DNA of 64,000 bases, from positions 124,001 to 188,000 of the forward strand of contig NZ_JAUHPW010000004.1 of assembly GCF_030418455.1 (NCBI RefSeq), given 5' to 3'. Of this stretch, positions 1 to 64,000 are shown in pieces (positions within the stretch are counted from its first letter, which is position 1; every line of letters starts with the position of its first letter). Under the pieces are notes generated by a model. The model was not told the origin of the DNA. It ran no database searches and saw nothing but the letters and a program-made list of their open reading frames with translations. Position numbers and translations under genes: made by a program. The DNA is from Demequina litoralis. Its GTDB lineage: Bacteria; Actinomycetota; Actinomycetes; Actinomycetales; Demequinaceae.

Positions 1-955
1 TGAGATCTCGCTGGTGGGCCTGGGGACCTGGCAGCTGGGTGGCGACTGGGCCACCGTGGGCGACGAGACCGCGCAGGAGGTGCTCAACGCCGCCGCGGAC
101 GCCGGCACCCGCCTGTTCGACACCGCGGACGTGTACGGCGACGGCCGCTCCGAGAAGGCGATCGGCCGCTTCCTCGCCGGCCGCGCGGACCGCGCCGACT
201 TCACCGTCTTCACCAAGATGGGACGGCGCGCGCAACCGCACGTGCCCGAGGCGTACACCCTCGACAGCTTCCGCCGGTGGACGGACCGCTCGCGCGAGAA
301 CCTCGGCGTCGACACGCTCGACCTCGTGCAGCTGCACTGCCCGCCCACGCCGGTCTACTCGGACGGCCGCGTCTACGACGACCTGCGCACCCTGCAGCAG
401 GAGGGGCGCATCGCGCGCTGGGGCGTCTCCGTGGAGCTGGTGGACGAGGCGCTCGCGGCGCTCGAGCAGCCCGACCTCGCGACCATCCAGATCATCGTCA
501 ACATCTTCCGCCGCAAGCCGCTTGAGCGGGTCCTGCCGCTCGCGGCCGAGAGGGGCGTGGGCATCATCGCGCGCCTGCCGCTCGCCTCGGGCCTGCTGTC
601 CGGCAAGTACGACGAGCACACCACCTTCGCGCCCGAGGACCACCGCACGTGGAACCGCGACGGCTCGAAGATGAACATCGGGGAGACGTTCTCGGGCATC
701 CCGTTCGAGGTCGGCGTGGCCGCGGCGCGCGAGGTCGCCGCGCTGACCCCCGAGGGCTGGACGACGGCGCAGATGGCGCTCGGCTGGCTCGCCCAGGTGG
801 GCGTCGCGACGATGATCCCCGGCGCCTCCAAGGTGTCGCAGGCGCAGTCGAACGCCGCGGCGGCGGAGTTCCCGGAGCTGCCCGCGGCGACCATGGACCG
901 GCTCGAGCAGATCTACGAGACGTACTGCCGCGCGCACGTGCACGACGTGTTCTGA
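1..955 (+). CDS. Aldo/keto reductase, 5' end outside the window
   Basis: NAD(P)H-dependent oxidoreductase of the aldo/keto reductase superfamily, probably cytosolic and acting on an aldehyde or sugar-like carbonyl; the substrate cannot be told. The reading frame is open from base 2 (EISLVGLGTWQLGG), so the start codon lies upstream and only a few residues are missing. The expected catalytic tetrad is visible: Asp and Tyr in FDTADVYG, Lys in FTKMGR and His in LVQLHCPP. A C-terminal stretch (MIPGASKVSQAQSN) fits the cofactor phosphate-binding loop. The gene ends in VHDVF at 955 and is followed by tRNA-Arg on the same strand. Confidence 0.85.
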   Translation, partial: EISLVGLGTWQLGGDWATVGDETAQEVLNAAADAGTRLFDTADVYGDGRSEKAIGRFLAGRADRADFTVFTKMGRRAQPHVPEAYTLDSFRRWTDRSRENLGVDTLDLVQLHCPPTPVYSDGRVYDDLRTLQQEGRIARWGVSVELVDEALAALEQPDLATIQIIVNIFRRKPLERVLPLAAERGVGIIARLPLASGLLSGKYDEHTTFAPEDHRTWNRDGSKMNIGETFSGIPFEVGVAAAREVAALTPEGWTTAQMALGWLAQVGVATMIPGASKVSQAQSNAAAAEFPELPAATMDRLEQIYETYCRAHVHDVF

Positions 956-1014
956 GCGCAGGCGCGGGTGCCGGTGCGGCGGGACGATGCGCGGGTCGCC
1001 TCCCGTGCAGCCGG

Positions 1015-1020
1015 TACCCT
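1015..1020 (+). promoter_or_regulatory. -10 element of tRNA-Arg
   Basis: TACCCT lies 20 nt before the first base of the tRNA and fits the actinobacterial TANNNT -10 consensus. No convincing -35 is visible. A copy of the GGACGATGCG motif lies just upstream at 982-991. Confidence 0.45.
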
Positions 1021-1040
1021 TGTCCGCGTACCCCACGCAC

Positions 1041-1113
1041 GCGCCTGTAGCTCAGGGGATAGAGCACCGCTCTCCTAAAGCGGGTGTCGCTGGTTCGAAT
1101 CCAGTCAGGCGCA
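1041..1113 (+). tRNA. tRNA-Arg (anticodon CCT)
   Basis: A complete 73-nt cloverleaf. The acceptor stem is GCGCCTG/CAGGCGC with discriminator A. The D arm is GCTC/GAGC, the anticodon arm CCGCT-CTCCTAA-AGCGG gives anticodon CCT (reads AGG), and the T arm is GCTGG-TTCGAAT-CCAGT. No CCA is encoded. AGG is a rare codon in this G+C-rich sequence. Confidence 0.95.
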
Positions 1114-1176
1114 CCGAGTTCAGGTGCCTCGACACGCGGTGCCGCGCGCGCCTCCGACCGGCACGCGCCGTCCCCG

Positions 1177-1182
1177 TAGGAT
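1177..1182 (+). promoter_or_regulatory. -10 element, leaderless promoter of ROK gene
   Basis: TAGGAT followed by 7 nt and then GTG at 1190. The spacing places the transcription start on or next to the start codon, so the mRNA is probably leaderless. This argues for GTG 1190 over ATG 1181, which overlaps the -10 element. Confidence 0.5.
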
Positions 1183-1189
1183 GACCCAC

Positions 1190-2365
1190 GTGACGGACGC
1201 GGCCGAACGACTGCCAGCCCGTGACCGGACCCGGGCGACGCTGCTCGCGGCCATCCGGTCCGGCGACGGCGTCACGCGCGGCGACCTGGTCGAGATGACG
1301 GGCCTGCCGTCGAGCACCGTCACCCACGCCATCGGCGCGCTGCTGCGCTCCGGCACGGTGTACGAGGCGGAGCCGGAGTCCAAGGGCCCCGGCTCGGGCA
1401 GGGGGAGGCCCGGGCGCGTGCTGCGCGCCGTGCCGCGCGGGCGTCACGTGGCCGCGCTCGACATCGGTCACACGCGCATCGTGGCCGCGATCGCCGACGA
1501 CAACGGCACCCCGCTCGACACCGCCACGAGGGAGATGGACGTCGACCTCGACGCGCACGCCGCGCTGGACGTCGCCGCCCGCCTGGTGGCGGCCCTCGCG
1601 TCGCGGTTCGACGTGCACGACATCGTCACGTGCGCCGTCGGGATCGCCCTGCCGATCGAGACGCGCACGGGCAGGGTCCGCGCGAGCCTGGGGCTCTCGA
1701 GCTGGGACGGCCTGTCGCCCGCGGAGGAGCTCGAGCGGCGCACGGGGATCCCGACCCACGTGGAGAACGATGCGCTGCTCGGCGCCGTCGGCGAGACCGC
1801 CCGCGGGGCGGCGCGGGGCAAGGACCATGTGATCTTCCTCAAGATCTCGCACGGCATCGGCGCGGGGCTGGTGCTCGACGGCGAGCCGTACCGGGGGGCG
1901 TCGGGCCTCGCCGGCGACATCGGCCACACGAAGGTCCCCGGCCGCTCGGAGCTGTGCAGGTGCGGCGAGCGCGGCTGCCTCGAGGCGACCGTCTCGATCA
2001 CCTCGGTGATGGACCAGATCGCGGCGACGCACCACGGCGCCATCGTGGGCTTCGACAGGGGCGACGACGTCGACATGGTGACCCGCCGGATCCTCGAGGA
2101 CGCGGGTCGCGAGCTCGGCGCGGTCGTGGCGCAGACCGCCAACCTGCTCAACCCCGAGGTCGTGGTGATCGGCGGCGCGATGGCGATGGCGCACGAGTCC
2201 TTCATGGAGGGCGTCACGTGGGCCATGCGCGAGTACGCGCGCCCCACCATCGCCGCGGCGACGGAGGTGTGCGTGGCGTCGCTGGGGCGTGACGCGACCG
2301 TGATCGGGGCCCTCCATCTGGGCGCGCGACGCGCGGCGGCGCTCGAGCCGGCGCCCGCGTCCTAG
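1190..2365 (+). CDS. ROK-family transcriptional regulator
   Basis: Sugar-responsive repressor of the NagC/XylR type. The N-terminal winged helix-turn-helix covers roughly residues 15-70 (LVEMTGLPSSTVTHAIGALL). The rest is a ROK sugar-kinase fold with the phosphate-binding DIGHTRI, the ENDALLGAVGE stretch and the zinc-binding motif CRCGERGCLEA. It stands directly upstream of an esterase and ribose-type ABC operon, and the 117-bp gap holds inverted repeats, so it probably represses that operon until a sugar binds. The start was chosen as GTG 1190 because of the leaderless promoter; ATG 1181 would add three residues. The inducer is unknown. Confidence 0.85.
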   Translation: MTDAAERLPARDRTRATLLAAIRSGDGVTRGDLVEMTGLPSSTVTHAIGALLRSGTVYEAEPESKGPGSGRGRPGRVLRAVPRGRHVAALDIGHTRIVAAIADDNGTPLDTATREMDVDLDAHAALDVAARLVAALASRFDVHDIVTCAVGIALPIETRTGRVRASLGLSSWDGLSPAEELERRTGIPTHVENDALLGAVGETARGAARGKDHVIFLKISHGIGAGLVLDGEPYRGASGLAGDIGHTKVPGRSELCRCGERGCLEATVSITSVMDQIAATHHGAIVGFDRGDDVDMVTRRILEDAGRELGAVVAQTANLLNPEVVVIGGAMAMAHESFMEGVTWAMREYARPTIAAATEVCVASLGRDATVIGALHLGARRAAALEPAPAS

Positions 2366-2482
2366 CGGTCACCGGCCGGTGCCAGCGGCCGAATTCAGAC
2401 GGTAATCATTCAAATAAGTCGATATCTGCTCGTGCTGTGACCAATTCGTTATCTGAATAGGCCAACATAGGCGCGAAAAGCG
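2366..2482 (+). promoter_or_regulatory. Operator/promoter region of sugar operon
   Basis: A markedly A+T-rich stretch for this genome. It begins with the palindrome CACCGGCCGGTG (2370-2381), possibly a weak terminator for the ROK gene. It then carries ATTCAGA at 2393-2399 and its inverted copy TCTGAAT at 2452-2458, with CATTCAAATAA between them. ROK regulators bind A+T-rich inverted repeats of this kind. The assignment is inferred from position and symmetry. Confidence 0.45.
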
Positions 2483-3508
2483 TTGACTCGACCGTCTTCC
2501 ACGCTCGAAGATGAACCTGTGCAACGACGTACACCTTCAGGCGACCCCACCGACGAGCCCTGGGCCGAGCCGCTCGCCTCGAGCGCCCTGCCGCGGCCCC
2601 TGGTCGAGGACGATGTCGCGACCATCAGCGGAGCGGTCTACGCGAGCCGGCCCGGCTACCGCCCGCTCGAGCTGGACCTCTACGCCCCTGCCGACGCCTG
2701 GGCCGACGGCGGCCTCGCGGAGCAGGGGAGGCGCCTCCCCGCGATCGTGTGGATCCACGGCGGCGCCTTCATGCTCGGATCGCGGCGCCTGCTGCCGACC
2801 TTCCTCGAGGAGGCCGACTTCTTCGCGGCGCTCGCGCGGGCCGGCTTCGTCGTCGCGACGATCGACTACCGCCTGTCGAGCGAGGCGCGCTGGCCCGCGC
2901 AGCTGCTCGACGTGCGCGCCGCCGTCCGCTGGCTGCGCTCCCGCGCCGACGAGCTCGGCATCGCCACGCATGCGATCGCGGTGTGGGGCGAGTCCGCAGG
3001 CGGTCACCTCGCCGCGTGCGCGGGGCTCCGCGGCGACGCCACGCATCCCGACGAGGCGCCCGGCATCCCGCTGCCGTCCGTGGCGGCCGTCGTCGACTGG
3101 TACGGACCGACGGACTTCGCCGCGATGGACCGCCAGGCGCCGCCGGACGCGCTGCAGGTGCACGATGCGCCCGACTCGCCCGAGTCGCGGCTGGTCGGCG
3201 CGCCGGTGCAGGACGCGCACGGCCCCGTCTCCGATGCGGACCCCGCGACCCATGTCGCCCCCGGGTGCCCGCCCGTCCTCATCCGCCACGGCGTGCGGGA
3301 CCGGCTGGTGCCGTTCGGCCAGAGCATCCACCTCGCGGCGGCGCTCGAGGCCGCGGGCGCCGACGTCCGGCTGCGCCCCGTCGAGGGAGCCGGCCACGTC
3401 TTCGAGGGCCATCCTCACCCCGTCGACTTCGTGCACGAGGCCGTCGACTTCCTCCGCGAGGTGATGCCTTCGGCCCTCTCGCACCCCACCTCCAGGACAC
3501 ACCGATGA
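2483..3508 (+). CDS. Alpha/beta-hydrolase esterase (BD-FAE/HSL-like)
   Basis: Serine esterase of the alpha/beta-hydrolase fold, cytosolic because no signal peptide is seen. The oxyanion-hole motif is IHGGAF (about residues 91-96). The nucleophile is Ser in WGESAGGH, the acid is likely Asp in RHGVRDRLVP, and the base is His in GAGHVFEGHP. The family includes feruloyl and acetyl esterases that strip acyl groups from plant sugars. As first gene of a sugar ABC operon, overlapping the permease by 4 nt, it likely deacylates an imported sugar. The frame opens with TTG at 2483; GTG at 2519, preceded by GAAG, is an alternative start that removes an unconserved 12-residue tail. Confidence 0.75.
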   Translation: MTRPSSTLEDEPVQRRTPSGDPTDEPWAEPLASSALPRPLVEDDVATISGAVYASRPGYRPLELDLYAPADAWADGGLAEQGRRLPAIVWIHGGAFMLGSRRLLPTFLEEADFFAALARAGFVVATIDYRLSSEARWPAQLLDVRAAVRWLRSRADELGIATHAIAVWGESAGGHLAACAGLRGDATHPDEAPGIPLPSVAAVVDWYGPTDFAAMDRQAPPDALQVHDAPDSPESRLVGAPVQDAHGPVSDADPATHVAPGCPPVLIRHGVRDRLVPFGQSIHLAAALEAAGADVRLRPVEGAGHVFEGHPHPVDFVHEAVDFLREVMPSALSHPTSRTHR

Positions 3509-4575
3509 AAGGCACCGTCATGAGTCAACGCGTCAAGGTCGACGCGCCAGCTGCCACGCCGCCCGAAGGGGGGCCGCGCAACCCGCTGTCCTCCCTGCTG
3601 CGCAGCGGGCTCCGCATCCGCGCGCTCACGGGCGCGGACTGGTTCAGCGCCCTCGCCGCGCTCGCGCTGCTGATCGCGGTGATCGGCCTGATGAACCCGG
3701 CGTTCCTCAACTCCACCCAGCTCATCAACGTGGTCCAGCAGTCCGTGTACATCGCGCTGATGGCCGCGGGCATCGCGTTCCTGGTGACGCAGGGCGAGGT
3801 CGACCTGTCGGTGGCGGGCAACTACGTGCTCACCGGCATCGTCGCCTCGATGCTCATCCAGGGCGGCATGAACACGTGGGTCGCGGCCGCGATCGCCCTC
3901 GGATGCGCGGTCGCCGTCGGAGCGCTCAACGCGCTCATCGTGCAGGGGATCGGCATCAACTCGCTCATCGCGACGCTCGCGATGGGGTGGGTGCTGCGCG
4001 GCCTGGCGGCGGCGCTGTCCGAGGGCAAGCAGATCATCGGCATGCCGGTCGACGATGCGTTCTTCCGCATCCTCGGCGGCGAGAAGATCCTGGGGCTGCC
4101 GGTGTCCGTGTGGATCCTCATCGTCGTGATCTCCGCGCTGACGGTGCTGCTGCGGTCGACGCCGTTCGGCTACCGGGTGCGCGAGATCGGCTCGAACGAG
4201 GACGCCGCCCGCTTCGCGGGCATCCCGGTCAACCGCACCAAGACGCTCGCGTTCCTCCTGAGCGGCGGCCTCGCCGGCCTCGCGGGCCTCCTGGGCCTCG
4301 CGTTCTTCACCAGCGGAGACCCGACCTCCGGAGGCGGCTTCGAGCTGTTCGCCGTCGCCGGCGCGGTCATCGGCGGCAACCCGCTCACCGGCGGTACCGC
4401 GACGATCTTCGGCGCCGCGATCGGCGCGATCCTGCTCAAGACCGTCGGCGTGGGCCTCGTCTACTTCTCGATCCCGGCGGTCTGGAGCCAGTTCGCCACC
4501 GGCGCGATCATCATCCTCGCGGTGTCGCTCAACGGCCTCATGGCCCGTCGCAAGCAGCGCCGTCGCGAGACCTAG
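3505..4575 (+). CDS. ABC sugar permease, RbsC type
   Basis: Integral membrane subunit of a ribose/xylose/galactose-type importer (BPD_transp_2 family), about 356 residues with 8-10 hydrophobic segments. Family-typical stretches include VTQGEVDLSVAG near the N-terminus, GINSLIATLAMGWVLRGLA, the cytoplasmic IGSNEDAARFAGIPVNRTK loop that contacts the ATPase, and GGNPLTGG. ATG 3505 overlaps the esterase stop (ATGA). ATG 3520, with AAAGG eight nt upstream, is an equally good start. Only one permease gene is present, as usual for Rbs-type systems, where it acts as a homodimer. The substrate is inferred to be a pentose or related sugar. Confidence 0.88.
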   Translation: MKGTVMSQRVKVDAPAATPPEGGPRNPLSSLLRSGLRIRALTGADWFSALAALALLIAVIGLMNPAFLNSTQLINVVQQSVYIALMAAGIAFLVTQGEVDLSVAGNYVLTGIVASMLIQGGMNTWVAAAIALGCAVAVGALNALIVQGIGINSLIATLAMGWVLRGLAAALSEGKQIIGMPVDDAFFRILGGEKILGLPVSVWILIVVISALTVLLRSTPFGYRVREIGSNEDAARFAGIPVNRTKTLAFLLSGGLAGLAGLLGLAFFTSGDPTSGGGFELFAVAGAVIGGNPLTGGTATIFGAAIGAILLKTVGVGLVYFSIPAVWSQFATGAIIILAVSLNGLMARRKQRRRET

Positions 4576-4632
4576 CGGGCGTTCTCGGTCCCCCTGTTCA
4601 CCAGCAGTTCCCAACGAAGGAGAGAAGTGACA

Positions 4633-5757
4633 ATGAAGTCCATCCCGACCAGTCTGCGCGGCCGCATCGGCGTCCTCGCGGCCACCACCGCGGTCGCCGC
4701 CGCAGCCCTCGCCGGCTGCAGCTCGAGCGCCTCGGAGACCACCACCTCGGCCGACGCGACCGGCGCCACCGAGCCGGCCGCCGAGTCCACCCTCGAGCCC
4801 GGCTCGATCAAGCTCGGCATCGCCTACTGGGACACCATCACCTACGCGTTCCAGCTCATGCTCAAGGGCTCCGAGGCCGTCGCCGCGAACGACCCGGCGA
4901 TCGCCCTCGAGTCCACCGCTCCCGACTCGGGCGACCCGTCCAAGCTGCTCCCCCTGTTCCAGGCGGTGGCGCAGACGCAGACCGACGGCGTGGTCCTCCA
5001 GACGCTCGCCGCGGACCCGTTCTACCGTCCGGTGCTCGACACCACCGGCAGCGGCACCCCGGTCATCGCGATCGACGCCCCGCCGCCCGCGGATGCCGGC
5101 GTCGACCTGTTCATCACGAACGACAACACCGAGCTGGGCCGCATGCTCGCACGAGAGGTCCTCAAGGACCTCGACCCGGACGCCAGCGGCGAGATCGTCA
5201 TCGGCACCAACGGCCCGGCGGTGCCCCCGCTCATGGCCCGCGTCGACGGCATGATCGAGGTCGTGGAGCAGGAGTTCCCGAACGTGACGATCGTCGGCCC
5301 GATCTCGACCTACGGCACCTCCGGATCGCCGCAGGAGAACTACGACGCATGGGACGGCATCTGGCGCCAGCACTCCGACGCCCTCGCCTACATGGCCCCC
5401 GGGGCCCAGGACGCGGTGTCGCTCGGCCTGATCCAGACCCGCAACGGCGTCGAGCTCCTCGCCGGCGGCATGGACCTCGAGCCCGGCTCGCTCGACGAGG
5501 TGAAGACCGGCCGCATCGCGGCGCTGGTGTCGCCCGAGCACTGGCTCAAGGGCTACATCGCCACGAAGATCCTCGCGATGCACGCCGAGGACGGCTTCGA
5601 GATCCCCGTCGGCACCTGGGACACCGGCGGCCTCGTCGTGAACGCGGACAACATCGACGAGGTGCTCGCGCGCCAGGCGAGCGACGACGCGATGCGCGAG
5701 GCGCTCACCCCGGTCGGCGACGAGCAGATCGCCAACTTCCAGGACTACATCAACTAG
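4633..5757 (+). CDS. Sugar-binding lipoprotein of ABC importer
   Basis: Extracytoplasmic solute-binding protein of the periplasmic binding protein 4 (ribose-binding) family, about 374 residues. The signal peptide ends in a lipobox LAGC with Cys near residue 29, so it is anchored to the outer face of the membrane. A Ser/Thr/Ala-rich linker follows, then the two-lobed binding domain (KLGIAYWDTITYAFQ; the hinge region FITNDNTELGRML). AAGGAG at 4617-4622 fits ATG 4633 better than GTG 4627. In the operon it follows the permease, an order different from classical rbs operons. Confidence 0.88.
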   Translation: MKSIPTSLRGRIGVLAATTAVAAAALAGCSSSASETTTSADATGATEPAAESTLEPGSIKLGIAYWDTITYAFQLMLKGSEAVAANDPAIALESTAPDSGDPSKLLPLFQAVAQTQTDGVVLQTLAADPFYRPVLDTTGSGTPVIAIDAPPPADAGVDLFITNDNTELGRMLAREVLKDLDPDASGEIVIGTNGPAVPPLMARVDGMIEVVEQEFPNVTIVGPISTYGTSGSPQENYDAWDGIWRQHSDALAYMAPGAQDAVSLGLIQTRNGVELLAGGMDLEPGSLDEVKTGRIAALVSPEHWLKGYIATKILAMHAEDGFEIPVGTWDTGGLVVNADNIDEVLARQASDDAMREALTPVGDEQIANFQDYIN

Positions 5758-5778
5758 CAAGGTAGGGCAGCCACTCTC

Positions 5779-7302
<1,524 letters not shown>

Positions 7303-7331
7303 GGCCGCCCGCCGCGCCCTCCCCGACGACC

Positions 7332-8855
7332 ATGCCTCGCCCCGCTCCGGCCCCGGCCGCGCGCGATCTGCGCGACGCGCTCGCGCTCATCGCGCACGAC
7401 CCGTCCGCGTACCTCGAGACGTCCCACCCGGTGAACCCCGCGGGGCAGCTCGCCGGCGTGTACCGGCATGTCGGCGCCGGCGGCACCGTCGCCCGCCCCA
7501 CGCGGCGCGGTCCCGCGATGATGTTCACGTCCGTCGCGGGTCACGAGGACGCGCGCGTCCTGGTCGGGCTGCTCGCGGACCGTCGCCGGGTCGCGACGAT
7601 GCTCGGCGCCACCCCGTCCACCGTCGCCCACCGTCTGGTGGAGGCGCTCGACAGGCCCCTCCCACCGGTCGTGGTCGACGAGGCGCCCGCCCAGGAGCGC
7701 GTCCACCTCGCCTCCGATCCGGGCTTCGACATCCGCCGCCTCCTGCCCGCGCCCACCAACACGCCTACGGACGCCGCACCGTACTTCTGCATGGGGCTGC
7801 TGCTCGCGAGCGACCCCGAGACGGGCGTGTCCGACGTCACGATCCACCGCATCGCCGTGCAGGGACGCGACGAGCTGTCGATCTTCTTCTCGCCGGGCCG
7901 CCACATCGACGTGTTCCGCGCGAAGGCCGAGGCCGCGGGCAGGCCGCTGCCGGTGACCATCAACATGGGCCTCGACCCCGCCGTGGTCGTCGGCGCCTGC
8001 TTCGAGGCCCCCACCACCCCGCTCGGCTACGACGAGCTCCAGGTCGCCGGCGGGCTGCGGGGCGCGCCGGTCGAGCTGGTGGACGCCGTGACCGTCCCGG
8101 AGCGCGCGATCGCGCGCGCCGAGATCGTCATCGAGGGGGAGCTGCTGCCCCACGTGCGGGTCGCCGAGGACCAGCACACGCGCACCGGGCGCGCGATGCC
8201 CGAGTTCCCGGGGTACTCGGGCCCGGCCCACCCCTCGTTGCCCGTCATGCGCGTCACCGCCGTCACCACGCGCGAGCGGCCGATCCTCCAGACCCTCGTC
8301 GGGCCCGGGGAGGAGCACACCTCGCTCGCCGGCATCCCGACCGAGGCCTCCGTGCTGCAGGCCGTCGAGCGCTCGATGCCCGGCTTCGTCACCCAGGTCC
8401 ACGCCCACACCGCCGGGGGCGGCAAGCTGCTCCTGGTGATGCAGGTGCGCAAGCGCGGGCCGCGCGACGACGGCATGGCCCGCCAGGCCGCGCTCGTCGC
8501 GCTCGCGACGTTCCGCGAGCTCAAGAACGTCATCCTCGTCGACGCGGACGTCGACGTGTTCGACACCGACGACGTCATGTGGGCGATGACCACCCGCATG
8601 CAGGGCAGCACCGACATCGTCGTCGTGCCCGGCGTCGCCGGCCACGTGCTCGACCCCTCGCAGCAGCCCGCCTACGATCCCGCGATCCCGGCACCGGGCG
8701 TCACCTCCAAGACGATCTTCGACGCGACGGGGCCGTTCGCGATGCGCGACGAGTTCGCCCGCGCGGCGTTCATGGACGTCGACCCGCGGCCGTGGGCGCC
8801 CGGGCTGAGCTTCCCCTACCTCGACGACGCGGCCCCGGCGGGAAGCGCGCGATGA
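7332..8855 (+). CDS. UbiD-family prenylated-FMN decarboxylase
   Basis: Reversible (de)carboxylase of 507 residues using prenylated FMN, in the family of UbiD, ferulate, vanillate and gallate-type decarboxylases. The conserved acidic patch AEIVIEGELLPH (about residues 257-268) and the Arg-containing MQVRKRGPRDD stretch match the E-R-E site expected of the family. ATG 7332 is chosen because the frame upstream overlaps the ATPase gene. Its stop overlaps the start of ubiX (ATGA), so enzyme and cofactor synthase are translationally coupled. The substrate is unknown. An aromatic acid is plausible given the ring-cleavage genes 12 kb away, but sharing an operon with a sugar transporter also allows another acid. 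Confidence 0.85.
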   Translation: MPRPAPAPAARDLRDALALIAHDPSAYLETSHPVNPAGQLAGVYRHVGAGGTVARPTRRGPAMMFTSVAGHEDARVLVGLLADRRRVATMLGATPSTVAHRLVEALDRPLPPVVVDEAPAQERVHLASDPGFDIRRLLPAPTNTPTDAAPYFCMGLLLASDPETGVSDVTIHRIAVQGRDELSIFFSPGRHIDVFRAKAEAAGRPLPVTINMGLDPAVVVGACFEAPTTPLGYDELQVAGGLRGAPVELVDAVTVPERAIARAEIVIEGELLPHVRVAEDQHTRTGRAMPEFPGYSGPAHPSLPVMRVTAVTTRERPILQTLVGPGEEHTSLAGIPTEASVLQAVERSMPGFVTQVHAHTAGGGKLLLVMQVRKRGPRDDGMARQAALVALATFRELKNVILVDADVDVFDTDDVMWAMTTRMQGSTDIVVVPGVAGHVLDPSQQPAYDPAIPAPGVTSKTIFDATGPFAMRDEFARAAFMDVDPRPWAPGLSFPYLDDAAPAGSAR

Positions 8856-9421
8856 CGACGGACCGGATCATCGTCGGCATCACCGGGGCGTCGGGGACGG
8901 CCTACGGCGTCCGCGCGCTCGAGCTGCTCCGCGAGGCCGGCATCGAGACCCACCTCGTGATGTCGAAGGCCGCCCACGTCACGCGACGCTACGAGTCCGA
9001 CCTCGTCCGCGAGGACATCGAGGCGCTCGCCGACCACGTGCATCGTCCCGGGGACATCGACGCCGCGATCTCGTCCGGCTCGTTCGTCACGCGCGGCATG
9101 CTCATCGCGCCCTGCTCGATGCGCACCCTCGCCGAGATCGCGTCGGGCGTGTCGACGTCGCTGGTGAGCCGCGCCGCGGACGTCGTGCTCAAGGAGCGCC
9201 GGCGGCTGGTGCTCATGGCGCGGGAGAGCCCGCTGCACCTCATCCACCTGCGCAACATGGCCGCGGCGACCGAGGCGGGCGCCGTGATCTTCCCGCCGGT
9301 GCCCGCGATGTACGCCAACCCGACGTCGATCGACGACGTCGTGACGCACTCGGTCGCTCGCGCGCTCGACCTCTTCAACGTCCACGTGGAGTCGATCCCG
9401 CGGTGGGGCGGACCGGGATGA
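8852..9421 (+). CDS. ubiX: UbiX flavin prenyltransferase
   Basis: Makes prenylated FMN from FMN and dimethylallyl phosphate for the adjacent UbiD enzyme. At 189 residues it has the usual family length. The Rossmann-like N-terminus IIVGITGASGTAYG holds the FMN phosphate, followed by LVMSKAA, the IAPCSMRTLAEIASG motif and the MARESPLHLIHLRNM stretch that lines the prenyl site. It overlaps the UbiD stop by 4 nt and the next gene start by 4 nt. A VdcC/VdcB-like pair such as this usually serves non-oxidative decarboxylation of phenolic acids. Confidence 0.92.
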   Translation: MTTDRIIVGITGASGTAYGVRALELLREAGIETHLVMSKAAHVTRRYESDLVREDIEALADHVHRPGDIDAAISSGSFVTRGMLIAPCSMRTLAEIASGVSTSLVSRAADVVLKERRRLVLMARESPLHLIHLRNMAAATEAGAVIFPPVPAMYANPTSIDDVVTHSVARALDLFNVHVESIPRWGGPG

Positions 9422-9840
9422 CGGCGGCCGCGGATCCCCTCCGCGCCCTGCGCGACCTGCTCGCGGCCGAGCCCGGCGTGTGGCTCCTCGGCACGCGCGC
9501 GGCGGACGGGATGCGGACGCGCCCCGTGCGGGTGTTCGCCGACGAGGGCGACGCGGACCTCGTCGTGCTCACCGGGGCACGGTCCCGCAAGGCCGCCGAG
9601 CTCGAGCTGTGGCCCGAGTTCACCCTCGCGGGCCCCGTCGCGGGCGGATGGCTCGCGGCGGAGGGGAGCGCCCGCGTCGTCAGGGACGCGGCGCCCGTCG
9701 CCGCGTGGGTCGCGCGGCACGCCCCGGGGGTGCACGCGGGAGAGGTCTGCGCCCTCGTGCTGGCGCCGGCGCGCGCGCGACGGTGGAGCGTGAGCTCGGG
9801 ATCGCCGTTCGACAACACGGTCGCCACCCTGCTGCCGTGA
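9418..9840 (+). CDS. PNPOx-like split-barrel protein
   Basis: A 140-residue protein of the pyridoxamine-phosphate-oxidase-like FMN-binding split-barrel superfamily, seen from GVWLLGTRAADGMRTRPVRVF and VVLTGARSRKAAELELWPEFTL. It could bind flavin or a related cofactor, or act in stress protection; no specific reaction can be assigned. ATG 9418 overlaps the ubiX stop, which ties it to the UbiD/UbiX cassette. In known vdcBCD-type clusters the third gene is a different, about 75-residue protein, so this is not a homolog of VdcD. Prenylated-FMN handling or flavin reduction is a guess from context. Confidence 0.6.
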   Translation: MTAAADPLRALRDLLAAEPGVWLLGTRAADGMRTRPVRVFADEGDADLVVLTGARSRKAAELELWPEFTLAGPVAGGWLAAEGSARVVRDAAPVAAWVARHAPGVHAGEVCALVLAPARARRWSVSSGSPFDNTVATLLP

Positions 9841-9873
9841 CCTAGGCCCCGCCCGCGCGCGCCGCGACGGGCA

Positions 9874-9879
9874 TAACGT
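9874..9879 (+). promoter_or_regulatory. -10 element, leaderless promoter of P-type ATPase
   Basis: TAACGT followed by 6 nt and ATG at 9886. No ribosome-binding site precedes the ATG, so transcription probably starts at the start codon. Confidence 0.5.
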
Positions 9880-9885
9880 GGTCAC

Positions 9886-12189
<2,304 letters not shown>

Positions 12190-12190
12190 G

Positions 12191-13366
12191 GTGCCCGGCA
12201 CCGCGACGGTCGACGCCGTCATCGTCGGCGGCGGGGCCGCCGGGCTGTTGCTCGCGGCACACCTGGCGGCGATCGGCTGGGGCGACGACGTCCTGGTCCT
12301 CGACGACGGCGCGCAGCCGCTCGAGGACCGCGCGTGGGCGTGGTGGAGCACCGGCGGCGCGCTGCTCGATCGCGCGTCCTCCCGCGCGTTCGAGGTCGCC
12401 GACGTCGCGGGGGAGGGCTGGGCGCGCCGGCTCGGGCTCGGCCCGTACGCCTACCGCGTCGTCACCGGTCCCGAGCTGGGGGAGGCGGTCGCGCGCATCG
12501 TCCGGACGCGCCGCGGCTACCGGCGCCTGTCCGGCACGGCCCGCGGCCTCGCGGTGGACGATGCGGGGGTGCAGGTCGCGTACGAGGACCCCGACGGGCG
12601 CGCGCGAGCGGTGCGGGCCCGCTGGGTCTTCGACTCGGTCGGGCCGGGCGCGGCCGCGCCGGTGCCCGACCCCGATGCCGTGCTCGACGTCGCGGGCATC
12701 CGCATCGAGACGGCGCGCGACGCGTTCGACCCCGCGGCCGTCACCCTCATGGACTTCCGGACGGGCCAGGAGGACGGCGTCGCGTTCGCGTACGTGCTCC
12801 CCACCTCCGCCCGCACCGCGCTGGTCGAGCGCACGGTCTACGCGGGACCCGAGGGGCTCGGCGGTGCGGCGGACGCTCACGAGGCGCGGCTCGCCGCCTA
12901 CGTGCGCGACGTGCTGGGCCTGGGCGAGCACCGCATCGTCGCCCACGAGAGCGGCACCATCCCGCTGGTGCTGCGCCCGCCCGCGCGACCCGACGGGCCG
13001 GTGGTGCCGATCGGCGCCCGCGCCGGCATGGTCAAGCCGTCCACCGGGTACGCGTTCGGCCGGATCCAGCGGCACAGCGCGGCGATCGCCGCGGCCCTCG
13101 CGGCGGGGCGCTACCCGGGCCGGGCCGTGCCGCATCGTCGCTGGGCGCGCACCCAGGACGCCGCGCTGCTGCGGGCGATGCGCACCGACCCCGCCGCCGC
13201 GCGCGGCTTCCTCGAGGCGCTGCTCACGCGCAACCCCGGGCCGCGGATCCTCGCCTTCCTCGACGAGGACCTGCCCGCCGCCGAGCACCTGCGGCTGTAT
13301 GCGACCCTGCCGCTGCCACGGCTCGGGCTCGTCGTCGCCGCCGGCTCGTCGCGACGCTCCCGGTAG
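12191..13366 (+). CDS. Lycopene beta-cyclase-like FAD protein (CrtY/CrtL)
   Basis: FAD-dependent carotenoid cyclase family protein, 391 residues. It begins with the dinucleotide-binding VIVGGGAAGLLLAAHLAA. The cyclase-family features are DFRTGQEDGVAFAYVLP, an ESGTIPLV stretch and the C-terminal GARAGMVKPSTGYAFGRIQRH. It would convert linear lycopene to cyclic carotenoids at the membrane. GTG 12191 lies one base after the ATPase stop, so the two are co-transcribed. No other carotenoid genes are in the window, which is odd because Micrococcales usually keep crt genes together. A different isoprenoid or carotenoid substrate is possible. Confidence 0.75.
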   Translation: MPGTATVDAVIVGGGAAGLLLAAHLAAIGWGDDVLVLDDGAQPLEDRAWAWWSTGGALLDRASSRAFEVADVAGEGWARRLGLGPYAYRVVTGPELGEAVARIVRTRRGYRRLSGTARGLAVDDAGVQVAYEDPDGRARAVRARWVFDSVGPGAAAPVPDPDAVLDVAGIRIETARDAFDPAAVTLMDFRTGQEDGVAFAYVLPTSARTALVERTVYAGPEGLGGAADAHEARLAAYVRDVLGLGEHRIVAHESGTIPLVLRPPARPDGPVVPIGARAGMVKPSTGYAFGRIQRHSAAIAAALAAGRYPGRAVPHRRWARTQDAALLRAMRTDPAAARGFLEALLTRNPGPRILAFLDEDLPAAEHLRLYATLPLPRLGLVVAAGSSRRSR

Positions 13367-13395
13367 CGGCGGCCCGGGTCGCGCCGCGGCGCGCG

Positions 13396-13401
13396 TACCC
13401 T
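13396..13401 (+). promoter_or_regulatory. -10 element, near-leaderless promoter of second ROK gene
   Basis: TACCCT ends 8 nt before ATG 13410, the same arrangement seen at other genes here. It suggests a leaderless or nearly leaderless transcript and supports the chosen start. Confidence 0.5.
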
Positions 13402-13409
13402 TGCTCACC

Positions 13410-14711
13410 ATGGGAACGGTGCCCGGAGCCGGCCGCGACGTCGCGGCCCACGCGGTCGCGCGTCTGCCCGGCGAGGCCGCGGCGGACCCGTCGTCGCTGC
13501 GCTCGCACAACCTCGGCATCGTCATGCGGCTCCTGCGCGACCACGGCACGCTCTCCCGCAAGGACATCGAGCACGCGACCGGCATGGTGCCCGCTTCCGT
13601 CACGAACCTCGTCGCGGACCTCCACGACCGCGGGCTCGTGCGCGACGTCCGCGGCGGCGGCTCGGAGGTGCGGCGCCGGGGCCGTCCGCGGGTCATGGTC
13701 GAGGCCGTCCCCGACCGCTGCCTGGCGCTCGCGGTCCGCATCGAGCGCACGCGCGTCACCGGCGAGCTGCACTCGAGCGCGGGTCACCTGCTCGACTCGT
13801 CCTCGCGCGGCGTCACGCTCGCGTGGGGTCAGCCCGGCGACGTCGCGCACGCGATCGCGGAGCTCGTCGGACGCGCCCAGCAGCGCGCCGCCGAGCACGG
13901 CGCGGTCCTGTTCGCCTGCATCGTCACGATGCCCGGGCCGGTGGGCAGCGACAACCGGATCGCGGACACGGCGGAGTTCGGCTGGGGGCACCTCGGGCTG
14001 GTCGACCTCATCCACGCCGCGGGCGTGCCGGCGGCCGTGCGGGTCGAGGTGGTGAACGACGCGAACGCCGCCGCGCTCGCCGAGCATGCCGCGCTGCCGA
14101 TGCCGCGGCCCGCGGTCATGCTCTACGTCGAGGGCTCTGCCGCGACCGGGGTCGGCGGCGGCGTGATCGCGGACGGCCGCATCCTCGAGGGAGGCCGCGG
14201 CTACGGCGGCGAGCTCGGGCACGTGACGGTGGACTGGCGCGGCCGGTCGTGCGCGTGCGGGGCGAACGGCTGCCTGGCGGCGTACCTCGGGCCCGAGGCG
14301 CTCCTCACGTCCGCCCGCCTCACCGACCTCGCGCAGATGGCGGGCCGGCAGGCCGCGATGGACGAGCTCCGCGCGCGCCTCGACCGCGGCGAGAAGCGGG
14401 CCGTCGACGTGGCCCTGCGCGCGGGCGACATCCTCGGCGCCGCGATGCGCTCCGTCTACGACGTGGTCAACCCCACCGCGCTGGTCCTCGGCGGCTACCT
14501 CGCGGGCATGCGCCGCTGGCTCGAGCCCGGCATCCAGATGCAGCTCGCGCCGCGCACCGAGCGTCTCGCGCCGCTCGCGATCGAGTCCGGGCGGCTCGGG
14601 CGGCGCGCGGGGCTCGTGGGGGCGGCGCGGCACGGCCTCACGCCGATGTTCGACGACCCGACCCTGGTGCCCGCCGTGCGCCGGGACGATGCGGTGGCCG
14701 AGGGGGCCTGA
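13410..14711 (+). CDS. ROK-family transcriptional regulator
   Basis: A second ROK repressor, 433 residues. The winged helix-turn-helix lies at about residues 30-85 (LSRKDIEHATGMVPASVTNLVADLHDRGLV), followed by a ROK domain with VNDANAAALAEHA, GGRGYGGELGHVTVD and the zinc motif CACGANGCLAAY. No sugar operon lies next to it, so its target is probably elsewhere or it regulates only itself. The final codons contain a GGACGATGCG copy (14684). Downstream is a convergent gene, with the first copy of the CTCCACGCG-bounded element between them. Confidence 0.85.
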   Translation: MGTVPGAGRDVAAHAVARLPGEAAADPSSLRSHNLGIVMRLLRDHGTLSRKDIEHATGMVPASVTNLVADLHDRGLVRDVRGGGSEVRRRGRPRVMVEAVPDRCLALAVRIERTRVTGELHSSAGHLLDSSSRGVTLAWGQPGDVAHAIAELVGRAQQRAAEHGAVLFACIVTMPGPVGSDNRIADTAEFGWGHLGLVDLIHAAGVPAAVRVEVVNDANAAALAEHAALPMPRPAVMLYVEGSAATGVGGGVIADGRILEGGRGYGGELGHVTVDWRGRSCACGANGCLAAYLGPEALLTSARLTDLAQMAGRQAAMDELRARLDRGEKRAVDVALRAGDILGAAMRSVYDVVNPTALVLGGYLAGMRRWLEPGIQMQLAPRTERLAPLAIESGRLGRRAGLVGAARHGLTPMFDDPTLVPAVRRDDAVAEGA

Positions 14712-14732
14712 CCCCTCCCGGCCCGTTGGCCT

Positions 14733-14825
14733 CTCCACGCGGCGGGCTCTGATTCGAGCCCTTGCCAGGTGTGTTGCCGTTCACATCCCGCGTCTGCGGT
14801 GGGGGAGCGGCCCGCCCGCGTGGAG
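14733..14825 (+). repeat. Inverted-repeat-bounded element, copy 1
   Basis: A 93-nt element bounded by CTCCACGCG (14733-14741) and CGCGTGGAG (14817-14825). Inside are a small hairpin GGGCTC/GAGCCC, the stretch GTTCACATC and the 3' block GGTGGGGGAGCGGC. Copies 2 and 3 are at 26865-26968 and 56662-56754. All three are in the same orientation and lie just downstream of a + strand stop codon. It may be a structured 3' UTR, a REP-like element or a small MITE. Confidence 0.75.
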
Positions 14826-14838
14826 GGGTGATCGGGGG

Positions 14839-15363
14839 TCAGGCGGCGGTGAGGCGCGCGAGGCGCATGTGCTGGTCGTCCCACAGGCACGTCTGCATCC
14901 ACAGCCCGCCGGCGAGCACCGAGGCAGGCGAGTGCTTCGGCACGGTGAGCAGCTGCGTCACCTCGTACTCGCCCGCGGCGTAGCCGGTGAGACGCACGGT
15001 GTCGCCCACCTCGAGGCCGAGGACGACGGCGCCGCCGCAGTGGTTGTGCGAGGACACGACATCGCCCGCCATGAAGTCCTCGAACACCCATCCGGCGCAT
15101 AGGTCGAGCGCCTCCTGGTGGCCCGTGAGACGCACATCGAACGTGTGCTCGGGCTCGGGCTCGGGCGCCGCGGTGACCTCGACCTCGGGGGTGTCGAGCG
15201 CGAAGGCGGCATCGCTCTCGGCGGTGATCGGCCCCACCCCGCTCGAGGTGGAGGGCGTGGAACCGTGGAGGGCCGCCAGGGTGTCGGCCGCCGCCGCCGG
15301 GACGATGCCGGCGACGGCGGTGAGGGTGAGGGCGGCAAGCAGCGCGATTCGTGTCCTTGGCAT
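14839..15363 (-). CDS. Secreted protein with sortase-like domain
   Basis: A 174-residue exported protein. The N-terminal signal peptide (basic MPRTR, hydrophobic core, AAAADT cleavage region) is followed by a Pro/Glu-rich linker and a compact domain. The pattern of a His in SSHNHCGG, the GLEVGDTVRLTG strand, LWMQTC and an Arg in HMRLARL recalls the His-Cys-Arg triad of sortases (compare TLxTC). No sorting-signal (LPxTG-like) partner is nearby. The similarity is seen by eye only; if the triad is not real it is an uncharacterised secreted protein. No ribosome-binding site decides the start. Confidence 0.5.
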   Translation of the reverse strand: MPRTRIALLAALTLTAVAGIVPAAAADTLAALHGSTPSTSSGVGPITAESDAAFALDTPEVEVTAAPEPEPEHTFDVRLTGHQEALDLCAGWVFEDFMAGDVVSSHNHCGGAVVLGLEVGDTVRLTGYAAGEYEVTQLLTVPKHSPASVLAGGLWMQTCLWDDQHMRLARLTAA

Positions 15364-15485
15364 GGAGGGGGCCTTCCGTCGGGGGCGGGGTGCGACGCCT
15401 CAGCACCGTCGGCGGATCCCAGCAATTGTCACAATTCGGACACGGAATGGTCCAGGGTTATTCCCGAACCTCGCGCCGTGCCGGG

Positions 15486-15580
15486 TCCGCTCCGCACGGT
15501 TCGGCGCGCGACACGCGGGGCGATCCGCGCATCGTCCCTCGCAGACGCCGCGTGTCGGAGCGGGTTCCGTGCGGAGCGGA
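15486..15580. repeat. 95-nt nested inverted repeat with GGACGATGCG at apex
   Basis: Outer arms TCCGCTCCGCACGG (15486-15499) and CCGTGCGGAGCGGA (15567-15580) are perfect inverted copies of 14 nt. Inner arms CGACACGCGG (15509-15518) and CCGCGTGTCG (15548-15557) are perfect over 10 nt. The two stems are separated by symmetric 9-nt internal loops. The apical region has GCGA/TCGC and carries the 10-mer motif at 15528-15537. This could be a structured RNA, a cruciform protein-binding site or a mobile-element relic. Confidence 0.7.
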
Positions 15581-15627
15581 TTCGAGGGGGCGGCGCGGCC
15601 TGTCGGGCGTCGCCCGCGCCGACCTGT

Positions 15628-15649
15628 ATTGTCGACAATATTGTCGATA
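15628..15649 (+). promoter_or_regulatory. GntR operator pair upstream of gntR
   Basis: The perfect palindrome ATTGTCGACAAT (15628-15639) is followed directly by ATTGTCGATA (15640-15649). The same 12-mer lies at 16429-16440 before the transporter operon. A TAGCGC -10-like hexamer overlaps its end (15648-15653). This indicates autoregulation by the FadR-type protein encoded 47 nt downstream. Confidence 0.65.
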
Positions 15650-15695
15650 GCGCGGGCCGGCAGCGTCGCCGGACCGCCTGCGGGAGGAGGGTCCC

Positions 15696-16328
15696 ATGGC
15701 TGCTGATGCACGGGTGCTCGAGGACCTGAGGGCCGCCATCCTGCGCGGCGAGTTCGCGCCGCGGCAGCGCCTCGTCGAAGCCGAGCTGTGCGAACGATTC
15801 GATGCGAGCCGCTTCGCCGTCCGCGCCGCGCTCCAGGCACTCGAGGCCGACGGGCTGGTCGAGCGCCAGCGCAACGTCGGCGCGCGTATCCGCGAGATCG
15901 GCATCGAGGAGGCCGTCGAGATCAGCGAGGTGCGCCAGGTGGTCGAGGGGCTCATCGCGCGGCGCGCCGCCGAGCGTGCGAGCGACGCCGAGGCGGAGGC
16001 GCTCGCGACGATCGGCCGGGAGATGCACGCGGCGGTGGCCGCAGGCGAGGTGGGGGAGTACAGCGACCTCAACGCGCGGCTGCACTCGACGCTGCGCGAC
16101 ATCGCCTGCCACGAGAAGGCGAACGGCATCATCGCGCACCTCCACGGCCAGATGGTCCGCCACCAGTTCGCGCTGTCGCACCAGCCGGGGCGCTCCAAGG
16201 TGTCCGTGTGGCAGCACCAGGCGATCATCGACGCCGTGGTGGCGCGGGACGGCGACGCCGCCGAGGCGGCGATGCGTGCCCACATCGCCTCGGTGATCGA
16301 GGCGTTGCGGGCGATCGCGACGCCCTGA
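15696..16328 (+). CDS. GntR-family regulator (FadR/FCD type)
   Basis: Transcriptional regulator of 210 residues. The N-terminal winged helix is at about 7-70 (LVEAELCERFDASRFAVRAALQALEADGLVE). The C-terminal all-helical FCD ligand domain follows; its likely metal/ligand His residues are in LNARLHSTL, MVRHQF and WQHQAI. This class typically senses organic or aromatic acids. GGAGGAGG at 15683-15690 fixes the ATG. The gene stands just upstream of the aromatic transport and ring-cleavage operon, and the same palindrome occurs before both, so it is very probably their local repressor. Confidence 0.85.
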   Translation: MAADARVLEDLRAAILRGEFAPRQRLVEAELCERFDASRFAVRAALQALEADGLVERQRNVGARIREIGIEEAVEISEVRQVVEGLIARRAAERASDAEAEALATIGREMHAAVAAGEVGEYSDLNARLHSTLRDIACHEKANGIIAHLHGQMVRHQFALSHQPGRSKVSVWQHQAIIDAVVARDGDAAEAAMRAHIASVIEALRAIATP

Positions 16329-16427
16329 CGCGACGGCCCGACGGGTGGCGCTCCCGGGCCGCTCCGGAGGCCCCGCCGGCACGGCGTCCACGGTCCGTGA
16401 CCGAAACGTTGCCAATATCGGCTACAA

Positions 16428-16441
16428 GATTGTCGACAATC
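16428..16441 (+). promoter_or_regulatory. GntR operator of aromatic operon
   Basis: The 14-bp perfect palindrome GATTGTCGACAATC contains the 12-mer found upstream of gntR. It sits immediately upstream of the -10 hexamer TAGCGT (16446-16451), where a bound repressor would block RNA polymerase. Confidence 0.65.
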
Positions 16442-16503
16442 CTGTTAGCGTGGGTCCTGCCACGCCCTCAAGGACGAGGGCGCGGGTCTCAAGGAGGAGC
16501 CCC

Positions 16504-17526
16504 ATGCACGTTCAGTCCCTGTCGGTCCGCATGAGGACCGCGCTCGGAGCCGTGGCCGCCGTCGGCGTCCTCGCGCTCACCGCCTGCAGCTCGGATGGGG
16601 GTGGCACCGGCAGCAGCGAGTCGGCGGAGCCCATGGAGTCCGAGACCGGCGGCGCGATGATGGAGACCGTCGACGTCACCGTCGGCGTGATCCCCATCCT
16701 CGACGTCGCCCCGCTCTACCTCGGCATCTCGGAGGGCTTCTTCGAGGAGGAGGGCCTCACCATCACCACCGAGCTCGCCCAGGGCGGCGCGGCCATCGTG
16801 CCCGGCGTGGTGAGCGGCCAGTTCCAGTTCGGCTTCAGCAACGTCACGTCGCTCATCCTCGCCGAGTCCAACGACCTCGGCGTCGTCGCGGTCGCCCCCG
16901 GCGGCTCGACCACCGGCGACCTCATGAACGACTGGGCCGCCGTCATGACCCTCGCCGACTCGGGCATCTCGAGCCCCAAGGACCTCGAGGGCAAGAAGGT
17001 CGCGGTCAACACGCTCAACAACATCAACACCTCGACCATCAACAAGATGGTGCGTGACGACGGCGGCGACCCGTCGACCATCGAGTACGTCGAGCTCGCG
17101 TTCCCGGACATCGTCCCGGCCGTCGCCTCGGGCGACGTCGACGCCGGCCAGGTCGTGGAGCCCTTCGCCACCATCGCCAAGGGTCAGGACATGGTCAACC
17201 TGGGCTCGAACTACGCGGCCACGGACCCGAACCTCATGATCGCGGAGTACTTCACCTCGGCGACCTACGCCGAGGAGAACCCGGACGTGGTCGAGGCCTT
17301 CGCGAACGCGCTCACGAAGTCCTTCGAGTACGCGACCGAGAACCCCGACGCCGTGCGCGCCGTGCTCGCCGACTACACGAACATGGACGAGGCGACCCAG
17401 CAGGCGGTCACCCTGCTGTCGTGGCCGTCGGAGATCGACTCCAACACGGTGCAGCTGCTCGCCGACCTCGCGGTCGAGGACGGCTTCCTCACCGAGGTCC
17501 CGGACCTCTCCCCGCTGCTCCCGTAG
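16504..17526 (+). CDS. NMT1/SsuA-type substrate-binding lipoprotein
   Basis: Solute-binding protein of the SsuA/TauA/NMT1 group, about 340 residues, first gene of an importer operon. The signal peptide ends in LTAC (Cys near residue 27), and the mature N-terminus is a Gly/Ser/Glu-rich linker. The fold's signature regions are VGVIPILDVAPLYLGISEGFFEEEGL, the SGQFQFGFSNVTS pocket and the PKDLEGKKVAVNTLNN stretch. AAGGAGG at 16490-16496 precedes ATG 16504. Family members bind sulfonates, pyrimidine precursors or aromatic acids; the ring-cleavage genes downstream point to an aromatic carboxylate. Confidence 0.87.
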   Translation: MHVQSLSVRMRTALGAVAAVGVLALTACSSDGGGTGSSESAEPMESETGGAMMETVDVTVGVIPILDVAPLYLGISEGFFEEEGLTITTELAQGGAAIVPGVVSGQFQFGFSNVTSLILAESNDLGVVAVAPGGSTTGDLMNDWAAVMTLADSGISSPKDLEGKKVAVNTLNNINTSTINKMVRDDGGDPSTIEYVELAFPDIVPAVASGDVDAGQVVEPFATIAKGQDMVNLGSNYAATDPNLMIAEYFTSATYAEENPDVVEAFANALTKSFEYATENPDAVRAVLADYTNMDEATQQAVTLLSWPSEIDSNTVQLLADLAVEDGFLTEVPDLSPLLP

Positions 17527-17533
17527 CGGAACC

Positions 17534-17576
17534 CGCATCGTCCGGGCCGGGGCGGCCCACCGCCTCGGCCCGGACG
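17534..17576 (+). terminator. Intercistronic hairpin after binding-protein gene
   Basis: A 17-bp stem with one G-U pair (17539-17555 with 17560-17576) around a CCCA loop, 12 nt after the stop codon and 25 nt before the permease start. No U-tract follows. Such hairpins usually raise binding-protein levels by partial termination or mRNA protection. A GGACGATGCG copy (- strand, 17534-17543) overlaps its 5' arm. Confidence 0.6.
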
Positions 17577-17601
17577 GCACCCCCTCGACACTGGAGAGCC
17601 C

Positions 17602-18438
17602 GTGACCACCACCCCCACGGCGGCCCCGCCCGAACCCCGCGCGGCCCGCCCCCGCACCCGACGGAGCGGCCGGCGCAACGACGCCTGGCTCGGCGTCCTC
17701 GGCGTGCTCATCGTCCTCGCGGGAGCCGAGCTGCTCTCCCGCACCGGCATCGTCAACCCCGACTTCCTGCCCCCCGTCACCGAGATGTACGCCTCGCTGT
17801 TCCAGCTGCTGGGCGAGGGCTCGTTCTGGGAGTCGCTGTGGCTCACCGTGCGCGGCTGGGCCGTCGGCCTCGCGGCCGCCATGGCGCTCGGCATCGTCGT
17901 CGGCTTCGTGATCGGCTCGTCGCGCTTCCTGCGGGAGTTCACCAGCTCGACCGTCGAGTTCCTGCGCCCGATCCCCTCGGTCGCGCTCATCCCGCTCGTC
18001 GTGCTGATGTTCGGCACCAAGCCCGCATCGGCCTTCCTGCTGGTCCTCTACGCGGCCTTCTGGCAGGTGCTCGTCCAGGTGCTGTACGGCGTCGCCGACG
18101 TCGACCCGGTCGCCCGCGACACCGCCCGCTCGTACCGCTTCGGCCCTCTGCGCGTCGCGCGGTCCGTCATCTACCCGACGGCGCTGCCGTACATCATGAC
18201 CGCCTTCCGCCTCGCGGCCGCGGTCGCGCTCATCCTCGAGATCACCGCGGAGCTCGTCATCGGCGTGCCGGGCCTGGGGCGCGACATCGGCATCGCGCAG
18301 AGCTCGGGCAACGTCCCCGCGACCTACGCCCTCGTCATCGTCGTCGGCCTCATCGGCGTCGCCGTCAACCTGTTCGCCCGCTTCGTGGAGCGCAAGGCGC
18401 TCTGGTGGCACCCGTCCGTGAGGAGCGAGGTCGCATGA
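17602..18438 (+). CDS. ABC permease, SsuC/TauC type (first)
   Basis: Membrane subunit of the NMT1-type importer, 278 residues, with about six transmembrane helices after a basic N-terminus (RPRTRRSGRRNDAW). The ATPase-coupling EAA-like loop is visible around DPVARDTARSYRFGPLRVARSVIYPTALPYI, in the BPD_transp_1 domain. The start is GTG 17602. The stop overlaps the next permease start (ATGA), so the pair probably forms a heterodimeric channel, unlike the homodimer of classical SsuC. Confidence 0.88.
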   Translation: MTTTPTAAPPEPRAARPRTRRSGRRNDAWLGVLGVLIVLAGAELLSRTGIVNPDFLPPVTEMYASLFQLLGEGSFWESLWLTVRGWAVGLAAAMALGIVVGFVIGSSRFLREFTSSTVEFLRPIPSVALIPLVVLMFGTKPASAFLLVLYAAFWQVLVQVLYGVADVDPVARDTARSYRFGPLRVARSVIYPTALPYIMTAFRLAAAVALILEITAELVIGVPGLGRDIGIAQSSGNVPATYALVIVVGLIGVAVNLFARFVERKALWWHPSVRSEVA

Positions 18439-19220
18439 ACGCCGCCCGTCTCGCCCGCAGGGCCTTCATGCTGCTGGGCCTGCCGTTGATCCTGCTCGCC
18501 TTCTGGTGGGTCGCCTCGGCCAGCAGCACCAGCCCGTTCTGGCCGCCGCTGCAGACCATCCTCGAGACCTTCCCGAAGACCTGGACGTGGGACCGCATCG
18601 TCTCCGACGTCCTGCCCAGCCTCGCGCGCCTCGGGATCGGCTACGCGCTCGCGGTGGTCGTCGGCATCGTCGCCGGCACCGCGATCGGCCTCATGCCGCG
18701 TCTCCGCGCGCTCTCGGAGCCGGTGCTCGAGTTCTTCCGCGCGGTCCCGCCGCCCGTCCTCGTGCCGATCATCGCGCTGTTCGCCGGCTACACCGGCTGG
18801 CTCGGCAAGATCGTCACCATCGCGCTCGGGTGCCTGTGGCCCATCCTGCTCAACACGGTCGAGGGCGTGCGCGGCCTCGAGCCCGTCCTCAACGACACGG
18901 CCCGCAGCTACCACCTCAGCCGGTGGCGCCGCCTCGTGTTCGTGGTCCTGCCGGGCGCCAGCCCGCGCATCTTCACCGGCGCCCGTCAGGCGCTGTCCAT
19001 CGGCGTGATCCTCATGGTCATCTCGGAGCTGTTCGGGGCCAACCGCGGCCTCGGCGCGGCCATCGTGCAGTTCCAGAGGAGCTTCGCCATCCCCCAGATG
19101 TGGACCGGCATCATCCTGCTCGGCCTCATCGGAGTCCTGCTCGCGGCCCTCTTCAAGGTCGTCGAGAACCGGATGCTCGCCTGGTACGTCGGGCAGCGCC
19201 AGATCGAGCGAGGAGAGTAG
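18435..19220 (+). CDS. ABC permease, SsuC/TauC type (second)
   Basis: The second membrane subunit, 261 residues, with about six helices. Its coupling loop is LEPVLNDTARSYHLSRWRRLVFVVLPGASPRI. It is clearly related to the preceding permease but not a recent duplicate. It overlaps that gene by 4 nt and is followed after 2 nt by the ATPase gene. The role is translocation of the substrate delivered by the lipoprotein, probably an aromatic acid. Confidence 0.88.
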   Translation: MNAARLARRAFMLLGLPLILLAFWWVASASSTSPFWPPLQTILETFPKTWTWDRIVSDVLPSLARLGIGYALAVVVGIVAGTAIGLMPRLRALSEPVLEFFRAVPPPVLVPIIALFAGYTGWLGKIVTIALGCLWPILLNTVEGVRGLEPVLNDTARSYHLSRWRRLVFVVLPGASPRIFTGARQALSIGVILMVISELFGANRGLGAAIVQFQRSFAIPQMWTGIILLGLIGVLLAALFKVVENRMLAWYVGQRQIERGE

Positions 19221-19222
19221 AG

Positions 19223-20119
19223 ATGTCGATCATCCAGACCGTCCGCATGAGGTCGGCAGCCGCCGGCGCCCCGGCCGCGGGTGCGGGTGCGGGGGACGAT
19301 GCGGTCGCGCTCGACCTGCGCGGCGTCCAGAAGACCTACGACACCCCCGGCCGCCCCCAGGTCGAGGCGATCCGTCACCTCGACTTCAGCATCCGCCGCG
19401 GCGAGCTCGTGTGCGTGGTGGGCCCGTCGGGCGCCGGCAAGACCACGCTGCTGCGCTCGATCGCCGGCCTGCTCGACCTCACCGCCGGCGAGGTGGTGCT
19501 CGACGGCAGGGTCGTCTCCGGCCCGCCCGAGGGCATGGCCGTGGTGTTCCAGGAGTACGGCCGCAGCCTGTTCCCGTGGATGACCGTCCGCCAGAACATC
19601 GAGCTGCCGCTCAAGGAGAAGGGCATCGCGAAGGCCGAACGGCGCGCCAAGATCGACCGGGCGCTCGAGGAGGTGGGGCTCACCGAGGCCGGGGAGCAGC
19701 ACCCGTGGCAGCTCTCGGGCGGCATGCAGCAGCGCGTCGCGATCGCCCGCGCGATCGCCTTCGAGCCGTCCGTGCTGCTCATGGACGAGCCGTTCGCCGC
19801 CGTCGACGCGCAGACCCGCGCCGAGCTCGAGGACCTCGTGCGGAAGCTGTGGAAGGACCTCGGCGTCACCGTGCTGTTCGTCACGCACGACATCGACGAG
19901 GCCGTCTACCTGGGCGAGCGCGTCATCGTGCTCTCCAACCGGCCCACGGTGCTGATGGAGGACGTGCGCGTCGACCTGCCCGCCGAGCGGGACCAGCTCA
20001 CCACCCGCTCGGACCCGCACTTCGGGGAGCTCCGCGGCCACGTCTACGAGCTCATCCAGCAGGCCAAGCGAGGCGTGCGCCCCGACGCTCCCGCCGCATC
20101 GTCCCCCCAGGAGGCCTGA
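19223..20119 (+). CDS. ABC ATPase, SsuB/TauB type
   Basis: Nucleotide-binding subunit, 298 residues. Walker A is GPSGAGKTT, the Q-loop is VVFQEYGRSLFPW, the signature is LSGGMQQRVAIARA, Walker B is LLMDEPFAA, and the switch His is in FVTHDIDEA. The N-terminal 30 residues are a low-complexity Ala/Gly extension encoding a GGACGATGCG copy (GDDAV), and the C-terminal codons hold another copy on the opposite strand. AGGAGAG precedes ATG 19223. It completes the importer and directly precedes the catabolic genes in one transcription unit. Confidence 0.9.
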   Translation: MSIIQTVRMRSAAAGAPAAGAGAGDDAVALDLRGVQKTYDTPGRPQVEAIRHLDFSIRRGELVCVVGPSGAGKTTLLRSIAGLLDLTAGEVVLDGRVVSGPPEGMAVVFQEYGRSLFPWMTVRQNIELPLKEKGIAKAERRAKIDRALEEVGLTEAGEQHPWQLSGGMQQRVAIARAIAFEPSVLLMDEPFAAVDAQTRAELEDLVRKLWKDLGVTVLFVTHDIDEAVYLGERVIVLSNRPTVLMEDVRVDLPAERDQLTTRSDPHFGELRGHVYELIQQAKRGVRPDAPAASSPQEA

Positions 20120-20120
20120 C

Positions 20121-20816
20121 GTGGAGACCGTGATCCTCACCGACCCGCCGCGGCCAGCCCGCGAGACCGTCGAGGCGTTCTCGAGCATCGGCGTCGCGAC
20201 CGTGCACGAGGCGATGGGGCGCACCCGCTCGATCTCCGCGCTGCGCCCCATCCAGCAGGGGGTGCGCGTGGCCGGCACCGCTGTCACGGTGATGAGCTGG
20301 CCGGGCGACAACCTCATGATCCACGCGGCGATCGAGCAGTGCGGGCCCGGCGACATCCTCGTCGTCACCACCCGTGAGCCGTCCTCGCACGGCATGTTCG
20401 GCGAGCTGTTCGCGACGGGGCTCCAGCAGCGCGGCGTCGTCGGCGCGATCATCGACGCCGGCGTGCGCGACACGCAGGAGATGCGCGACATGGGCTTCCC
20501 CGTGTGGTCGCGGCACATCAACGTCATGGGCACCGTGAAGTCCACGCCGGGCGCGATCAACGTGCCGATCGTGGTCGGCGGCCAGGTCATCGACGCGGGC
20601 GACATCATCGTCGCCGACGACGACGGCCTCGTCGTCGTCCCCCGCGACGAGGCGGACGATGCGCTGGTCAAGTCCCGCGCGCGCCTCGACAAGGAGGAGG
20701 CGACCCGCGCCTCGTTCCTCGAGGGCGAGCTGGGCCTGGACCGCTACGGCATGCGCCCCGTCCTCGCGGACCTGGGCGTCACCTACCGCCGTCACCCCGA
20801 CGCGGACCCCGCATGA
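20121..20816 (+). CDS. 4-carboxy-4-hydroxy-2-oxoadipate aldolase (LigK/GalC, RraA-like)
   Basis: Class II, metal-dependent pyruvate aldolase of the RraA-like fold, 231 residues. The last step of the gallate and protocatechuate 4,5-cleavage pathways splits CHA to pyruvate and oxaloacetate. The motif GELFATGLQQRGVVGAIIDAGVRD supplies the conserved substrate Arg and metal-binding Asp region; VADDDGLVVVP is typical of the C-terminal half. The start is GTG 20121, one nt after the ATPase stop, and it overlaps the next gene by 4 nt. RraA-like proteins also act on HMG; the neighbours favour CHA. Confidence 0.85.
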   Translation: METVILTDPPRPARETVEAFSSIGVATVHEAMGRTRSISALRPIQQGVRVAGTAVTVMSWPGDNLMIHAAIEQCGPGDILVVTTREPSSHGMFGELFATGLQQRGVVGAIIDAGVRDTQEMRDMGFPVWSRHINVMGTVKSTPGAINVPIVVGGQVIDAGDIIVADDDGLVVVPRDEADDALVKSRARLDKEEATRASFLEGELGLDRYGMRPVLADLGVTYRRHPDADPA

Positions 20817-21895
20817 GCGGCATCCCCTGCGCGCTCATGCGCGGCGGCACCTCGAAGGGAGGGATCTTCCTCGCGGAGGACCTGCCCACGGACCCCGCCG
20901 CGCGCGACGACCTGCTGCTGCGGATCATGGGCAGCCCCGACGTGCGTCAGATCGACGGGCTCGGCGGCGCGCACCCCCTCACCAGCAAGGTCGGCGTGGT
21001 GAGCGTCGCGGGGGACGATGCGGCGGACATCGACTACCTGTTCCTCCAGGTCGCGGTGGACCGGCCCGTGGTGTCGACCTCGCAGACGTGCGGCAACATC
21101 CTCGCGGCGGTGGCGCCGTTCGCGATCGAGCGCGGGCTCGTGCCCGCGCGCGACGGCGCGACGGTCGTGCGGGTGCGCATGGTCAACACCGGCACCGTCG
21201 CGGCGCTGACCGTGCGCACGCCCGGCGGCGAGGTCACGTACGACGGCGACGCGGAGATCTCCGGCGTGCCCGGGTCCGCGGCGCCTGTCGAGGTGGCGGT
21301 CGAGCCCGCCGCGGGCGCGCTGCTGCCGACCGGGAACCCGATCGACACCATCGCCGGCGTCGAGGCGACCCTCATCGACAACGGCATGAAGTCGGTGCTG
21401 GTCCGCGCCGCGGACCTCGGCCTCGAGGGCGGGGAGGACCCCGCCGCGCTCGAGGCCGACCCGGCGGTGGTGCGACGCGTGGCCGAGATCCGTGCGGCGG
21501 CGTTCCCCCTCATGGGCATCGACGGCACGCCGGAGACCACCACGACGCCGAAGATCGTGCTGCTGTCCGCGCCCGCCGCCGGCGGCACCGTCCGCACCCG
21601 CAGCTTCATCCCGTTCCGCGTCCACGAGGCGATCGGCGTCCTCGGCGCCGCGTCCGTCGCCGCCGGCGTGCGGCTCGCCGGGACGGTCGCGGACGGCCTC
21701 GCCGACATGCCCGCGGACGGTGCGCCGATGCGGGTCGAGCACCCCACCGGCTTCCTCGATCTGCACGTCGACCCCGTGCCGGGCGACCCGGGCGCCGTGG
21801 GCGAGTCCCGCGTCATCCGTACCGCCCGGATGATCATGGACGGCCGCGTCCGCCCCCACACCTACCCCACCACCGCGACGGAGGAACCACGATGA
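20813..21895 (+). CDS. 4-oxalomesaconate tautomerase (GalD/LigU, PrpF family)
   Basis: Isomerase of the PrpF/diaminopimelate-epimerase fold, 360 residues. The N-terminal IPCALMRGGTSKGGIF binds the substrate carboxylates. The Cys in STSQTCGNILAAVAPFA lies in the position of a catalytic thiol, and the second half carries TTTPKIVLLSAP and RSFIPFRVHEAIGVLGAASVA. In gallate catabolism GalD converts keto to enol oxalomesaconate; in the protocatechuate 4,5 route LigU does an allylic isomerisation. PrpF of propionate metabolism is another family member, but the aldolase and LigJ around it decide for the aromatic role. It overlaps both neighbours by 4 nt. Confidence 0.85.
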   Translation: MSGIPCALMRGGTSKGGIFLAEDLPTDPAARDDLLLRIMGSPDVRQIDGLGGAHPLTSKVGVVSVAGDDAADIDYLFLQVAVDRPVVSTSQTCGNILAAVAPFAIERGLVPARDGATVVRVRMVNTGTVAALTVRTPGGEVTYDGDAEISGVPGSAAPVEVAVEPAAGALLPTGNPIDTIAGVEATLIDNGMKSVLVRAADLGLEGGEDPAALEADPAVVRRVAEIRAAAFPLMGIDGTPETTTTPKIVLLSAPAAGGTVRTRSFIPFRVHEAIGVLGAASVAAGVRLAGTVADGLADMPADGAPMRVEHPTGFLDLHVDPVPGDPGAVGESRVIRTARMIMDGRVRPHTYPTTATEEPR

Positions 21896-22911
21896 CGATG
21901 CCGCAGGGCCACGTCGCCCACCTCGGCTACGCCATGCTCGACACCCCGGACCTCGACGCGACCGTGTGGTTCTTCGAGAACATCCTCGGCATGACCGAGA
22001 CCCGCCGGGTCGACGGCATGTCCTTCCTCCGGGCCTACGACGACTACGAGGAGTGCTCGATCATCGCCTGCCAGGCGCCCACGTCCGGCATCCGCCGCAC
22101 CGCGCTGCGCGCGTCCAGCGAGCGGGCGCTCGAGGAGCGCGCCGTCGCCGTCCAGGACGCCGGGCGCCCCGGGCGCTGGGAGGACGGCATCGCCGGACGC
22201 GGCCGCACGTTCGTCACCACGGATCCGGACGGCCACCAGCTCGCCCTCTACTACGACACCGTCTGGTACGAGGCGCCGGAGGACCTCGCCGCCGGCCTCA
22301 AGAACCAGGCGCAGGCGAAGCCCAACCGCGGCATCGGCGTGCGGCGCTTCGACCACATCAACTTCCTCGCGGCGCGCCCCGAGGACAACGCGGCCTTCCA
22401 CATCGACGTGCTGGGCGCGCGACCCACCGAGCAGATCCGCATGGACGACGGCCGCATCGCGGCGAAGTGGCTGTCCTTCGGGCAGAAGTCGTACGACGTC
22501 GTCTACACCGAGGACTGGACGGGCGGCAGCGGCCGCCTCCACCACCTCGCGTTCGCGACGGACACCCGCGAGGAGATCCTCCGGGCCGCGGACCTCTGCC
22601 TCGACCAGGGCGTCCACATCGAGACCGGCCCGCACAAGCACGCGATCCAGCAGACCTTCTTCCTCTACGTCTTCGAGCCCGGCGGCAACCGCATCGAGAT
22701 GTGCAACCCGCTCACGCGCCTCGTGCTCGCGCCCGACTGGCCGCTGGTGACCTGGACCGAGCCCGAGCGCAAGCGAGGACAGGCCTGGGGCCTCGGCACC
22801 ATCGAGACGTTCCACACCCACGGCACGCCGCCCATGGAGGGGCAGGACACGCAGGCGTACCGGCCCACCGGGATGCTGGGGAAGCGCCCGAGCGGGGACG
22901 CGCGGCGATGA
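21892..22911 (+). CDS. Type I (VOC-fold) extradiol ring-cleavage dioxygenase
   Basis: Two-domain vicinal-oxygen-chelate dioxygenase, 339 residues. The N-terminal domain (HVAHLGYAMLDTPDLDATVWFF) is structural. The C-terminal domain has the Fe(II) triad: His in RRFDHINFLA, His in GRLHHLAFAT and Glu in NRIEMCNP. It should cleave the ring of a catecholic or gallic-type acid next to the diol. The known entry enzymes for this pathway (LigAB, GalA, DesZ) belong to the unrelated type II family, so this gene is a non-homologous replacement or acts on another substrate. ATG 21892 overlaps the previous stop. Confidence 0.85.
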   Translation: MTMPQGHVAHLGYAMLDTPDLDATVWFFENILGMTETRRVDGMSFLRAYDDYEECSIIACQAPTSGIRRTALRASSERALEERAVAVQDAGRPGRWEDGIAGRGRTFVTTDPDGHQLALYYDTVWYEAPEDLAAGLKNQAQAKPNRGIGVRRFDHINFLAARPEDNAAFHIDVLGARPTEQIRMDDGRIAAKWLSFGQKSYDVVYTEDWTGGSGRLHHLAFATDTREEILRAADLCLDQGVHIETGPHKHAIQQTFFLYVFEPGGNRIEMCNPLTRLVLAPDWPLVTWTEPERKRGQAWGLGTIETFHTHGTPPMEGQDTQAYRPTGMLGKRPSGDARR

Positions 22912-23795
22912 CCCGGGTCGCTCTCATCGGGTTCGGCGAGGTGGGCCGGGTCTTCGTCGAGGACCTCCGCGGCGCCGGTCAGGCCGACATCACCGCCTGG
23001 GACACCGCCTTCGCCGACCCCGGCAGCAAGGCCTCCCGCAACGCCCGCGAGCTGGGCCTCGCGCCGGCGCCGAACGCGGCGGCGGCGGTGGCGGGGGCCG
23101 ACCTCGTCGTGTCCGCGGTGACGGCCATGAACTGCGTGGCCGCCGCATCGTCCGTCGCCCCGGGTCTTCAGCATGCCGCCTGGTACTTCGACCTCAACTC
23201 GAGCTCGCCCGGCCACAAGCAGGAGGCCGCCGCGGAGATCCACGCCGCGGGCGGCCGCTACGTCGAGGCGGCGCTGATGTCGCCCATCGAGCCGCGCCGC
23301 CTCGCATCGCCCTTCATCCTCGGAGGCCCGCACGCGCAGCGCTTCGGCGAGGCCGCCGGAGGCTTCGGGCTCACCGGCGCGCGCGTCGGCGCGGCCGTGG
23401 TCGGGGTCGCCGCCGCGACCAAGCTGTGCCGGTCGGTGGTGGTCAAGGGCCTCGAGTCGCTGCTGTCGGAGTCGCTGCTCGCGGCCCGTCACTACGGCGT
23501 CGACCGTGAGGTGATCGCGTCGCTGTCGAACATCCTGCCCGAGGCGGACTGGGAGGCCATCGCGGGCTATTTCATCTCCCGGTCGCTCGAGCACGGGGTG
23601 CGGCGCGCGGAGGAGATGGAGGAGGCCGCCGCGACGGTGGCCGAGGCCGGGGTGACGCCGTGGATGGCGTCGGCAACGGTCGAGCGTCAGCGCTGGGCGG
23701 CGCAGTTCGGCGAGGTGCTGCCGCAGGGCTCCACCCCGGAGCTGGTCGACGCGGTGCGGATCGCCGCAGGACTTTTCGAGGAGGGTGACGGATGA
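22908..23795 (+). CDS. 6PGDH-like NAD(P) dehydrogenase with DUF1932 domain
   Basis: Protein of 295 residues with an N-terminal Rossmann fold (VALIGFGEVGRVFVEDL) and a helical DUF1932 domain (TKLCRSVVVKGLESLLSESLLAARHYGV) related to 3-hydroxyisobutyrate and 6-phosphogluconate dehydrogenases. It probably reduces or oxidises a 2-oxo/2-hydroxy acid. A gallate route needs no dehydrogenase. A protocatechuate route needs LigC, which is of the unrelated Gfo/Idh family, so this may be a functional substitute or a side-product enzyme. Its codons contain an inverted GGACGATGCG copy (23144). Overlaps of 4 nt on both sides place it firmly in the operon. Confidence 0.7.
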   Translation: MTRVALIGFGEVGRVFVEDLRGAGQADITAWDTAFADPGSKASRNARELGLAPAPNAAAAVAGADLVVSAVTAMNCVAAASSVAPGLQHAAWYFDLNSSSPGHKQEAAAEIHAAGGRYVEAALMSPIEPRRLASPFILGGPHAQRFGEAAGGFGLTGARVGAAVVGVAAATKLCRSVVVKGLESLLSESLLAARHYGVDREVIASLSNILPEADWEAIAGYFISRSLEHGVRRAEEMEEAAATVAEAGVTPWMASATVERQRWAAQFGEVLPQGSTPELVDAVRIAAGLFEEGDG

Positions 23796-24808
23796 TCATC
23801 GACTGCCACGGCCACTACACGACCGCTCCGGCCGCGCACAGCGACTGGCGCGAGGCGCAGCTCGCCGCCTGGGAGGCGGGGGAGGCGCCGCCGCCGTACC
23901 CCGAGATCTCCGACGACGAGATCCGCGAGTCGATCGAGTCCAACCAGCTGCGGCTCATCCGCGAGCGGGGCGCGGACGTCACGATCTTCTCGCCGCGCGC
24001 GTCCGCGATGGGCCACCACCTGGGCGACCTCGGCACGTCCGTCGCGTGGACGGCGGCCTGCAACGACCTCATCGCGCGGGTGGTCGGCCTCTTCCCGGGC
24101 ACGTTCGTGGGCGTCGCGCAGCTGCCGCAGGCGGCCGGCGAGGGCCTCGACGCGGCGGTGCGGGAGCTCGACCGGCGGATCGCTGAGGGGTTCGTCGGCG
24201 TCAACCTCAACCCCGACCCCAGCGGCGGCCACTGGACCTCGCCGCCGCTCACCGACCGCTACTGGTACCCGGTCTACGAGCGCATGGTCGAGCACGACGT
24301 GCCCGCGATGATCCACGTCTCCGCGTCGTCGAACCCGGCCTTCCACGCCACCGGCGCGCACTACATGAACGCGGACACGTCGGCCTTCATGCAGCTGCTC
24401 CAGGGCGACCTGTTCGCGGACTTCCCGACGCTGCGCCTCATCATCCCGCACGGCGGGGGAGCGGTGCCGTACCACTGGGGCCGCTACCGCGGCCTCGCGG
24501 ACATGCTCAAGAAGCCGGCGCTCGCCGACCACCTCATGGGCAACGTCTTCTTCGACACGTGCGTCTACCACCAGCCGGGGATCGACCTGCTCACCGGGGT
24601 GATCCCCGCGGAGAACATCCTCTTCGGCTCCGAGATGGTGGGCGCGGTGCGCGGCATCGACCCGACCACGGGCCACTACTTCGACGACACGCTGCGTTAC
24701 ATCGAGGCCGCGTCGCTGTCGGACGGGGATCGCGAGGCGATCCTGGCGGGCAACGCGCTGCGGGTGTACCCGGGCCTCCGGGCGGCCCTGGAGCGCGCCT
24801 CCGCCTGA
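23792..24808 (+). CDS. ligJ: 4-oxalomesaconate hydratase (LigJ)
   Basis: Amidohydrolase-superfamily hydratase, 338 residues, adding water to oxalomesaconate to give CHA, the aldolase substrate. The N-terminus IIDCHGHYTTAP carries the metal-binding HxH. IHVSASSNP and LIIPHGGGAVPYHWGR supply further metal-binding His residues, and FGSEMVGAVRGIDPTTG agrees closely with Sphingobium LigJ as I remember it. This is the most specific marker of the 4,5-cleavage route here and anchors the reading of the neighbours. Its start overlaps the dehydrogenase stop. It is the last gene of the block; a promoter-like region follows. Confidence 0.92.
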   Translation: MIIDCHGHYTTAPAAHSDWREAQLAAWEAGEAPPPYPEISDDEIRESIESNQLRLIRERGADVTIFSPRASAMGHHLGDLGTSVAWTAACNDLIARVVGLFPGTFVGVAQLPQAAGEGLDAAVRELDRRIAEGFVGVNLNPDPSGGHWTSPPLTDRYWYPVYERMVEHDVPAMIHVSASSNPAFHATGAHYMNADTSAFMQLLQGDLFADFPTLRLIIPHGGGAVPYHWGRYRGLADMLKKPALADHLMGNVFFDTCVYHQPGIDLLTGVIPAENILFGSEMVGAVRGIDPTTGHYFDDTLRYIEAASLSDGDREAILAGNALRVYPGLRAALERASA

Positions 24809-24869
24809 CCCCACCCGTGCGGAGCAGACCTCCGGGGGCTGGTGACCTTGGTCCCTCGCGGCCGACATC

Positions 24870-24893
24870 TATTGGTCATATGTTCAATAGTGT
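24870..24893 (+). promoter_or_regulatory. Promoter and operator-like palindrome of OYE-type reductase
   Basis: The A+T-rich imperfect palindrome TATTGGTCATATGTTCAATA (24870-24889) has outer arms TATTG/CAATA and a CATATG centre. It overlaps the -10 hexamer TAGTGT (24888-24893). CAGGAG at 24915-24920 precedes GTG 24927. The regulator is not identified; the sequence differs from the ATTGTCGACAAT sites. Confidence 0.55.
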
Positions 24894-24926
24894 CAGCGAC
24901 GACCGAACACCCCCCAGGAGTCACCC

Positions 24927-26849
24927 GTGCCCGCCACCGCCTTCAGCCACGTCCTCGAGCCCGTCACCCTCGGCAGCCTGCAGCTGCGCAACCGCGTCAT
25001 CATGGTCCCGATGGGGACCGAGATGGGCGACCACGACGGCCACCTCACCGACCGCGAGGTCGCGTACTACGCCGAGCGCGCCGCGGGCGCGGGCCTCGTG
25101 TGCACCGGCATCAACGCCGTGACCGACGACTACGAGGTCATCAACGAGGGGCTGGGCCGCGTCGACACCGACGCCGCGATCCCCGGCCTGCGCAAGCTCG
25201 CCGAGGCGTTCCACGCGCGCGGCGGCGCCGTGTCCGTGCAGCTCACCGCCGGGCTGGGCCGCAACATCAACAACATCGACCCCGAGCGGCTGCCGATCTC
25301 GGCGTCCGACAACACCCACTGGCTCGACCCGAGCGTGCGATGCCGACCGCTCGAGACGCACGAGATCAAGGTCATCGTCCAGCGCTTCAAGGAGGCCGCC
25401 GAGCGTTGCGCCCAGGCCGGCATCGACGCGATCGACATCCACGGCCACACCGGCTACGTCATCGACCAGTTCCTGTCGCCCGTGTGGAACCGCCGCACCG
25501 ACGAGTACGGCGGCTCGGTCGAGAACCGCTGCCGCTTCGCCGCGGAGATCATCGCCGCGGTCAAGGAGGGCGCGCCCGGCCTGCCGGTGAGCTTCCGCCT
25601 GTCGGTCGACCACCACTTCGAGGGCGGTCGCACGCCCGCCGAGTCCGTCGAGATCGCGCGCCAGCTCGAGGCCGCCGGGCTCGATCTGCTCATGGTCGAC
25701 GAGGGCTCGTACGAGGCGATGGACTACGTCTTCCCGCCGTACTACCTGGGCGACAACTGCATGATGGGCTCGGTGCGCATGTTCAAGGAGGCGCTGTCGA
25801 TCCCCGTGCTGGGCTGCGGCAACCTCACGCCCGAGCGCGCCGAGTCCGCCATCGCCGCCGGCGAGATGGACTTCGCCGGCATCGGCCGCGCGCTCATCGC
25901 GGACCCCGAGTGGGCGCTCAAGCTCGCCGAGGGCCGCCGCGAGGACATCCGCCCGTGCATCCGCTGCAACCAGCTGTGCGTCGGCAACGCCTTCGTGGGC
26001 CAGCCCCTCGGCTGCGCCGTCAACCCGACCGTGGGCAAGGAGCGCGAGCGCGTCCTCACGCCCGCCGCGACCCCCAAGCGCGTCGCCATCGTCGGCGCCG
26101 GACCGGCCGGCCTCGAGGCCGCTCGTGTCGCGGCCCTGCGCGGCCACACCGTCGACGTGTACGAGAAGGGCGAGCAGCTGGGCGGCGTCCTGTGGCCCGC
26201 CGCGACCCCGGAGTTCAAGAAGGAGCTGCGCTCCATGATCTTCTGGTGGGAGCGCCAGCTCGCGGACCTGCCCGTCACGGTCCACCTCGGCACGGAGATC
26301 GCCGCGGACTCGCCCGAGCTCGACGGCGCCGACGCCATCATCGTCGCGGTGGGCACCGAGCCCGTGGCGCCCCCGATCCCGGGCCTCGACGGGGACAACG
26401 TCGTCGAGGTCATCGACGCCCACCTCGGCGCGGACCTCGGCCACCGCATGGTGGTCTGCGGCGGCGGCCTCTCGGGCGCCGACTTCGCGCTCGAGATGCA
26501 GGAGAAGGGCCACGACGTCACCGTCGTCGAGATGGCCGACGGCATCGCCCCCGACCTGCTGATGATCAACCGCATCACGCTGCTGCGCGACCACGCCGAG
26601 GCCGGCGTCACCCTGCTCACCGGCCACCGCGTGGTCGAGGTCAACGCGGCCGGCGTCAAGGTCGACGGTCCCGACGGCCCGGTCCAGATCGCCGCGGACA
26701 CCGTGGTGAGCGCGTTCGGCGTGCGGCCCGCGACCGCGCTGGTCGAGGCGCTCCAGGCGCGCGGCGCCGTCGCTGTCGGCGACTGCGTCAAGCCCGCCAA
26801 GGTGGGCGACGCGATCAACGCCGGATTCGAGGCGGCCTTCGCGCTGTAG
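24927..26849 (+). CDS. OYE-family FMN/Fe-S/FAD oxidoreductase (2,4-dienoyl-CoA reductase-like)
   Basis: Three-part reductase of 640 residues. The N-terminal old-yellow-enzyme TIM barrel covers about 1-350 (RNRVIMVPMGTEMG; IDIHGHTGYVIDQFLSP, with the active-site His/Tyr region). An Fe-S site follows in CIRCNQLC with a further Cys in GCAVNP. The C-terminal FAD/NAD domain begins with VAIVGAGPAGLEAARVAA and has VVCGGGLSGADFALE. Family members reduce enoates, dienoyl-CoAs or trimethylamine-type substrates. Placed after the ring-cleavage operon but with its own promoter, it may reduce an unsaturated intermediate or lignin-type side chain; the substrate is unproven. Confidence 0.85.
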   Translation: MPATAFSHVLEPVTLGSLQLRNRVIMVPMGTEMGDHDGHLTDREVAYYAERAAGAGLVCTGINAVTDDYEVINEGLGRVDTDAAIPGLRKLAEAFHARGGAVSVQLTAGLGRNINNIDPERLPISASDNTHWLDPSVRCRPLETHEIKVIVQRFKEAAERCAQAGIDAIDIHGHTGYVIDQFLSPVWNRRTDEYGGSVENRCRFAAEIIAAVKEGAPGLPVSFRLSVDHHFEGGRTPAESVEIARQLEAAGLDLLMVDEGSYEAMDYVFPPYYLGDNCMMGSVRMFKEALSIPVLGCGNLTPERAESAIAAGEMDFAGIGRALIADPEWALKLAEGRREDIRPCIRCNQLCVGNAFVGQPLGCAVNPTVGKERERVLTPAATPKRVAIVGAGPAGLEAARVAALRGHTVDVYEKGEQLGGVLWPAATPEFKKELRSMIFWWERQLADLPVTVHLGTEIAADSPELDGADAIIVAVGTEPVAPPIPGLDGDNVVEVIDAHLGADLGHRMVVCGGGLSGADFALEMQEKGHDVTVVEMADGIAPDLLMINRITLLRDHAEAGVTLLTGHRVVEVNAAGVKVDGPDGPVQIAADTVVSAFGVRPATALVEALQARGAVAVGDCVKPAKVGDAINAGFEAAFAL

Positions 26850-26864
26850 AGACCGTGGGAATCT

Positions 26865-26968
26865 CTCCACGCGGGCACTCGCGCCGACGGGCTCGAACGG
26901 GCCGCCGCGGAGCGATCCGCCGTCGACACGCCGATGCGGTGGTGGGGGAGTGGCTCACCCGCGTGGAG
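26865..26968 (+). repeat. Inverted-repeat-bounded element, copy 2
   Basis: A 104-nt element with the same perfect ends CTCCACGCG (26865-26873) and CGCGTGGAG (26960-26968) and the conserved 3' block GGTGGGGGAGTGGC. Its interior differs from copies 1 and 3 and folds separately: CGACGG/CCGTCG around GCGGA-GCGA-TCCGC. It begins 16 nt after the reductase stop. Conservation of the ends and 3' block with compensating interior hairpins suggests a structured element. Confidence 0.7.
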
Positions 26969-27045
26969 GGGTCCACGGGTAGGTCCGAGGTCCGCGGCGC
27001 GGCGCCGCACCGCGCCGTAGCGTGGATCGACCCTCGGAGGGACCC

Positions 27046-28371
27046 GTGACCCAGCCGCCCGCGCCCACGACGGGCACCCGCGCGCCCCGCGCGGCCTGGC
27101 TCGTGCTGATCTCCGGGATGGCGCTGTACTTCGTCGCGATCGTCAACCGCACCGCACTCGGGGTCGCCGGCGTCGCCGCGCTCGACCGCTTCGGGATCGA
27201 GGCCGCGTGGCTGTCGATCCTCGCGATCGCCCAGGTCGCCACCTACGCGGCGCTGCAGCTGCCGGCCGGGGCGCTGCTCGACCGCTGGGGCGCGCGCCGG
27301 CTCATGGTCGGCGGCGCGCTGCTCATGGCGGTCGGCACAGGGCTGCTCGCCGTCACGACGAGCCTCCCGCTCGCGATCCTCGCGCGCGTGCTCATCGGCG
27401 CCGGGGACGCCCCGATCTTCATCTCCGCCTGCCGACTCATCCCGCTGTGGTTCCCGCCGCGCCGCGTGCCCGTGCTCGTCCAGGTGACCGGGCTGGTGGG
27501 GCAGGCCGGCCAGCTCGCCACCTCGATCCCGGTCGCGTGGCTGCTGCACGACCTCGGCTGGAGCGCGACCTTCGCGGTGCTCGGCGCCGCGACGCTGGCG
27601 GTCGCCGCGCTCGCGGTCCGCGGCATCCGGGTCCCCGCGACCTCGGCCGGCCCCGAGCGGCCCGCCGCTCCCGCATCGTCCCTCCGCGAGTCCATCCGCC
27701 TCGCCTCCCGCCCGGCCGGCACCCGCCTGGGCTTCTGGACGCACTTCCTGTCGCTGTGCTCGGCGAACACGGTGGCGCTGCTGTGGGGGGTGCCGTTCTT
27801 CGTGTCGACGCAGGGCCTGTCGCTGGGCGAGGCGAGCGCGCTGCTCATGGTCATCACGCTGACGAAGATGGCGGCCGGCCCGCTCGCCGGCTCGTTCACG
27901 GCCCGCCATCCGCTGCGGCGCAGCTGGCTGGTGCTCGGCTCGGCGGTCGCGACGGCGGTCGCGTGGGTCGCGATCCTCGTCCCCGACACGCCGCGCCCGG
28001 TATGGGAGCTCGGCGTGCTCATGGCGGTGATCGGCGCGGGCGGGCCCGTGTCGCTCATCGCGCTCGACTACGCGCGCACGTTCGGTCCCGAGGAGGCGAT
28101 GGGCACCGCGACGGGCTTCGTCAACGTCGGCGGCTTCGTGTCGACCATCCTCGGCATCGTGCTCGTGGGCGTCACGCTGCAGCTCGTGTCGCCCGACGGC
28201 GCGACCTCGTACACGCTCGACGAGTACCGCCTGGCGTTCGCGACGCTGCTCATCCCGTGGGCGCTCGGCATCGTGGGCGTGCTGCGCAACCGGCGGCTCG
28301 CGCGCGCCGACATGGCCGCCGCGGGCGTCGTCGTGCCGCCGCTGCGCGAGGCGCTCCGCCGCCTGCGATGA
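27046..28371 (+). CDS. Major facilitator superfamily transporter
   Basis: Membrane carrier of about 441 residues with 12 predicted helices. The MFS loop 2-3 motif appears as GALLDRWGARRLMVGG. The family resembles nitrate/organic-acid or sugar-phosphate-type MFS carriers; the substrate is not readable. GGAGGGA lies just before GTG 27046; GTG 27022 would add eight residues upstream of that site. The central cytoplasmic loop (PAAPASSLRES) encodes an inverted GGACGATGCG copy. Located after the aromatic genes, it could carry a related acid, but it has its own leader and a strong terminator. Confidence 0.8.
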   Translation: MTQPPAPTTGTRAPRAAWLVLISGMALYFVAIVNRTALGVAGVAALDRFGIEAAWLSILAIAQVATYAALQLPAGALLDRWGARRLMVGGALLMAVGTGLLAVTTSLPLAILARVLIGAGDAPIFISACRLIPLWFPPRRVPVLVQVTGLVGQAGQLATSIPVAWLLHDLGWSATFAVLGAATLAVAALAVRGIRVPATSAGPERPAAPASSLRESIRLASRPAGTRLGFWTHFLSLCSANTVALLWGVPFFVSTQGLSLGEASALLMVITLTKMAAGPLAGSFTARHPLRRSWLVLGSAVATAVAWVAILVPDTPRPVWELGVLMAVIGAGGPVSLIALDYARTFGPEEAMGTATGFVNVGGFVSTILGIVLVGVTLQLVSPDGATSYTLDEYRLAFATLLIPWALGIVGVLRNRRLARADMAAAGVVVPPLREALRRLR

Positions 28372-28395
28372 GGCGCTGAAAAGGGACGATGGTGA

Positions 28396-28425
28396 CGTTC
28401 ACATCGCGGGTTTGACGGGGGGCCG
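28396..28425 (+). repeat. Partial relative of the CTCCACGCG element
   Basis: CGTTCACATC followed by a G-rich tract resembles the 3' half of copies 1 and 3, and GGGACGATG lies just upstream as in copy 3. The bounding arms are absent. It may be a decayed copy. Confidence 0.35.
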
Positions 28426-28449
28426 TCCGTGGTCCCACAATCCTCACAA

Positions 28450-28495
28450 CAGTGCGTGTCGGCTGCATAAGTCGGCGCGCACTGTCTCTTTTTCC
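28450..28495 (+). terminator. Rho-independent terminator of MFS gene
   Basis: Stem of 15 bp with two G-U pairs: CAGTGCGTGTCGGCT (28450-28464) with AGTCGGCGCGCACTG (28470-28484) around GCATA, followed by TCTCTTTTT. One of the few intrinsic terminators with a U-tract in the window. Confidence 0.85.
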
Positions 28496-28582
28496 GGTCT
28501 GTCCGGGATGGGTGGACGATGCGCGGGACGGGCGGCCTCGGAGGCGGCGGCGTGGTGCGCGGAAGGGCCGTGACCGGACCGT

Positions 28583-28588
28583 TACCGT
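28583..28588 (+). promoter_or_regulatory. -10 element, leaderless promoter of large helicase-like gene
   Basis: TACCGT with 6 nt to GTG 28595 and no ribosome-binding site, the same geometry as at 9874 and 35579. Confidence 0.45.
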
Positions 28589-28594
28589 AGGACG

Positions 28595-31500
28595 GTGGTC
28601 GACTACATCGGGCGCGCGCTCGTCGCGGACGCCCTTCGCGAATGGAGGGAGCAGCTCCAGCAGCTGGCGACCGTCTCACCGCTGCGCGACCTCGCGCTGA
28701 GCGAGACGACCACGGTGGATCTGCGCGGCTCGCATCCCGGCGGGCTGGCCCCCCTCTTCGCCGGTCGCGCCACCTCCCTCGGGGTCCTCATCCGCGACCC
28801 CGAGCACTACGCCCAGGCGCTCCACCGCGTGCGCCTCATCCGCGAGACCGCCGAGCGGGTCAAGGCCGCCACCGGCGTCTGGACCGCCGCGATGGTCATC
28901 GGCACCGTCGCCTGGGACGAGGACGGCCGGCGTCGCGAGATGCCGCTCGTCATGCGGCCCGTCCACTTCGAGTCCGCCCGCCAGGGCGACGTGCTGCTCA
29001 CCATGCTCGACCAGGTCGCCGTCAACCCGGTCTTCCTCACCGAGGCCCGCGACCGCGACGCCGACGCAGGCCTCGCGGCCGTGCTGCCGCAGGCCGGCCC
29101 CGGTCTCGAGTTCGACCCGCGCCCGCTGTGGCAGCACGTGCGCACGCTCGGCGAGGCGTTCCCCGGCATCGAGGTCGCGGACCGGCTGTTCGTCGGCGCG
29201 TTCGACGACCCCGAGCAGCGGCTCCTCGACGACCTCGACGACATGGACCCGGTCATCGGCGCCTCCGACATCCTCGCCGCGACCGCGGGCGACCGCGACG
29301 CGCAGGCGCTGCTCGCGCAGCCGCTCCCGGCCTTCCCCGTGGGCGACCGCGACCCGTTCGCCGAGCGCGGCGTGGGCGACCTCGACGACGGCGAGTTCGC
29401 CGCCCTCGACCTCATCGCGACCGGCCGGTCCGTGTTCCTCCAGGCCCCTCCCGGGTCCGACCCCGTGGGCGCGGTCGCGGCGATCGTCGCCGATGCGGCG
29501 GCCTCGGGTCGCGCCGTCATGGCGGTCGGCGGCACCGAGCAGTCGGTGCGCGCCGTCGCGAAGCGGCTCGACCGCGTCGGCGTGTCCGAGGCGTACGTGT
29601 CCGGCGCGGTCGCCTCGTGGAACGAGACCGCCCGCCGGCGCCTGCTCACGTCGATGACGATGGGCGTCGAGGACATCGACGACGACACCCTGCGCACGGC
29701 GGGGGAGAGCCTCCTCGCCGCCCGCCACGAGCTCGAGACCCGTCTCGACGCGCTGCACCGCCCGCATCGTCCCTGGGACGTGAGCGCGTACGAGGCCGTC
29801 CAGGCCGTCGTGCGGCTCATCTCCACCGCGCCCGCGCCGATGACGCAGCAGCGGCTGGGGCCGGAGGCCGCCGCGCTGGTCGCCGAGCACGGCTTCGCCT
29901 CCGTCGCGCACGCGCTCGTCGAGCGGCTGCGGCCCGACGCGGCGCCCGAGGAGCCCGCGCCCGCGACCTCGCAGGCGACCACCGTGCTGGTGCCGTGGTG
30001 GTCCGACGTGACGGACGATGCGGAGGAGGGCGCGCTGCTCGACGAGGCGCTCGCGACGCTCGTGGTCCGCCACGTGCCCAAGATGCGCGCCGAGGCCCAG
30101 ATCGCGGCGCACGAGACCGGCATGGACGAGGCGCCGACTATCGCCGCGTGGGCGGACCAGGTGGGCCTCTTCACGGACCTGCGCGCCACGCTCGAGATCT
30201 TCTCGCCCGCGGTGTTCCACCGCTCGCTGCACGACCTCGTCGCCGCGACGGCGCCCCCCGGCACGGCGCAGGCCGGCACCCTCGCGCGGCGCGACCGCCG
30301 CGCGCTGCGCCGCCGCGCGGTCGAGCTGCTGCGTCCCGGCCGGACCAAGGACGACCTGCACGAGAACCTCGTGGCCGCGCACGCGCAGGCGCTGCGGTGG
30401 CGCGCGCACTGCTCGGCCGGCGGCTGGCCGCTCGTCCCCGACGACTTCGACCTCTACGCCGACCGCATCGAGAACGTGCTGCGCCTGTGGTCGCGGCTCG
30501 CGGGCCCTGTCGCGCAGGTGTCCGGCGAGCAGGACCTGCTCGACCAGCCGTGGGAGCACGTCCGCGACGTGCTCGAGCGGCTCGCGGAGGGCGTGCCCGG
30601 CACGCTCGAGGCCGCCGAGGCGGTGCCGGTCGAGCGCGACCTCGAGTCCGCGGGCCTCGGCCCGCTGCTGGCGGAGCTCGCCGCGCGCGACGAGGCCGAC
30701 GCCTCGCCCGAGCAGCTGCGCCGCGACCTCGAGTTCGCGTGGTGGGCCTCCGCCTTCGACGCGATCGTGTCGGCGGACCCGCGCCTCACCGAGGAGGGCG
30801 CCGTCGGCCGCGTGGTCGAGCAGTTCCTGCTGCGCGACCGCGAGTTCTCCGACGCCCGCGTGGGACCGCTCATGCGCGCCGTCGCCGAGCGCCGCCGCAT
30901 CGCGATCGCCCGCCACCCCGACTTCGCGCGCGACCTCTTCGCGACCCTCGTCGAGGGGGCCGACGCGCCCTACCGCGAGCTGTGGCGCGACCACCAGCCG
31001 CTCGTGAGCGCGCTGCGCCCCATCACGCTGGCGACCGCCGAGCAGGTGTCGCGGCTCGCGCCACCCACCCGCTGCCTCGACGTCGCGGTCGTGTTCGGCG
31101 CCGAGTCCCTCGCGCTCGCCGAGACCGTGCCCACGCTCGCCCGCGCACGCCAGGTGGTGGTGGTCGGGGACGCCGAGGCCGCGACCCGCAGCGCCGTCTC
31201 CGTCTTCGCCCACATGCTGCCGCGCGTACCCCTGCACGCCCTGCCGCAGCCGCGCGACCCGCGCGTCACAGGCGTGCTCGGCACGCTCGCGTACGGCCGC
31301 TCGCTCAGCTCGCTGCCGTCCGCCGGCATCCCTCACGCGCTCGACGTGACGCTGCTCGACGCCACCGGCTCGGCCGCCGCGGGCGAGCACGTCGTCCAGT
31401 CCACGCATGCCGAGGTCGCCGCCGTCATCGACCACGCCGACCGCGTGGTCCACTCGATGCCGCGCCGCAGCCTCGCCATCGTCGCGGGCAACGAGCTCCA

Positions 31501-32800
31501 CGCGGCCCGCATCCGCGACACGCTCGACGAGCGCGGCACGCGCCTCGCCGAGGCCGTCACCGTGGTGACGGTCGGCAACGCGGCCGGCCTCGACGTCGAC
31601 GAGGTGATCCTCACGCTCGGCTACGCGCGCGACGCGGCGGGCACGCTGCCCGCGAGGCTCGGCGCGTTGTCCGAGGAGTGGGGCGCGCAGGCGCTGGCCC
31701 AGGCCGTCGTCGCGAGCCACGAGCGGCTCACCGTGGTGACCGCGCTCGGCGCCGACGACCTCGCGGCGATCGCCGAGGGCGGCGAGGCGGACGCGATCGA
31801 CGGGCTGCGCGAGCTCGTGCTCGCGGTCGGCTCGGAGCCCGTGCCGCCGGAGCGTCCCGAGCCGGCGCCGGGCGACTGGCTGCTCGCGGACATCGCGGGC
31901 CGCGTGCGCGCCGAGGGATACGCCGTGCACGTGCGCTACGGCGCGGGCGCCGACGCGATCCCGCTGGTCGTCGGCGGCCGCCACGACCGCGGCTACCGCG
32001 TCGCCGTCGTGACCGACGAGGCGTCGCGGGGCGGCTCGGCGAGCGTGCGCGACCGCATGCGCCACCAGTATGCGAGCCTCGAGGCGCTCGGGTGGTCCGT
32101 GGTGTCGCTGTGGACGCTCGACGTGTTCATGGACCCCGACGCGGCCGTCGCCGCGATCATCGACGCGGTCGAGCGGGAGAAGGCGCCGCTCGTGTGGGAG
32201 CAGCCGGCGCTCGACCTGGGCGTCGAGACCTCCGAGATCCGCGTGCCCGCGGAGGAGGTCTTCGACGTCGCCGCGGTCGACGACGTCACCGGCGCGATCC
32301 CCGAGCTGCGCGCCGAGGAGCCGCCCGCGCCCGTCGAGCCCCCGGCCGAGCCCGAGGCCCCCGACGTCACGCTCGGCATCTCCGTGATGCTGGCCGAGCA
32401 GATCCTCGCCGACAAGGTCGAGACCCGCGCGCTCCAGCAGGTGCAGGCCGAGCTCGACCTGGACGGCGCGGACGCCGCGACGGACGATGAGGACATGACC
32501 GACGACCCGACCGAGGACACGACGGAGCCGGAGCAGGACGCCGCGGAGCCCGCGGACGGCACCCCCGAGGAGCCCGCGCAGGAGCCCGAGGCGGCCGAGG
32601 ACGAGGCGACCGAGGACGATCCCGCGGCCGACGCATCGTCCCTGCCCTCGCCGCCGCCCATCCGGCCCGCGTCGCGCGGGGCCGGCCGTCCCCTCATCCC
32701 GACGCGCGCCAGCGAGGACCTCGACGAGGGCTGGGGCGGCTCGCACGGCGGCTCGAGCCGCGACGAGGAGATCAAGCGGGAGCGCCCGCCGCACTGGTGA
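28595..32800 (+). CDS. Giant degenerate SF1 helicase with MTES_1575-like nuclease domain
   Basis: Protein of 1401 residues built like the DUF4011 / AAA helicase / REase_MTES_1575 proteins, but with the catalytic residues eroded. The Walker A position reads QAPPGSDPVG (283-292) instead of GPPGTGKT. Motif II reads VVFGAES (832-838) where DEAS is expected, followed by VVVGDAEA (856-862) in place of GDxxQ. The C-terminal endonuclease-like domain (about 1092-1195) has IPLVV and AVVTDE in place of the acidic catalytic positions, but keeps RDRMRHQYASLEALGWSVVSLW. A long acidic Glu/Asp/Pro tail (about 1235-1360) ends in a short basic stretch. It probably serves as a DNA- or protein-binding scaffold. 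Similar genes occur in other Micrococcales as far as I recall. Confidence 0.7.
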   Translation: MVDYIGRALVADALREWREQLQQLATVSPLRDLALSETTTVDLRGSHPGGLAPLFAGRATSLGVLIRDPEHYAQALHRVRLIRETAERVKAATGVWTAAMVIGTVAWDEDGRRREMPLVMRPVHFESARQGDVLLTMLDQVAVNPVFLTEARDRDADAGLAAVLPQAGPGLEFDPRPLWQHVRTLGEAFPGIEVADRLFVGAFDDPEQRLLDDLDDMDPVIGASDILAATAGDRDAQALLAQPLPAFPVGDRDPFAERGVGDLDDGEFAALDLIATGRSVFLQAPPGSDPVGAVAAIVADAAASGRAVMAVGGTEQSVRAVAKRLDRVGVSEAYVSGAVASWNETARRRLLTSMTMGVEDIDDDTLRTAGESLLAARHELETRLDALHRPHRPWDVSAYEAVQAVVRLISTAPAPMTQQRLGPEAAALVAEHGFASVAHALVERLRPDAAPEEPAPATSQATTVLVPWWSDVTDDAEEGALLDEALATLVVRHVPKMRAEAQIAAHETGMDEAPTIAAWADQVGLFTDLRATLEIFSPAVFHRSLHDLVAATAPPGTAQAGTLARRDRRALRRRAVELLRPGRTKDDLHENLVAAHAQALRWRAHCSAGGWPLVPDDFDLYADRIENVLRLWSRLAGPVAQVSGEQDLLDQPWEHVRDVLERLAEGVPGTLEAAEAVPVERDLESAGLGPLLAELAARDEADASPEQLRRDLEFAWWASAFDAIVSADPRLTEEGAVGRVVEQFLLRDREFSDARVGPLMRAVAERRRIAIARHPDFARDLFATLVEGADAPYRELWRDHQPLVSALRPITLATAEQVSRLAPPTRCLDVAVVFGAESLALAETVPTLARARQVVVVGDAEAATRSAVSVFAHMLPRVPLHALPQPRDPRVTGVLGTLAYGRSLSSLPSAGIPHALDVTLLDATGSAAAGEHVVQSTHAEVAAVIDHADRVVHSMPRRSLAIVAGNELHAARIRDTLDERGTRLAEAVTVVTVGNAAGLDVDEVILTLGYARDAAGTLPARLGALSEEWGAQALAQAVVASHERLTVVTALGADDLAAIAEGGEADAIDGLRELVLAVGSEPVPPERPEPAPGDWLLADIAGRVRAEGYAVHVRYGAGADAIPLVVGGRHDRGYRVAVVTDEASRGGSASVRDRMRHQYASLEALGWSVVSLWTLDVFMDPDAAVAAIIDAVEREKAPLVWEQPALDLGVETSEIRVPAEEVFDVAAVDDVTGAIPELRAEEPPAPVEPPAEPEAPDVTLGISVMLAEQILADKVETRALQQVQAELDLDGADAATDDEDMTDDPTEDTTEPEQDAAEPADGTPEEPAQEPEAAEDEATEDDPAADASSLPSPPPIRPASRGAGRPLIPTRASEDLDEGWGGSHGGSSRDEEIKRERPPHW

Positions 32801-32815
32801 GCGGCGGGGCCTCGA

Positions 32816-33022
32816 TCAGGAGGCGCTGGAGGCGGTCTTCGCGTCCGAGCGCGAGTCCGTGCGGTAGAAGCCCGAACCCTTGAAGGTCACGCCGACCGAG
32901 CCGAAGCGCTTGCGCACGGGGGACGTGCACTCGGGGCACTCGGTCAGCGCCGCATCGTGGATGGACTGGACCGCATCGAACGCGTGGTCGCACGCGGTGC
33001 ACGCGTAGGAGTACGTAGGCAT
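32816..33022 (-). CDS. FmdB-family zinc-ribbon protein
   Basis: Small protein of 68 residues. The N-terminal MPTYSYACTACDHAFD and CPECTSPVRKRF form a two-CxxC zinc ribbon of the FmdB/CxxC_CXXC_SSSS family, with a Ser/Ala-rich tail. The function of the family is poorly defined (regulatory or zinc handling). ATG 33022 gives the canonical MPTY start; GTG 33028 would add two residues. It is co-directional with the cyclo-ligase gene, 9 nt upstream, a pairing common in actinobacteria. It converges with the helicase-like gene with only 15 nt between stops. Confidence 0.88.
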   Translation of the reverse strand: MPTYSYACTACDHAFDAVQSIHDAALTECPECTSPVRKRFGSVGVTFKGSGFYRTDSRSDAKTASSAS

Positions 33023-33031
33023 GCGCACATT

Positions 33032-33670
33032 CTACGCGGGGAGCGGGAATGCCCCCTCGGGTGTGATGACCATGTCCACGCCGAGGTCGTGCCGCTCGCG
33101 CGGGAGCGGGTGCTCGCGCGCATCGTGGACCTCGTTCGCGAAGGTGAGCGCGACCACGGGTGCCGCGGGCCGGGCCTCCATGAGCGCGCGGTCGTACCAG
33201 CCGCCTCCCTGGCCCAGCCGCGTGCCCGAGGTGTCCACCGCGAGGGCGGGCACCACGATGACGTCGGCCTCCGCGAGCGTCGCGGACGGCAGGAAGTCGC
33301 CGCTGGGCTCCGGCGGGCGGCCCGGGGCACGCTCGACCAGGTCCTCGACGCCGTGGTAGACGCCCCAGCCGCGCTGGAGGCCGTCGCCGAGCAGCGGGAT
33401 GAGCACCTTGACGCCGCGGCGGTGGAGCGCCTCGATGAGGAGGTCGGTGCCGGGCTCGTGCGCGCGGGACGCGTACACCGAGACGCAGCGCGCCTCCTGG
33501 ATGCTCGGCAGGCCGAGCACGAGGTCGCGAAGGGCGGCGGCCGCCTCGTGGCGCCGCCTCTCGCTCCGTTGGAGCCTGTCGCGTCGGATGCTCGCCCTCA
33601 GGTGCGCCTTCGCCTCGTCCGGTTCGAGTGCGCGAAGAGAGCTGTCGGACATCGGCGTCATGGGCACCAT
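33032..33670 (-). CDS. 5-formyltetrahydrofolate cyclo-ligase
   Basis: ATP-dependent conversion of 5-formyl-THF to 5,10-methenyl-THF in folate salvage; cytosolic. About 206-212 residues. The conserved GQGGGWYDRAL (ATP/Mg site) and VSVYASRAHEPGTDLLI are clear, and basic residues near the N-terminus (RRDRLQRSERRRHE) match the family. Three in-frame ATGs (33670, 33661, 33652) leave the start open; none has a convincing ribosome-binding site. It heads a two-gene unit with the FmdB-like gene and is divergent from the moeA/glp operon. Confidence 0.9.
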   Translation of the reverse strand: MVPMTPMSDSSLRALEPDEAKAHLRASIRRDRLQRSERRRHEAAAALRDLVLGLPSIQEARCVSVYASRAHEPGTDLLIEALHRRGVKVLIPLLGDGLQRGWGVYHGVEDLVERAPGRPPEPSGDFLPSATLAEADVIVVPALAVDTSGTRLGQGGGWYDRALMEARPAAPVVALTFANEVHDAREHPLPRERHDLGVDMVITPEGAFPLPA

Positions 33671-33692
33671 TGTGCCAAAGGTGAGTAAATCT

Positions 33693-33722
33693 TTGTTCCA
33701 CCTCCGGGCATGTCCCTAGGCT
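33693..33722 (+). promoter_or_regulatory. Promoter of glp/moeA operon
   Basis: TTGTTC (33693-33698) and TAGGCT (33717-33722) with an 18-nt spacer. AGGAGG at about 33740-33745 then precedes GTG 33752, so this transcript has a normal leader. Confidence 0.5.
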
Positions 33723-33751
33723 CTGCACATGTGTCGAGCAGGAGGTCGCCC

Positions 33752-34960
33752 GTGCTGAGCCGCACCCTCGAGGAGCACCGCGCCGCGGTCACGAACGCGC
33801 TGGCGCCCATCCCGCCGCTCACGGTGCTCGTGGGCGACGCGGCGGGCGCGACCCTGGTGGAGCCGCTCGTCGCGGCCGCGCCGCTGCCCGCGCACGACGT
33901 CGCGGCGTGGGACGGCTACGCGGTCCGCGCCGGCGATGTCGGCGCCGACGCGCTCCCCGTCGCGCACGACGTGTCGTTCGCCGACCGCGGTCCGCGCACG
34001 CACCTGCCGGGGACCGCCGCGCGCGTCGCCTCCGGCATGCCGGTGCCCACGGGGGCCGATGCGGTGGTCCCGCTCGTCGCGACCGATCGGGGCGTCGCGC
34101 GCGTCGCCTTCCACGCCCCCGTCCGGGCGGGCGCCGGGGTGAGGCGCGCGGGAACCGATGCGGCGGCCGGGCGGATGGTCGTGCCCGCGGGCCGGCGCCT
34201 GGGCGGCCGGGAGCTCGCGCTCGCGGCGTCGCTCGGCCACCCGCGCCTCACGGTGCGGCCCGTGCCGCGCGTGGTCGTGCTCGCGACCGGGAGCGAGCTG
34301 GTCGACCCCGGCTCGGGGCGCGCCGGCGTGCCCGAGGCCACCGGCCACCTCATCGCCGTCGCCGCCCGCAACGCCGGCGCCCACGCCTACCGCGTGGGCC
34401 CCGTGCCCGACGACCGGCCCACGCTCCGCACCGCGATCGAGGACCAGCTGGTCCGCGCGGACCTGCTCATCGTCACCGGCGGGCTGAGCGACGGCGGCCA
34501 GGACACCGTCGCGCAGGTGCTGCAGGACCTGGGCGACGTGGACGACGTGCGGCTCGCGCTCGAGCCGGGCCCGCACCACGCGTTCGCGATGCTGGGCGAG
34601 GAGGGCGCGCGCCGCGTGCCGACCATCGCGCTGCCGGGTGCGCCCGCCGCCGCGGCCCTCGCGTTCGAGGCGTACGTGCGGCCCGCGCTGCGGCGCATGT
34701 GCGGCTTCACCGAGGTGGTCCGGCCGGGCGTGCGCGGGCGGCTCGACCGCGGCTGGCCGTCGCCGCCGGGGATCACGCAGGCCGTGCCGGTGCGCCTGGG
34801 CCTGGACCCCTCGGGCACGGTGACCGCGAGCCCGGCCTGCGAGCCCGGAGACGTCACGCTCGCCGCGCTCGGCGACGCGGACGGCATCGCGTGGGTCGAC
34901 GCCGCGACCACGGAGGTGCGCGCGGGCGACGTGCTGCGCTGCACGGTCTGGGACGACTGA
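33752..34960 (+). CDS. MoeA-family protein, probable Glp cell-division factor
   Basis: MoeA/gephyrin-fold protein of 402 residues. Its motifs are LPAHDVAAWDGYAVRAGDV, ASGMPVPTGADAVVPL, VVLATGSELVDPG and VTGGLSDGGQDTV. Classical MoeA inserts molybdate into molybdopterin. In actinobacteria, however, the copy encoded between galU and rimJ/glpR is the Glp protein, reported in Corynebacterium to bind FtsZ and the membrane protein GlpR. The genes here (MoeA-like, RimJ-like, SepX/GlpR-like) keep that order, and no other molybdenum genes are present, so the division role is favoured. GTG 33752 follows AGGAGG; upstream in-frame codons lack a site. Confidence 0.8.
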   Translation: MLSRTLEEHRAAVTNALAPIPPLTVLVGDAAGATLVEPLVAAAPLPAHDVAAWDGYAVRAGDVGADALPVAHDVSFADRGPRTHLPGTAARVASGMPVPTGADAVVPLVATDRGVARVAFHAPVRAGAGVRRAGTDAAAGRMVVPAGRRLGGRELALAASLGHPRLTVRPVPRVVVLATGSELVDPGSGRAGVPEATGHLIAVAARNAGAHAYRVGPVPDDRPTLRTAIEDQLVRADLLIVTGGLSDGGQDTVAQVLQDLGDVDDVRLALEPGPHHAFAMLGEEGARRVPTIALPGAPAAAALAFEAYVRPALRRMCGFTEVVRPGVRGRLDRGWPSPPGITQAVPVRLGLDPSGTVTASPACEPGDVTLAALGDADGIAWVDAATTEVRAGDVLRCTVWDD

Positions 34961-35538
34961 TGGGCCGCGACCTCGTCCTCGGGGCGCCCGGGCTGCTGCT
35001 GCGCCCCCTCGCGCCGCGGGACGAGGACGAGTGGATGGCGCTGCGCGCGGACAACCGCGACTGGCTGCGGCCGTGGGAGGCGACAGTGCCCCCCGAGGCC
35101 GCGGCGGCGGACATGACGTTCCGTGCCTTCGTGCGTCAGGAGCGGCGTCAGCGGCGGCTGCTCGAGGCGCTGCCGCTCGCGATCGAGGTCGACGGCGCGC
35201 TCGCGGGCCGCGTGGTGATCGCCGGGATCCAGTGGGGCGCGCAGCGCTCCGGTTCGCTCGGGTACTGGGTGGCGCGGGACCGGGCGGGTAGCGAGCTCGT
35301 GCCGCGCGCGGCCGCGCTGCTCACGGAGCACGCGTTCCGCGTGGGGCTGCACCGCGTCGAGATCGCGATCCGGCCCGAGAACGCGGCGAGCCGGCGGGTG
35401 GCGGAGAAGCTCGGCTTCGTCGAGGAGGGACGGCGGCGGTCGTACCTCTACATCGACGGCGGCTGGCGCGACCACGCGATCTTCGCACGCACTCAAGACG
35501 ACCCTCGTACCGGACGATATTGGGGTGTCGGCGGCTGA
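34960..35538 (+). CDS. GNAT acetyltransferase, RimJ/RimL type
   Basis: N-acetyltransferase of 192 residues. LLLRPLAPRDEDEWMALR opens the fold, GSLGYWVARDRAG is the beta-4 region, and RVEIAIRPENAASRRVAEKLGFVEEGRRR contains the acetyl-CoA-binding and C-terminal motif typical of ribosomal-protein acetyltransferases. The ATG shares one base with the previous stop (TGATG). Its steady presence between glp/moeA and sepX/glpR in actinobacteria suggests a linked role, but the substrate is unknown. Confidence 0.85.
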   Translation: MGRDLVLGAPGLLLRPLAPRDEDEWMALRADNRDWLRPWEATVPPEAAAADMTFRAFVRQERRQRRLLEALPLAIEVDGALAGRVVIAGIQWGAQRSGSLGYWVARDRAGSELVPRAAALLTEHAFRVGLHRVEIAIRPENAASRRVAEKLGFVEEGRRRSYLYIDGGWRDHAIFARTQDDPRTGRYWGVGG

Positions 35539-35578
35539 CACGCCGGGCGCGTTGCGTCGCTCGCGGGCGGCGCGGCCG

Positions 35579-35584
35579 TAACGT
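35579..35584 (+). promoter_or_regulatory. -10 element, leaderless promoter of sepX/glpR-like gene
   Basis: TAACGT with 6 nt to ATG 35591 and no ribosome-binding site. It would let the membrane division protein be expressed independently of the genes upstream. Confidence 0.5.
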
Positions 35585-35590
35585 CGTGCC

Positions 35591-36571
35591 ATGCCTCCCG
35601 CTGGACTGCTCGCGATCATCGCCCTCGGCATGGTGCTCGCCTACGTCATCCCCCAGCGGATCCGCGAGCGCGCCGACTACGCGCTCGTGCGGACCGAGGA
35701 CCGGTACTCCGCCGAGATGCGCGTCGTGAAGACCACCGCGTCGCGCGTCGAGCGCCCCGTTACCCGCGCCTCGTCCGACTCCGGCGAGGTGCCCCTGCTC
35801 GTCACCGGCGCCGCGCGCGCCTCGATCGCCTCGCTGGGCGCCGACGCGATGTCGCGCCCCGCCGGCCCGATCGACAAGGCCGCCACCACCGCCCAGCGTC
35901 AGCTCCTCGCGATGCGCAGCGACCGTGCCACGGCGCTCGTCGAGCGTCGCGCCCGGGCCCGCCGCCGTGCGCGGGTCGCGCTCGGCGTCACCGTCCTGGC
36001 CGCCGCCGCATGGGTGCTGGTCGCGTTCGGCCTGGTGCACGCGGTGGTGGGCGCGGTCGTGACCGCGCTGCTCGCCGGCGTCCTCGTCCAGGGCGCCCGC
36101 GCCGCCGCCGCTCAGCGTCGCGTCGACGCGCGGCTCTCGCTCGTCGCCCGCGAGGTGGGCGCCGCGGCGACCGCCACCCAGGCGCTGCGCAAGGTCACCG
36201 CGGATCGCGCGGCCGGCCGCGAGTCGCAGCCGTCCGACGTCGAGACGCAGGCCATCAAGATCGTCACGTCCGCGGACCTCGCGCCGCTGTCGGCCCCCGC
36301 GCCGATGCCGTTCGCGAAGGTCACCACCTCGGTCGAGCCCGTCGCGCAGGCGGCGGCCCCCGAGGAGTCCGCGGCGTGGAGCCCCCGCGAGCTGCCGGCC
36401 CCGAGCTACACGCTCAAGGCCGAGGTGCGGCCCGCGCAGGCACGCCCGCTCGACACGGGCGACATCGCCGCGGCCTCGTACCGCGCCGAGGAGGGCGAGG
36501 GGGCGCCGGCCGCTCCCGCGACCGGGTCGCTCGACGCGATCCTGGCCCGCCGCCGCAGCGCCTCGGCCTGA
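35591..36571 (+). CDS. SepX/GlpR-like membrane division protein
   Basis: Protein of 326 residues. The N-terminal membrane helix AGLLAIIALGMVLAYVIP is followed by a basic QRIRERADY stretch, an intervening cytoplasmic region, a second hydrophobic pair (about 130-175, VALGVTVLAAAAWVLVAFGLVHAV and on) and a long Ala/Pro-rich tail. This architecture, with the YVIPxR-type motif, matches actinobacterial SepX (Streptomyces) / GlpR (Corynebacterium), a divisome protein that helps stabilise FtsZ rings. Position after the glp/moeA-like and rimJ-like genes supports the call. Sequence conservation outside the N-terminus is low in the family. Confidence 0.7.
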   Translation: MPPAGLLAIIALGMVLAYVIPQRIRERADYALVRTEDRYSAEMRVVKTTASRVERPVTRASSDSGEVPLLVTGAARASIASLGADAMSRPAGPIDKAATTAQRQLLAMRSDRATALVERRARARRRARVALGVTVLAAAAWVLVAFGLVHAVVGAVVTALLAGVLVQGARAAAAQRRVDARLSLVAREVGAAATATQALRKVTADRAAGRESQPSDVETQAIKIVTSADLAPLSAPAPMPFAKVTTSVEPVAQAAAPEESAAWSPRELPAPSYTLKAEVRPAQARPLDTGDIAAASYRAEEGEGAPAAPATGSLDAILARRRSASA

Positions 36572-36630
36572 GCTGCGGCGCGCATCGTCCCCGCCCTCGC
36601 CCCCGGGCGCCCCCCGTCGGGCGCCCTGGT

Positions 36631-36720
36631 GGTACCAATCGGGACGACCAGGGCCGCACTCGTAGCGATTGGTACCAATCGGGACGACCAGGGCCCCACT
36701 CGTAGCGATTGGTACCACTC
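36631..36720. repeat. Tandem 40-nt repeat with perfect 16-bp palindrome
   Basis: Two 40-nt units (36631-36670 and 36671-36710) differ by one base, and a third begins with GGTACCAC (36711-36720). Each starts GGTACCAATCGGGACGACCA. The junction creates CGATTGGTACCAATCG (36666-36681), a perfect palindrome. Within a unit, GCCCTGGT upstream pairs with ACCAGGGC, allowing a hairpin. It lies between convergent genes, outside any reading frame. Confidence 0.85.
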
Positions 36721-36770
36721 AGCCGCCCTGGTCAGCTACTCGGCCGCCGAGGTCAGGCGCCGCCGCACGC

Positions 36771-36808
36771 GACGAGGGCCGGGACCCTCGCGGATCCCGG
36801 CCCTCGTC
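36771..36808. terminator. Bidirectional terminator hairpin
   Basis: A perfect 14-bp stem, GACGAGGGCCGGGA (36771-36784) with TCCCGGCCCTCGTC (36795-36808), around a 10-nt loop. It sits between the convergent sepX/glpR-like and glycosyltransferase genes, only 14 nt from the latter's stop. There is no U-tract. Confidence 0.75.
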
Positions 36809-36822
36809 CCTGCGGTCAGGCG

Positions 36823-38148
36823 TCAGACGCGCACGCGGCGCCCGTTCGCGATGAGCGCCGGCGCCGCCGGGGTGTCGACCCCGGGCAGCATGGCGAAGAG
36901 CCGGTCGAACACGTTGACGCGGTCGAACTGCATCGCGTGCTCGCGTGCGCGGGTCTCCCACCACTCGGCGTCGGCCTCGTCCATGCCCGCGGCGCACACG
37001 TTGAGCGCGACCGTGAGCGCAGACGGGTCGCCGGACGGCACCACCACCGCGGTGTCGCCCACCGCCTCGAGGATGCCGCCCGTGTCGCACGTGATGACGG
37101 GCCCGCCGCCGGCGAGCATCTTCTCGACGAGCGCGATGCCGAACGTCTCCGTGAACTCCGGTGCCGGCTTGGACGGCAGCGCGTAGGCGCTGCAGGCCGC
37201 CATGAGGTGCGGCTTCTCGTCGTCGCCCACGTCCTCGAGGAAGACGATGCGGTCGCGCGCCGCGGTGCGCGACGCCACCTCCCGGAAGTACGGCAGGTCC
37301 GGGCCGCGGCCCGCGATCACGAGGGTCTGGGACTCGCACGCCTCGGAGGCCGCGAAGCCGCGGATGAGGTCGTCGACGCCCTTCGCCTTCTGCAGCCGCG
37401 AGAGGTAGAGCACGAACTCGCCTCGCCCCAGCCCGCGGGAGGCGAGCACCCGGTCCGTCTCCGCATCGTCCAGCGCCAGGTAGGCCGACGTGTCGATCGC
37501 CGGGTACGAGATCCGCACCCGCTCCTCGCACTGCGCCGCGAAGGCCGTGCCGTACATGGCGTCGAGCTCGGCCGCCGAGGCCACGATGACGTCCTTGGTG
37601 TACTGCGACACCGCGACGCACACGTCCTGGCTGAGATAGGTCGACAGCACCGCGGCCGCCGCCCCGAACTCGCCGGTGTCCACCGCGGACCGCACCACGT
37701 CGGTGATGTCCGAGCCGACCGCCTCCGCGATCGTGGTGACGTTGACGGGCAGCCCCGTCGACCGCGCGATCCGCAGGGCGTCCGCGACCGCGGTGGTGTG
37801 CGGATGCAGGTACAGCGACATCGCGACGGTCGGCACGCCGTCCGTGAAGAGCTCGACGAGGCGCCCCACCATGCCGGCCAGGTAGCGGCCGTCGGGGATC
37901 TTGTAGCCGCCCACGGGCCCCGGGCGCTCGACGGTGATGCCGGGGGAGTACGGGAGGACGGTGTCGAGAGGCTTGAGCGGCAATCCTGTCTCCTCGAGGC
38001 GATCGAGGGGCCAGGTGACGATGCGGACATCGTCGAAGCCTCGGGTGAGCGCGACCTCGGCGAGGTTGCGGGCCTCGCCCGAGTGGCCGCAGATGACGGG
38101 GTCGGCCCGGACGATGATGACGAGCCTGCGGTTGACCTCGGTGTTCAT
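36823..38148 (-). CDS. GT4-type retaining glycosyltransferase
   Basis: GT-B fold glycosyltransferase of 441 residues, cytosolic. N-terminal domain: LVIIVRADPVICGHSGEARNL. The C-terminal nucleotide-sugar domain has FVLYLSRLQKAKGVDDLI and the E-x7-E motif in ETFGIALVE. AAGGAGGT precedes ATG 38148. It is the second gene of a two-gene unit after a GH92 mannosidase (10-nt gap), so it may transfer mannose or glucose to a small acceptor or polymer. The acceptor is not known. Codon 37462-37471 encodes a GGACGATGCG copy (DDAE, gene strand). Confidence 0.82.
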   Translation of the reverse strand: MNTEVNRRLVIIVRADPVICGHSGEARNLAEVALTRGFDDVRIVTWPLDRLEETGLPLKPLDTVLPYSPGITVERPGPVGGYKIPDGRYLAGMVGRLVELFTDGVPTVAMSLYLHPHTTAVADALRIARSTGLPVNVTTIAEAVGSDITDVVRSAVDTGEFGAAAAVLSTYLSQDVCVAVSQYTKDVIVASAAELDAMYGTAFAAQCEERVRISYPAIDTSAYLALDDAETDRVLASRGLGRGEFVLYLSRLQKAKGVDDLIRGFAASEACESQTLVIAGRGPDLPYFREVASRTAARDRIVFLEDVGDDEKPHLMAACSAYALPSKPAPEFTETFGIALVEKMLAGGGPVITCDTGGILEAVGDTAVVVPSGDPSALTVALNVCAAGMDEADAEWWETRAREHAMQFDRVNVFDRLFAMLPGVDTPAAPALIANGRRVRV

Positions 38149-38158
38149 GACACCTCCT

Positions 38159-40369
38159 TCACGGGAGCAGCCCCACGGTGGGGCGGGGGGTGGACGGCGG
38201 ACGCTGCTTGCGCCCCCAGTCGCTCGGGGAGTCCCCGAGCACGAACCGCAGCTCTCCGCCCAGATGGAGCTCGGAGCCTGCGATCCAGGACGACTCGACG
38301 GGGGACCCGTCGAGGGTGACGGACCGGACGTACTGCACCGGCCCGCCCGGCCGGGGCTCGATGAAGCCCTCGGTCACGATGTGGAGTTCGCCGCGCGCCA
38401 TACGCATCCTCGCTGACGCGAAGGCGGGCGGGTGGAGCAGGAAGAGGCTCTGCCCCGCGACGGGGAAGAGGCCCAGGGAGGCCCAGACGTACCACGACGA
38501 TAACCCGCCGGAGTCGTCGTTTCCAGGGAGTCCTCCGCGGCCCGGGCCGAACATCTGGTGGACGATGCCGTGGACCACCTCGGCGGTCCGGTCCGGCCGG
38601 CCGGCGTAGTGGTAGGCCCACGGGGCCTCCATGTCCGGCTCGTTGTTGAGCCCCTCGAAGCGGCCCAGCCCGTAGCCGGCCACCATCTCCTCCGCGGAGG
38701 GGCGCTCGCCGGGCTGCACGACGGGCTCCGCGCCGTAGCCGAAGAAGCGGTCGAGCATCGCCACGAACGCGTCGTCGCCGCCGGCGAGCTCGATGCGTGC
38801 CGCCATGTCGTGCAGCAGCCGGAACGAGTAGTTGTAACGGGTGCCCTCGTAGTACGTGGACTCCCGGAGCAGGCCGGTGTGCGGGTCGAAGGCGTTGCGC
38901 CACCGGCTCGCCATCTCGACGTCCTCGCCCAGCTGCGCGCGGTCGCCCAGCAGCTCCGCGACCACGCCGGCGCACCAGTAGCCGTACGCGAGGTCGAGCG
39001 TGTGGCTCATGGGCTGCGCGTACCCCTGGAGCAGGAACTCCTCGCCGTACGCGCGGCGCAGGTCCGTCTGCATGTGGACCAGCGCCCAGTCCCAGTCGAT
39101 GCCGTGCACGCCCAGGTGGGCGAGGTCGGCGAGCAGCGTGTGCACGAGCGCGCTGCCCTGCCGACTGAAGCGGTCCGAGCCGCGCGCCATGCGGTAGCCG
39201 ATGGGCAGGTTGCCCTCCTGCTCCGCGATGGTGAGCATCGCGTTGGCGAACTCCACGACCCGCTCGGGCATGAGCGCGGTGAGCAGCGGCAGCTGCGTGC
39301 GGTAGATGTCCCACATCGTCGACACGTCGAAGACGAACGGTCCCTTGGCCCCCCAGAAAGGGCTCTCGTCGGACGCGAAGCACGGCTTGATGAGCGAGTG
39401 GTAGACGGCCGTCGCGAAGACCTCGCGCCGCGCATCGTCCTCCGTCTCGACGCTCACGGCGTCGAGCAGCCCGCGCCACGTCTCGCGCGTGCCCGCCAGG
39501 CGGCTCGAGAAGGTGCCGAGCTCGCCGAGGTCCGCGCGCAGGTTGCGGCGGGCCTGGTCGACGCCGCGCAGCGAGAAGCCGATGCGCAGCTCGACAGTGC
39601 GGTCGGGTGCCGCGGCGCCGATCCACATGAGGCCGAAGGGACGCAGCGTCGACGGGCGGATCGAGTCGAGGTCGAGGCGCGTGCCGGCCTGCATGAGCCG
39701 GCTGTCGTACCAGAGCATCTGGCGCCAGTCCTCGGCGTCGCACTCGATGTAGACGGCGAGCGGCACGCCCTCGACCACGATCTCGCCCTGCACCACGCCC
39801 GGCTCGACCGACTCGAGCCGCGCGCGCAGCGGCAGCGTCGCGCCGTAGGGGATCTCGAGGCCGCCGAGCGAGAAGTCGACCACCAGGCGGGCCGACGGGT
39901 GTTCGGGGAACGTGTAGCGGTGCACCACGGACTTCGGGCCGGCGACCAGCTCGGCCTCGATGCCGTTCTCCATGACCGCGTGGTAGTAGCCCGGGTGGGC
40001 CTCCTCGTCGACGATCTCCCACGAGCGGTCGAGCTCGTCGAGCGGCTCGAGCATCGGGGTGACGCGGAAGTAGTTGTAGTACTTGCGGATCGCGCCGGTG
40101 CCGGACTGCTGGAAGTGCGTGAAGCCGGAGGCGACGTTCTTGTCGTGCAGGCGCGTCGGCACGCCCTCGGTGGAGAGGTCGTACAGGCCGTAGCCGGTGG
40201 GGTAGGCGCCCGAGTAGGCGCACGCGGACACCATGCCAAGCGGGTAGCAGGCCCCCGGGTGGGTGTTGCCGACCTGGGGCTTCGGCCACCACCAGGTCGC
40301 GGCGATGCCCGTGGGCACGGGGAGCGAGGTGGCCTCGGTCCCGATGAACGGATCGACGTCGTCGTACAC
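38159..40369 (-). CDS. GH92 exo-alpha-mannosidase
   Basis: Glycoside hydrolase family 92, about 736 residues, a Ca-dependent inverting alpha-mannosidase. The N-terminal beta domain opens with YDDVDPFIGT and VGNTHPGACYPLGMVS. The (alpha/alpha)6 domain shows STMWDIYRTQLPLLTALMPE and GLPGNDDSGGLSSWYVWASLGLFPV, which hold the catalytic and Ca residues. There is no signal peptide with GTG 40369 (AAGGAGG 6 nt upstream), so it is probably cytosolic, acting on imported manno-oligosaccharides. The frame extends to 40462, but that part lacks a start context. It pairs with the glycosyltransferase downstream. Confidence 0.9.
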   Translation of the reverse strand: MYDDVDPFIGTEATSLPVPTGIAATWWWPKPQVGNTHPGACYPLGMVSACAYSGAYPTGYGLYDLSTEGVPTRLHDKNVASGFTHFQQSGTGAIRKYYNYFRVTPMLEPLDELDRSWEIVDEEAHPGYYHAVMENGIEAELVAGPKSVVHRYTFPEHPSARLVVDFSLGGLEIPYGATLPLRARLESVEPGVVQGEIVVEGVPLAVYIECDAEDWRQMLWYDSRLMQAGTRLDLDSIRPSTLRPFGLMWIGAAAPDRTVELRIGFSLRGVDQARRNLRADLGELGTFSSRLAGTRETWRGLLDAVSVETEDDARREVFATAVYHSLIKPCFASDESPFWGAKGPFVFDVSTMWDIYRTQLPLLTALMPERVVEFANAMLTIAEQEGNLPIGYRMARGSDRFSRQGSALVHTLLADLAHLGVHGIDWDWALVHMQTDLRRAYGEEFLLQGYAQPMSHTLDLAYGYWCAGVVAELLGDRAQLGEDVEMASRWRNAFDPHTGLLRESTYYEGTRYNYSFRLLHDMAARIELAGGDDAFVAMLDRFFGYGAEPVVQPGERPSAEEMVAGYGLGRFEGLNNEPDMEAPWAYHYAGRPDRTAEVVHGIVHQMFGPGRGGLPGNDDSGGLSSWYVWASLGLFPVAGQSLFLLHPPAFASARMRMARGELHIVTEGFIEPRPGGPVQYVRSVTLDGSPVESSWIAGSELHLGGELRFVLGDSPSDWGRKQRPPSTPRPTVGLLP

Positions 40370-40439
40370 GGCGGCACCTCCTTCCCGAAGCCTGCTCCTG
40401 ACGAGCGGGGGCCGCACGTCGTCGTGTGGCCTTGGAGTG

Positions 40440-40500
40440 ACGGTAGGTGGCGCGAATGTCACCGTTATTGCGCGATTGTGACGAACTCTTTAACTTTTGC
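40440..40500 (-). promoter_or_regulatory. Promoter/operator region of GH92 operon
   Basis: An unusually A+T-rich stretch containing TGTCAC and, 16 nt on, GTGACG, an inverted pair that could be an operator, plus TTAAAG- and CAATAAC-like promoter hexamers on the - strand. The rest of 40370-40609 is G+C-rich leader, a GGACGATGCG copy (40514) and the tRNA promoter. Confidence 0.35.
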
Positions 40501-40591
40501 CCGGACTTTGCCGGGACGATGCGGCGGCCGGGCGGGGCCTCGGCGGCCGCTGGGCGGCCCGTGGGTGTACTTGCCGGCCCCCGAGAGGTGC

Positions 40592-40597
40592 TAATCT
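40592..40597 (+). promoter_or_regulatory. -10 element of tRNA-Ala
   Basis: TAATCT lies 12 nt before the tRNA 5' end; TTGCCG at 40571-40576 is a possible -35 with a short 15-nt spacer. Confidence 0.5.
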
Positions 40598-40609
40598 ATT
40601 CGAGCACTT

Positions 40610-40685
40610 GGGGCTGTGGCGCAGTTGGTAGCGCGTCTCGTTCGCAATGAGAAGGTCAGGGGTTCGATTCCCCTCAGCTCCACCA
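40610..40685 (+). tRNA. tRNA-Ala (anticodon CGC)
   Basis: Complete cloverleaf: acceptor GGGGCTG/CAGCTCC, D arm GCGC-AGTTGGTA-GCGC, anticodon arm TCTCG-TTCGCAA-TGAGA (CGC, reads GCG), T arm AGGGG-TTCGATT-CCCCT. Discriminator A at 40682 and an encoded CCA at 40683-40685. Confidence 0.95.
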
Positions 40686-40690
40686 GAGAG

Positions 40691-40724
40691 AAGGGGCCCG
40701 CCGGCAGGCGGGCCCCTTTCTTCA
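40691..40724 (+). terminator. Intrinsic terminator of tRNA-Ala
   Basis: AAGGGGCCCGCC (40691-40702) pairs perfectly over 12 bp with GGCGGGCCCCTT (40707-40718) around GGCA, followed by TCTT. It begins 5 nt after the CCA end and may also serve the convergent antiporter gene. Confidence 0.88.
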
Positions 40725-40766
40725 TGTCCGGGAGGCCCTCGCCGCCGTCCGGCGGCAGCGACCGGC

Positions 40767-42062
<1,296 letters not shown>

Positions 42063-42206
42063 AAGCCGACGCTACGGCGCTGCGGGCATCCCTACCAGAG
42101 GGAACGCCTCGCCTCCGCGGGGTCGGGCCGCGAGCCGCGCGCCGCGCCTGGTCGCGAGGGTTCCCGTCGGAGCCGGCGGTGCTCGCGTCGATGAGAGCAT
42201 GTGGCC

Positions 42207-42998
42207 ATGCTGCGCACGCTCCAGTCCTCGCTCGTGCTCGAGGCCTCCGGCCCGGCCCGTGTGGTGCTCTCGGTCGCCGCCTCCGGCGCGCGGCCCCAGG
42301 AGGAGACCCTGACCGTCGAGGTCGACGGCGAGCCCGTCGCCGTGCGCGAGCTCGTGGACGACCACGGCTCGCGCCTCCACGAGCTCGAGGTCGACGGAGG
42401 GCGCATCGACGTCTCCTACCGCGCGACCCTCGAGGGACGCCATGACCCGGTGCCCGTGACGGACCTCGATCACCTGCGTTACCTGAGGCCCAGCCGCTAC
42501 TGCGAGTCCGACACCCTGCACCCGATGGCCGTCGCCGAGGCGGGGGACCGCACGGGCCATGACCTGCTCGAGTTCGTCTCGAGCTGGGTGGGGACGCAGC
42601 TCGCCTACGTGTCCGGATCGTCGCGCCCGACCGATGGCGCCGTGGCGACCGTGCTCGCCCGTCAGGGTGTGTGCCGCGACTTCGCGCACGTGGTCGTGGC
42701 GTTGCTGCGCACGCTCGACGTGCCCGCGCGCGTGGTGTCCGTGTACGCGCCGGGGCTCGAGCCCATGGACTTCCACGCCGTCGCGGAGGCGCTCGTCGAC
42801 GGCGAGTGGTGGGTGGTCGATGCGACCGCCCTCGCGCCGCGACAGACGATGGCGCGGATCGCCACCGGTCGCGATGCGGCCGACACCGCGTTCCTCACCA
42901 CCATCGGCGATCCGGTCGAGCTCGTCTCGATGGAGGTCGGCGCCGTCGTGGACGACCTTCCGCGCGACGACGTGCGGGAGCGGGTCCGCCTGGGCTGA
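42207..42998 (+). CDS. Transglutaminase-like (papain-fold) protein
   Basis: Cytosolic protein of about 263 residues with an N-terminal beta domain and a transglutaminase-like core. The catalytic triad is visible as Cys in ARQGVCRDFAHV, His in PMDFHAVAEA and Asp in WWVVDAT. Bacterial members act as proteases, amidases or ligases; no substrate is evident. No mak-like ATP-grasp or alpha-E partner genes, which often accompany this family, are adjacent. The start is taken as ATG 42207; GTG 42201 is also possible. Confidence 0.82.
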   Translation: MLRTLQSSLVLEASGPARVVLSVAASGARPQEETLTVEVDGEPVAVRELVDDHGSRLHELEVDGGRIDVSYRATLEGRHDPVPVTDLDHLRYLRPSRYCESDTLHPMAVAEAGDRTGHDLLEFVSSWVGTQLAYVSGSSRPTDGAVATVLARQGVCRDFAHVVVALLRTLDVPARVVSVYAPGLEPMDFHAVAEALVDGEWWVVDATALAPRQTMARIATGRDAADTAFLTTIGDPVELVSMEVGAVVDDLPRDDVRERVRLG

Positions 42999-43027
42999 GG
43001 CTGCACGAGCGGCCGCGCCCGAGCCGT

Positions 43028-44149
43028 TCAGGAGCCGTCGCCGAGCAGCGCGTCGCCCAGGCGTGTCCAGAAGGTGGTCCAGGTGTCGTCGAGCGACAGG
43101 GCCTTCAGGGCGAGAGGGAGAACGGCGAGCACCTGGTTCATCGTGAACCGCTTGCGGATGCGTGTGTCGAAGGGCCACGTCGGCATGGCCTGTGCTTCAT
43201 GGAACTGGCGTGCCACGTCCTCGAAGCGCTCGTCGAGCAGGCGTCGCGTCTCATCGTCGCCGGCCGCCCGCGACGCGTCGCGCATCGCCAGCGCCTCGGA
43301 GGCAGCGTGATCCGCGCGGGCGACGGCGTCGCGCCTCTGTTCGCGCATCCGCTCGTGGAACCAGCCGAACGGGAGCAGGAACGTGAGGAAGGAGAATGCC
43401 ACCACCGTGACGAGCAGGACGGCGTAGGGACCGCGCCACGCCTCGTATCGCTGCTCGAAGAGATCGGTGAGCGGCCAGATGCCCAGGTAGATCGCGATCG
43501 CTGCGAAGATGCTGGCGCTGAACAGGAAGAGTTCGCCGACCGGGCGCAGGCCGGCGGCGCCGTCCGGGTGGCCCGGTCGGGCCTTGATGGTGACCCCTTG
43601 CGCGGCGAGCGACCGACCCAGGCGGCCGTAGCCGATCGCGCGTCCCAGGAACAGCCCGGCCAGGGTCGCACCGAGCAGCTCGAGCACGAAGAGCCCGACG
43701 TTGACCGGCGTGATCCTGCCCGACCAGATCCATGCGACCGTCATCAGCGTCGCAGCGACCGTCGCTCCTGCCCGAGCCCACCCGCGCGCCGAGCCGTTCA
43801 GCCGCTCGACGATCGCCTCGGCCTCGGGGGCCGCGCCGCGCTGATCCTGCAGGGCGCCTCCCGCCGCGAGCCGCTTCACGCAGGTCGCGGCGCGTTCCGG
43901 AAGTGCAGCGGACACGGGGAACAGCACGGCGAAGAGGATGGCGCCGGTGACCAGGAGCCAGTCCCATGCCGGGAGATCCGTTCCGTACCACCACCATTGG
44001 ATCAGCACGGCTGCCCCGACGAGGCTCGATGCGATCCATGGCCAGGTGCTCAGGAGGAGCGTCTCGGGTGCGGTCAACGTCCGCTTCGTCGGACCCGGGC
44101 GCCAGCGGTCCGTGCGACGTGCGTCTCGTGGTCTGGTCACCCGGATCAC
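43028..44149 (-). CDS. Uncharacterised multipass membrane protein
   Basis: Protein of 373 residues that I do not recognise. It has about six hydrophobic segments in three pairs (near 33-55, 62-82, 123-145, 148-170, 207-228, 238-262) and a cytoplasmic C-terminal part rich in charged residues (ARADHAASEALAMRDASRAA...), possibly helical. No signal peptide, cofactor motif or enzymatic signature is seen. Its G+C appears somewhat lower than its neighbours', and both neighbours belong to other units, so it may be a recent acquisition. It converges with the transglutaminase-like gene (29 nt between stops). Confidence 0.6.
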   Translation of the reverse strand: MIRVTRPRDARRTDRWRPGPTKRTLTAPETLLLSTWPWIASSLVGAAVLIQWWWYGTDLPAWDWLLVTGAILFAVLFPVSAALPERAATCVKRLAAGGALQDQRGAAPEAEAIVERLNGSARGWARAGATVAATLMTVAWIWSGRITPVNVGLFVLELLGATLAGLFLGRAIGYGRLGRSLAAQGVTIKARPGHPDGAAGLRPVGELFLFSASIFAAIAIYLGIWPLTDLFEQRYEAWRGPYAVLLVTVVAFSFLTFLLPFGWFHERMREQRRDAVARADHAASEALAMRDASRAAGDDETRRLLDERFEDVARQFHEAQAMPTWPFDTRIRKRFTMNQVLAVLPLALKALSLDDTWTTFWTRLGDALLGDGS

Positions 44150-44242
44150 CGCCCTCCAGTCCGGCTGCCCCGGTGCGGAGACTGCGTGCTGGTCCGCCTA
44201 CGGGCCCACCCTTCCATCATGGCGCCTGCGGCGACGCCCCGC

Positions 44243-45397
44243 CTACAGGGCCTCGAGCAGCACCGCCGATCCCTGGCCGCCGCCGCCGCAGATCGCGGCG
44301 ACGCCGAGCGCCCCCGAACCGAGGCCCGCGAGCGTGCGCGCGGCGTGCCCGACGATGCGCGTGCCCGACGCCCCGATGGGGTGGCCCAGCGCGATCGCGC
44401 CGCCGTGCGGGTTGACGAGGCGCGGGTCGAGGCCGAGGCGGGCGGCGGAGGCGATCGCGACGGCCGCGAAGGCCTCGTTGATCTCCGCGGTCGCGAGATC
44501 GGTGGCCGCGCGTCCGGCCCTCGCCAGCGCGGCCTCCGCCGCGGCGGCGGGCTGGTGGTGGAGCGACACGTCGGGCCCGGCGACGAGCGCCGTCGCGAGG
44601 ATGCGGGCGAGCGGGCGCTCCGCGAGGCCCTCGCGCGCGAGCACGATGGCCGCGGCGCCGTCGGTGATCTGGGAGGCGTTGCCCGCGGTGATGGTGCCGC
44701 GGCCGCCGAAGGCGGGGCGCAGCCGCGCGAGCGACTCGGCCGTGGTGTCGGCGCGGAGGCCGTCGTCGGCGACCACCGCATCGTCCCTCCGCGGCGGCGT
44801 CAGCGGCGCGATCTCCTCGGCCTGGACGTCCGCGGATGCGGCGAGACGGCGGTGCGACTCGGCGGCCCACGCGTCCTGCTCCTCGCGCGTGAGGTCGAAG
44901 CGCTCGGAGTGCTCCTCGGTGGACGCGCCCATCGAGCGCCTCTCGAAGGCGTCGGAGAGGCCGTCGTCGGCCAGCGTGTCGAGCATCTCGATCGCGCCGT
45001 AGCGCGCCCCCATGCGCGACCCCACGTACGCGTGCGGCGCGAGGGTCATCGACTCCTGGCCGACCGCGAGCACCACGTCCGCCTCGCCGGCGGCGATGAG
45101 GCGCGCGCCGTGCGCCACGGCCTCGGTGCCGGACAGGCACACGACGTTGAGCGTGGATGCCGGCACCGTCATGGGCACGCCCGCCGCGACCGCGGTCTGG
45201 CGCGCGGGGTTCTGGCCCGCACCGGCCTGGAGCACCTGGCCCGCGACCACCTGGTCGACGCGGTCGGCGGCGATGCCGGCCCGCTCGAGCGCGGCCGCGG
45301 CGGCATGCGCCCCGAGGGCCGTGGCGGGGATGCGGGCGAACTGCCCGCAGAACTTGACGAAGGGGGTGCGGGCGTAGCCCGCGACGACGACGCTCAC
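44243..45397 (-). CDS. Acetyl-CoA acetyltransferase (thiolase)
   Basis: Thiolase of 384 residues that cleaves or forms 3-oxoacyl-CoA. The acyl-accepting Cys is in [11 protein letters not shown] (family CxS/G), the active-site His in [14 protein letters not shown], the second Cys in [12 protein letters not shown], and NEAFAAVA is conserved. GTG 45397 overlaps the CoA-transferase B stop (GTGA). Following scoAB, it would complete activation of a 3-oxo acid (acetoacetate or beta-ketoadipate) and its thiolysis to acetyl-CoA. Which acid it is cannot be decided by sequence reading alone. An inverted GGACGATGCG copy lies at 44777. Confidence 0.88.
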
Positions 45398-46035
45398 GCG
45401 GGCACCTCCACGCGGACCGGCGCGCCGGTGGCCTCGGCGACCTGCTCGAACGTGACGCCGGGGGCGAGGCGGCTGAGGACCAGCCCGCGGTCGTCGACGT
45501 CGAGCACGCACAGGTCGGTGACGATGCGGTCGACCACGCGGACGCCCGTGAGCGGAAGCGTGCACTCCTCGACGATCTTGGGGGCGCCGTCCTTGGCGAC
45601 GTGGTCCGTGATGACCACCACCCGCTTGGTGCCCGCGACCAGGTCCATCGCGCCGCCCATGCCCTTGACGAGCTTGCCGGGGATGGTCCAGTTGGCGAGG
45701 TCGCCGTGCTGCGACACCTGGAGCGCGCCCAGGATCGCGGCGTCGACGTGCCCTCCGCGGATCATCGCGAAGCTCGTCGCCGAGTCGAAGAAGCTGCCGC
45801 CCGGCAGGACCGTGACGGTCTGCTTGCCCGCATTGATGAGGTCGGCGTCCTCGTCGCCGTCGATCGGGAACGGGCCCATGCCCAGCATCCCGTTCTCGCT
45901 CTGCAGCGTCACCGTCACGCCCGGCGGCAGGTGGTTCGCCACCAGCGTGGGGATGCCGATGCCGAGGTTCACGTACTGGCCGTCCTCGAGCTCCTCGGCG
46001 GCGATCGCCGCCATCTCGTCCCGCGTCCACCCCAT
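45394..46035 (-). CDS. 3-oxoacid CoA-transferase subunit B
   Basis: Small catalytic subunit of 213 residues. The Glu that forms the acyl-CoA thioester lies in [11 protein letters not shown], and [18 protein letters not shown] matches the family I CoA-transferase (ScoB/PcaJ) N-terminus. It transfers CoA from succinyl-CoA to acetoacetate or 3-oxoadipate. It is translationally coupled to subunit A (ATG 46035 two nt after that stop) and to the thiolase. Confidence 0.92.
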
Positions 46036-46037
46036 GA

Positions 46038-46733
46038 TCAGGCCTCCCTCGTGGTGCGCTGCTCGATGTCCTTGACCCGCGGCGTCGAGCGCACGAGCCG
46101 CTGCACGAAGATCCCCGGGGTCTCGACCGTGTCGGGGTCGAGCGGGTGCGGGTCGACGTGCTCGGCCTCGACCAGCGTGATCCGGCCCGACATCGCCGCG
46201 AGCGGGTTGAAGTTGCGCGCGGTGAACCGGTAGCGGAGGTTGCCCGCCGTGTCGGCACGATGCGCCCTCACCAGGGCCACGTCCGCGACGATGCCCCGCT
46301 CGAGCACGTAGTCGACGCCGTCGAAGGTCGCGGTGGGCTTGCCCTCGGCGACCGGGGTGCCCACGCCGGTGCGCGTGTAGAAGCCCGCGATGCCGGCTCC
46401 GCCCGCGCGCATCCGCTCGGCGAGCGTGCCCTGCGGCGCGAACTCGACCTCGAGGTCGCCCGCGAGGTACTGCTCCGCGAAGCGCCGGTTCTCGCCGACG
46501 TAGGACGCGACCACCTTGCGCACCTGGCCCGACTCGAGCAGGATGCCGAGCCCCTTGCCGTCGACGCCCATGTTGTTGCTCACGATGGTGAGGTCGCGCG
46601 CGCCCGTGTCGCGCACCGCCTCGATGAGGTCGGTGGGGTTGCCGCTCAGGCCGAACCCCCCGACCGCGATGATCTGCCCGTCCCTCACGACGTCCCGCAC
46701 CGCATCCGCGGCGCTGGGGTACAGGTTCCCCAT
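46038..46733 (-). CDS. 3-oxoacid CoA-transferase subunit A
   Basis: Large-type alpha subunit of about 231 residues. The CoA-binding [15 protein letters not shown], the [16 protein letters not shown] and the [20 protein letters not shown] stretches identify ScoA/PcaI. ATG 46733 is chosen because GGAGG precedes it; the open frame continues to 46829 but crosses the promoter. It is the first gene of the scoAB-thiolase unit, divergent from an iclR gene with shared operator half-sites between. Confidence 0.92.
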
Positions 46734-46757
46734 GGTGCCTCCGACTCCGTTGTCTGA

Positions 46758-46779
46758 CCACATCGTGGATGCAGTGGAC
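46758..46779 (-). promoter_or_regulatory. IclR operator at scoA promoter
   Basis: CCAC-ATC-GTGG (46758-46768) followed by GTGGAC (46774-46779), next to a - strand TAGCGT -10 hexamer (46779-46784). The half-site GTGGAC/GTCCAC recurs at the iclR promoter. Confidence 0.5.
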
Positions 46780-46836
46780 GCTAGACCTGAGGGGCGATTC
46801 GGGTCAATGGGCGCGCAGGATGTGGTCATCGGGGGC

Positions 46837-46857
46837 TAGGGTGTCCACAAAGTGGAC
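46837..46857 (+). promoter_or_regulatory. Promoter and operator of iclR gene
   Basis: TAGGGT (46837-46842) as -10, then the perfect palindrome GTCCAC-AAA-GTGGAC (46843-46857) covering the expected transcription start and the GTG start codon at 46852. A GGACGATGCG copy (46854-46863) overlaps the palindrome's right arm. Confidence 0.6.
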
Positions 46858-47634
46858 GATGCGGGGGTGGCCGTGGCGGAGCAGGGGGCCCAGGTGGTGG
46901 CGCGGGTGGGCGCGGTGCTGCGCGAGCTCAGCGCGGCCGCGGGCGAGCCGGCGACCACCTCGCGGGTCGCGCAGGCGACCGGGCTCACCCGGCCCACCGC
47001 GCATCGTCTCCTCTCGGCGCTCGCGGGCGAGGGCCTGGTCGACCGCGACGCGGGTGGCGGCTGGGTGCTGGGGCCCGAGGCGTACATCCTGGGCGCCGTC
47101 GCGGCCGACCGCTACGACATCACCGAGCTCGCGCGCGACGCGGTGCGCGAGGTGGCCCGCGCGACGGGGGAGAGCGCCTTCCTGTCGGCGCGACGCGGAG
47201 ACGAGTCGGTGTGCCTGCTGCGCGAGGAGGGGTCCTTCCCGCTGCGCTCGCACGTGCTGTACGAGGGCATCCGCTTCCCGCTCGGGGTCGCGTCAGCCGG
47301 CCTCGCGATGCTCGCGATGCTGCCGGACGCGGAGCGCGAGGCGTACCTCGCGCGCGCCGACCTCGTGGACGGCTGGGGTCCGGCCCACGCGGCCGGCCCG
47401 CTGCGCGCGCGCCTTGCCGCGGGCCGCGCGACCGGCTACGTGGTCAATCCCGGGCTCATCGTCGAGGGCTCGTGGGGCATGGCCGCCGCGGTCTTCGACG
47501 CCGCGGGCCGGCCCGCGTGGGCGCTGTCCGCCACGGGCGTCGAGTCGCGGTTCGGGGCCGACCGGCAGGGCGAGATCGGGAGGGTGCTGCTCGAGCAGGC
47601 CCACGCCGTGACGCAGAGGCTCCGCGCCCGCTGA
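46852..47634 (+). CDS. IclR-family transcriptional regulator
   Basis: Regulator of about 260 residues. The winged helix at about 12-75 (TTSRVAQATGLTRPTAHRLLSAL) is followed by the IclR ligand domain (YDITELARDAVREVARATGESAFLSARRGDESVCLLREEG; FPLGVASAGLAMLAMLPD). IclR proteins of this kind (PcaR/PcaU-like) often control beta-ketoadipate or 3-oxoacid genes, which agrees with the divergent scoAB-thiolase operon. The start is uncertain: GTG 46852 would give a leaderless mRNA, while GTG 46867 or 46873 would shorten an unconserved N-terminus. Confidence 0.85.
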   Translation: MDDAGVAVAEQGAQVVARVGAVLRELSAAAGEPATTSRVAQATGLTRPTAHRLLSALAGEGLVDRDAGGGWVLGPEAYILGAVAADRYDITELARDAVREVARATGESAFLSARRGDESVCLLREEGSFPLRSHVLYEGIRFPLGVASAGLAMLAMLPDAEREAYLARADLVDGWGPAHAAGPLRARLAAGRATGYVVNPGLIVEGSWGMAAAVFDAAGRPAWALSATGVESRFGADRQGEIGRVLLEQAHAVTQRLRAR

Positions 47635-47653
47635 CCCGCGCCCGCGGGATAGG

Positions 47654-47719
47654 TGACACCGTGTGTCATCCATGTTTCCGCTGGCACCCCCGCCGTGACA
47701 CAGGGGACACGCAGGTGTC
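47654..47719 (+). promoter_or_regulatory. Cluster of GACAC/GTGTC operator-like sites upstream of dpp operon
   Basis: TGACAC-CGT-GTGTCA (47654-47668) and GACAC-GCAG-GTGTC (47706-47719) are perfect inverted repeats, and a further GTGACAC lies near 47695. The remaining 47720-47835 holds leader sequence ending in GAGGAGG (47824-47830). The binding regulator is not identified. Confidence 0.5.
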
Positions 47720-47835
47720 GCGTCGGTTAACGGTGGCCCGGACCTTCCCCGGCCCCGTGGTTCTTATCGGAACGGCCGCCTCCTTGAAGGATCGATGACG
47801 TCAACACACGTCGATCGAGAACCGAGGAGGTGACC

Positions 47836-48780
47836 GTGGCGAAGTACCTGGCCAAGCGGCTCGGATCGGCACTGCTCGTCCTGTTCGCGCTGTCCCTGCT
47901 GTCCTTCGGGATGGTGCGCATGATGCCCGGCGACCCCGCGCTGCAGTACCTGAACATCGACAACCCGGACCCCAACCAGCTCGAGGAGGTCCGCGCCGAG
48001 CTGGGCCTCGACCGCCCGTGGACCACGCAGTACCTCGAGTGGCTCGGGGGCGTCCTCCACGGGGATTTCGGCACGTCGCTCACCAAGTCGGCGGAGATCG
48101 GGACGATGCTCGGGGACCGCTTCCCGGTGTCGCTGCAGCTCGCGCTCATCGCCGTCATCGTCGGCCTCGTCATCGGCCTGCCCAGCGGCGTCGTCTCGGC
48201 GGTCCGCCAGGGCACGCCGCTGGACGGCCTCATCCGCGGCGGATCGTTCATCGCGCTGTCCGTGCCGGCCTTCGCGATCGGCGCCGTCCTCATCATGGTG
48301 AACGCCTTCACGTTCAAGCTGCCGCTCATCGGGTACACGCCGTGGGACAAGGGCCCCGTCGCCTCGATCCTGTCGCTGCTGGTGCCGGCGCTCGTGCTCT
48401 CGCTCGCGATGTCCGCGGTGATCTCCCGCTACTCGCGCGGCACGGTGCTCGACACCCTCTCCCAGGACTACATCCGCACGGCCCGCTCGAAGGGCGTCCC
48501 CACCGGGCGCATCGTCCGCGGGCACGCGCTCCGGAACGCGCTCATCCCCGTCACCACGGTGGTGGGCATCCAGCTCGCGGCGCTCATCGGCGGCACCGTG
48601 GTGATCGAGAGCATCTTCCAGATCCCCGGCATGGGCTCGATGCTCATCGAGGCGATCAACAGCTCGGACTACCCGACCATCCAGGCCTGCGTGCTCGTGC
48701 TGGGCGCGTGCTTCGTGCTCATCAACCTGCTGGTGGACCTGCTCTACCCCGTCATCGACCCCCGGGTGCGTGCCTCATGA
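47836..48780 (+). CDS. Peptide-type ABC permease DppB
   Basis: First membrane subunit of a dipeptide/oligopeptide (or nickel) importer, 314 residues and about six helices. MPGDPALQYL near the N-terminus and LRNALIPVTTVVGIQLAALIGGTVVIESIF are family hallmarks, with the coupling loop DYIRTARSKGVPTGRI. GTG 47836 follows GAGGAGG at a suitable distance; GTG 47830 overlaps that site and is unlikely. It overlaps the next gene (ATGA). Confidence 0.9.
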   Translation: MAKYLAKRLGSALLVLFALSLLSFGMVRMMPGDPALQYLNIDNPDPNQLEEVRAELGLDRPWTTQYLEWLGGVLHGDFGTSLTKSAEIGTMLGDRFPVSLQLALIAVIVGLVIGLPSGVVSAVRQGTPLDGLIRGGSFIALSVPAFAIGAVLIMVNAFTFKLPLIGYTPWDKGPVASILSLLVPALVLSLAMSAVISRYSRGTVLDTLSQDYIRTARSKGVPTGRIVRGHALRNALIPVTTVVGIQLAALIGGTVVIESIFQIPGMGSMLIEAINSSDYPTIQACVLVLGACFVLINLLVDLLYPVIDPRVRAS

Positions 48781-49733
48781 TCAAGCTGAAGAAGAACGGC
48801 GCGCTCGTCGCCGGCCTCGCGATCCTCGCCGGTCTCACGGTCTACGCCGTCCTCGGCCCGCTCGTCGGGGGCTACGACCCGAACCTCACGACGGGCGGCC
48901 CGTTCGAGGGCCCGTCGGGCACCCACTGGCTCGGGACCGACAACATCGGCCGCGACAACTTCGTCCGCCTCGCGATCGCCACCCGCTACGCGCTGGTGAT
49001 CTCGCTCGTGAGCTCGGTGATCGCCATGGTGATCGGCACGGGCATCGGCCTCATCGCGGGCTACGCGGGCGGCCGTCTCGACAACGTGCTCATGCGCGGC
49101 ACCGAGATCATCATGGCCATCCCCGCGATCCTCTTCGCGCTCGTCATCCGCGTGATCATCGGGCCGGGCTTCCTGCCGCTCATCATCGCGATGGCGATCA
49201 TCGGCGCCCCCGGCTTCGCCCGCATCATGCGCTCGCCCATCCTGGTGCTGCGCGACCGCGACTTCGTGGTCGCCGCGGAGATCGCGGGCGTGCGCAAGCC
49301 CTGGATCGCCCTCAGCCACCTGCTGCCCAACGCGACCACGCCGATGCTCGTGAACTTCGCCTCGACCGCGTCGCTCGCGGTGCTCATCGAGTCGAGCCTC
49401 AGCTTCCTGGGCCAGGGCGTGCAGGCTCCCGACCCGAGCGCGGGCCGCATGATCTCGGAGTCGATGCGCTACATGCAGCTCGACCCGCTGCTCATCGTGC
49501 TGCCGGCCGTGCTCATCACGCTGCTCACGGTCGCGTGGAACCTGCTCGCCGACGGCGTCCAGATGGCGCTCTCGCCCAAGGCCGGCAACCTCGCCGTGCC
49601 GACCCGCGGCCGTCGCCGCAAGAAGACGTCCGGAGCGGCCGGCAGGGCCGCCTCCGGCACGACGGTGGAGGCGGGCGACGCACCCGTGACCGCCGACACC
49701 CCCCAGGACGAGGCGGCCCCGGCCCGGGTCTGA
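48777..49733 (+). CDS. Peptide-type ABC permease DppC
   Basis: Second membrane subunit, 318 residues. HWLGTDNIGRDNFVRLAIATRYAL is the DppC/OppC signature, and the EAA loop is AAEIAGVRKPWIALSHLLPN. The last 45 residues form a charged Ala/Gly/Asp tail beyond the usual family end. It pairs with DppB to form the channel. Confidence 0.9.
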   Translation: MIKLKKNGALVAGLAILAGLTVYAVLGPLVGGYDPNLTTGGPFEGPSGTHWLGTDNIGRDNFVRLAIATRYALVISLVSSVIAMVIGTGIGLIAGYAGGRLDNVLMRGTEIIMAIPAILFALVIRVIIGPGFLPLIIAMAIIGAPGFARIMRSPILVLRDRDFVVAAEIAGVRKPWIALSHLLPNATTPMLVNFASTASLAVLIESSLSFLGQGVQAPDPSAGRMISESMRYMQLDPLLIVLPAVLITLLTVAWNLLADGVQMALSPKAGNLAVPTRGRRRKKTSGAAGRAASGTTVEAGDAPVTADTPQDEAAPARV

Positions 49734-49782
49734 CCCACCCGCCGCGCCCCGTCCCACCCCATCCAAGGAGGAGACCCGCATC

Positions 49783-51360
49783 ATGAGGACCATCACCCGA
49801 GGGATCGCCGCCACGGCCGCCGTGGCCGTGCTCGGCCTCTCGCTCGCCGCGTGCGCGAGCGGCTCCGAGACCGGCTCGAGCGAGTCGGCCGAGGCGCTGC
49901 CCGCGGTCGAGGGCGGCGCGCTCGTCTACGCGAGCGACGTCCAGCCGCTCGCCGGCGGGCTCGACCCCTACGTCGCCCAGGCCTTCGCGAACTCGAACGC
50001 GCTCGTCCAGATCTACGAGCCCCTGCTCGCGAAGGACGCCGACGGCACGATCATCCCGTGGCTCGCCGAGTCGTGGGAGCAGGTCGACGACCTCACCTAC
50101 ACCTTCACCCTGCGCGACGGCGTCACGTTCTCGGACGGCACCCCGCTCACCGTCGACGACGTGGTCTTCTCGCTCGAGCAGATCCGCGCCTCGTCCGCCG
50201 GCGCGAGCTACTTCCCGACCGTGGACCAGATCAGCGCGCTCGACGAGACGACGGTGCAGCTGACGACGCTCGTCCCCGACGCGACGATCCTCAACATCCT
50301 GTCGTACCGCGCCATGGCGATCGTCAACCAGGCCTGGTACGAGTCCACCTCGGAGGCGGACCGCCAGACCTCCGCGCTCGGTACGGGCCCGTTCGTGCTC
50401 GACGAGTGGCAGGACCAGGTCTCCATGACCTTCACCGCCAACGAGTCCTACTGGGGCGAGGGCCCCGAGGTCGACACGCTCGAGTTCCCCTTCATCGGCG
50501 ACGAGAACGCCCGTGCCGCGCAGCTCCGTCAGGGCTCGGGCACCGACATGGCCTGGTTCCGCGACCCGATCCAGGTGCAGTCGCTCGAGTCCGAGGGCTA
50601 CACCGTGGGTGAGAACGCCGCGACCCGCTCGCTCACCATGTACGTCAACGCCTCCGACGGCCCGCTCGCGGACGTCAAGGTGCGCCAGGCCGTCTCGAAG
50701 GCGATGGACCGCCAGGCCCTCATCGACTTCGCGATGGGCGGCATGGCCGAGCCCAGCCTCGTGGTGCCGGTCGGCGACCCGTGGGGCATCGCGCCCGACG
50801 AGTCGACGCCGAACTACGCGCACGACGTCGAGGGCGCGAAGGCGCTGCTCGCCGAGGCCGGCCAGGCCAGCCCGACGATCACCCTCACCTACGCCTCGGA
50901 CGCGGCCTTCGCGCTCGACGTGCCGATGGTCGAGGTCCTCAAGCAGCAGCTCGCCGAGGCGGGCATCACGCTCGAGCTCGTCGGCAAGCCCTGGACCGAG
51001 GTGCTGCAGTCCTACATCGGCGGCACCTGGACCGACCTGGTCCTCGTGCCCGGCGTCTACATGCCGGACCCGTCGGCGTACTTCGCGACCGTCCTCACCC
51101 CGGGCCTGCCCATGGTCACCACCGTCGACGAGACCTCGCCCGAGGTCGCGCTGTACATGCAGCTCCGCTCGACCTTCGACGAGGCCGAGCGCGCCGAGGT
51201 CCTCGCGCAGCTCGAGGCCGCGGTCGCCGAGAACGTCAACGTGCTCGTCGCCTACACCGGTCCGCAGCGCTACGAGGTCTGGGGCGACACCGTGACCGGC
51301 TACGAGGTCGACCCGTACACCTACCGCGAGGGCCTCGCCGCCACGGCGAAGACCTCCTGA
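49783..51360 (+). CDS. Peptide-type ABC substrate-binding lipoprotein
   Basis: Solute-binding protein of family SBP_bac_5 (DppA/OppA), 525 residues. The signal peptide ends in LAAC (Cys near 24). The sequence LAESWEQVDDLTYTFTLRDGVTFSDGTPLTVDDVVFSLEQI is diagnostic. An AAGGAGGAG site precedes ATG 49783. A strong hairpin follows the gene, likely increasing its expression relative to the rest. Family ligands range from peptides to sugars and metals; the amidohydrolase and aminotransferase downstream favour an amide or amine-bearing compound. Confidence 0.9.
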   Translation: MRTITRGIAATAAVAVLGLSLAACASGSETGSSESAEALPAVEGGALVYASDVQPLAGGLDPYVAQAFANSNALVQIYEPLLAKDADGTIIPWLAESWEQVDDLTYTFTLRDGVTFSDGTPLTVDDVVFSLEQIRASSAGASYFPTVDQISALDETTVQLTTLVPDATILNILSYRAMAIVNQAWYESTSEADRQTSALGTGPFVLDEWQDQVSMTFTANESYWGEGPEVDTLEFPFIGDENARAAQLRQGSGTDMAWFRDPIQVQSLESEGYTVGENAATRSLTMYVNASDGPLADVKVRQAVSKAMDRQALIDFAMGGMAEPSLVVPVGDPWGIAPDESTPNYAHDVEGAKALLAEAGQASPTITLTYASDAAFALDVPMVEVLKQQLAEAGITLELVGKPWTEVLQSYIGGTWTDLVLVPGVYMPDPSAYFATVLTPGLPMVTTVDETSPEVALYMQLRSTFDEAERAEVLAQLEAAVAENVNVLVAYTGPQRYEVWGDTVTGYEVDPYTYREGLAATAKTS

Positions 51361-51365
51361 GGCCT

Positions 51366-51407
51366 CCGGCGGGCGGCGCGCGGCCCCGCGCCCGCGCCGC
51401 CCGCCGG
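51366..51407 (+). terminator. Intercistronic hairpin after binding-protein gene
   Basis: CCGGCGGGCGGCGCG (51366-51380) pairs perfectly over 15 bp with CGCGCCGCCCGCCGG (51393-51407). No U-tract. It is the counterpart of the hairpin at 17539-17576, in the same position relative to a binding-protein gene. Confidence 0.65.
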
Positions 51408-51449
51408 GACCCACCCGATCCACCCACGCACCACACAGAGGAGGACGCC

Positions 51450-52453
51450 ATGACCGCGACGATCGCCACCACCGACGCGCTCGCCGTCGAGGACCTCAGC
51501 ATCAGCTACGGCGGCGGCACCCCCGTCGTCTCCGGCGTCGACCTGCGGGTCGGCCCGGGCGAGATCCTGGGCGTCATCGGGGAGTCCGGCTGCGGGAAGT
51601 CGAGCATCGGCTTCGCCGTGCTGGGCCTCCTGCCCACCACCGCCCGCGTCGACGCCGCCCGGCTCGACGTCGGCACGCGCCCCATGGGCGACGCCGACGA
51701 GGAGGACTGGAACGAGGTGCGCGGCCGCGTCGCCTCGATGGTGTTCCAGGAGCCCATGTCCGCGCTCAACCCGTGCATGCGGGTCGGCGCCCAGATCGCC
51801 GAGGTGCTGCTGGTGCACGGCCTCGCGGACAAGGAGGCCGCCCACGCCCGCGCGCTCGAGCTGCTCCGCCTGGTCCAGGTGCCCGAGCCCGAGCTGCGCG
51901 CCAAGCAGTTCCCCCACCAGATGTCCGGCGGCATGCGCCAGCGCATCGTCATCGCGATGGCCCTCGCCGCCAACCCGCAGCTGCTCGTCGCCGACGAGCC
52001 CACCACCGCCCTCGACGTCACGGTCCAGGCGCAGATCCTCGACCTGCTGGACCAGATGCGCCGCACCACCGGCGCGGGCGTGCTGCTCATCAGCCACGAC
52101 CTCGGCGTCATCGCCCAGACGTGCGACCGCGTGGTCGTGATGTACGCCGGCGAGATCGTCGAGGAGGGCGTCCCCGCGGAGGTGCTCGCGCACCCCTCGC
52201 ACCCGTACACCGCGGCGCTGGTCGCCTCGATCCCCACCACCACGACCGCGGCGCGCGAGGACCTGCCGATGATCGCCGGCGGCGTCCGCGACTCCGACCG
52301 CGCGACCGCGGGCTGCCGGTTCGCGGCACGATGCGCGTTCGCCACCGAGGCGTGCGCCGCGCCCCAGCCGCTGGTCCAGGTGGCACCCGCCCACACGGCC
52401 CGCTGCTGGCGCAGCACCGAGCTGGAACTCTCGACCCGCACGGAGGTGACGGC

Positions 52454-52457
<4 letters not shown>
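51450..52457 (+). CDS. Peptide-type ABC ATPase DppD
   Basis: ATPase subunit, 335 residues. Walker [10 protein letters not shown], signature [15 protein letters not shown], Walker [13 protein letters not shown] and the C-terminal oligopeptide-transporter extension with a Cys cluster ([20 protein letters not shown]), which in this family can bind Fe-S. GAGGA precedes ATG 51450. It overlaps DppF by 4 nt. Confidence 0.92.
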
Positions 52458-53512
<1,055 letters not shown>

Positions 53513-53528
53513 CAGAAGGAGCGTCACC

Positions 53529-55199
53529 ATGACCGAGACCGTCACCATCCTCACCGCGAAGCTGGTCCGCACGCTGGACGATGCCGTCCCGACCGGTACC
53601 GCCGTCGCCGTCCGCGGCGACCGGATCCTCGCCGTCGGCACCCCCGAGGTGCTGCTCGCGACCTACCCCGGCGCCGAGGTCGACGACCGCTACGCCGACC
53701 AGGTGCTCGCCCCCGGCTTCGTCGAGGCCCACTCCCACATGGGCGCCGGCATGGACAGCCCGTTCTACCTGGGCTACTTCCCGCGCATGACGCCCGACGG
53801 CGTCCCGCTGCACGGCGCCCAGTCGTGGCAGGGCGTGCTCGACGCCCTCAAGGCCTGGGACGCGGAGCTGCCCGAGGGCGAGGTCCTCAACGCCCGCGGC
53901 CTCGACATGCTCTTCCACCCGGGCGAGACGCTCGACCGCCACGCGCTCGACTCGGTGAGCAGCACGCGCGGCATCTACGTCATCCACGCGAGCGGGCACG
54001 TCGCCACCGCCAACTCCGTGCTGCTGGACAAGGCCGGCTACGGCGCCGACACGGACATCGAGGGCGTCGTCAAGGGCGAGGACGGGCTCCCCACCGGCGA
54101 GCTGCAGGAGATGGGCGCGATGATGCCCGTGATGGCCGCGCTCGGCATGGACTTCTCCAAGGGCATGACGAGCGAGAAGGGCATGTACGACTTCGCCGCC
54201 GACGCCCGCAACCACGGCTGCACCACCGCCACCGACCTCGCGAGCTTCGACGCCGTCCGCCCCGGCGGGCTGGGCCTGCTCACCGAGGTCACGAGCCGCG
54301 AGGACTTCTCGCTGCGCCTGGTCCCCGCCACCTTCGGCGGCATGACAAAGTCCGCGGAGGAGGCCGAGGGCATGGCCGCCCTCGTGAGGTCCATCCAGGA
54401 CAAGGGCAACGCGAAGCTCCACCTCGGCACCGTCAAGCTCATGCTCGACGGCTCGATCCAGCAGCACACCGCGAAGCTGCAGGACCCCGGCTACGTGTGC
54501 GGGCACGACGACGGCATCTGGAACACCGACGCCGAGACGTTCCGCGCGCAGGTGAGCGCCTTCCACAAGGCGGGCCTCAACATCCACGTGCACTGCAACG
54601 GCGACGAGGCGACCGAGGTGTTCTGCGACGCCGTCGAGTCGGTGCTCGCGGAGACCCCGCGCTGGAACCACCGCCACACCGTCACCCACTCGCAGCTCAC
54701 CACCCGCGCGCAGTACAAGCGCATGGCCGAGCTGGGCATGGGCGCCAACATCTTCTCCAACCACATCTGGTACTGGGGCGACCAGCACATCGACCTCACG
54801 GTGGGCCCGGACCGCGTCCAGCGCATGAACGCCGCCCGCACCGCGCTCGACTCGGGCGTGAAGATCGCGCTCCACTGCGACACCCCGGTGACGCCGCTCG
54901 ACCCGCTGGCCACCGCCTCGTACGCCGTCGAGCGCCGCACCCCGACCGGCCGCTCGTGGGGCGACGCCGAGCGCATCTCCGTGAAGGAGGCCCTCGAGGC
55001 CATCACCATCGGCCCGGCGTACCTGCTCAAGCTCGACCACCTGGTCGGCTCGATCGTCCCCGGCAAGTACGCGGACTTCGCGGTCCTCGACCGTGACCCG
55101 TTCGAGGTCGCCGAGGCCAAGGAGCTGCGCGACATCACCGTCCTCGGCACCGTCGTCGGCGGCGTCCACTTCCCGTCCCCGGTCGTCGCGACCGTCTGA
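53529..55199 (+). CDS. Amidohydrolase family protein, YtcJ-like
   Basis: Metal-dependent hydrolase of 556 residues, amidohydrolase family 3. Metal ligands are visible in VEAHSHM (HxH), in HVHCNGD and THSQ (His residues), and the catalytic Asp in [10 protein letters not shown]. It would hydrolyse an amide or carbamoyl bond of the imported compound. Sixteen nt after dppF and 26 nt before the aminotransferase, it forms with them a transport-hydrolysis-transamination set. The physiological substrate is unknown. Confidence 0.85.
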
Positions 55200-55225
55200 T
55201 CCGGACCCTGAGAGAGGAGCACACC

Positions 55226-56593
55226 GTGCCCATCCCCAACGACGCGCTCGGCCGCGAGGCCTACGAGCTCGACCGCGCGCACGTCTTCCACTCGTGGTCC
55301 GCGCAGAAGGCGCTCGACCCGATGGTCATCACCGGCGGCGAGGGGTCCTACCTCTGGGACGCCGACGGCAGGCGGTACCTCGACTTCTCGTCGCAGCTCG
55401 TCTACACGAACGTGGGCCACCAGCACCCCAAGGTCGTCGCCGCGATCCAGGAGCAGGCCGCGACCCTCGCGACCATCGCGCCGGCGCACGCGAACGACAA
55501 GCGGTCGAAGGCCGCGAAGCTCATCGCGGACCTCGCGCCCGAGGGCATGAGCAAGGTGTTCTTCACCAACGGCGGCGCCGAGTCCATCGAGAACGCGATC
55601 CGCATGGCGCGGCTGCACACCGGGCGCACCAAGGTGATGTCCCAGTACCGCAGCTACCACGGCTCGACCGCGACGGCCATCCAGGTGACGGGCGACCCGC
55701 GCCGCTTCCCGAACGAGTTCGTGCCCGCCGGCACGGTCCACTTCTTCGGGCCGTTCCTCTACCGCTCGGCGTTCAACGCGACCACCGAGCAGGAAGAGTG
55801 CGACCGCGCGCTCGAGCACCTCGAGCAGATGATCACCTTCGAGGGGCCCGGCACCATCGCGGCGATCGTCCTCGAGACCGTCCCCGGCACCTCCGGCATC
55901 ATGCCGCCGCCGCCGGGCTACCTCGCCGGCGTGCGCGAGCTGTGCGACCGCTTCGGGATCCTCATGATCTGCGACGAGGTGATGGCCGGCTTCGGCCGCA
56001 CCGGCGCGTGGTTCGCGATCGACCACTACGGCATCACCCCGGACCTCATCACCTTCGCCAAGGGCGTGAACTCCGGCTACGTGCCCATGGGCGGCGTCAT
56101 CATCCGCGACGAGGTCGCCGCGACGTTCGACGAGCGCGCCTACCCCGGCGGCCTCACCTACTCGGGCCACCCGCTGGCCGCGGCGGCCGCCGTCGCGACC
56201 ATCGAGGCGATGCACGAGGAGCAGGTCGTGGAGAACGCGGCCCGGCTCGGCTCGGAGGTCTTCGGGCCCGCGCTGCGCGAGATGGCCGAGCGCCACCCCT
56301 CGATCGGCGAGGTCCGCGGCCTGGGCGCGTTCTGGGCGCTCGACCTGGTCAAGGACCGCGAGACCAAGGAGCCGCTCGCCCCGTACGGGGGCGCGGCGCC
56401 CGCGGTCACCGGCGTCCTGGCGGCGGCGCGCGAGGCCGGCCTGCTGCTGTTCAACCAGTTCCACCGGATCCACCTGTGCCCGCCGTGCAACCTCTCCGAC
56501 GAGGAGGCCCGCGAGGGCCTCGCGATCCTCGACGAGGCGCTCGAGGTCGCGGACGCGGCCTACGAGGGCGTGCGGGAGCCGGCCCTGGTCTGA
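55226..56593 (+). CDS. Class III PLP aminotransferase
   Basis: Omega-amino-acid or amine:pyruvate-type aminotransferase, 455 residues. The PLP Lys is in TFAKGVNSGYVPMGG, ICDEVMAGFGRTG holds the Asp that binds the pyridine N, and FFTNGGAESIENAIRMAR binds the phosphate. It would deaminate an amine released by the amidohydrolase (for example a diamine, beta-alanine or taurine-like amine). AGAGAGGAG precedes GTG 55226. A terminator and the third copy of the CTCCACGCG element follow. Confidence 0.9.
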   Translation: MPIPNDALGREAYELDRAHVFHSWSAQKALDPMVITGGEGSYLWDADGRRYLDFSSQLVYTNVGHQHPKVVAAIQEQAATLATIAPAHANDKRSKAAKLIADLAPEGMSKVFFTNGGAESIENAIRMARLHTGRTKVMSQYRSYHGSTATAIQVTGDPRRFPNEFVPAGTVHFFGPFLYRSAFNATTEQEECDRALEHLEQMITFEGPGTIAAIVLETVPGTSGIMPPPPGYLAGVRELCDRFGILMICDEVMAGFGRTGAWFAIDHYGITPDLITFAKGVNSGYVPMGGVIIRDEVAATFDERAYPGGLTYSGHPLAAAAAVATIEAMHEEQVVENAARLGSEVFGPALREMAERHPSIGEVRGLGAFWALDLVKDRETKEPLAPYGGAAPAVTGVLAAAREAGLLLFNQFHRIHLCPPCNLSDEEAREGLAILDEALEVADAAYEGVREPALV

Positions 56594-56609
56594 CGGCCGG
56601 AGCGAGACC

Positions 56610-56648
56610 GGGAGGGGGCGGGCCCAGCACCGCCCCCTCCCTTCGTCT
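56610..56648 (+). terminator. Terminator of dpp-aminotransferase operon
   Basis: GGGAGGGGGCGG (56610-56621) pairs over 12 bp with CCGCCCCCTCCC (56630-56641), followed by TTCGTCT. A competing pairing of CCGGGAG with CTCCCGG downstream is also possible. Confidence 0.75.
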
Positions 56649-56661
56649 CTCCCGGTCATCC

Positions 56662-56754
56662 CTCCACGCGGGACGATGCGGGAGCGGCCCGATCCGGGCA
56701 TGTCGCCCGTTCACATCGGGACTTCTGGTGGGGGAGCGGCTCGGGCGCGTGGAG
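56662..56754 (+). repeat. Inverted-repeat-bounded element, copy 3
   Basis: A 93-nt element with ends CTCCACGCG (56662-56670) and CGCGTGGAG (56746-56754). The left arm is followed at once by a GGACGATGCG copy (56671-56680), then a GCCCG/CGGGC hairpin, GTTCACATC and GGTGGGGGAGCGGC as in copy 1. It lies between convergent genes. Confidence 0.75.
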
Positions 56755-56783
56755 GAGCAACCGGGGTGCCCGGGGAATGCGGG

Positions 56784-58325
56784 CTACTCGGCGAGCTGCT
56801 CGCGGATCGCCTCGCCCAGCAGCTCGACGCCGCGCGGGATCGCCTGCAGCGGGATCGTGTTGAAGCCCACGCGGATGTGGTTCCGCTTCGCGCCCTCGAG
56901 GAAGAAGCGCTCGCCGGCGTCGATGAGGACGCCCTTGCCGCGCGCGATGGCCGCGGCCCGGGTGCCGTCGAAGCCCTCGGGGCCCGTGAGCCACACGCTG
57001 AGACCGCCGGCCGGCACCGGTCCGAGCGGGAACGGCAGGTGCCGCTCGAGCTCCTCGGTCAGCACCTCCCACTTGCGGACCAGGTGGCGGCGGTGCTGGC
57101 GCAGCGCGCGGTGGTACTCGCCGGACTCGATGAAGAGCCCGAGCGCGCGCTGCAGGTGGCCCGACGGATGCTTGGTGAGGTAGCGCCGGCGCTCGCGGAG
57201 CGCGGCGATGAGCGCCGCATCGGCCACCACGAAGCCGAGCCGCAGGCCCGGCGCCACGAACTTCGAGAACGTGCCCACGTAGATGACGCGTCCCGTGCGG
57301 TCGAGCGACTTGAGCGACGGCGTGGGGCGGCCCTTGAAGCGGACCTCGGAGTCGAAGTCGTCCTCGATGATGAGCGCGTCCTCGGCCTGCGCGGCGCGGA
57401 GGATCGCGGCGCGGCGCGAGTAGGACGTGGTGACGGAGGTCGGGTGGTGGTGGCTGGGGGTGAGGTAGACGAACTCGGAGCGTGCCGCATCGGCCTTCGA
57501 CACCCGTGCGCCGGAGGCGTCGACCTCGACCGGGTGGAGCGTCGCGCCCGCGTTGCGGAAGATGTGCCACGCGTCGACGTAGCCGGGGTTCTCGACGCTC
57601 ACCGTGTTGCCCGGCTCGATGAGGAGGTCCGCGAGCATCGAGAGGGCCTGCTGCGCGCCGTTGGTGATGATGACCTCGGACGGGCTCACCGACATGCCGC
57701 GCGGCGGCAGGATCTCGCGGCAGATCGCCTTGACCAGCAGCTCGTCGTCGGCGTCGACCGAGTCGCGGAGGCTGGCCGCCATGTGCGGCCCGGCCAGCGC
57801 GTCGTTGAGCGCGCGCAGCCACGCGCGGGCGGGGAAGGACGACAGCTCGGGCTGGCCGGGCAGGAACGGGAAGGGGTAGCGGTTCCAGTCCGGGTGGGCC
57901 GCCGCGTGGTGGAGGTCCTCGCCCAGCGGGCGCGGCAGGCGTGCCTGCCAGTCGACCTGGCCGGTCGGCACGGACCGGTGGTGCGGCGCGCGGGCCGGCT
58001 GAGGGGCGGACGATGCGCCGGGCTGGGCGGTCGCGAGCCGCTCGGCGGCGGGGTACAGGCCCGAGCGCGGACGCGACTCGATGAGGCCCAGCGCGGTGAG
58101 CTCCTGGTACGCGGCCGAGACCGTGTTGCGCGACACCCCGAGCACGCCCGCGAGGTGGCGCGACGACGGCAGCGGGCGATGCGGCTTGAAGCGGCCCTCG
58201 AGCAGCGACTGCTCGAGGAAGCGGCGGACCTGCTGGAAGAGCGGCTCGCGGCTGTCGGGGTCGAGGTACTGGCGCGCGCGGTCGCCGAAGGCCTCGTCGG
58301 TCTCGATGTCGCGTTCGATGGTCAT
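56784..58325 (-). CDS. MocR-type regulator (GntR HTH + aminotransferase domain)
   Basis: PLP-dependent transcription regulator of 513 residues. The N-terminal GntR winged helix is at about 25-95 (PLPSSRHLAGVLGVSRNTVSAAYQEL). A linker and an aminotransferase class I fold follow, with ITNGAQQALSMLADLL and the PLP Lys in YVGTFSKFVAPGLRLGF. MocR proteins typically sense PLP adducts of amines, GABA or amino acids and control aminotransferase genes. Convergent to the dpp-amidohydrolase-aminotransferase operon, it is the obvious candidate regulator of it. AGGAGG precedes ATG 58325. A GGACGATGCG copy (58008) lies in the linker. Confidence 0.88.
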   Translation of the reverse strand: MTIERDIETDEAFGDRARQYLDPDSREPLFQQVRRFLEQSLLEGRFKPHRPLPSSRHLAGVLGVSRNTVSAAYQELTALGLIESRPRSGLYPAAERLATAQPGASSAPQPARAPHHRSVPTGQVDWQARLPRPLGEDLHHAAAHPDWNRYPFPFLPGQPELSSFPARAWLRALNDALAGPHMAASLRDSVDADDELLVKAICREILPPRGMSVSPSEVIITNGAQQALSMLADLLIEPGNTVSVENPGYVDAWHIFRNAGATLHPVEVDASGARVSKADAARSEFVYLTPSHHHPTSVTTSYSRRAAILRAAQAEDALIIEDDFDSEVRFKGRPTPSLKSLDRTGRVIYVGTFSKFVAPGLRLGFVVADAALIAALRERRRYLTKHPSGHLQRALGLFIESGEYHRALRQHRRHLVRKWEVLTEELERHLPFPLGPVPAGGLSVWLTGPEGFDGTRAAAIARGKGVLIDAGERFFLEGAKRNHIRVGFNTIPLQAIPRGVELLGEAIREQLAE

Positions 58326-58345
58326 GCGTCCCTCCTGGGCGCGCC

Positions 58346-59080
58346 TCACGCGACGATCCCGCGTGCGGCGAGCACCGCGCCGGACACGAGCGACAGGATC
58401 AGCGCCGCCGTGCGCACCGCGCCGGCGGGGATCCGTCTCACGAGCGGGGCGGCCGCGACCGCGCCGACGATGACGGCGGGGGCGAGCGCGAGGCCGGCCA
58501 GCGCGTCGAGTCCGAGCGGACCCGCACCGGCCCTGCCCGCGGACAAGGATAGCGAGATCAGCGACAGCACCGACGTCACGGCGAAGTACGCGGACAGCGT
58601 CGCGCGCATCGTCCTCACCTCGTCCGGGCGGTAGACCACGGCCATCGGCGGGCCAGGCAGCGCCGCGATCGGGGTGAGCGCGCCGCCCAGGCCGCCGGCG
58701 ACCGCCACGCTCGCCGGGGTCATCCGCGCGCGCCACGCCAGCAGGGACAGGGCCGATGCGGCGACCACCACCGCGCCGACCACCACCTGGGTCGCCGCGG
58801 CCGGGGTGACGTGGGCGATCAGCGTGCCGGCGACGATCCCGGGCACGGCGGCGACGGAGGCGCGCATGAGGTCGCCCCGGTGGAGCCAGCGGCGCTCGCT
58901 CCATGCGGCGACGATCATGACGACCACGGTGATCGCGAGGACCGCGCCGATGCCGAGCTGCGGCGCGACGAGCACGAGCAGGGGCACCGCGACGATGCCG
59001 AAGCCCATGCCGGTCGCCGACTGCACCACCGTCGCGAGCGCCACGACCGCGCCCGCGGCGAGCCAGGCCGCCGCCGTCAT
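58346..59080 (-). CDS. TauE/SafE-family permease
   Basis: Membrane protein of 244 residues with about eight helices, in the sulfite exporter TauE/SafE family: VVQSATGMGFGIVAVPLL at the N-terminus and the repeat GGLGGALTPIAALPGPPMAV. Family members export sulfite, sulfoacetate or other C2/C1 sulfonates. Immediately upstream of the MocR gene (20 nt) and near a possible taurine-type aminotransferase, it could export sulfite from an amino-sulfonate; this is an inference. An inverted GGACGATGCG copy lies at 58605. Confidence 0.82.
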   Translation of the reverse strand: MTAAAWLAAGAVVALATVVQSATGMGFGIVAVPLLVLVAPQLGIGAVLAITVVVMIVAAWSERRWLHRGDLMRASVAAVPGIVAGTLIAHVTPAAATQVVVGAVVVAASALSLLAWRARMTPASVAVAGGLGGALTPIAALPGPPMAVVYRPDEVRTMRATLSAYFAVTSVLSLISLSLSAGRAGAGPLGLDALAGLALAPAVIVGAVAAAPLVRRIPAGAVRTAALILSLVSGAVLAARGIVA

Positions 59081-59297
59081 CCACGCCTCGTCATCATGTG
59101 CCGATACTGCTGGCTCCCGCGCGCGCGGGCCAGGTCCACCGGAGGCCGATCCCAGGGGCCAGCCGTTACGCCGGGGAAACACTGTGGCACCCGGTGCCCG
59201 GCGTCGACTGGCCCTGGCCCGCCGTGGTCCGGCCAGCCATAGTGGACCCAGGCCGCCGGGATCCCGGCAGGCATCCACACCAGAACGGAGAGCAGTA
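59081..59297. other. 217-nt divergent intergenic region
   Basis: Between the TauE-like gene (-) and an SDR gene (+). It contains the 14-bp palindrome GCCGGGATCCCGGC (59255-59268), a CATAGTGG -10-like sequence near 59238, and CGGAGAG before the SDR start. No coding potential is evident. Confidence 0.5.
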
Positions 59298-60032
59298 ATG
59301 GCACAGCGGACGGCGGTCGTCACCGGAGCGAGCAGCGGGATCGGCGCGGCCAGCGCGCGCGCCCTCGCGGCCGACGGCTGGCACGTGATCCTCGGCGCCC
59401 GCCGCGTCGACCGCCTCGAGGCGCTCGCCGAGGAGATCGGCGGCACCGCGCTGCGCCTCGACGTCACCGACCAGGAGTCCGTGGACGCCTTCTGCGCCGC
59501 GATCGAGTCCTGCGACCTGCTGCTCAACAACGCGGGCGGCGCGCTCGGCACCTCGTCGATCGCCGAGGGCGACGTCGACGAGTGGCAGTGGATGTACGAC
59601 GTCAACGTGCTCGGCACGCTGCGCGTCACGAAGGCGCTGCTGCCCCAGCTCGTCGCGTCGGGCGACGGCCAGGTCATCAACATCGGCTCGATCGCGGCGC
59701 GCGAGCCCTACAAGGGCGGCGGCGGCTACAACGCCGCCAAGCACGCGGTCGCGGCGATGACGCGCGTGCTGCGCATCGAGCTGCTCGGCCAGCCGGTCCG
59801 CGTCTCCGAGATCGACCCGGGCATGGTCGAGACCGAGTTCTCGCTCGTGCGCTTCGGAGGCGACGCCGAGAAGGCCGCCAAGGTCTACGAGGGCGTCACC
59901 CCGATGAGCGCCGAGGACATCGCGGACGCGGTCCGCTGGGTCGCCTCGCGCCCCAAGCACGTCAACATCGACCAGATCCTCATGCTCGCGACGGCGCAGA
60001 CCTCGGCCCAGGTGGTCCACCGGGAGGCCTGA
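59298..60032 (+). CDS. Short-chain dehydrogenase/reductase
   Basis: Classical SDR of 244 residues. The cofactor motif is VVTGASSGIGAASARAL, the NNAGG motif is present, and the catalytic residues are Ser in NIGSIAARE and Tyr-Lys in YNAAKHA. GARRVDRLE after the first strand suggests NADP preference. It resembles YdfG-type 3-hydroxy-acid (serine/3-hydroxypropionate) dehydrogenases, but the substrate is not proven. It has its own promoter region and is followed by a weak TGAGCC/GGCTCA hairpin at its stop. Confidence 0.85.
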   Translation: MAQRTAVVTGASSGIGAASARALAADGWHVILGARRVDRLEALAEEIGGTALRLDVTDQESVDAFCAAIESCDLLLNNAGGALGTSSIAEGDVDEWQWMYDVNVLGTLRVTKALLPQLVASGDGQVINIGSIAAREPYKGGGGYNAAKHAVAAMTRVLRIELLGQPVRVSEIDPGMVETEFSLVRFGGDAEKAAKVYEGVTPMSAEDIADAVRWVASRPKHVNIDQILMLATAQTSAQVVHREA

Positions 60033-60222
60033 GCCCGGGGGAGGCTCACAGCGACCTCCCAGGATGGGCGAGTACCCTGGTCGGGTGCCCCGCGCGGGAG
60101 GTCACGGTCGCGTCAAGATGCGGTCGGGCCGGGAACCGTCGCGAGGGCCCATCGGTTACCGGGTCGACCCCCTGTCCCGCGCGCCGCCGCGATCGATGCG
60201 GACGACCCCCGTGAGGAGATCC

Positions 60223-61176
60223 ATGAAGAAGAACGCACTGACTGCCGTCGTGCTCGGCTCGATCGCCGTGCTCGGCCTGGCCGCGTGCAGCCCCGCCTCG
60301 GAGTCGGACGCGTCGCCGTCCGCCTCGGCCGCCACCGACGCCGTCGCGGTCGACCCGGCCGCCGACGCCGCCGCGCTCGAGGCCATCGAGTGGGAGGAGG
60401 CGGACGGCGTCCCGGCGCTGACCTTCGACACCCCGCTGACCGTCACCGACATCGCCACGCGCCACGTCACCGACGGCGACGGCGAGGTCATCGAGGAGGG
60501 CCAGAACGTCACCCTCGACTACGTGGTCTACTCCGGCACGGACGCCTCGCAGATCTACTCGACGTTCGAGGCGGGCACGCCCGAGGTCGTCACCATGGCC
60601 GACGGCCAGGTCGTCGAGGACCTCTACGACGCGCTCATCGGCCAGAAGGTCGGCACCGACCTCCTCTACGTCTACCCCGACACCTCCTCCGAGGACGGCG
60701 CGGCGGTCGTCATGGCCGTCACCGCCTCGAGCGCGGTCACGCCGCTCGAGCGCGCCGAGGGCACCGCGGTCGAGCCGGCCGAGGACCTCCCGACCGTCAC
60801 GCTCGACGACGACGGCATGCCGTCCATCGACTTCTCCGACGCGGGCAAGAAGCCCGAGGAGCTCGTGATCCAGCCCCTCATCGAGGGCGACGGCGCGAAG
60901 GTCCAGGAGGGCGACCAGATCACGGTGCACTACACCGGCTGGATCTGGAAGGGCGACCAGTTCGACTCCTCGTGGGACCGCGGCGCCGCGACGTCCTTCA
61001 CCCTTGCGTCGGGCTCGCTCATCGACGGCTGGGTCGACGGCCTCGCGGGCCAGACGGTCGGCAGCCAGGTGCTCCTCGTCATCCCGCCGGACCTCGCGTA
61101 CGGCGACCAGGAGTCGGACACCATCCCGGCGAACTCGACGCTGGTGTTCGTGGTGGACATCCTCGCCGCGAGCTGA
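60223..61176 (+). CDS. FKBP-type peptidyl-prolyl isomerase lipoprotein
   Basis: Surface lipoprotein of 317 residues. The signal peptide ends in LAAC (Cys near 23). A divergent FKBP-like half (about 75-180, GQNVTLDYVVYSGTDAS) is followed by a good FKBP domain (about 225-317): VHYTGWIWKGDQFDSSWDRG, IDGWVDGLAGQTVGSQVLLVIPPDLAYG. It would assist folding of exported proteins outside the membrane. GAGGAGAT precedes ATG 60223. The 190 nt upstream contain a TACCCT -10-like hexamer near 60073 and nothing else recognised. Confidence 0.9.
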   Translation: MKKNALTAVVLGSIAVLGLAACSPASESDASPSASAATDAVAVDPAADAAALEAIEWEEADGVPALTFDTPLTVTDIATRHVTDGDGEVIEEGQNVTLDYVVYSGTDASQIYSTFEAGTPEVVTMADGQVVEDLYDALIGQKVGTDLLYVYPDTSSEDGAAVVMAVTASSAVTPLERAEGTAVEPAEDLPTVTLDDDGMPSIDFSDAGKKPEELVIQPLIEGDGAKVQEGDQITVHYTGWIWKGDQFDSSWDRGAATSFTLASGSLIDGWVDGLAGQTVGSQVLLVIPPDLAYGDQESDTIPANSTLVFVVDILAAS

Positions 61177-61190
61177 CGCTCGACTCACGC

Positions 61191-61222
61191 ACGAAGGCCC
61201 CCGCCGCGGCGGGGGCCTTCGT
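61191..61222. terminator. Bidirectional terminator
   Basis: A perfect 32-nt palindrome with 16-nt arms, starting ACGAAGGCCCCCGCCG. It lies between the convergent FKBP and AI-2E-family genes and could stop transcription from both sides. Confidence 0.85.
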
Positions 61223-61237
61223 CGTCTGCGGCTGCGG

Positions 61238-62449
61238 TCAGTCGTCGGCGGCGTCCTTGGCGGAGGACGATGCGCGGGCGGGCTCGGCCGCGGGGCTCGC
61301 CTCGTCGATCGGGATGACGTCGTAGGTGCGCCCCGAGTTCTTGACGATCGCGGTGATGAGCGCCGCCACCGGCAGCGCCATGAACGCGCCCAGCGGGCCG
61401 GCGATCGCACCGCCCGCGAGCGCCCCGCCGAAGGCGACCGCGCCGTTGAGCTCCATCGTCTGCGACGAGAAGCGCGGGCTCAGCCAGTAGTTCTCCGCCT
61501 GCTGGTACACGAGCACCCATGCGAGCAGGATGAGCGCGGGCACGAGGCCCTGCACCGCGAGCACGATGATGATGGGCAGCGCGGCGCCGATGTACGTGCC
61601 GATGAACGGGATGAACTCCGACACGAAGCCCATGAACAGCGCGAGCGGGATCGCGTAGACGAGCGGCAGCCCCACGAGGAGCATCACCACGAAGCCGAGG
61701 CCGCCGCACACGCCCATGAGCAGCAGGCGCGAGTAGAAGTAGCCGCCGGTCTGCTCGATCGAGGTGTCCGCGATCCACGCGAAGGTGCGCTGGCGGGCCG
61801 GGGGCATGCGCGACATGAGGGCCCGCATGATCTGCGGCCACTGGGCGGCGATGTAGAACGCGAAGGTCGCCACCGTGAAGAGGTCGAAGATCAGCCCGAT
61901 GCCCGAGGTCACGATGCCGAGCACCTCGTCCGCCCACGTCGCGACGACGTCGGAGAAGCTCGTGAGCGCATCGTCCGTCGCCGTCGTGTCGATCGGCAGC
62001 CCGAGGACGTCCCGGCTCCACTCGCTCAGGGCGGAGGTCCAGCCGGGCAGGTTGTCGTGGACCGCGTCCGCGAAGCGTGCGATCGCGGGGATGAGGACCG
62101 CGACCATGAACACGACGAGCAGCACGGCCGCGAGGTACATGAGGCCGACCGCGGCGCCACGCCGCATCCCGTAGCGGCGGTGCAGGCCGGTGACCCCCGG
62201 CAGCATCGCGAGGGCGATGAAGAGCGACAGCACGAGGATGCCGAGGAGATGACGCATCTGGAACGCGATCCACAGCCCCAGCATGACCGTGAGGACCACG
62301 CCGACCGTCCGCCACAGCGCGCGGCGCACCACCGAGTCGATCCACAGCGGCGCGGGCTCCTCCGCACGCATCGCGGCCTGCTCGGCGGCCGCGCGGGCGA
62401 CCTCCTCCGGCAGCTCCTCCGTGTCGGGCGCCGGCGAGTCGGCCGTCAC
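61238..62449 (-). CDS. AI-2E/PerM-family permease
   Basis: Membrane protein of 403 residues with about seven to eight helices and the family's central IPFIGTYIGAALPIIIVL region and C-terminal VFGG-like FGGALAGGAIAGPLGAFMALPVAAL. Members export autoinducer-2 or act as ion-coupled exporters; the activity here is unknown. GTG 62449 overlaps the DUF308 gene stop (GTGA). Two GGACGATGCG copies (61265 on +, 61967 on -) are in the gene, one in the C-terminal tail codons. Confidence 0.85.
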   Translation of the reverse strand: MTADSPAPDTEELPEEVARAAAEQAAMRAEEPAPLWIDSVVRRALWRTVGVVLTVMLGLWIAFQMRHLLGILVLSLFIALAMLPGVTGLHRRYGMRRGAAVGLMYLAAVLLVVFMVAVLIPAIARFADAVHDNLPGWTSALSEWSRDVLGLPIDTTATDDALTSFSDVVATWADEVLGIVTSGIGLIFDLFTVATFAFYIAAQWPQIMRALMSRMPPARQRTFAWIADTSIEQTGGYFYSRLLLMGVCGGLGFVVMLLVGLPLVYAIPLALFMGFVSEFIPFIGTYIGAALPIIIVLAVQGLVPALILLAWVLVYQQAENYWLSPRFSSQTMELNGAVAFGGALAGGAIAGPLGAFMALPVAALITAIVKNSGRTYDVIPIDEASPAAEPARASSSAKDAADD

Positions 62450-63042
62450 AGCTCCGCCTCCGCGTGGCGGCCGAACGTGAAGGCGCGCACGATGCCGACG
62501 ATGCCGAGCACGACGAAGACGAACGCGGCGATCCACACGAGCACCGTGGCGGTGATCGCGGGTGCGCCGAGCACGACCGCGCCGGCGATGATGCTGATGA
62601 TGCCGTACGCGATCGCCCAGCCGCGCGAGCGCGCCTTCCCGGACTCGACCAGCACCATGATGCCGTCGATGATCCAGCCGATGCCGATCGCGATCGCGAC
62701 CACGAGCAGCAGCACCGCCGCCGAGGCCTCGAGGTTGCGCAGCGTGATGACGCCGGCGAGCAGCATGAGCACGCCCATGATGATCGCCAGCGCCCGCAGG
62801 CCGCCGGAGAGGGCCGAGCCGAGCACGCCCATCGCGATGCGGGCGACGCCCGCGACGGCGAAGTAGATGCCGATGAGCACCGCGCCCACGCTCAGCGTGT
62901 GGCCCGGCCACACCATCAGCGCGATGCCCACGCCGAGCGCGACGACGCCCAGCACGGCGAACATCACCCGCACCGCCGTGATCGCGCGTGCGGTGAGCTC
63001 GCGCGCGTCCATCTCGAACCCGATGTTCCTGGTCTCCTGCAT
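62446..63042 (-). CDS. DUF308/HdeD-family membrane protein
   Basis: Protein of 198 residues made of about six hydrophobic helices in three pairs, with repeated GxxxIxxGI patterns (VGIALMVWPGHTLSVGAVLIGIYFAVAGV; LLVVAIAIGIGWIIDGIMVLV) typical of the HdeD/DUF308 family. HdeD is linked to acid stress in enterobacteria; the role in actinobacteria is unknown. It is first in a two-gene unit with the AI-2E-family gene. ATG 63042 is preceded by AGGAG. Confidence 0.85.
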   Translation of the reverse strand: MQETRNIGFEMDARELTARAITAVRVMFAVLGVVALGVGIALMVWPGHTLSVGAVLIGIYFAVAGVARIAMGVLGSALSGGLRALAIIMGVLMLLAGVITLRNLEASAAVLLLVVAIAIGIGWIIDGIMVLVESGKARSRGWAIAYGIISIIAGAVVLGAPAITATVLVWIAAFVFVVLGIVGIVRAFTFGRHAEAEL

Positions 63043-63241
63043 GAGAGCTCCTCTCGCGGCCGCGCCTCCGCGTGGCGGCTGGTCTCACGCTACCGCCGCC
63101 GACGCGCGCCGCGAGGGAATCCCCGCGGGGCGCCCGGACGCCGGTGCTGACGATGTAATGGTGAGGCTTTTGTGCACATTGCGCGCCTTGCGTGCGAGAA
63201 TGGTCGCTCGGATGCAGGTTGCTTGCGAGGGGGGAGTAGGC

Positions 63242-63685
63242 ATGTCGCTCGACGACCTGGACCGACGCATCATCGCGGAGCTGCGGCTGGACGGCCGCGC
63301 GAGCTATGCGGAGATGGGCGCGCGCATCGGCCTGTCGCCGTCGGCGGTGAAACGTCGAGTCGATCGGATGGTGGCCGACGGCGCCATCCAGGGCTTCCAC
63401 GTCCGCCTCGACCCCGAGCTCGACGGCGCGGGCACCGAGGCGTACGTCGAGGTGTTCTGCACGGGCACCGTCGCGCCGGACGAGCTCCGGCGCATCCTCA
63501 AGGCGATCCCCAACGTGGTCGAGGCCTTCACCGTGACGGGCCAGGCGGACGCGATCGTCCGCCTGCGCGCCTCCACGATGACGGATCTCGAGGCCGCGCT
63601 CGAGCACGTGCGGCTCGCCCCGCAGGTGGACAAGACCCGCAGCGCGATCATCCTGTCGCGGCTCATCGAGCACCGCGACGGCTGA
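63242..63685 (+). CDS. Lrp/AsnC-family regulator
   Basis: Regulator of 147 residues. Helix-turn-helix at about 1-60 (DLDRRIIAELRLDGRASYAEMGARIGLSPSAVKRRVDRMV), then the RAM ligand domain (YVEVFCTGTVAPDELRRILKAIPNVVEAFTVTGQADAIVRL). It senses an amino acid or similar metabolite. The 199-nt upstream region is comparatively A+T-rich near 63155-63220 and contains repeated TTGCG- and TGCGAG-like blocks, possibly autoregulatory sites. GGGGGGAG precedes ATG 63242. Confidence 0.9.
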   Translation: MSLDDLDRRIIAELRLDGRASYAEMGARIGLSPSAVKRRVDRMVADGAIQGFHVRLDPELDGAGTEAYVEVFCTGTVAPDELRRILKAIPNVVEAFTVTGQADAIVRLRASTMTDLEAALEHVRLAPQVDKTRSAIILSRLIEHRDG

Positions 63686-63697
63686 CCGGGGGCGGGC

Positions 63698-64000
63698 TCA
63701 GATCCAGCTGGGCAGCCACATGTGTGCCTGCCAGTACCGGAACGGGATGGGCGTGCCCACCCACAGCGGCATGAAGAGGCCGGATACCAGCAGGATCGCG
63801 GCGAGGATGCAGCCGACCGCGATGGTGCCCCGCCGCGACCAGCCGCCGTCGAGGTCCTCGGGCTGCGCGATGCGCCTCAGCGCCCAGACGAGCGTGAGCA
63901 CCATGAACGGCATGAACGCCACCGAGTAGAAGGTGAAGATGGTGCGGTAGGCGTACGGCAGCCACGGCACCCAGCCGGCGAGCACGCCCGCGGACACCGA
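63698..64000 (-). CDS. Protein O-mannosyltransferase, C-terminal part (gene continues beyond window)
   Basis: The visible 100 residues are the four-helix C-terminal membrane domain of dolichyl-phosphate-mannose-protein mannosyltransferases (PMT_4TMC). WVPWLPYAYRTIFTFYSVAFMPFMVLTL matches the bacterial Pmt pattern, and the sequence ends HMWLPSWI. The frame is open to the edge, so the 5' end is missing. Actinobacterial Pmt mannosylates exported proteins on the outer membrane face during Sec export. Confidence 0.8.
   Translation of the reverse strand, partial: SVSAGVLAGWVPWLPYAYRTIFTFYSVAFMPFMVLTLVWALRRIAQPEDLDGGWSRRGTIAVGCILAAILLVSGLFMPLWVGTPIPFRYWQAHMWLPSWI

Follow-up and report, generated by a model that had tools for sequence, protein, structure and literature searches.

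A type I extradiol dioxygenase as candidate gallate ring-cleavage enzyme in an oxalomesaconate operon of Demequina litoralis

Introduction

The operon at positions 16504-24808 of the Demequina litoralis window (the whole 64,000-nucleotide stretch of DNA that was analysed) raises the question of which ring compound is degraded by a gene set that joins a lower route for 4-oxalomesaconate (OMA) to a VOC (type I) extradiol dioxygenase. Among ring compounds it is gallate that yields OMA directly on cleavage, and closing the carbon skeleton of OMA gives gallate. Its sources are tannins and syringyl lignin, and the known gallate dioxygenases, GalA and DesB, are type II enzymes. The AromaDeg account likewise assigns gallate dioxygenases to the type II (LigB) superfamily (PMC4250580).

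Here, we consider it likely that the operon imports and degrades gallate, with the VOC protein acting as a type I gallate dioxygenase that forms OMA and with a LigU/LigJ/LigK lower route shared with protocatechuate. Our search, which covered the open PMC literature and little of the subscription journals, found no VOC or type I gallate dioxygenase.

Results

The initial annotation had described an NMT1-type importer followed by LigK, LigU, a VOC enzyme, a DUF1932 dehydrogenase and LigJ, and Pfam and NCBIfam profiles together with PDB sequence searches bear out both this gene content and the coordinates (Table 1). The operon holds what a gallate degradation cluster comprises, namely an OMA tautomerase, an OMA hydratase and a CHA aldolase along with a ring-cleavage gene and a transporter. 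Some assignments fall below the stricter profile cut-offs: LigU is narrowly under that of NF033377 (440), LigK scores 255.3 against 304.5 for TIGR02798, and the best NCBIfam match of the ABC ATPase, SaoA, reaches 226 bits against a cut-off of 360. The closest solved structures to the DUF1932 protein (4ezb and 3qsg) are both without assigned function. The near-universal 4-nt overlap claimed for the genes holds for five junctions, which are exactly 4 nt, and two more are 1-2 nt apart, but the binding-protein and first permease genes are separated by 75 nt. A scan for promoters and terminators gave no promoter-like and one terminator-like site, a yield no higher than that of shuffled sequences. 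The downstream FadH/OYE-family gene is lacking from part of the Demequina operons and possibly lies outside the pathway.

Table 1. Features of the operon and its flanks in the Demequina litoralis window
Feature	Coordinates	Strand	Evidence
GntR/FCD regulator	15696..16328	+	Pfam FCD and GntR; 175 nt 5' of operon
NMT1/SsuA-type substrate-binding protein, ABC importer	16504..17526	+	PF09084, E 7e-35
ABC permease 1	17602..18438	+	PF00528
ABC permease 2	18435..19220	+	PF00528
ABC ATPase	19223..20119	+	PF00005, E 3e-33
CHA aldolase (LigK)	20121..20816	+	NF006731, 294.8 bits (cut-off 179); 3noj, E 1e-70
LigU/GalD-type OMA tautomerase	20813..21895	+	NF033377, 428.7 bits; 6p3j, E 6e-96
Two-domain VOC (type I) extradiol dioxygenase, proposed gallate dioxygenase	21892..22911	+	Pfam/NCBIfam, PDB sequence search, structure comparison, neighbourhoods
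DUF1932 / NAD-binding-2 dehydrogenase	22908..23795	+	PF09130 and PF03446
LigJ-type OMA hydratase	23792..24808	+	6dxq/6dwv, E about 9e-165
FadH/OYE-family flavin oxidoreductase	24927..26849	+	PF00724; 118 nt 3' of operon

The VOC enzyme has the two-domain VOC fold, with PF00903 in two stretches, and its AF2 model (pLDDT 77) is matched by Foldseek and VIA-align to AphC, XylE and HPCD. It is not of the LigB (type II) fold of GalA and DesB, and PF02900 is absent from its Pfam matches. H153, H216 and E267 (residues counted from the ATG at 21898), which form a 2-His-1-Glu triad in all 102 clade sequences, are presumably the iron ligands, as judged by alignment to XylE. The second-sphere His of type I extradiol dioxygenases (XylE H199, HPCD H200) is catalytic, and this position is Tyr199 in all 102 clade sequences examined, while all 14 paralogues carry His there, as do XylE, AphC and 5znh. 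We would read Tyr199 as a divergence within the type I superfamily and not as a reason for exclusion from it. As a catechol 2,3-dioxygenase the enzyme falls short, with 291.1 bits against the TIGR03211 equivalog cut-off of 320.2. Among solved structures, AphC of Rhodococcus RHA1 (7q2a, 3lm4), an alkylcatechol 2,3-dioxygenase, resembles the VOC enzyme closely (Foldseek TM 0.81; VIA-align Z 39, 35% identity), with identical iron ligands by alignment, and differs in having His where the clade has Tyr199. The closest solved sequence is 9wgj (328.8 bits), deposited as 'Catechol 1,2-dioxygenase', which has Tyr at 199 and adjoins the clade in the tree; it is not among the Foldseek matches listed for the VOC model (structure library to April 2026), and the open PMC literature gave no mention of it. 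The substrate is defined neither by the fold nor by the iron ligands, and the nearest relatives with solved structures, AphC and 9wgj, do not define it either.

The gene neighbourhoods of VOC relatives are more specific. In the best 80 GTDB loci (58-89% identity; raw counts that ignore kinship), LigK is found in 75, LigU in 74, GalB in 65, LigJ in 4 and a GntR homologue in 70, and the hydratases GalB and LigJ never occur together. LigK, LigU and one OMA hydratase (GalB or LigJ) are present in 67 of the 80, and in 64 of the 71 that are not cut near a contig end; a hydratase was not found in 11 of the 80, 5 of which are among the cut loci. For GalB, the representative from locus L085 aligns with 5cgz, a solved OMA hydratase, at E 3e-78. 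When a distance of about 1.5 kb was considered, LigU, LigK, LigJ or GalB accompanied 14 of 16 VOC genes with at least 50% identity and none of the 14 loci of 30-36% paralogues (from 21 paralogue matches). Exceptions exist: L124 and L126 carry VOC relatives with no pathway genes nearby, and neither the D. lignilytica operon nor L105 contains LigU. A tannase-family gene lies beside VOC relatives in 6 of 100 loci, as does a LigM/DesA-like gene (raw counts, each with a query taken from one such locus); Pfam assigns Tannase to the Agrobacterium gene, and the LigM proteins of L118 and L119 score 917 and 889 bits (cut-off 580). A route by way of pyrogallol, using the UbiD/UbiX genes at 7332-9421, was considered and is unlikely, since a UbiD homologue occurs in just 2 of the 80 loci and the lower genes suit a tricarboxylate product.

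Is the VOC enzyme the only entry into this lower pathway? The initial annotation had found LigI and LigC absent and the VOC gene the only one for ring cleavage. Both statements are correct for the operon but not for the genome, and a genome lacking LigI and LigC is rejected: another contig, C21, carries at about 72.7-79.7 kb LigI (match to the 2-pyrone-4,6-dicarboxylate hydrolase 4d8l, E 1e-102), LigC (match to 9azo PmdC, E 3e-144), a single-chain, PcaA-like type II protocatechuate 4,5-dioxygenase (872 bits; PRK13372 cut-off 837), a LysR gene and a PobA-like 4-hydroxybenzoate hydroxylase (479 bits; PRK08243 cut-off 351), the last being under the TIGR02360 cut-off. Hence the VOC enzyme is the sole ring-cleavage enzyme of the operon but not the sole 4,5-type enzyme of the genome, and the operon is not itself a protocatechuate 4,5-cleavage operon, with LigI, LigC and the LigAB-type gene sitting on C21. 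Since the genome has a single clear copy of LigJ, the window operon is probably also used for protocatechuate degradation. The characterised Pseudarthrobacter PcaA converts gallate as well (PMC8431788), so the VOC enzyme, which coexists here with PcaA, is not strictly required for gallate in this genome. Three LigM-like genes, together with folate-cycle genes, also occur in the genome (494, 387 and 357 bits, all below the cut-off of 580).

To ask how far the VOC enzyme depends on these partners, 66 carrier genomes were searched, covering 50 of the 80 GTDB loci, with the LigI-bearing Nocardioides locus L089 among the 30 left out. A LigAB/PcaA-like enzyme (at least 35% identity over at least 280 aa) was found in 10 of the 66 and LigI (at least 39% identity) in 18, and both were missing from 45. 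PF02900 is a poor discriminator in large actinomycete genomes, where 48 of 50 carry at least one LigB-superfamily protein, usually a short or low-identity match to PcaA; a PF02900 protein is absent from 8 of the 66.

Within Demequina (44 genomes), LigJ occurs in 17, PcaA in 16, LigI in 16 and VOC in 7, and every LigJ-bearing genome has PcaA or VOC. One genome that is 99% complete (G356) combines VOC with LigJ and lacks both PcaA and LigI. Nine of the ten LigJ-positive, VOC-less genomes were read (all but G366), and seven of their loci were measured at the junction, leaving out L140, where LigU was not found, and L143, where LigK and LigJ adjoin PcaA without DUF1932. In 6 of these 7 operons ligU overlaps duf1932 by 4 nt; the VOC gene is therefore a clean cassette between ligU and duf1932. 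The DUF1932 gene is kept in 8 of the 9 VOC-less loci, and so its presence does not follow that of the VOC gene. It is unlikely to be a LigC substitute acting on the VOC product, since operons without VOC retain it in genomes that have LigI.

Discussion

How might such an operon work? The NMT1 ABC system would import gallate, its putative cargo, and the VOC enzyme would cleave the ring between C4 and C5 (by symmetry equal to C3-C4), giving OMA directly. LigU would then tautomerise OMA, LigJ would hydrate OMA to CHA, and LigK would split CHA into pyruvate and oxaloacetate, while PcaA, LigC and LigI, encoded on the other contig, would deliver OMA from protocatechuate to the same three enzymes. 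Comparison supports the gene set, the independence of the VOC enzyme from LigAB and LigI, and two entry enzymes into one lower pathway. In favour of the suggestion that gallate-type cleavage arose in a VOC enzyme are the 80 neighbourhoods, the carriers without LigI or LigAB and the Demequina genome G356, although LigI, LigC and a type II protocatechuate 4,5-dioxygenase are encoded elsewhere in this genome; on balance, genomic comparison points to the VOC protein as a putative independent entry enzyme of the gallate type. Whether this clade represents gallate dioxygenases that arose a second time and independently, with distal cleavage and with Tyr199 replacing the acid-base His, perhaps aided by the third substrate hydroxyl, we regard as evenly balanced.

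Other substrates have to be weighed. One option is that the VOC enzyme serves as a further protocatechuate 4,5-dioxygenase. Its semialdehyde product would be oxidised by LigC, or conceivably by DUF1932, before LigI or another hydrolase opened the lactone. The DUF1932 gene is directly 3' of the VOC gene here and near it in 9 of the 80 loci and also in L116, L117, L122, L130, L131, L134 and L135, the genome encodes both LigI and LigC, and a LigI-like gene lies near VOC in Roseomonas (L130) and in the Nocardioides locus, where one cluster holds LigI (78%), LigJ and VOC; a LigAB-type enzyme adjoins VOC in L130 and L116. However, LigI falls below threshold or is missing in 48 of the 66 carriers, G356 among the Demequina carriers, most GTDB loci lack DUF1932, the VOC-less Demequina operons retain it in genomes having PcaA and LigI, and linkage to tannase and O-demethylase suits gallate, all of which makes this option improbable.

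We think it quite improbable that a partly methylated gallate such as 3-O-methylgallate is the main substrate, with OMA arising after methanol loss. The LigM/DesA-like genes that accompany some relatives, and those at other places in this genome, would fit, but LigM-type enzymes strip the methyl group ahead of ring cleavage, tannase linkage suits free gallate, and a PDC-forming product would need LigI, which was not found in most carriers tested. GalA is reported to convert 3-O-methylgallate to a product that becomes PDC (PMC12481942).

The type of cleavage might itself be different. Those type I relatives whose function is known cleave proximally, 9wgj, the nearest one with a solved structure, could be PraA-like, and a Pantoea locus (L132) carries VOC with none of the OMA genes; the enzyme could thus be a proximal (2,3-cleaving) one of the PraA or AphC type, its link to OMA genes being secondary. 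Such a 2,3-route requires a decarboxylase and 2-hydroxymuconate semialdehyde genes, but the genes that accompany VOC in the 67 loci are LigU, LigK and GalB or LigJ, and we judge proximal cleavage very doubtful.

Returning to gallate as the preferred substrate, two known systems are relevant. The gal cluster of Pseudomonas putida KT2440 comprises GalA, GalB, GalC, GalD and others (PMC7022639, PMC10512348). It shares with the Demequina operon a tautomerase, a hydratase, a CHA aldolase and a transporter, and most relatives of the VOC operon use its GalB-type hydratase; it differs in its type II dioxygenase, where Demequina has the VOC enzyme, LigJ and an NMT1 ABC importer. The second system, from Pseudarthrobacter phenanthrenivorans Sphe3, is an operon for protocatechuate 4,5-cleavage (pcaD, E, C, A, B; PMC8431788). 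It likewise has an actinobacterial OMA hydratase and CHA aldolase, and C21 carries a PcaA-like single-chain enzyme together with LigI and LigC, whereas the window operon would cleave through the VOC enzyme, with LigI and LigC at a separate locus.

If this holds, enzymes would clearly have been exchanged at otherwise fixed steps of the pathway, VOC for GalA and LigJ for GalB, and the invariant His-to-Tyr change offers a natural enzyme family in which to test directly what the second-sphere residue does during extradiol cleavage. Moreover, if the clade cleaves gallate, the route of many streptomycetes and other actinomycetes and of some rhizobia and agrobacteria has been masked by a misleading 'catechol 2,3-dioxygenase' label. 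The clade ranges over many Actinobacteria and several Proteobacteria, and in the plasmid records inspected (6 of 85 with a match) its members are labelled 'catechol 2,3-dioxygenase' or 'VOC family protein'.

Ring cleavage in the operon

Here, we propose that the operon encodes a gal-type pathway in which the ring is predicted to be cleaved by an enzyme of unrelated fold, a two-domain type I extradiol dioxygenase (VOC). The gene content given in the initial annotation is borne out by sequence matches to family models and solved structures, which make for strong family assignments. LigK (CHA aldolase) scores above NCBIfam cut-off NF006731 and below TIGR02798, LigU (tautomerase of 4-oxalomesaconate, OMA) falls slightly short of its cut-off (428.7; 440), LigJ matches OMA hydratases of solved structure (E about 1e-164), and the top model for VOC is catechol 2,3-dioxygenase, with a score under that model's cut-off. 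Five operon junctions are 4-nt overlaps, two have 1-2 nt spacing, and 75 nt lie between the binding protein and the first permease. The nearest named locus, in Demequina lignilytica SYSU T00039 (L036; VOC identity 89%), has the same gene order except for LigU: at its positions 9242-10001 there is no LigU between LigK and VOC, with the remaining operon conserved.

Features of the window, with strand where assigned
Positions	Strand	Feature	Remark
7332-9840	+	UbiD-family gene (VdcC-like), UbiX gene, small PPOX-like gene	in this order, PPOX-like gene last
15696-16328	+	GntR	precedes operon
16504-24808	+	NMT1 binding protein, permease, permease, ATPase, LigK, LigU, VOC, DUF1932, LigJ	operon; VOC at 21892-22911
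	+	OYE/FadH-family gene	118 nt past LigJ
28595-32800	+	1401-aa protein	weak DUF4011 and REase_MTES_1575 domain
44243-47634		acetyl-CoA acyltransferase-family thiolase, IclR-type regulator, PcaIJ/ScoAB-type 3-oxoacid CoA-transferase	two transferase subunits, each above cut-off

The AF2 model of VOC (pLDDT 77; residues 296-337 below 50) has AphC as its best structural match. H153, H216, E267, H248 and Y257 are unchanged in all 102 clade sequences, the window's included, and by alignment H153, H216 and E267 are the predicted iron ligands. Residue 199 is Tyr in all 102, and its counterpart is His in all 14 paralogues, XylE, AphC and 5znh; this His is the second-sphere acid-base residue of XylE (H199) and HPCD (H200). 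Tyr199 and gallate's third hydroxyl would stand in for the catalytic His. In the tree, PDB 9wgj (Tyr at position 199) joins the VOC clade with support 98/95; its position outside that clade is more weakly supported (94/86), with long branches flagged.

Gallate as the predicted substrate

Since the OMA skeleton, when closed, is gallate, a cleavage product entering at OMA without a lactone hydrolase should derive from a 3,4,5-trihydroxylated benzoate. We searched 66 carrier genomes, 16 from the order sample and 50 from the 80 GTDB loci, and 45 have neither a LigAB-like enzyme (at least 35% identity over at least 280 aa) nor the pyrone hydrolase LigI (at least 39% identity); 8 lack any LigB-superfamily protein. 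Linked tannase-family and LigM/DesA-like genes fit a gallate-type substrate, each occurring at 6 of 100 loci, a count that includes the query's own locus and carries no background rate. The LigM proteins of loci L118 and L119 score well above cut-off, and the three LigM-like genes of the window's genome (494, 387 and 357 bits) all fall under it (580). These three genes, for LigM/DesA-like folate-dependent O-demethylases, lie on contig C21 of that genome (L139, G000:C21:10001-28000, about 5.1-14.6 kb) with MTHFR, FolD and formyltransferase-domain genes, a putative dedicated demethylation and C1 cluster.

Of the 297 genomes in the order sample, 28 had a match to VOC at E 1e-40, and in 16 of these it reached at least 50% identity. 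LigU, LigK, LigJ or GalB lies within about 1.5 kb at 14 of these 16 loci, and at 0 of 14 loci of the 30-36% paralogues (21 paralogue matches overall). A GTDB profile scan gave at least 567 stretches encoding a VOC relative; the best 80, the only ones named, are all actinobacterial and mostly Streptomyces. Their neighbours include LigK (75), LigU (74), GntR (70), GalB (65), one MFS family (42), LigJ (4) and LigI (1), with PcaA, the single-chain LigB-fold protocatechuate 4,5-dioxygenase, and LigC at 0 of 80 each. GalB and LigJ, unrelated proteins for one pathway step, never co-occur in these 80. Clade members also occur in plasmid records of Agrobacterium, Rhizobium, Roseibium, Roseomonas, Methylobacterium and Pantoea, the six inspected among those with a VOC relative. 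The Agrobacterium, Roseibium and Rhizobium records group VOC with GalB, LigK and LigU (Agrobacterium with a tannase as well); LigJ, DUF1932 and LigK accompany VOC in Methylobacterium, and a LigAB-like enzyme, a LigI-like gene, DUF1932 and LigK in Roseomonas.

Against the predicted cleavage of gallate by VOC stand several loci. VOC occurs without lower-pathway genes nearby at L124, L126 and L132, the last being the Pantoea record, where no such pathway genes were found near VOC, no hydratase is seen at 11 of the best 80 GTDB loci, and the D. lignilytica operon has no LigU. A LigAB- or LigI-like gene shares a cluster with VOC at L116, L130 and L089. L130 (Roseomonas gilardii plasmid) and L116 (genome G148, with LigAB, VOC and DUF1932; a genome search for LigI gave no match) each have a LigAB-type dioxygenase clustered with VOC, which looks like a joining of the entry routes for protocatechuate and gallate. 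Gallate dioxygenases are classed in the LigB superfamily in AromaDeg (PMC4250580), and the open literature searched, with few subscription papers in it, yielded no VOC gallate dioxygenase.

A proposed second entry in Demequina

The initial annotation had LigI and LigC as absent, which holds for the operon and fails for the genome: C21 carries LigI (4d8l, E 1e-102) and LigC (9azo PmdC, E 3e-144), together with PcaA (above the PRK13372 cut-off), a LysR regulator and a PobA-like gene. Because no LigJ, LigU or LigK was found in 36 kb around these genes (L002, L003) and LigJ has a single clear copy genome-wide, the protocatechuate pathway is probably split, with C21 carrying the upper half and the window operon the lower. 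Since Pseudarthrobacter PcaA also acts on gallate (PMC8431788), there may be overlap between the two entry enzymes of this genome.

Among 44 Demequina genomes, LigJ is present in 17, PcaA in 16, LigI in 16 and VOC in 7. The LigJ genomes include every PcaA and every VOC genome, and all 17 have PcaA or VOC; the chance of such nesting is 5e-4 for VOC and 4e-11 for PcaA, uncorrected for kinship. In G356 (99% complete, 20 contigs), PcaA and LigI are both missing while VOC and LigJ are present. We read 9 of the 10 LigJ-positive, VOC-less loci (G366 left out), and 7 were measurable at the ligU-duf1932 junction; L140 and L143 were excluded, one being without LigU and the other having LigK and LigJ beside PcaA without DUF1932. 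The overlap is 4 nt in six of the seven, with a 69-nt gap in the seventh, and the window's ligU-voc and voc-duf1932 junctions show the same 4-nt overlap. Genus-wide occurrence and these matching junctions, with and without VOC, support by comparison the reading of VOC as a cassette that would give the lower pathway a second entry.

Other genes of the window

The UbiD-family gene (VdcC 393.7 bits, cut-off 650) and the UbiX gene (above UbiX cut-offs; VdcB 238.7, cut-off 290) perhaps encode a hydroxyarylic acid decarboxylase, and the thiolase and CoA-transferase genes may form the last part of a beta-ketoadipate route. The 1401-aa protein weakly resembles anti-phage protein models, and homologues (73-92%) lie near the operon, on the same side as in the window, in five further Demequina genomes (L127, L140, L141, L144, L147).
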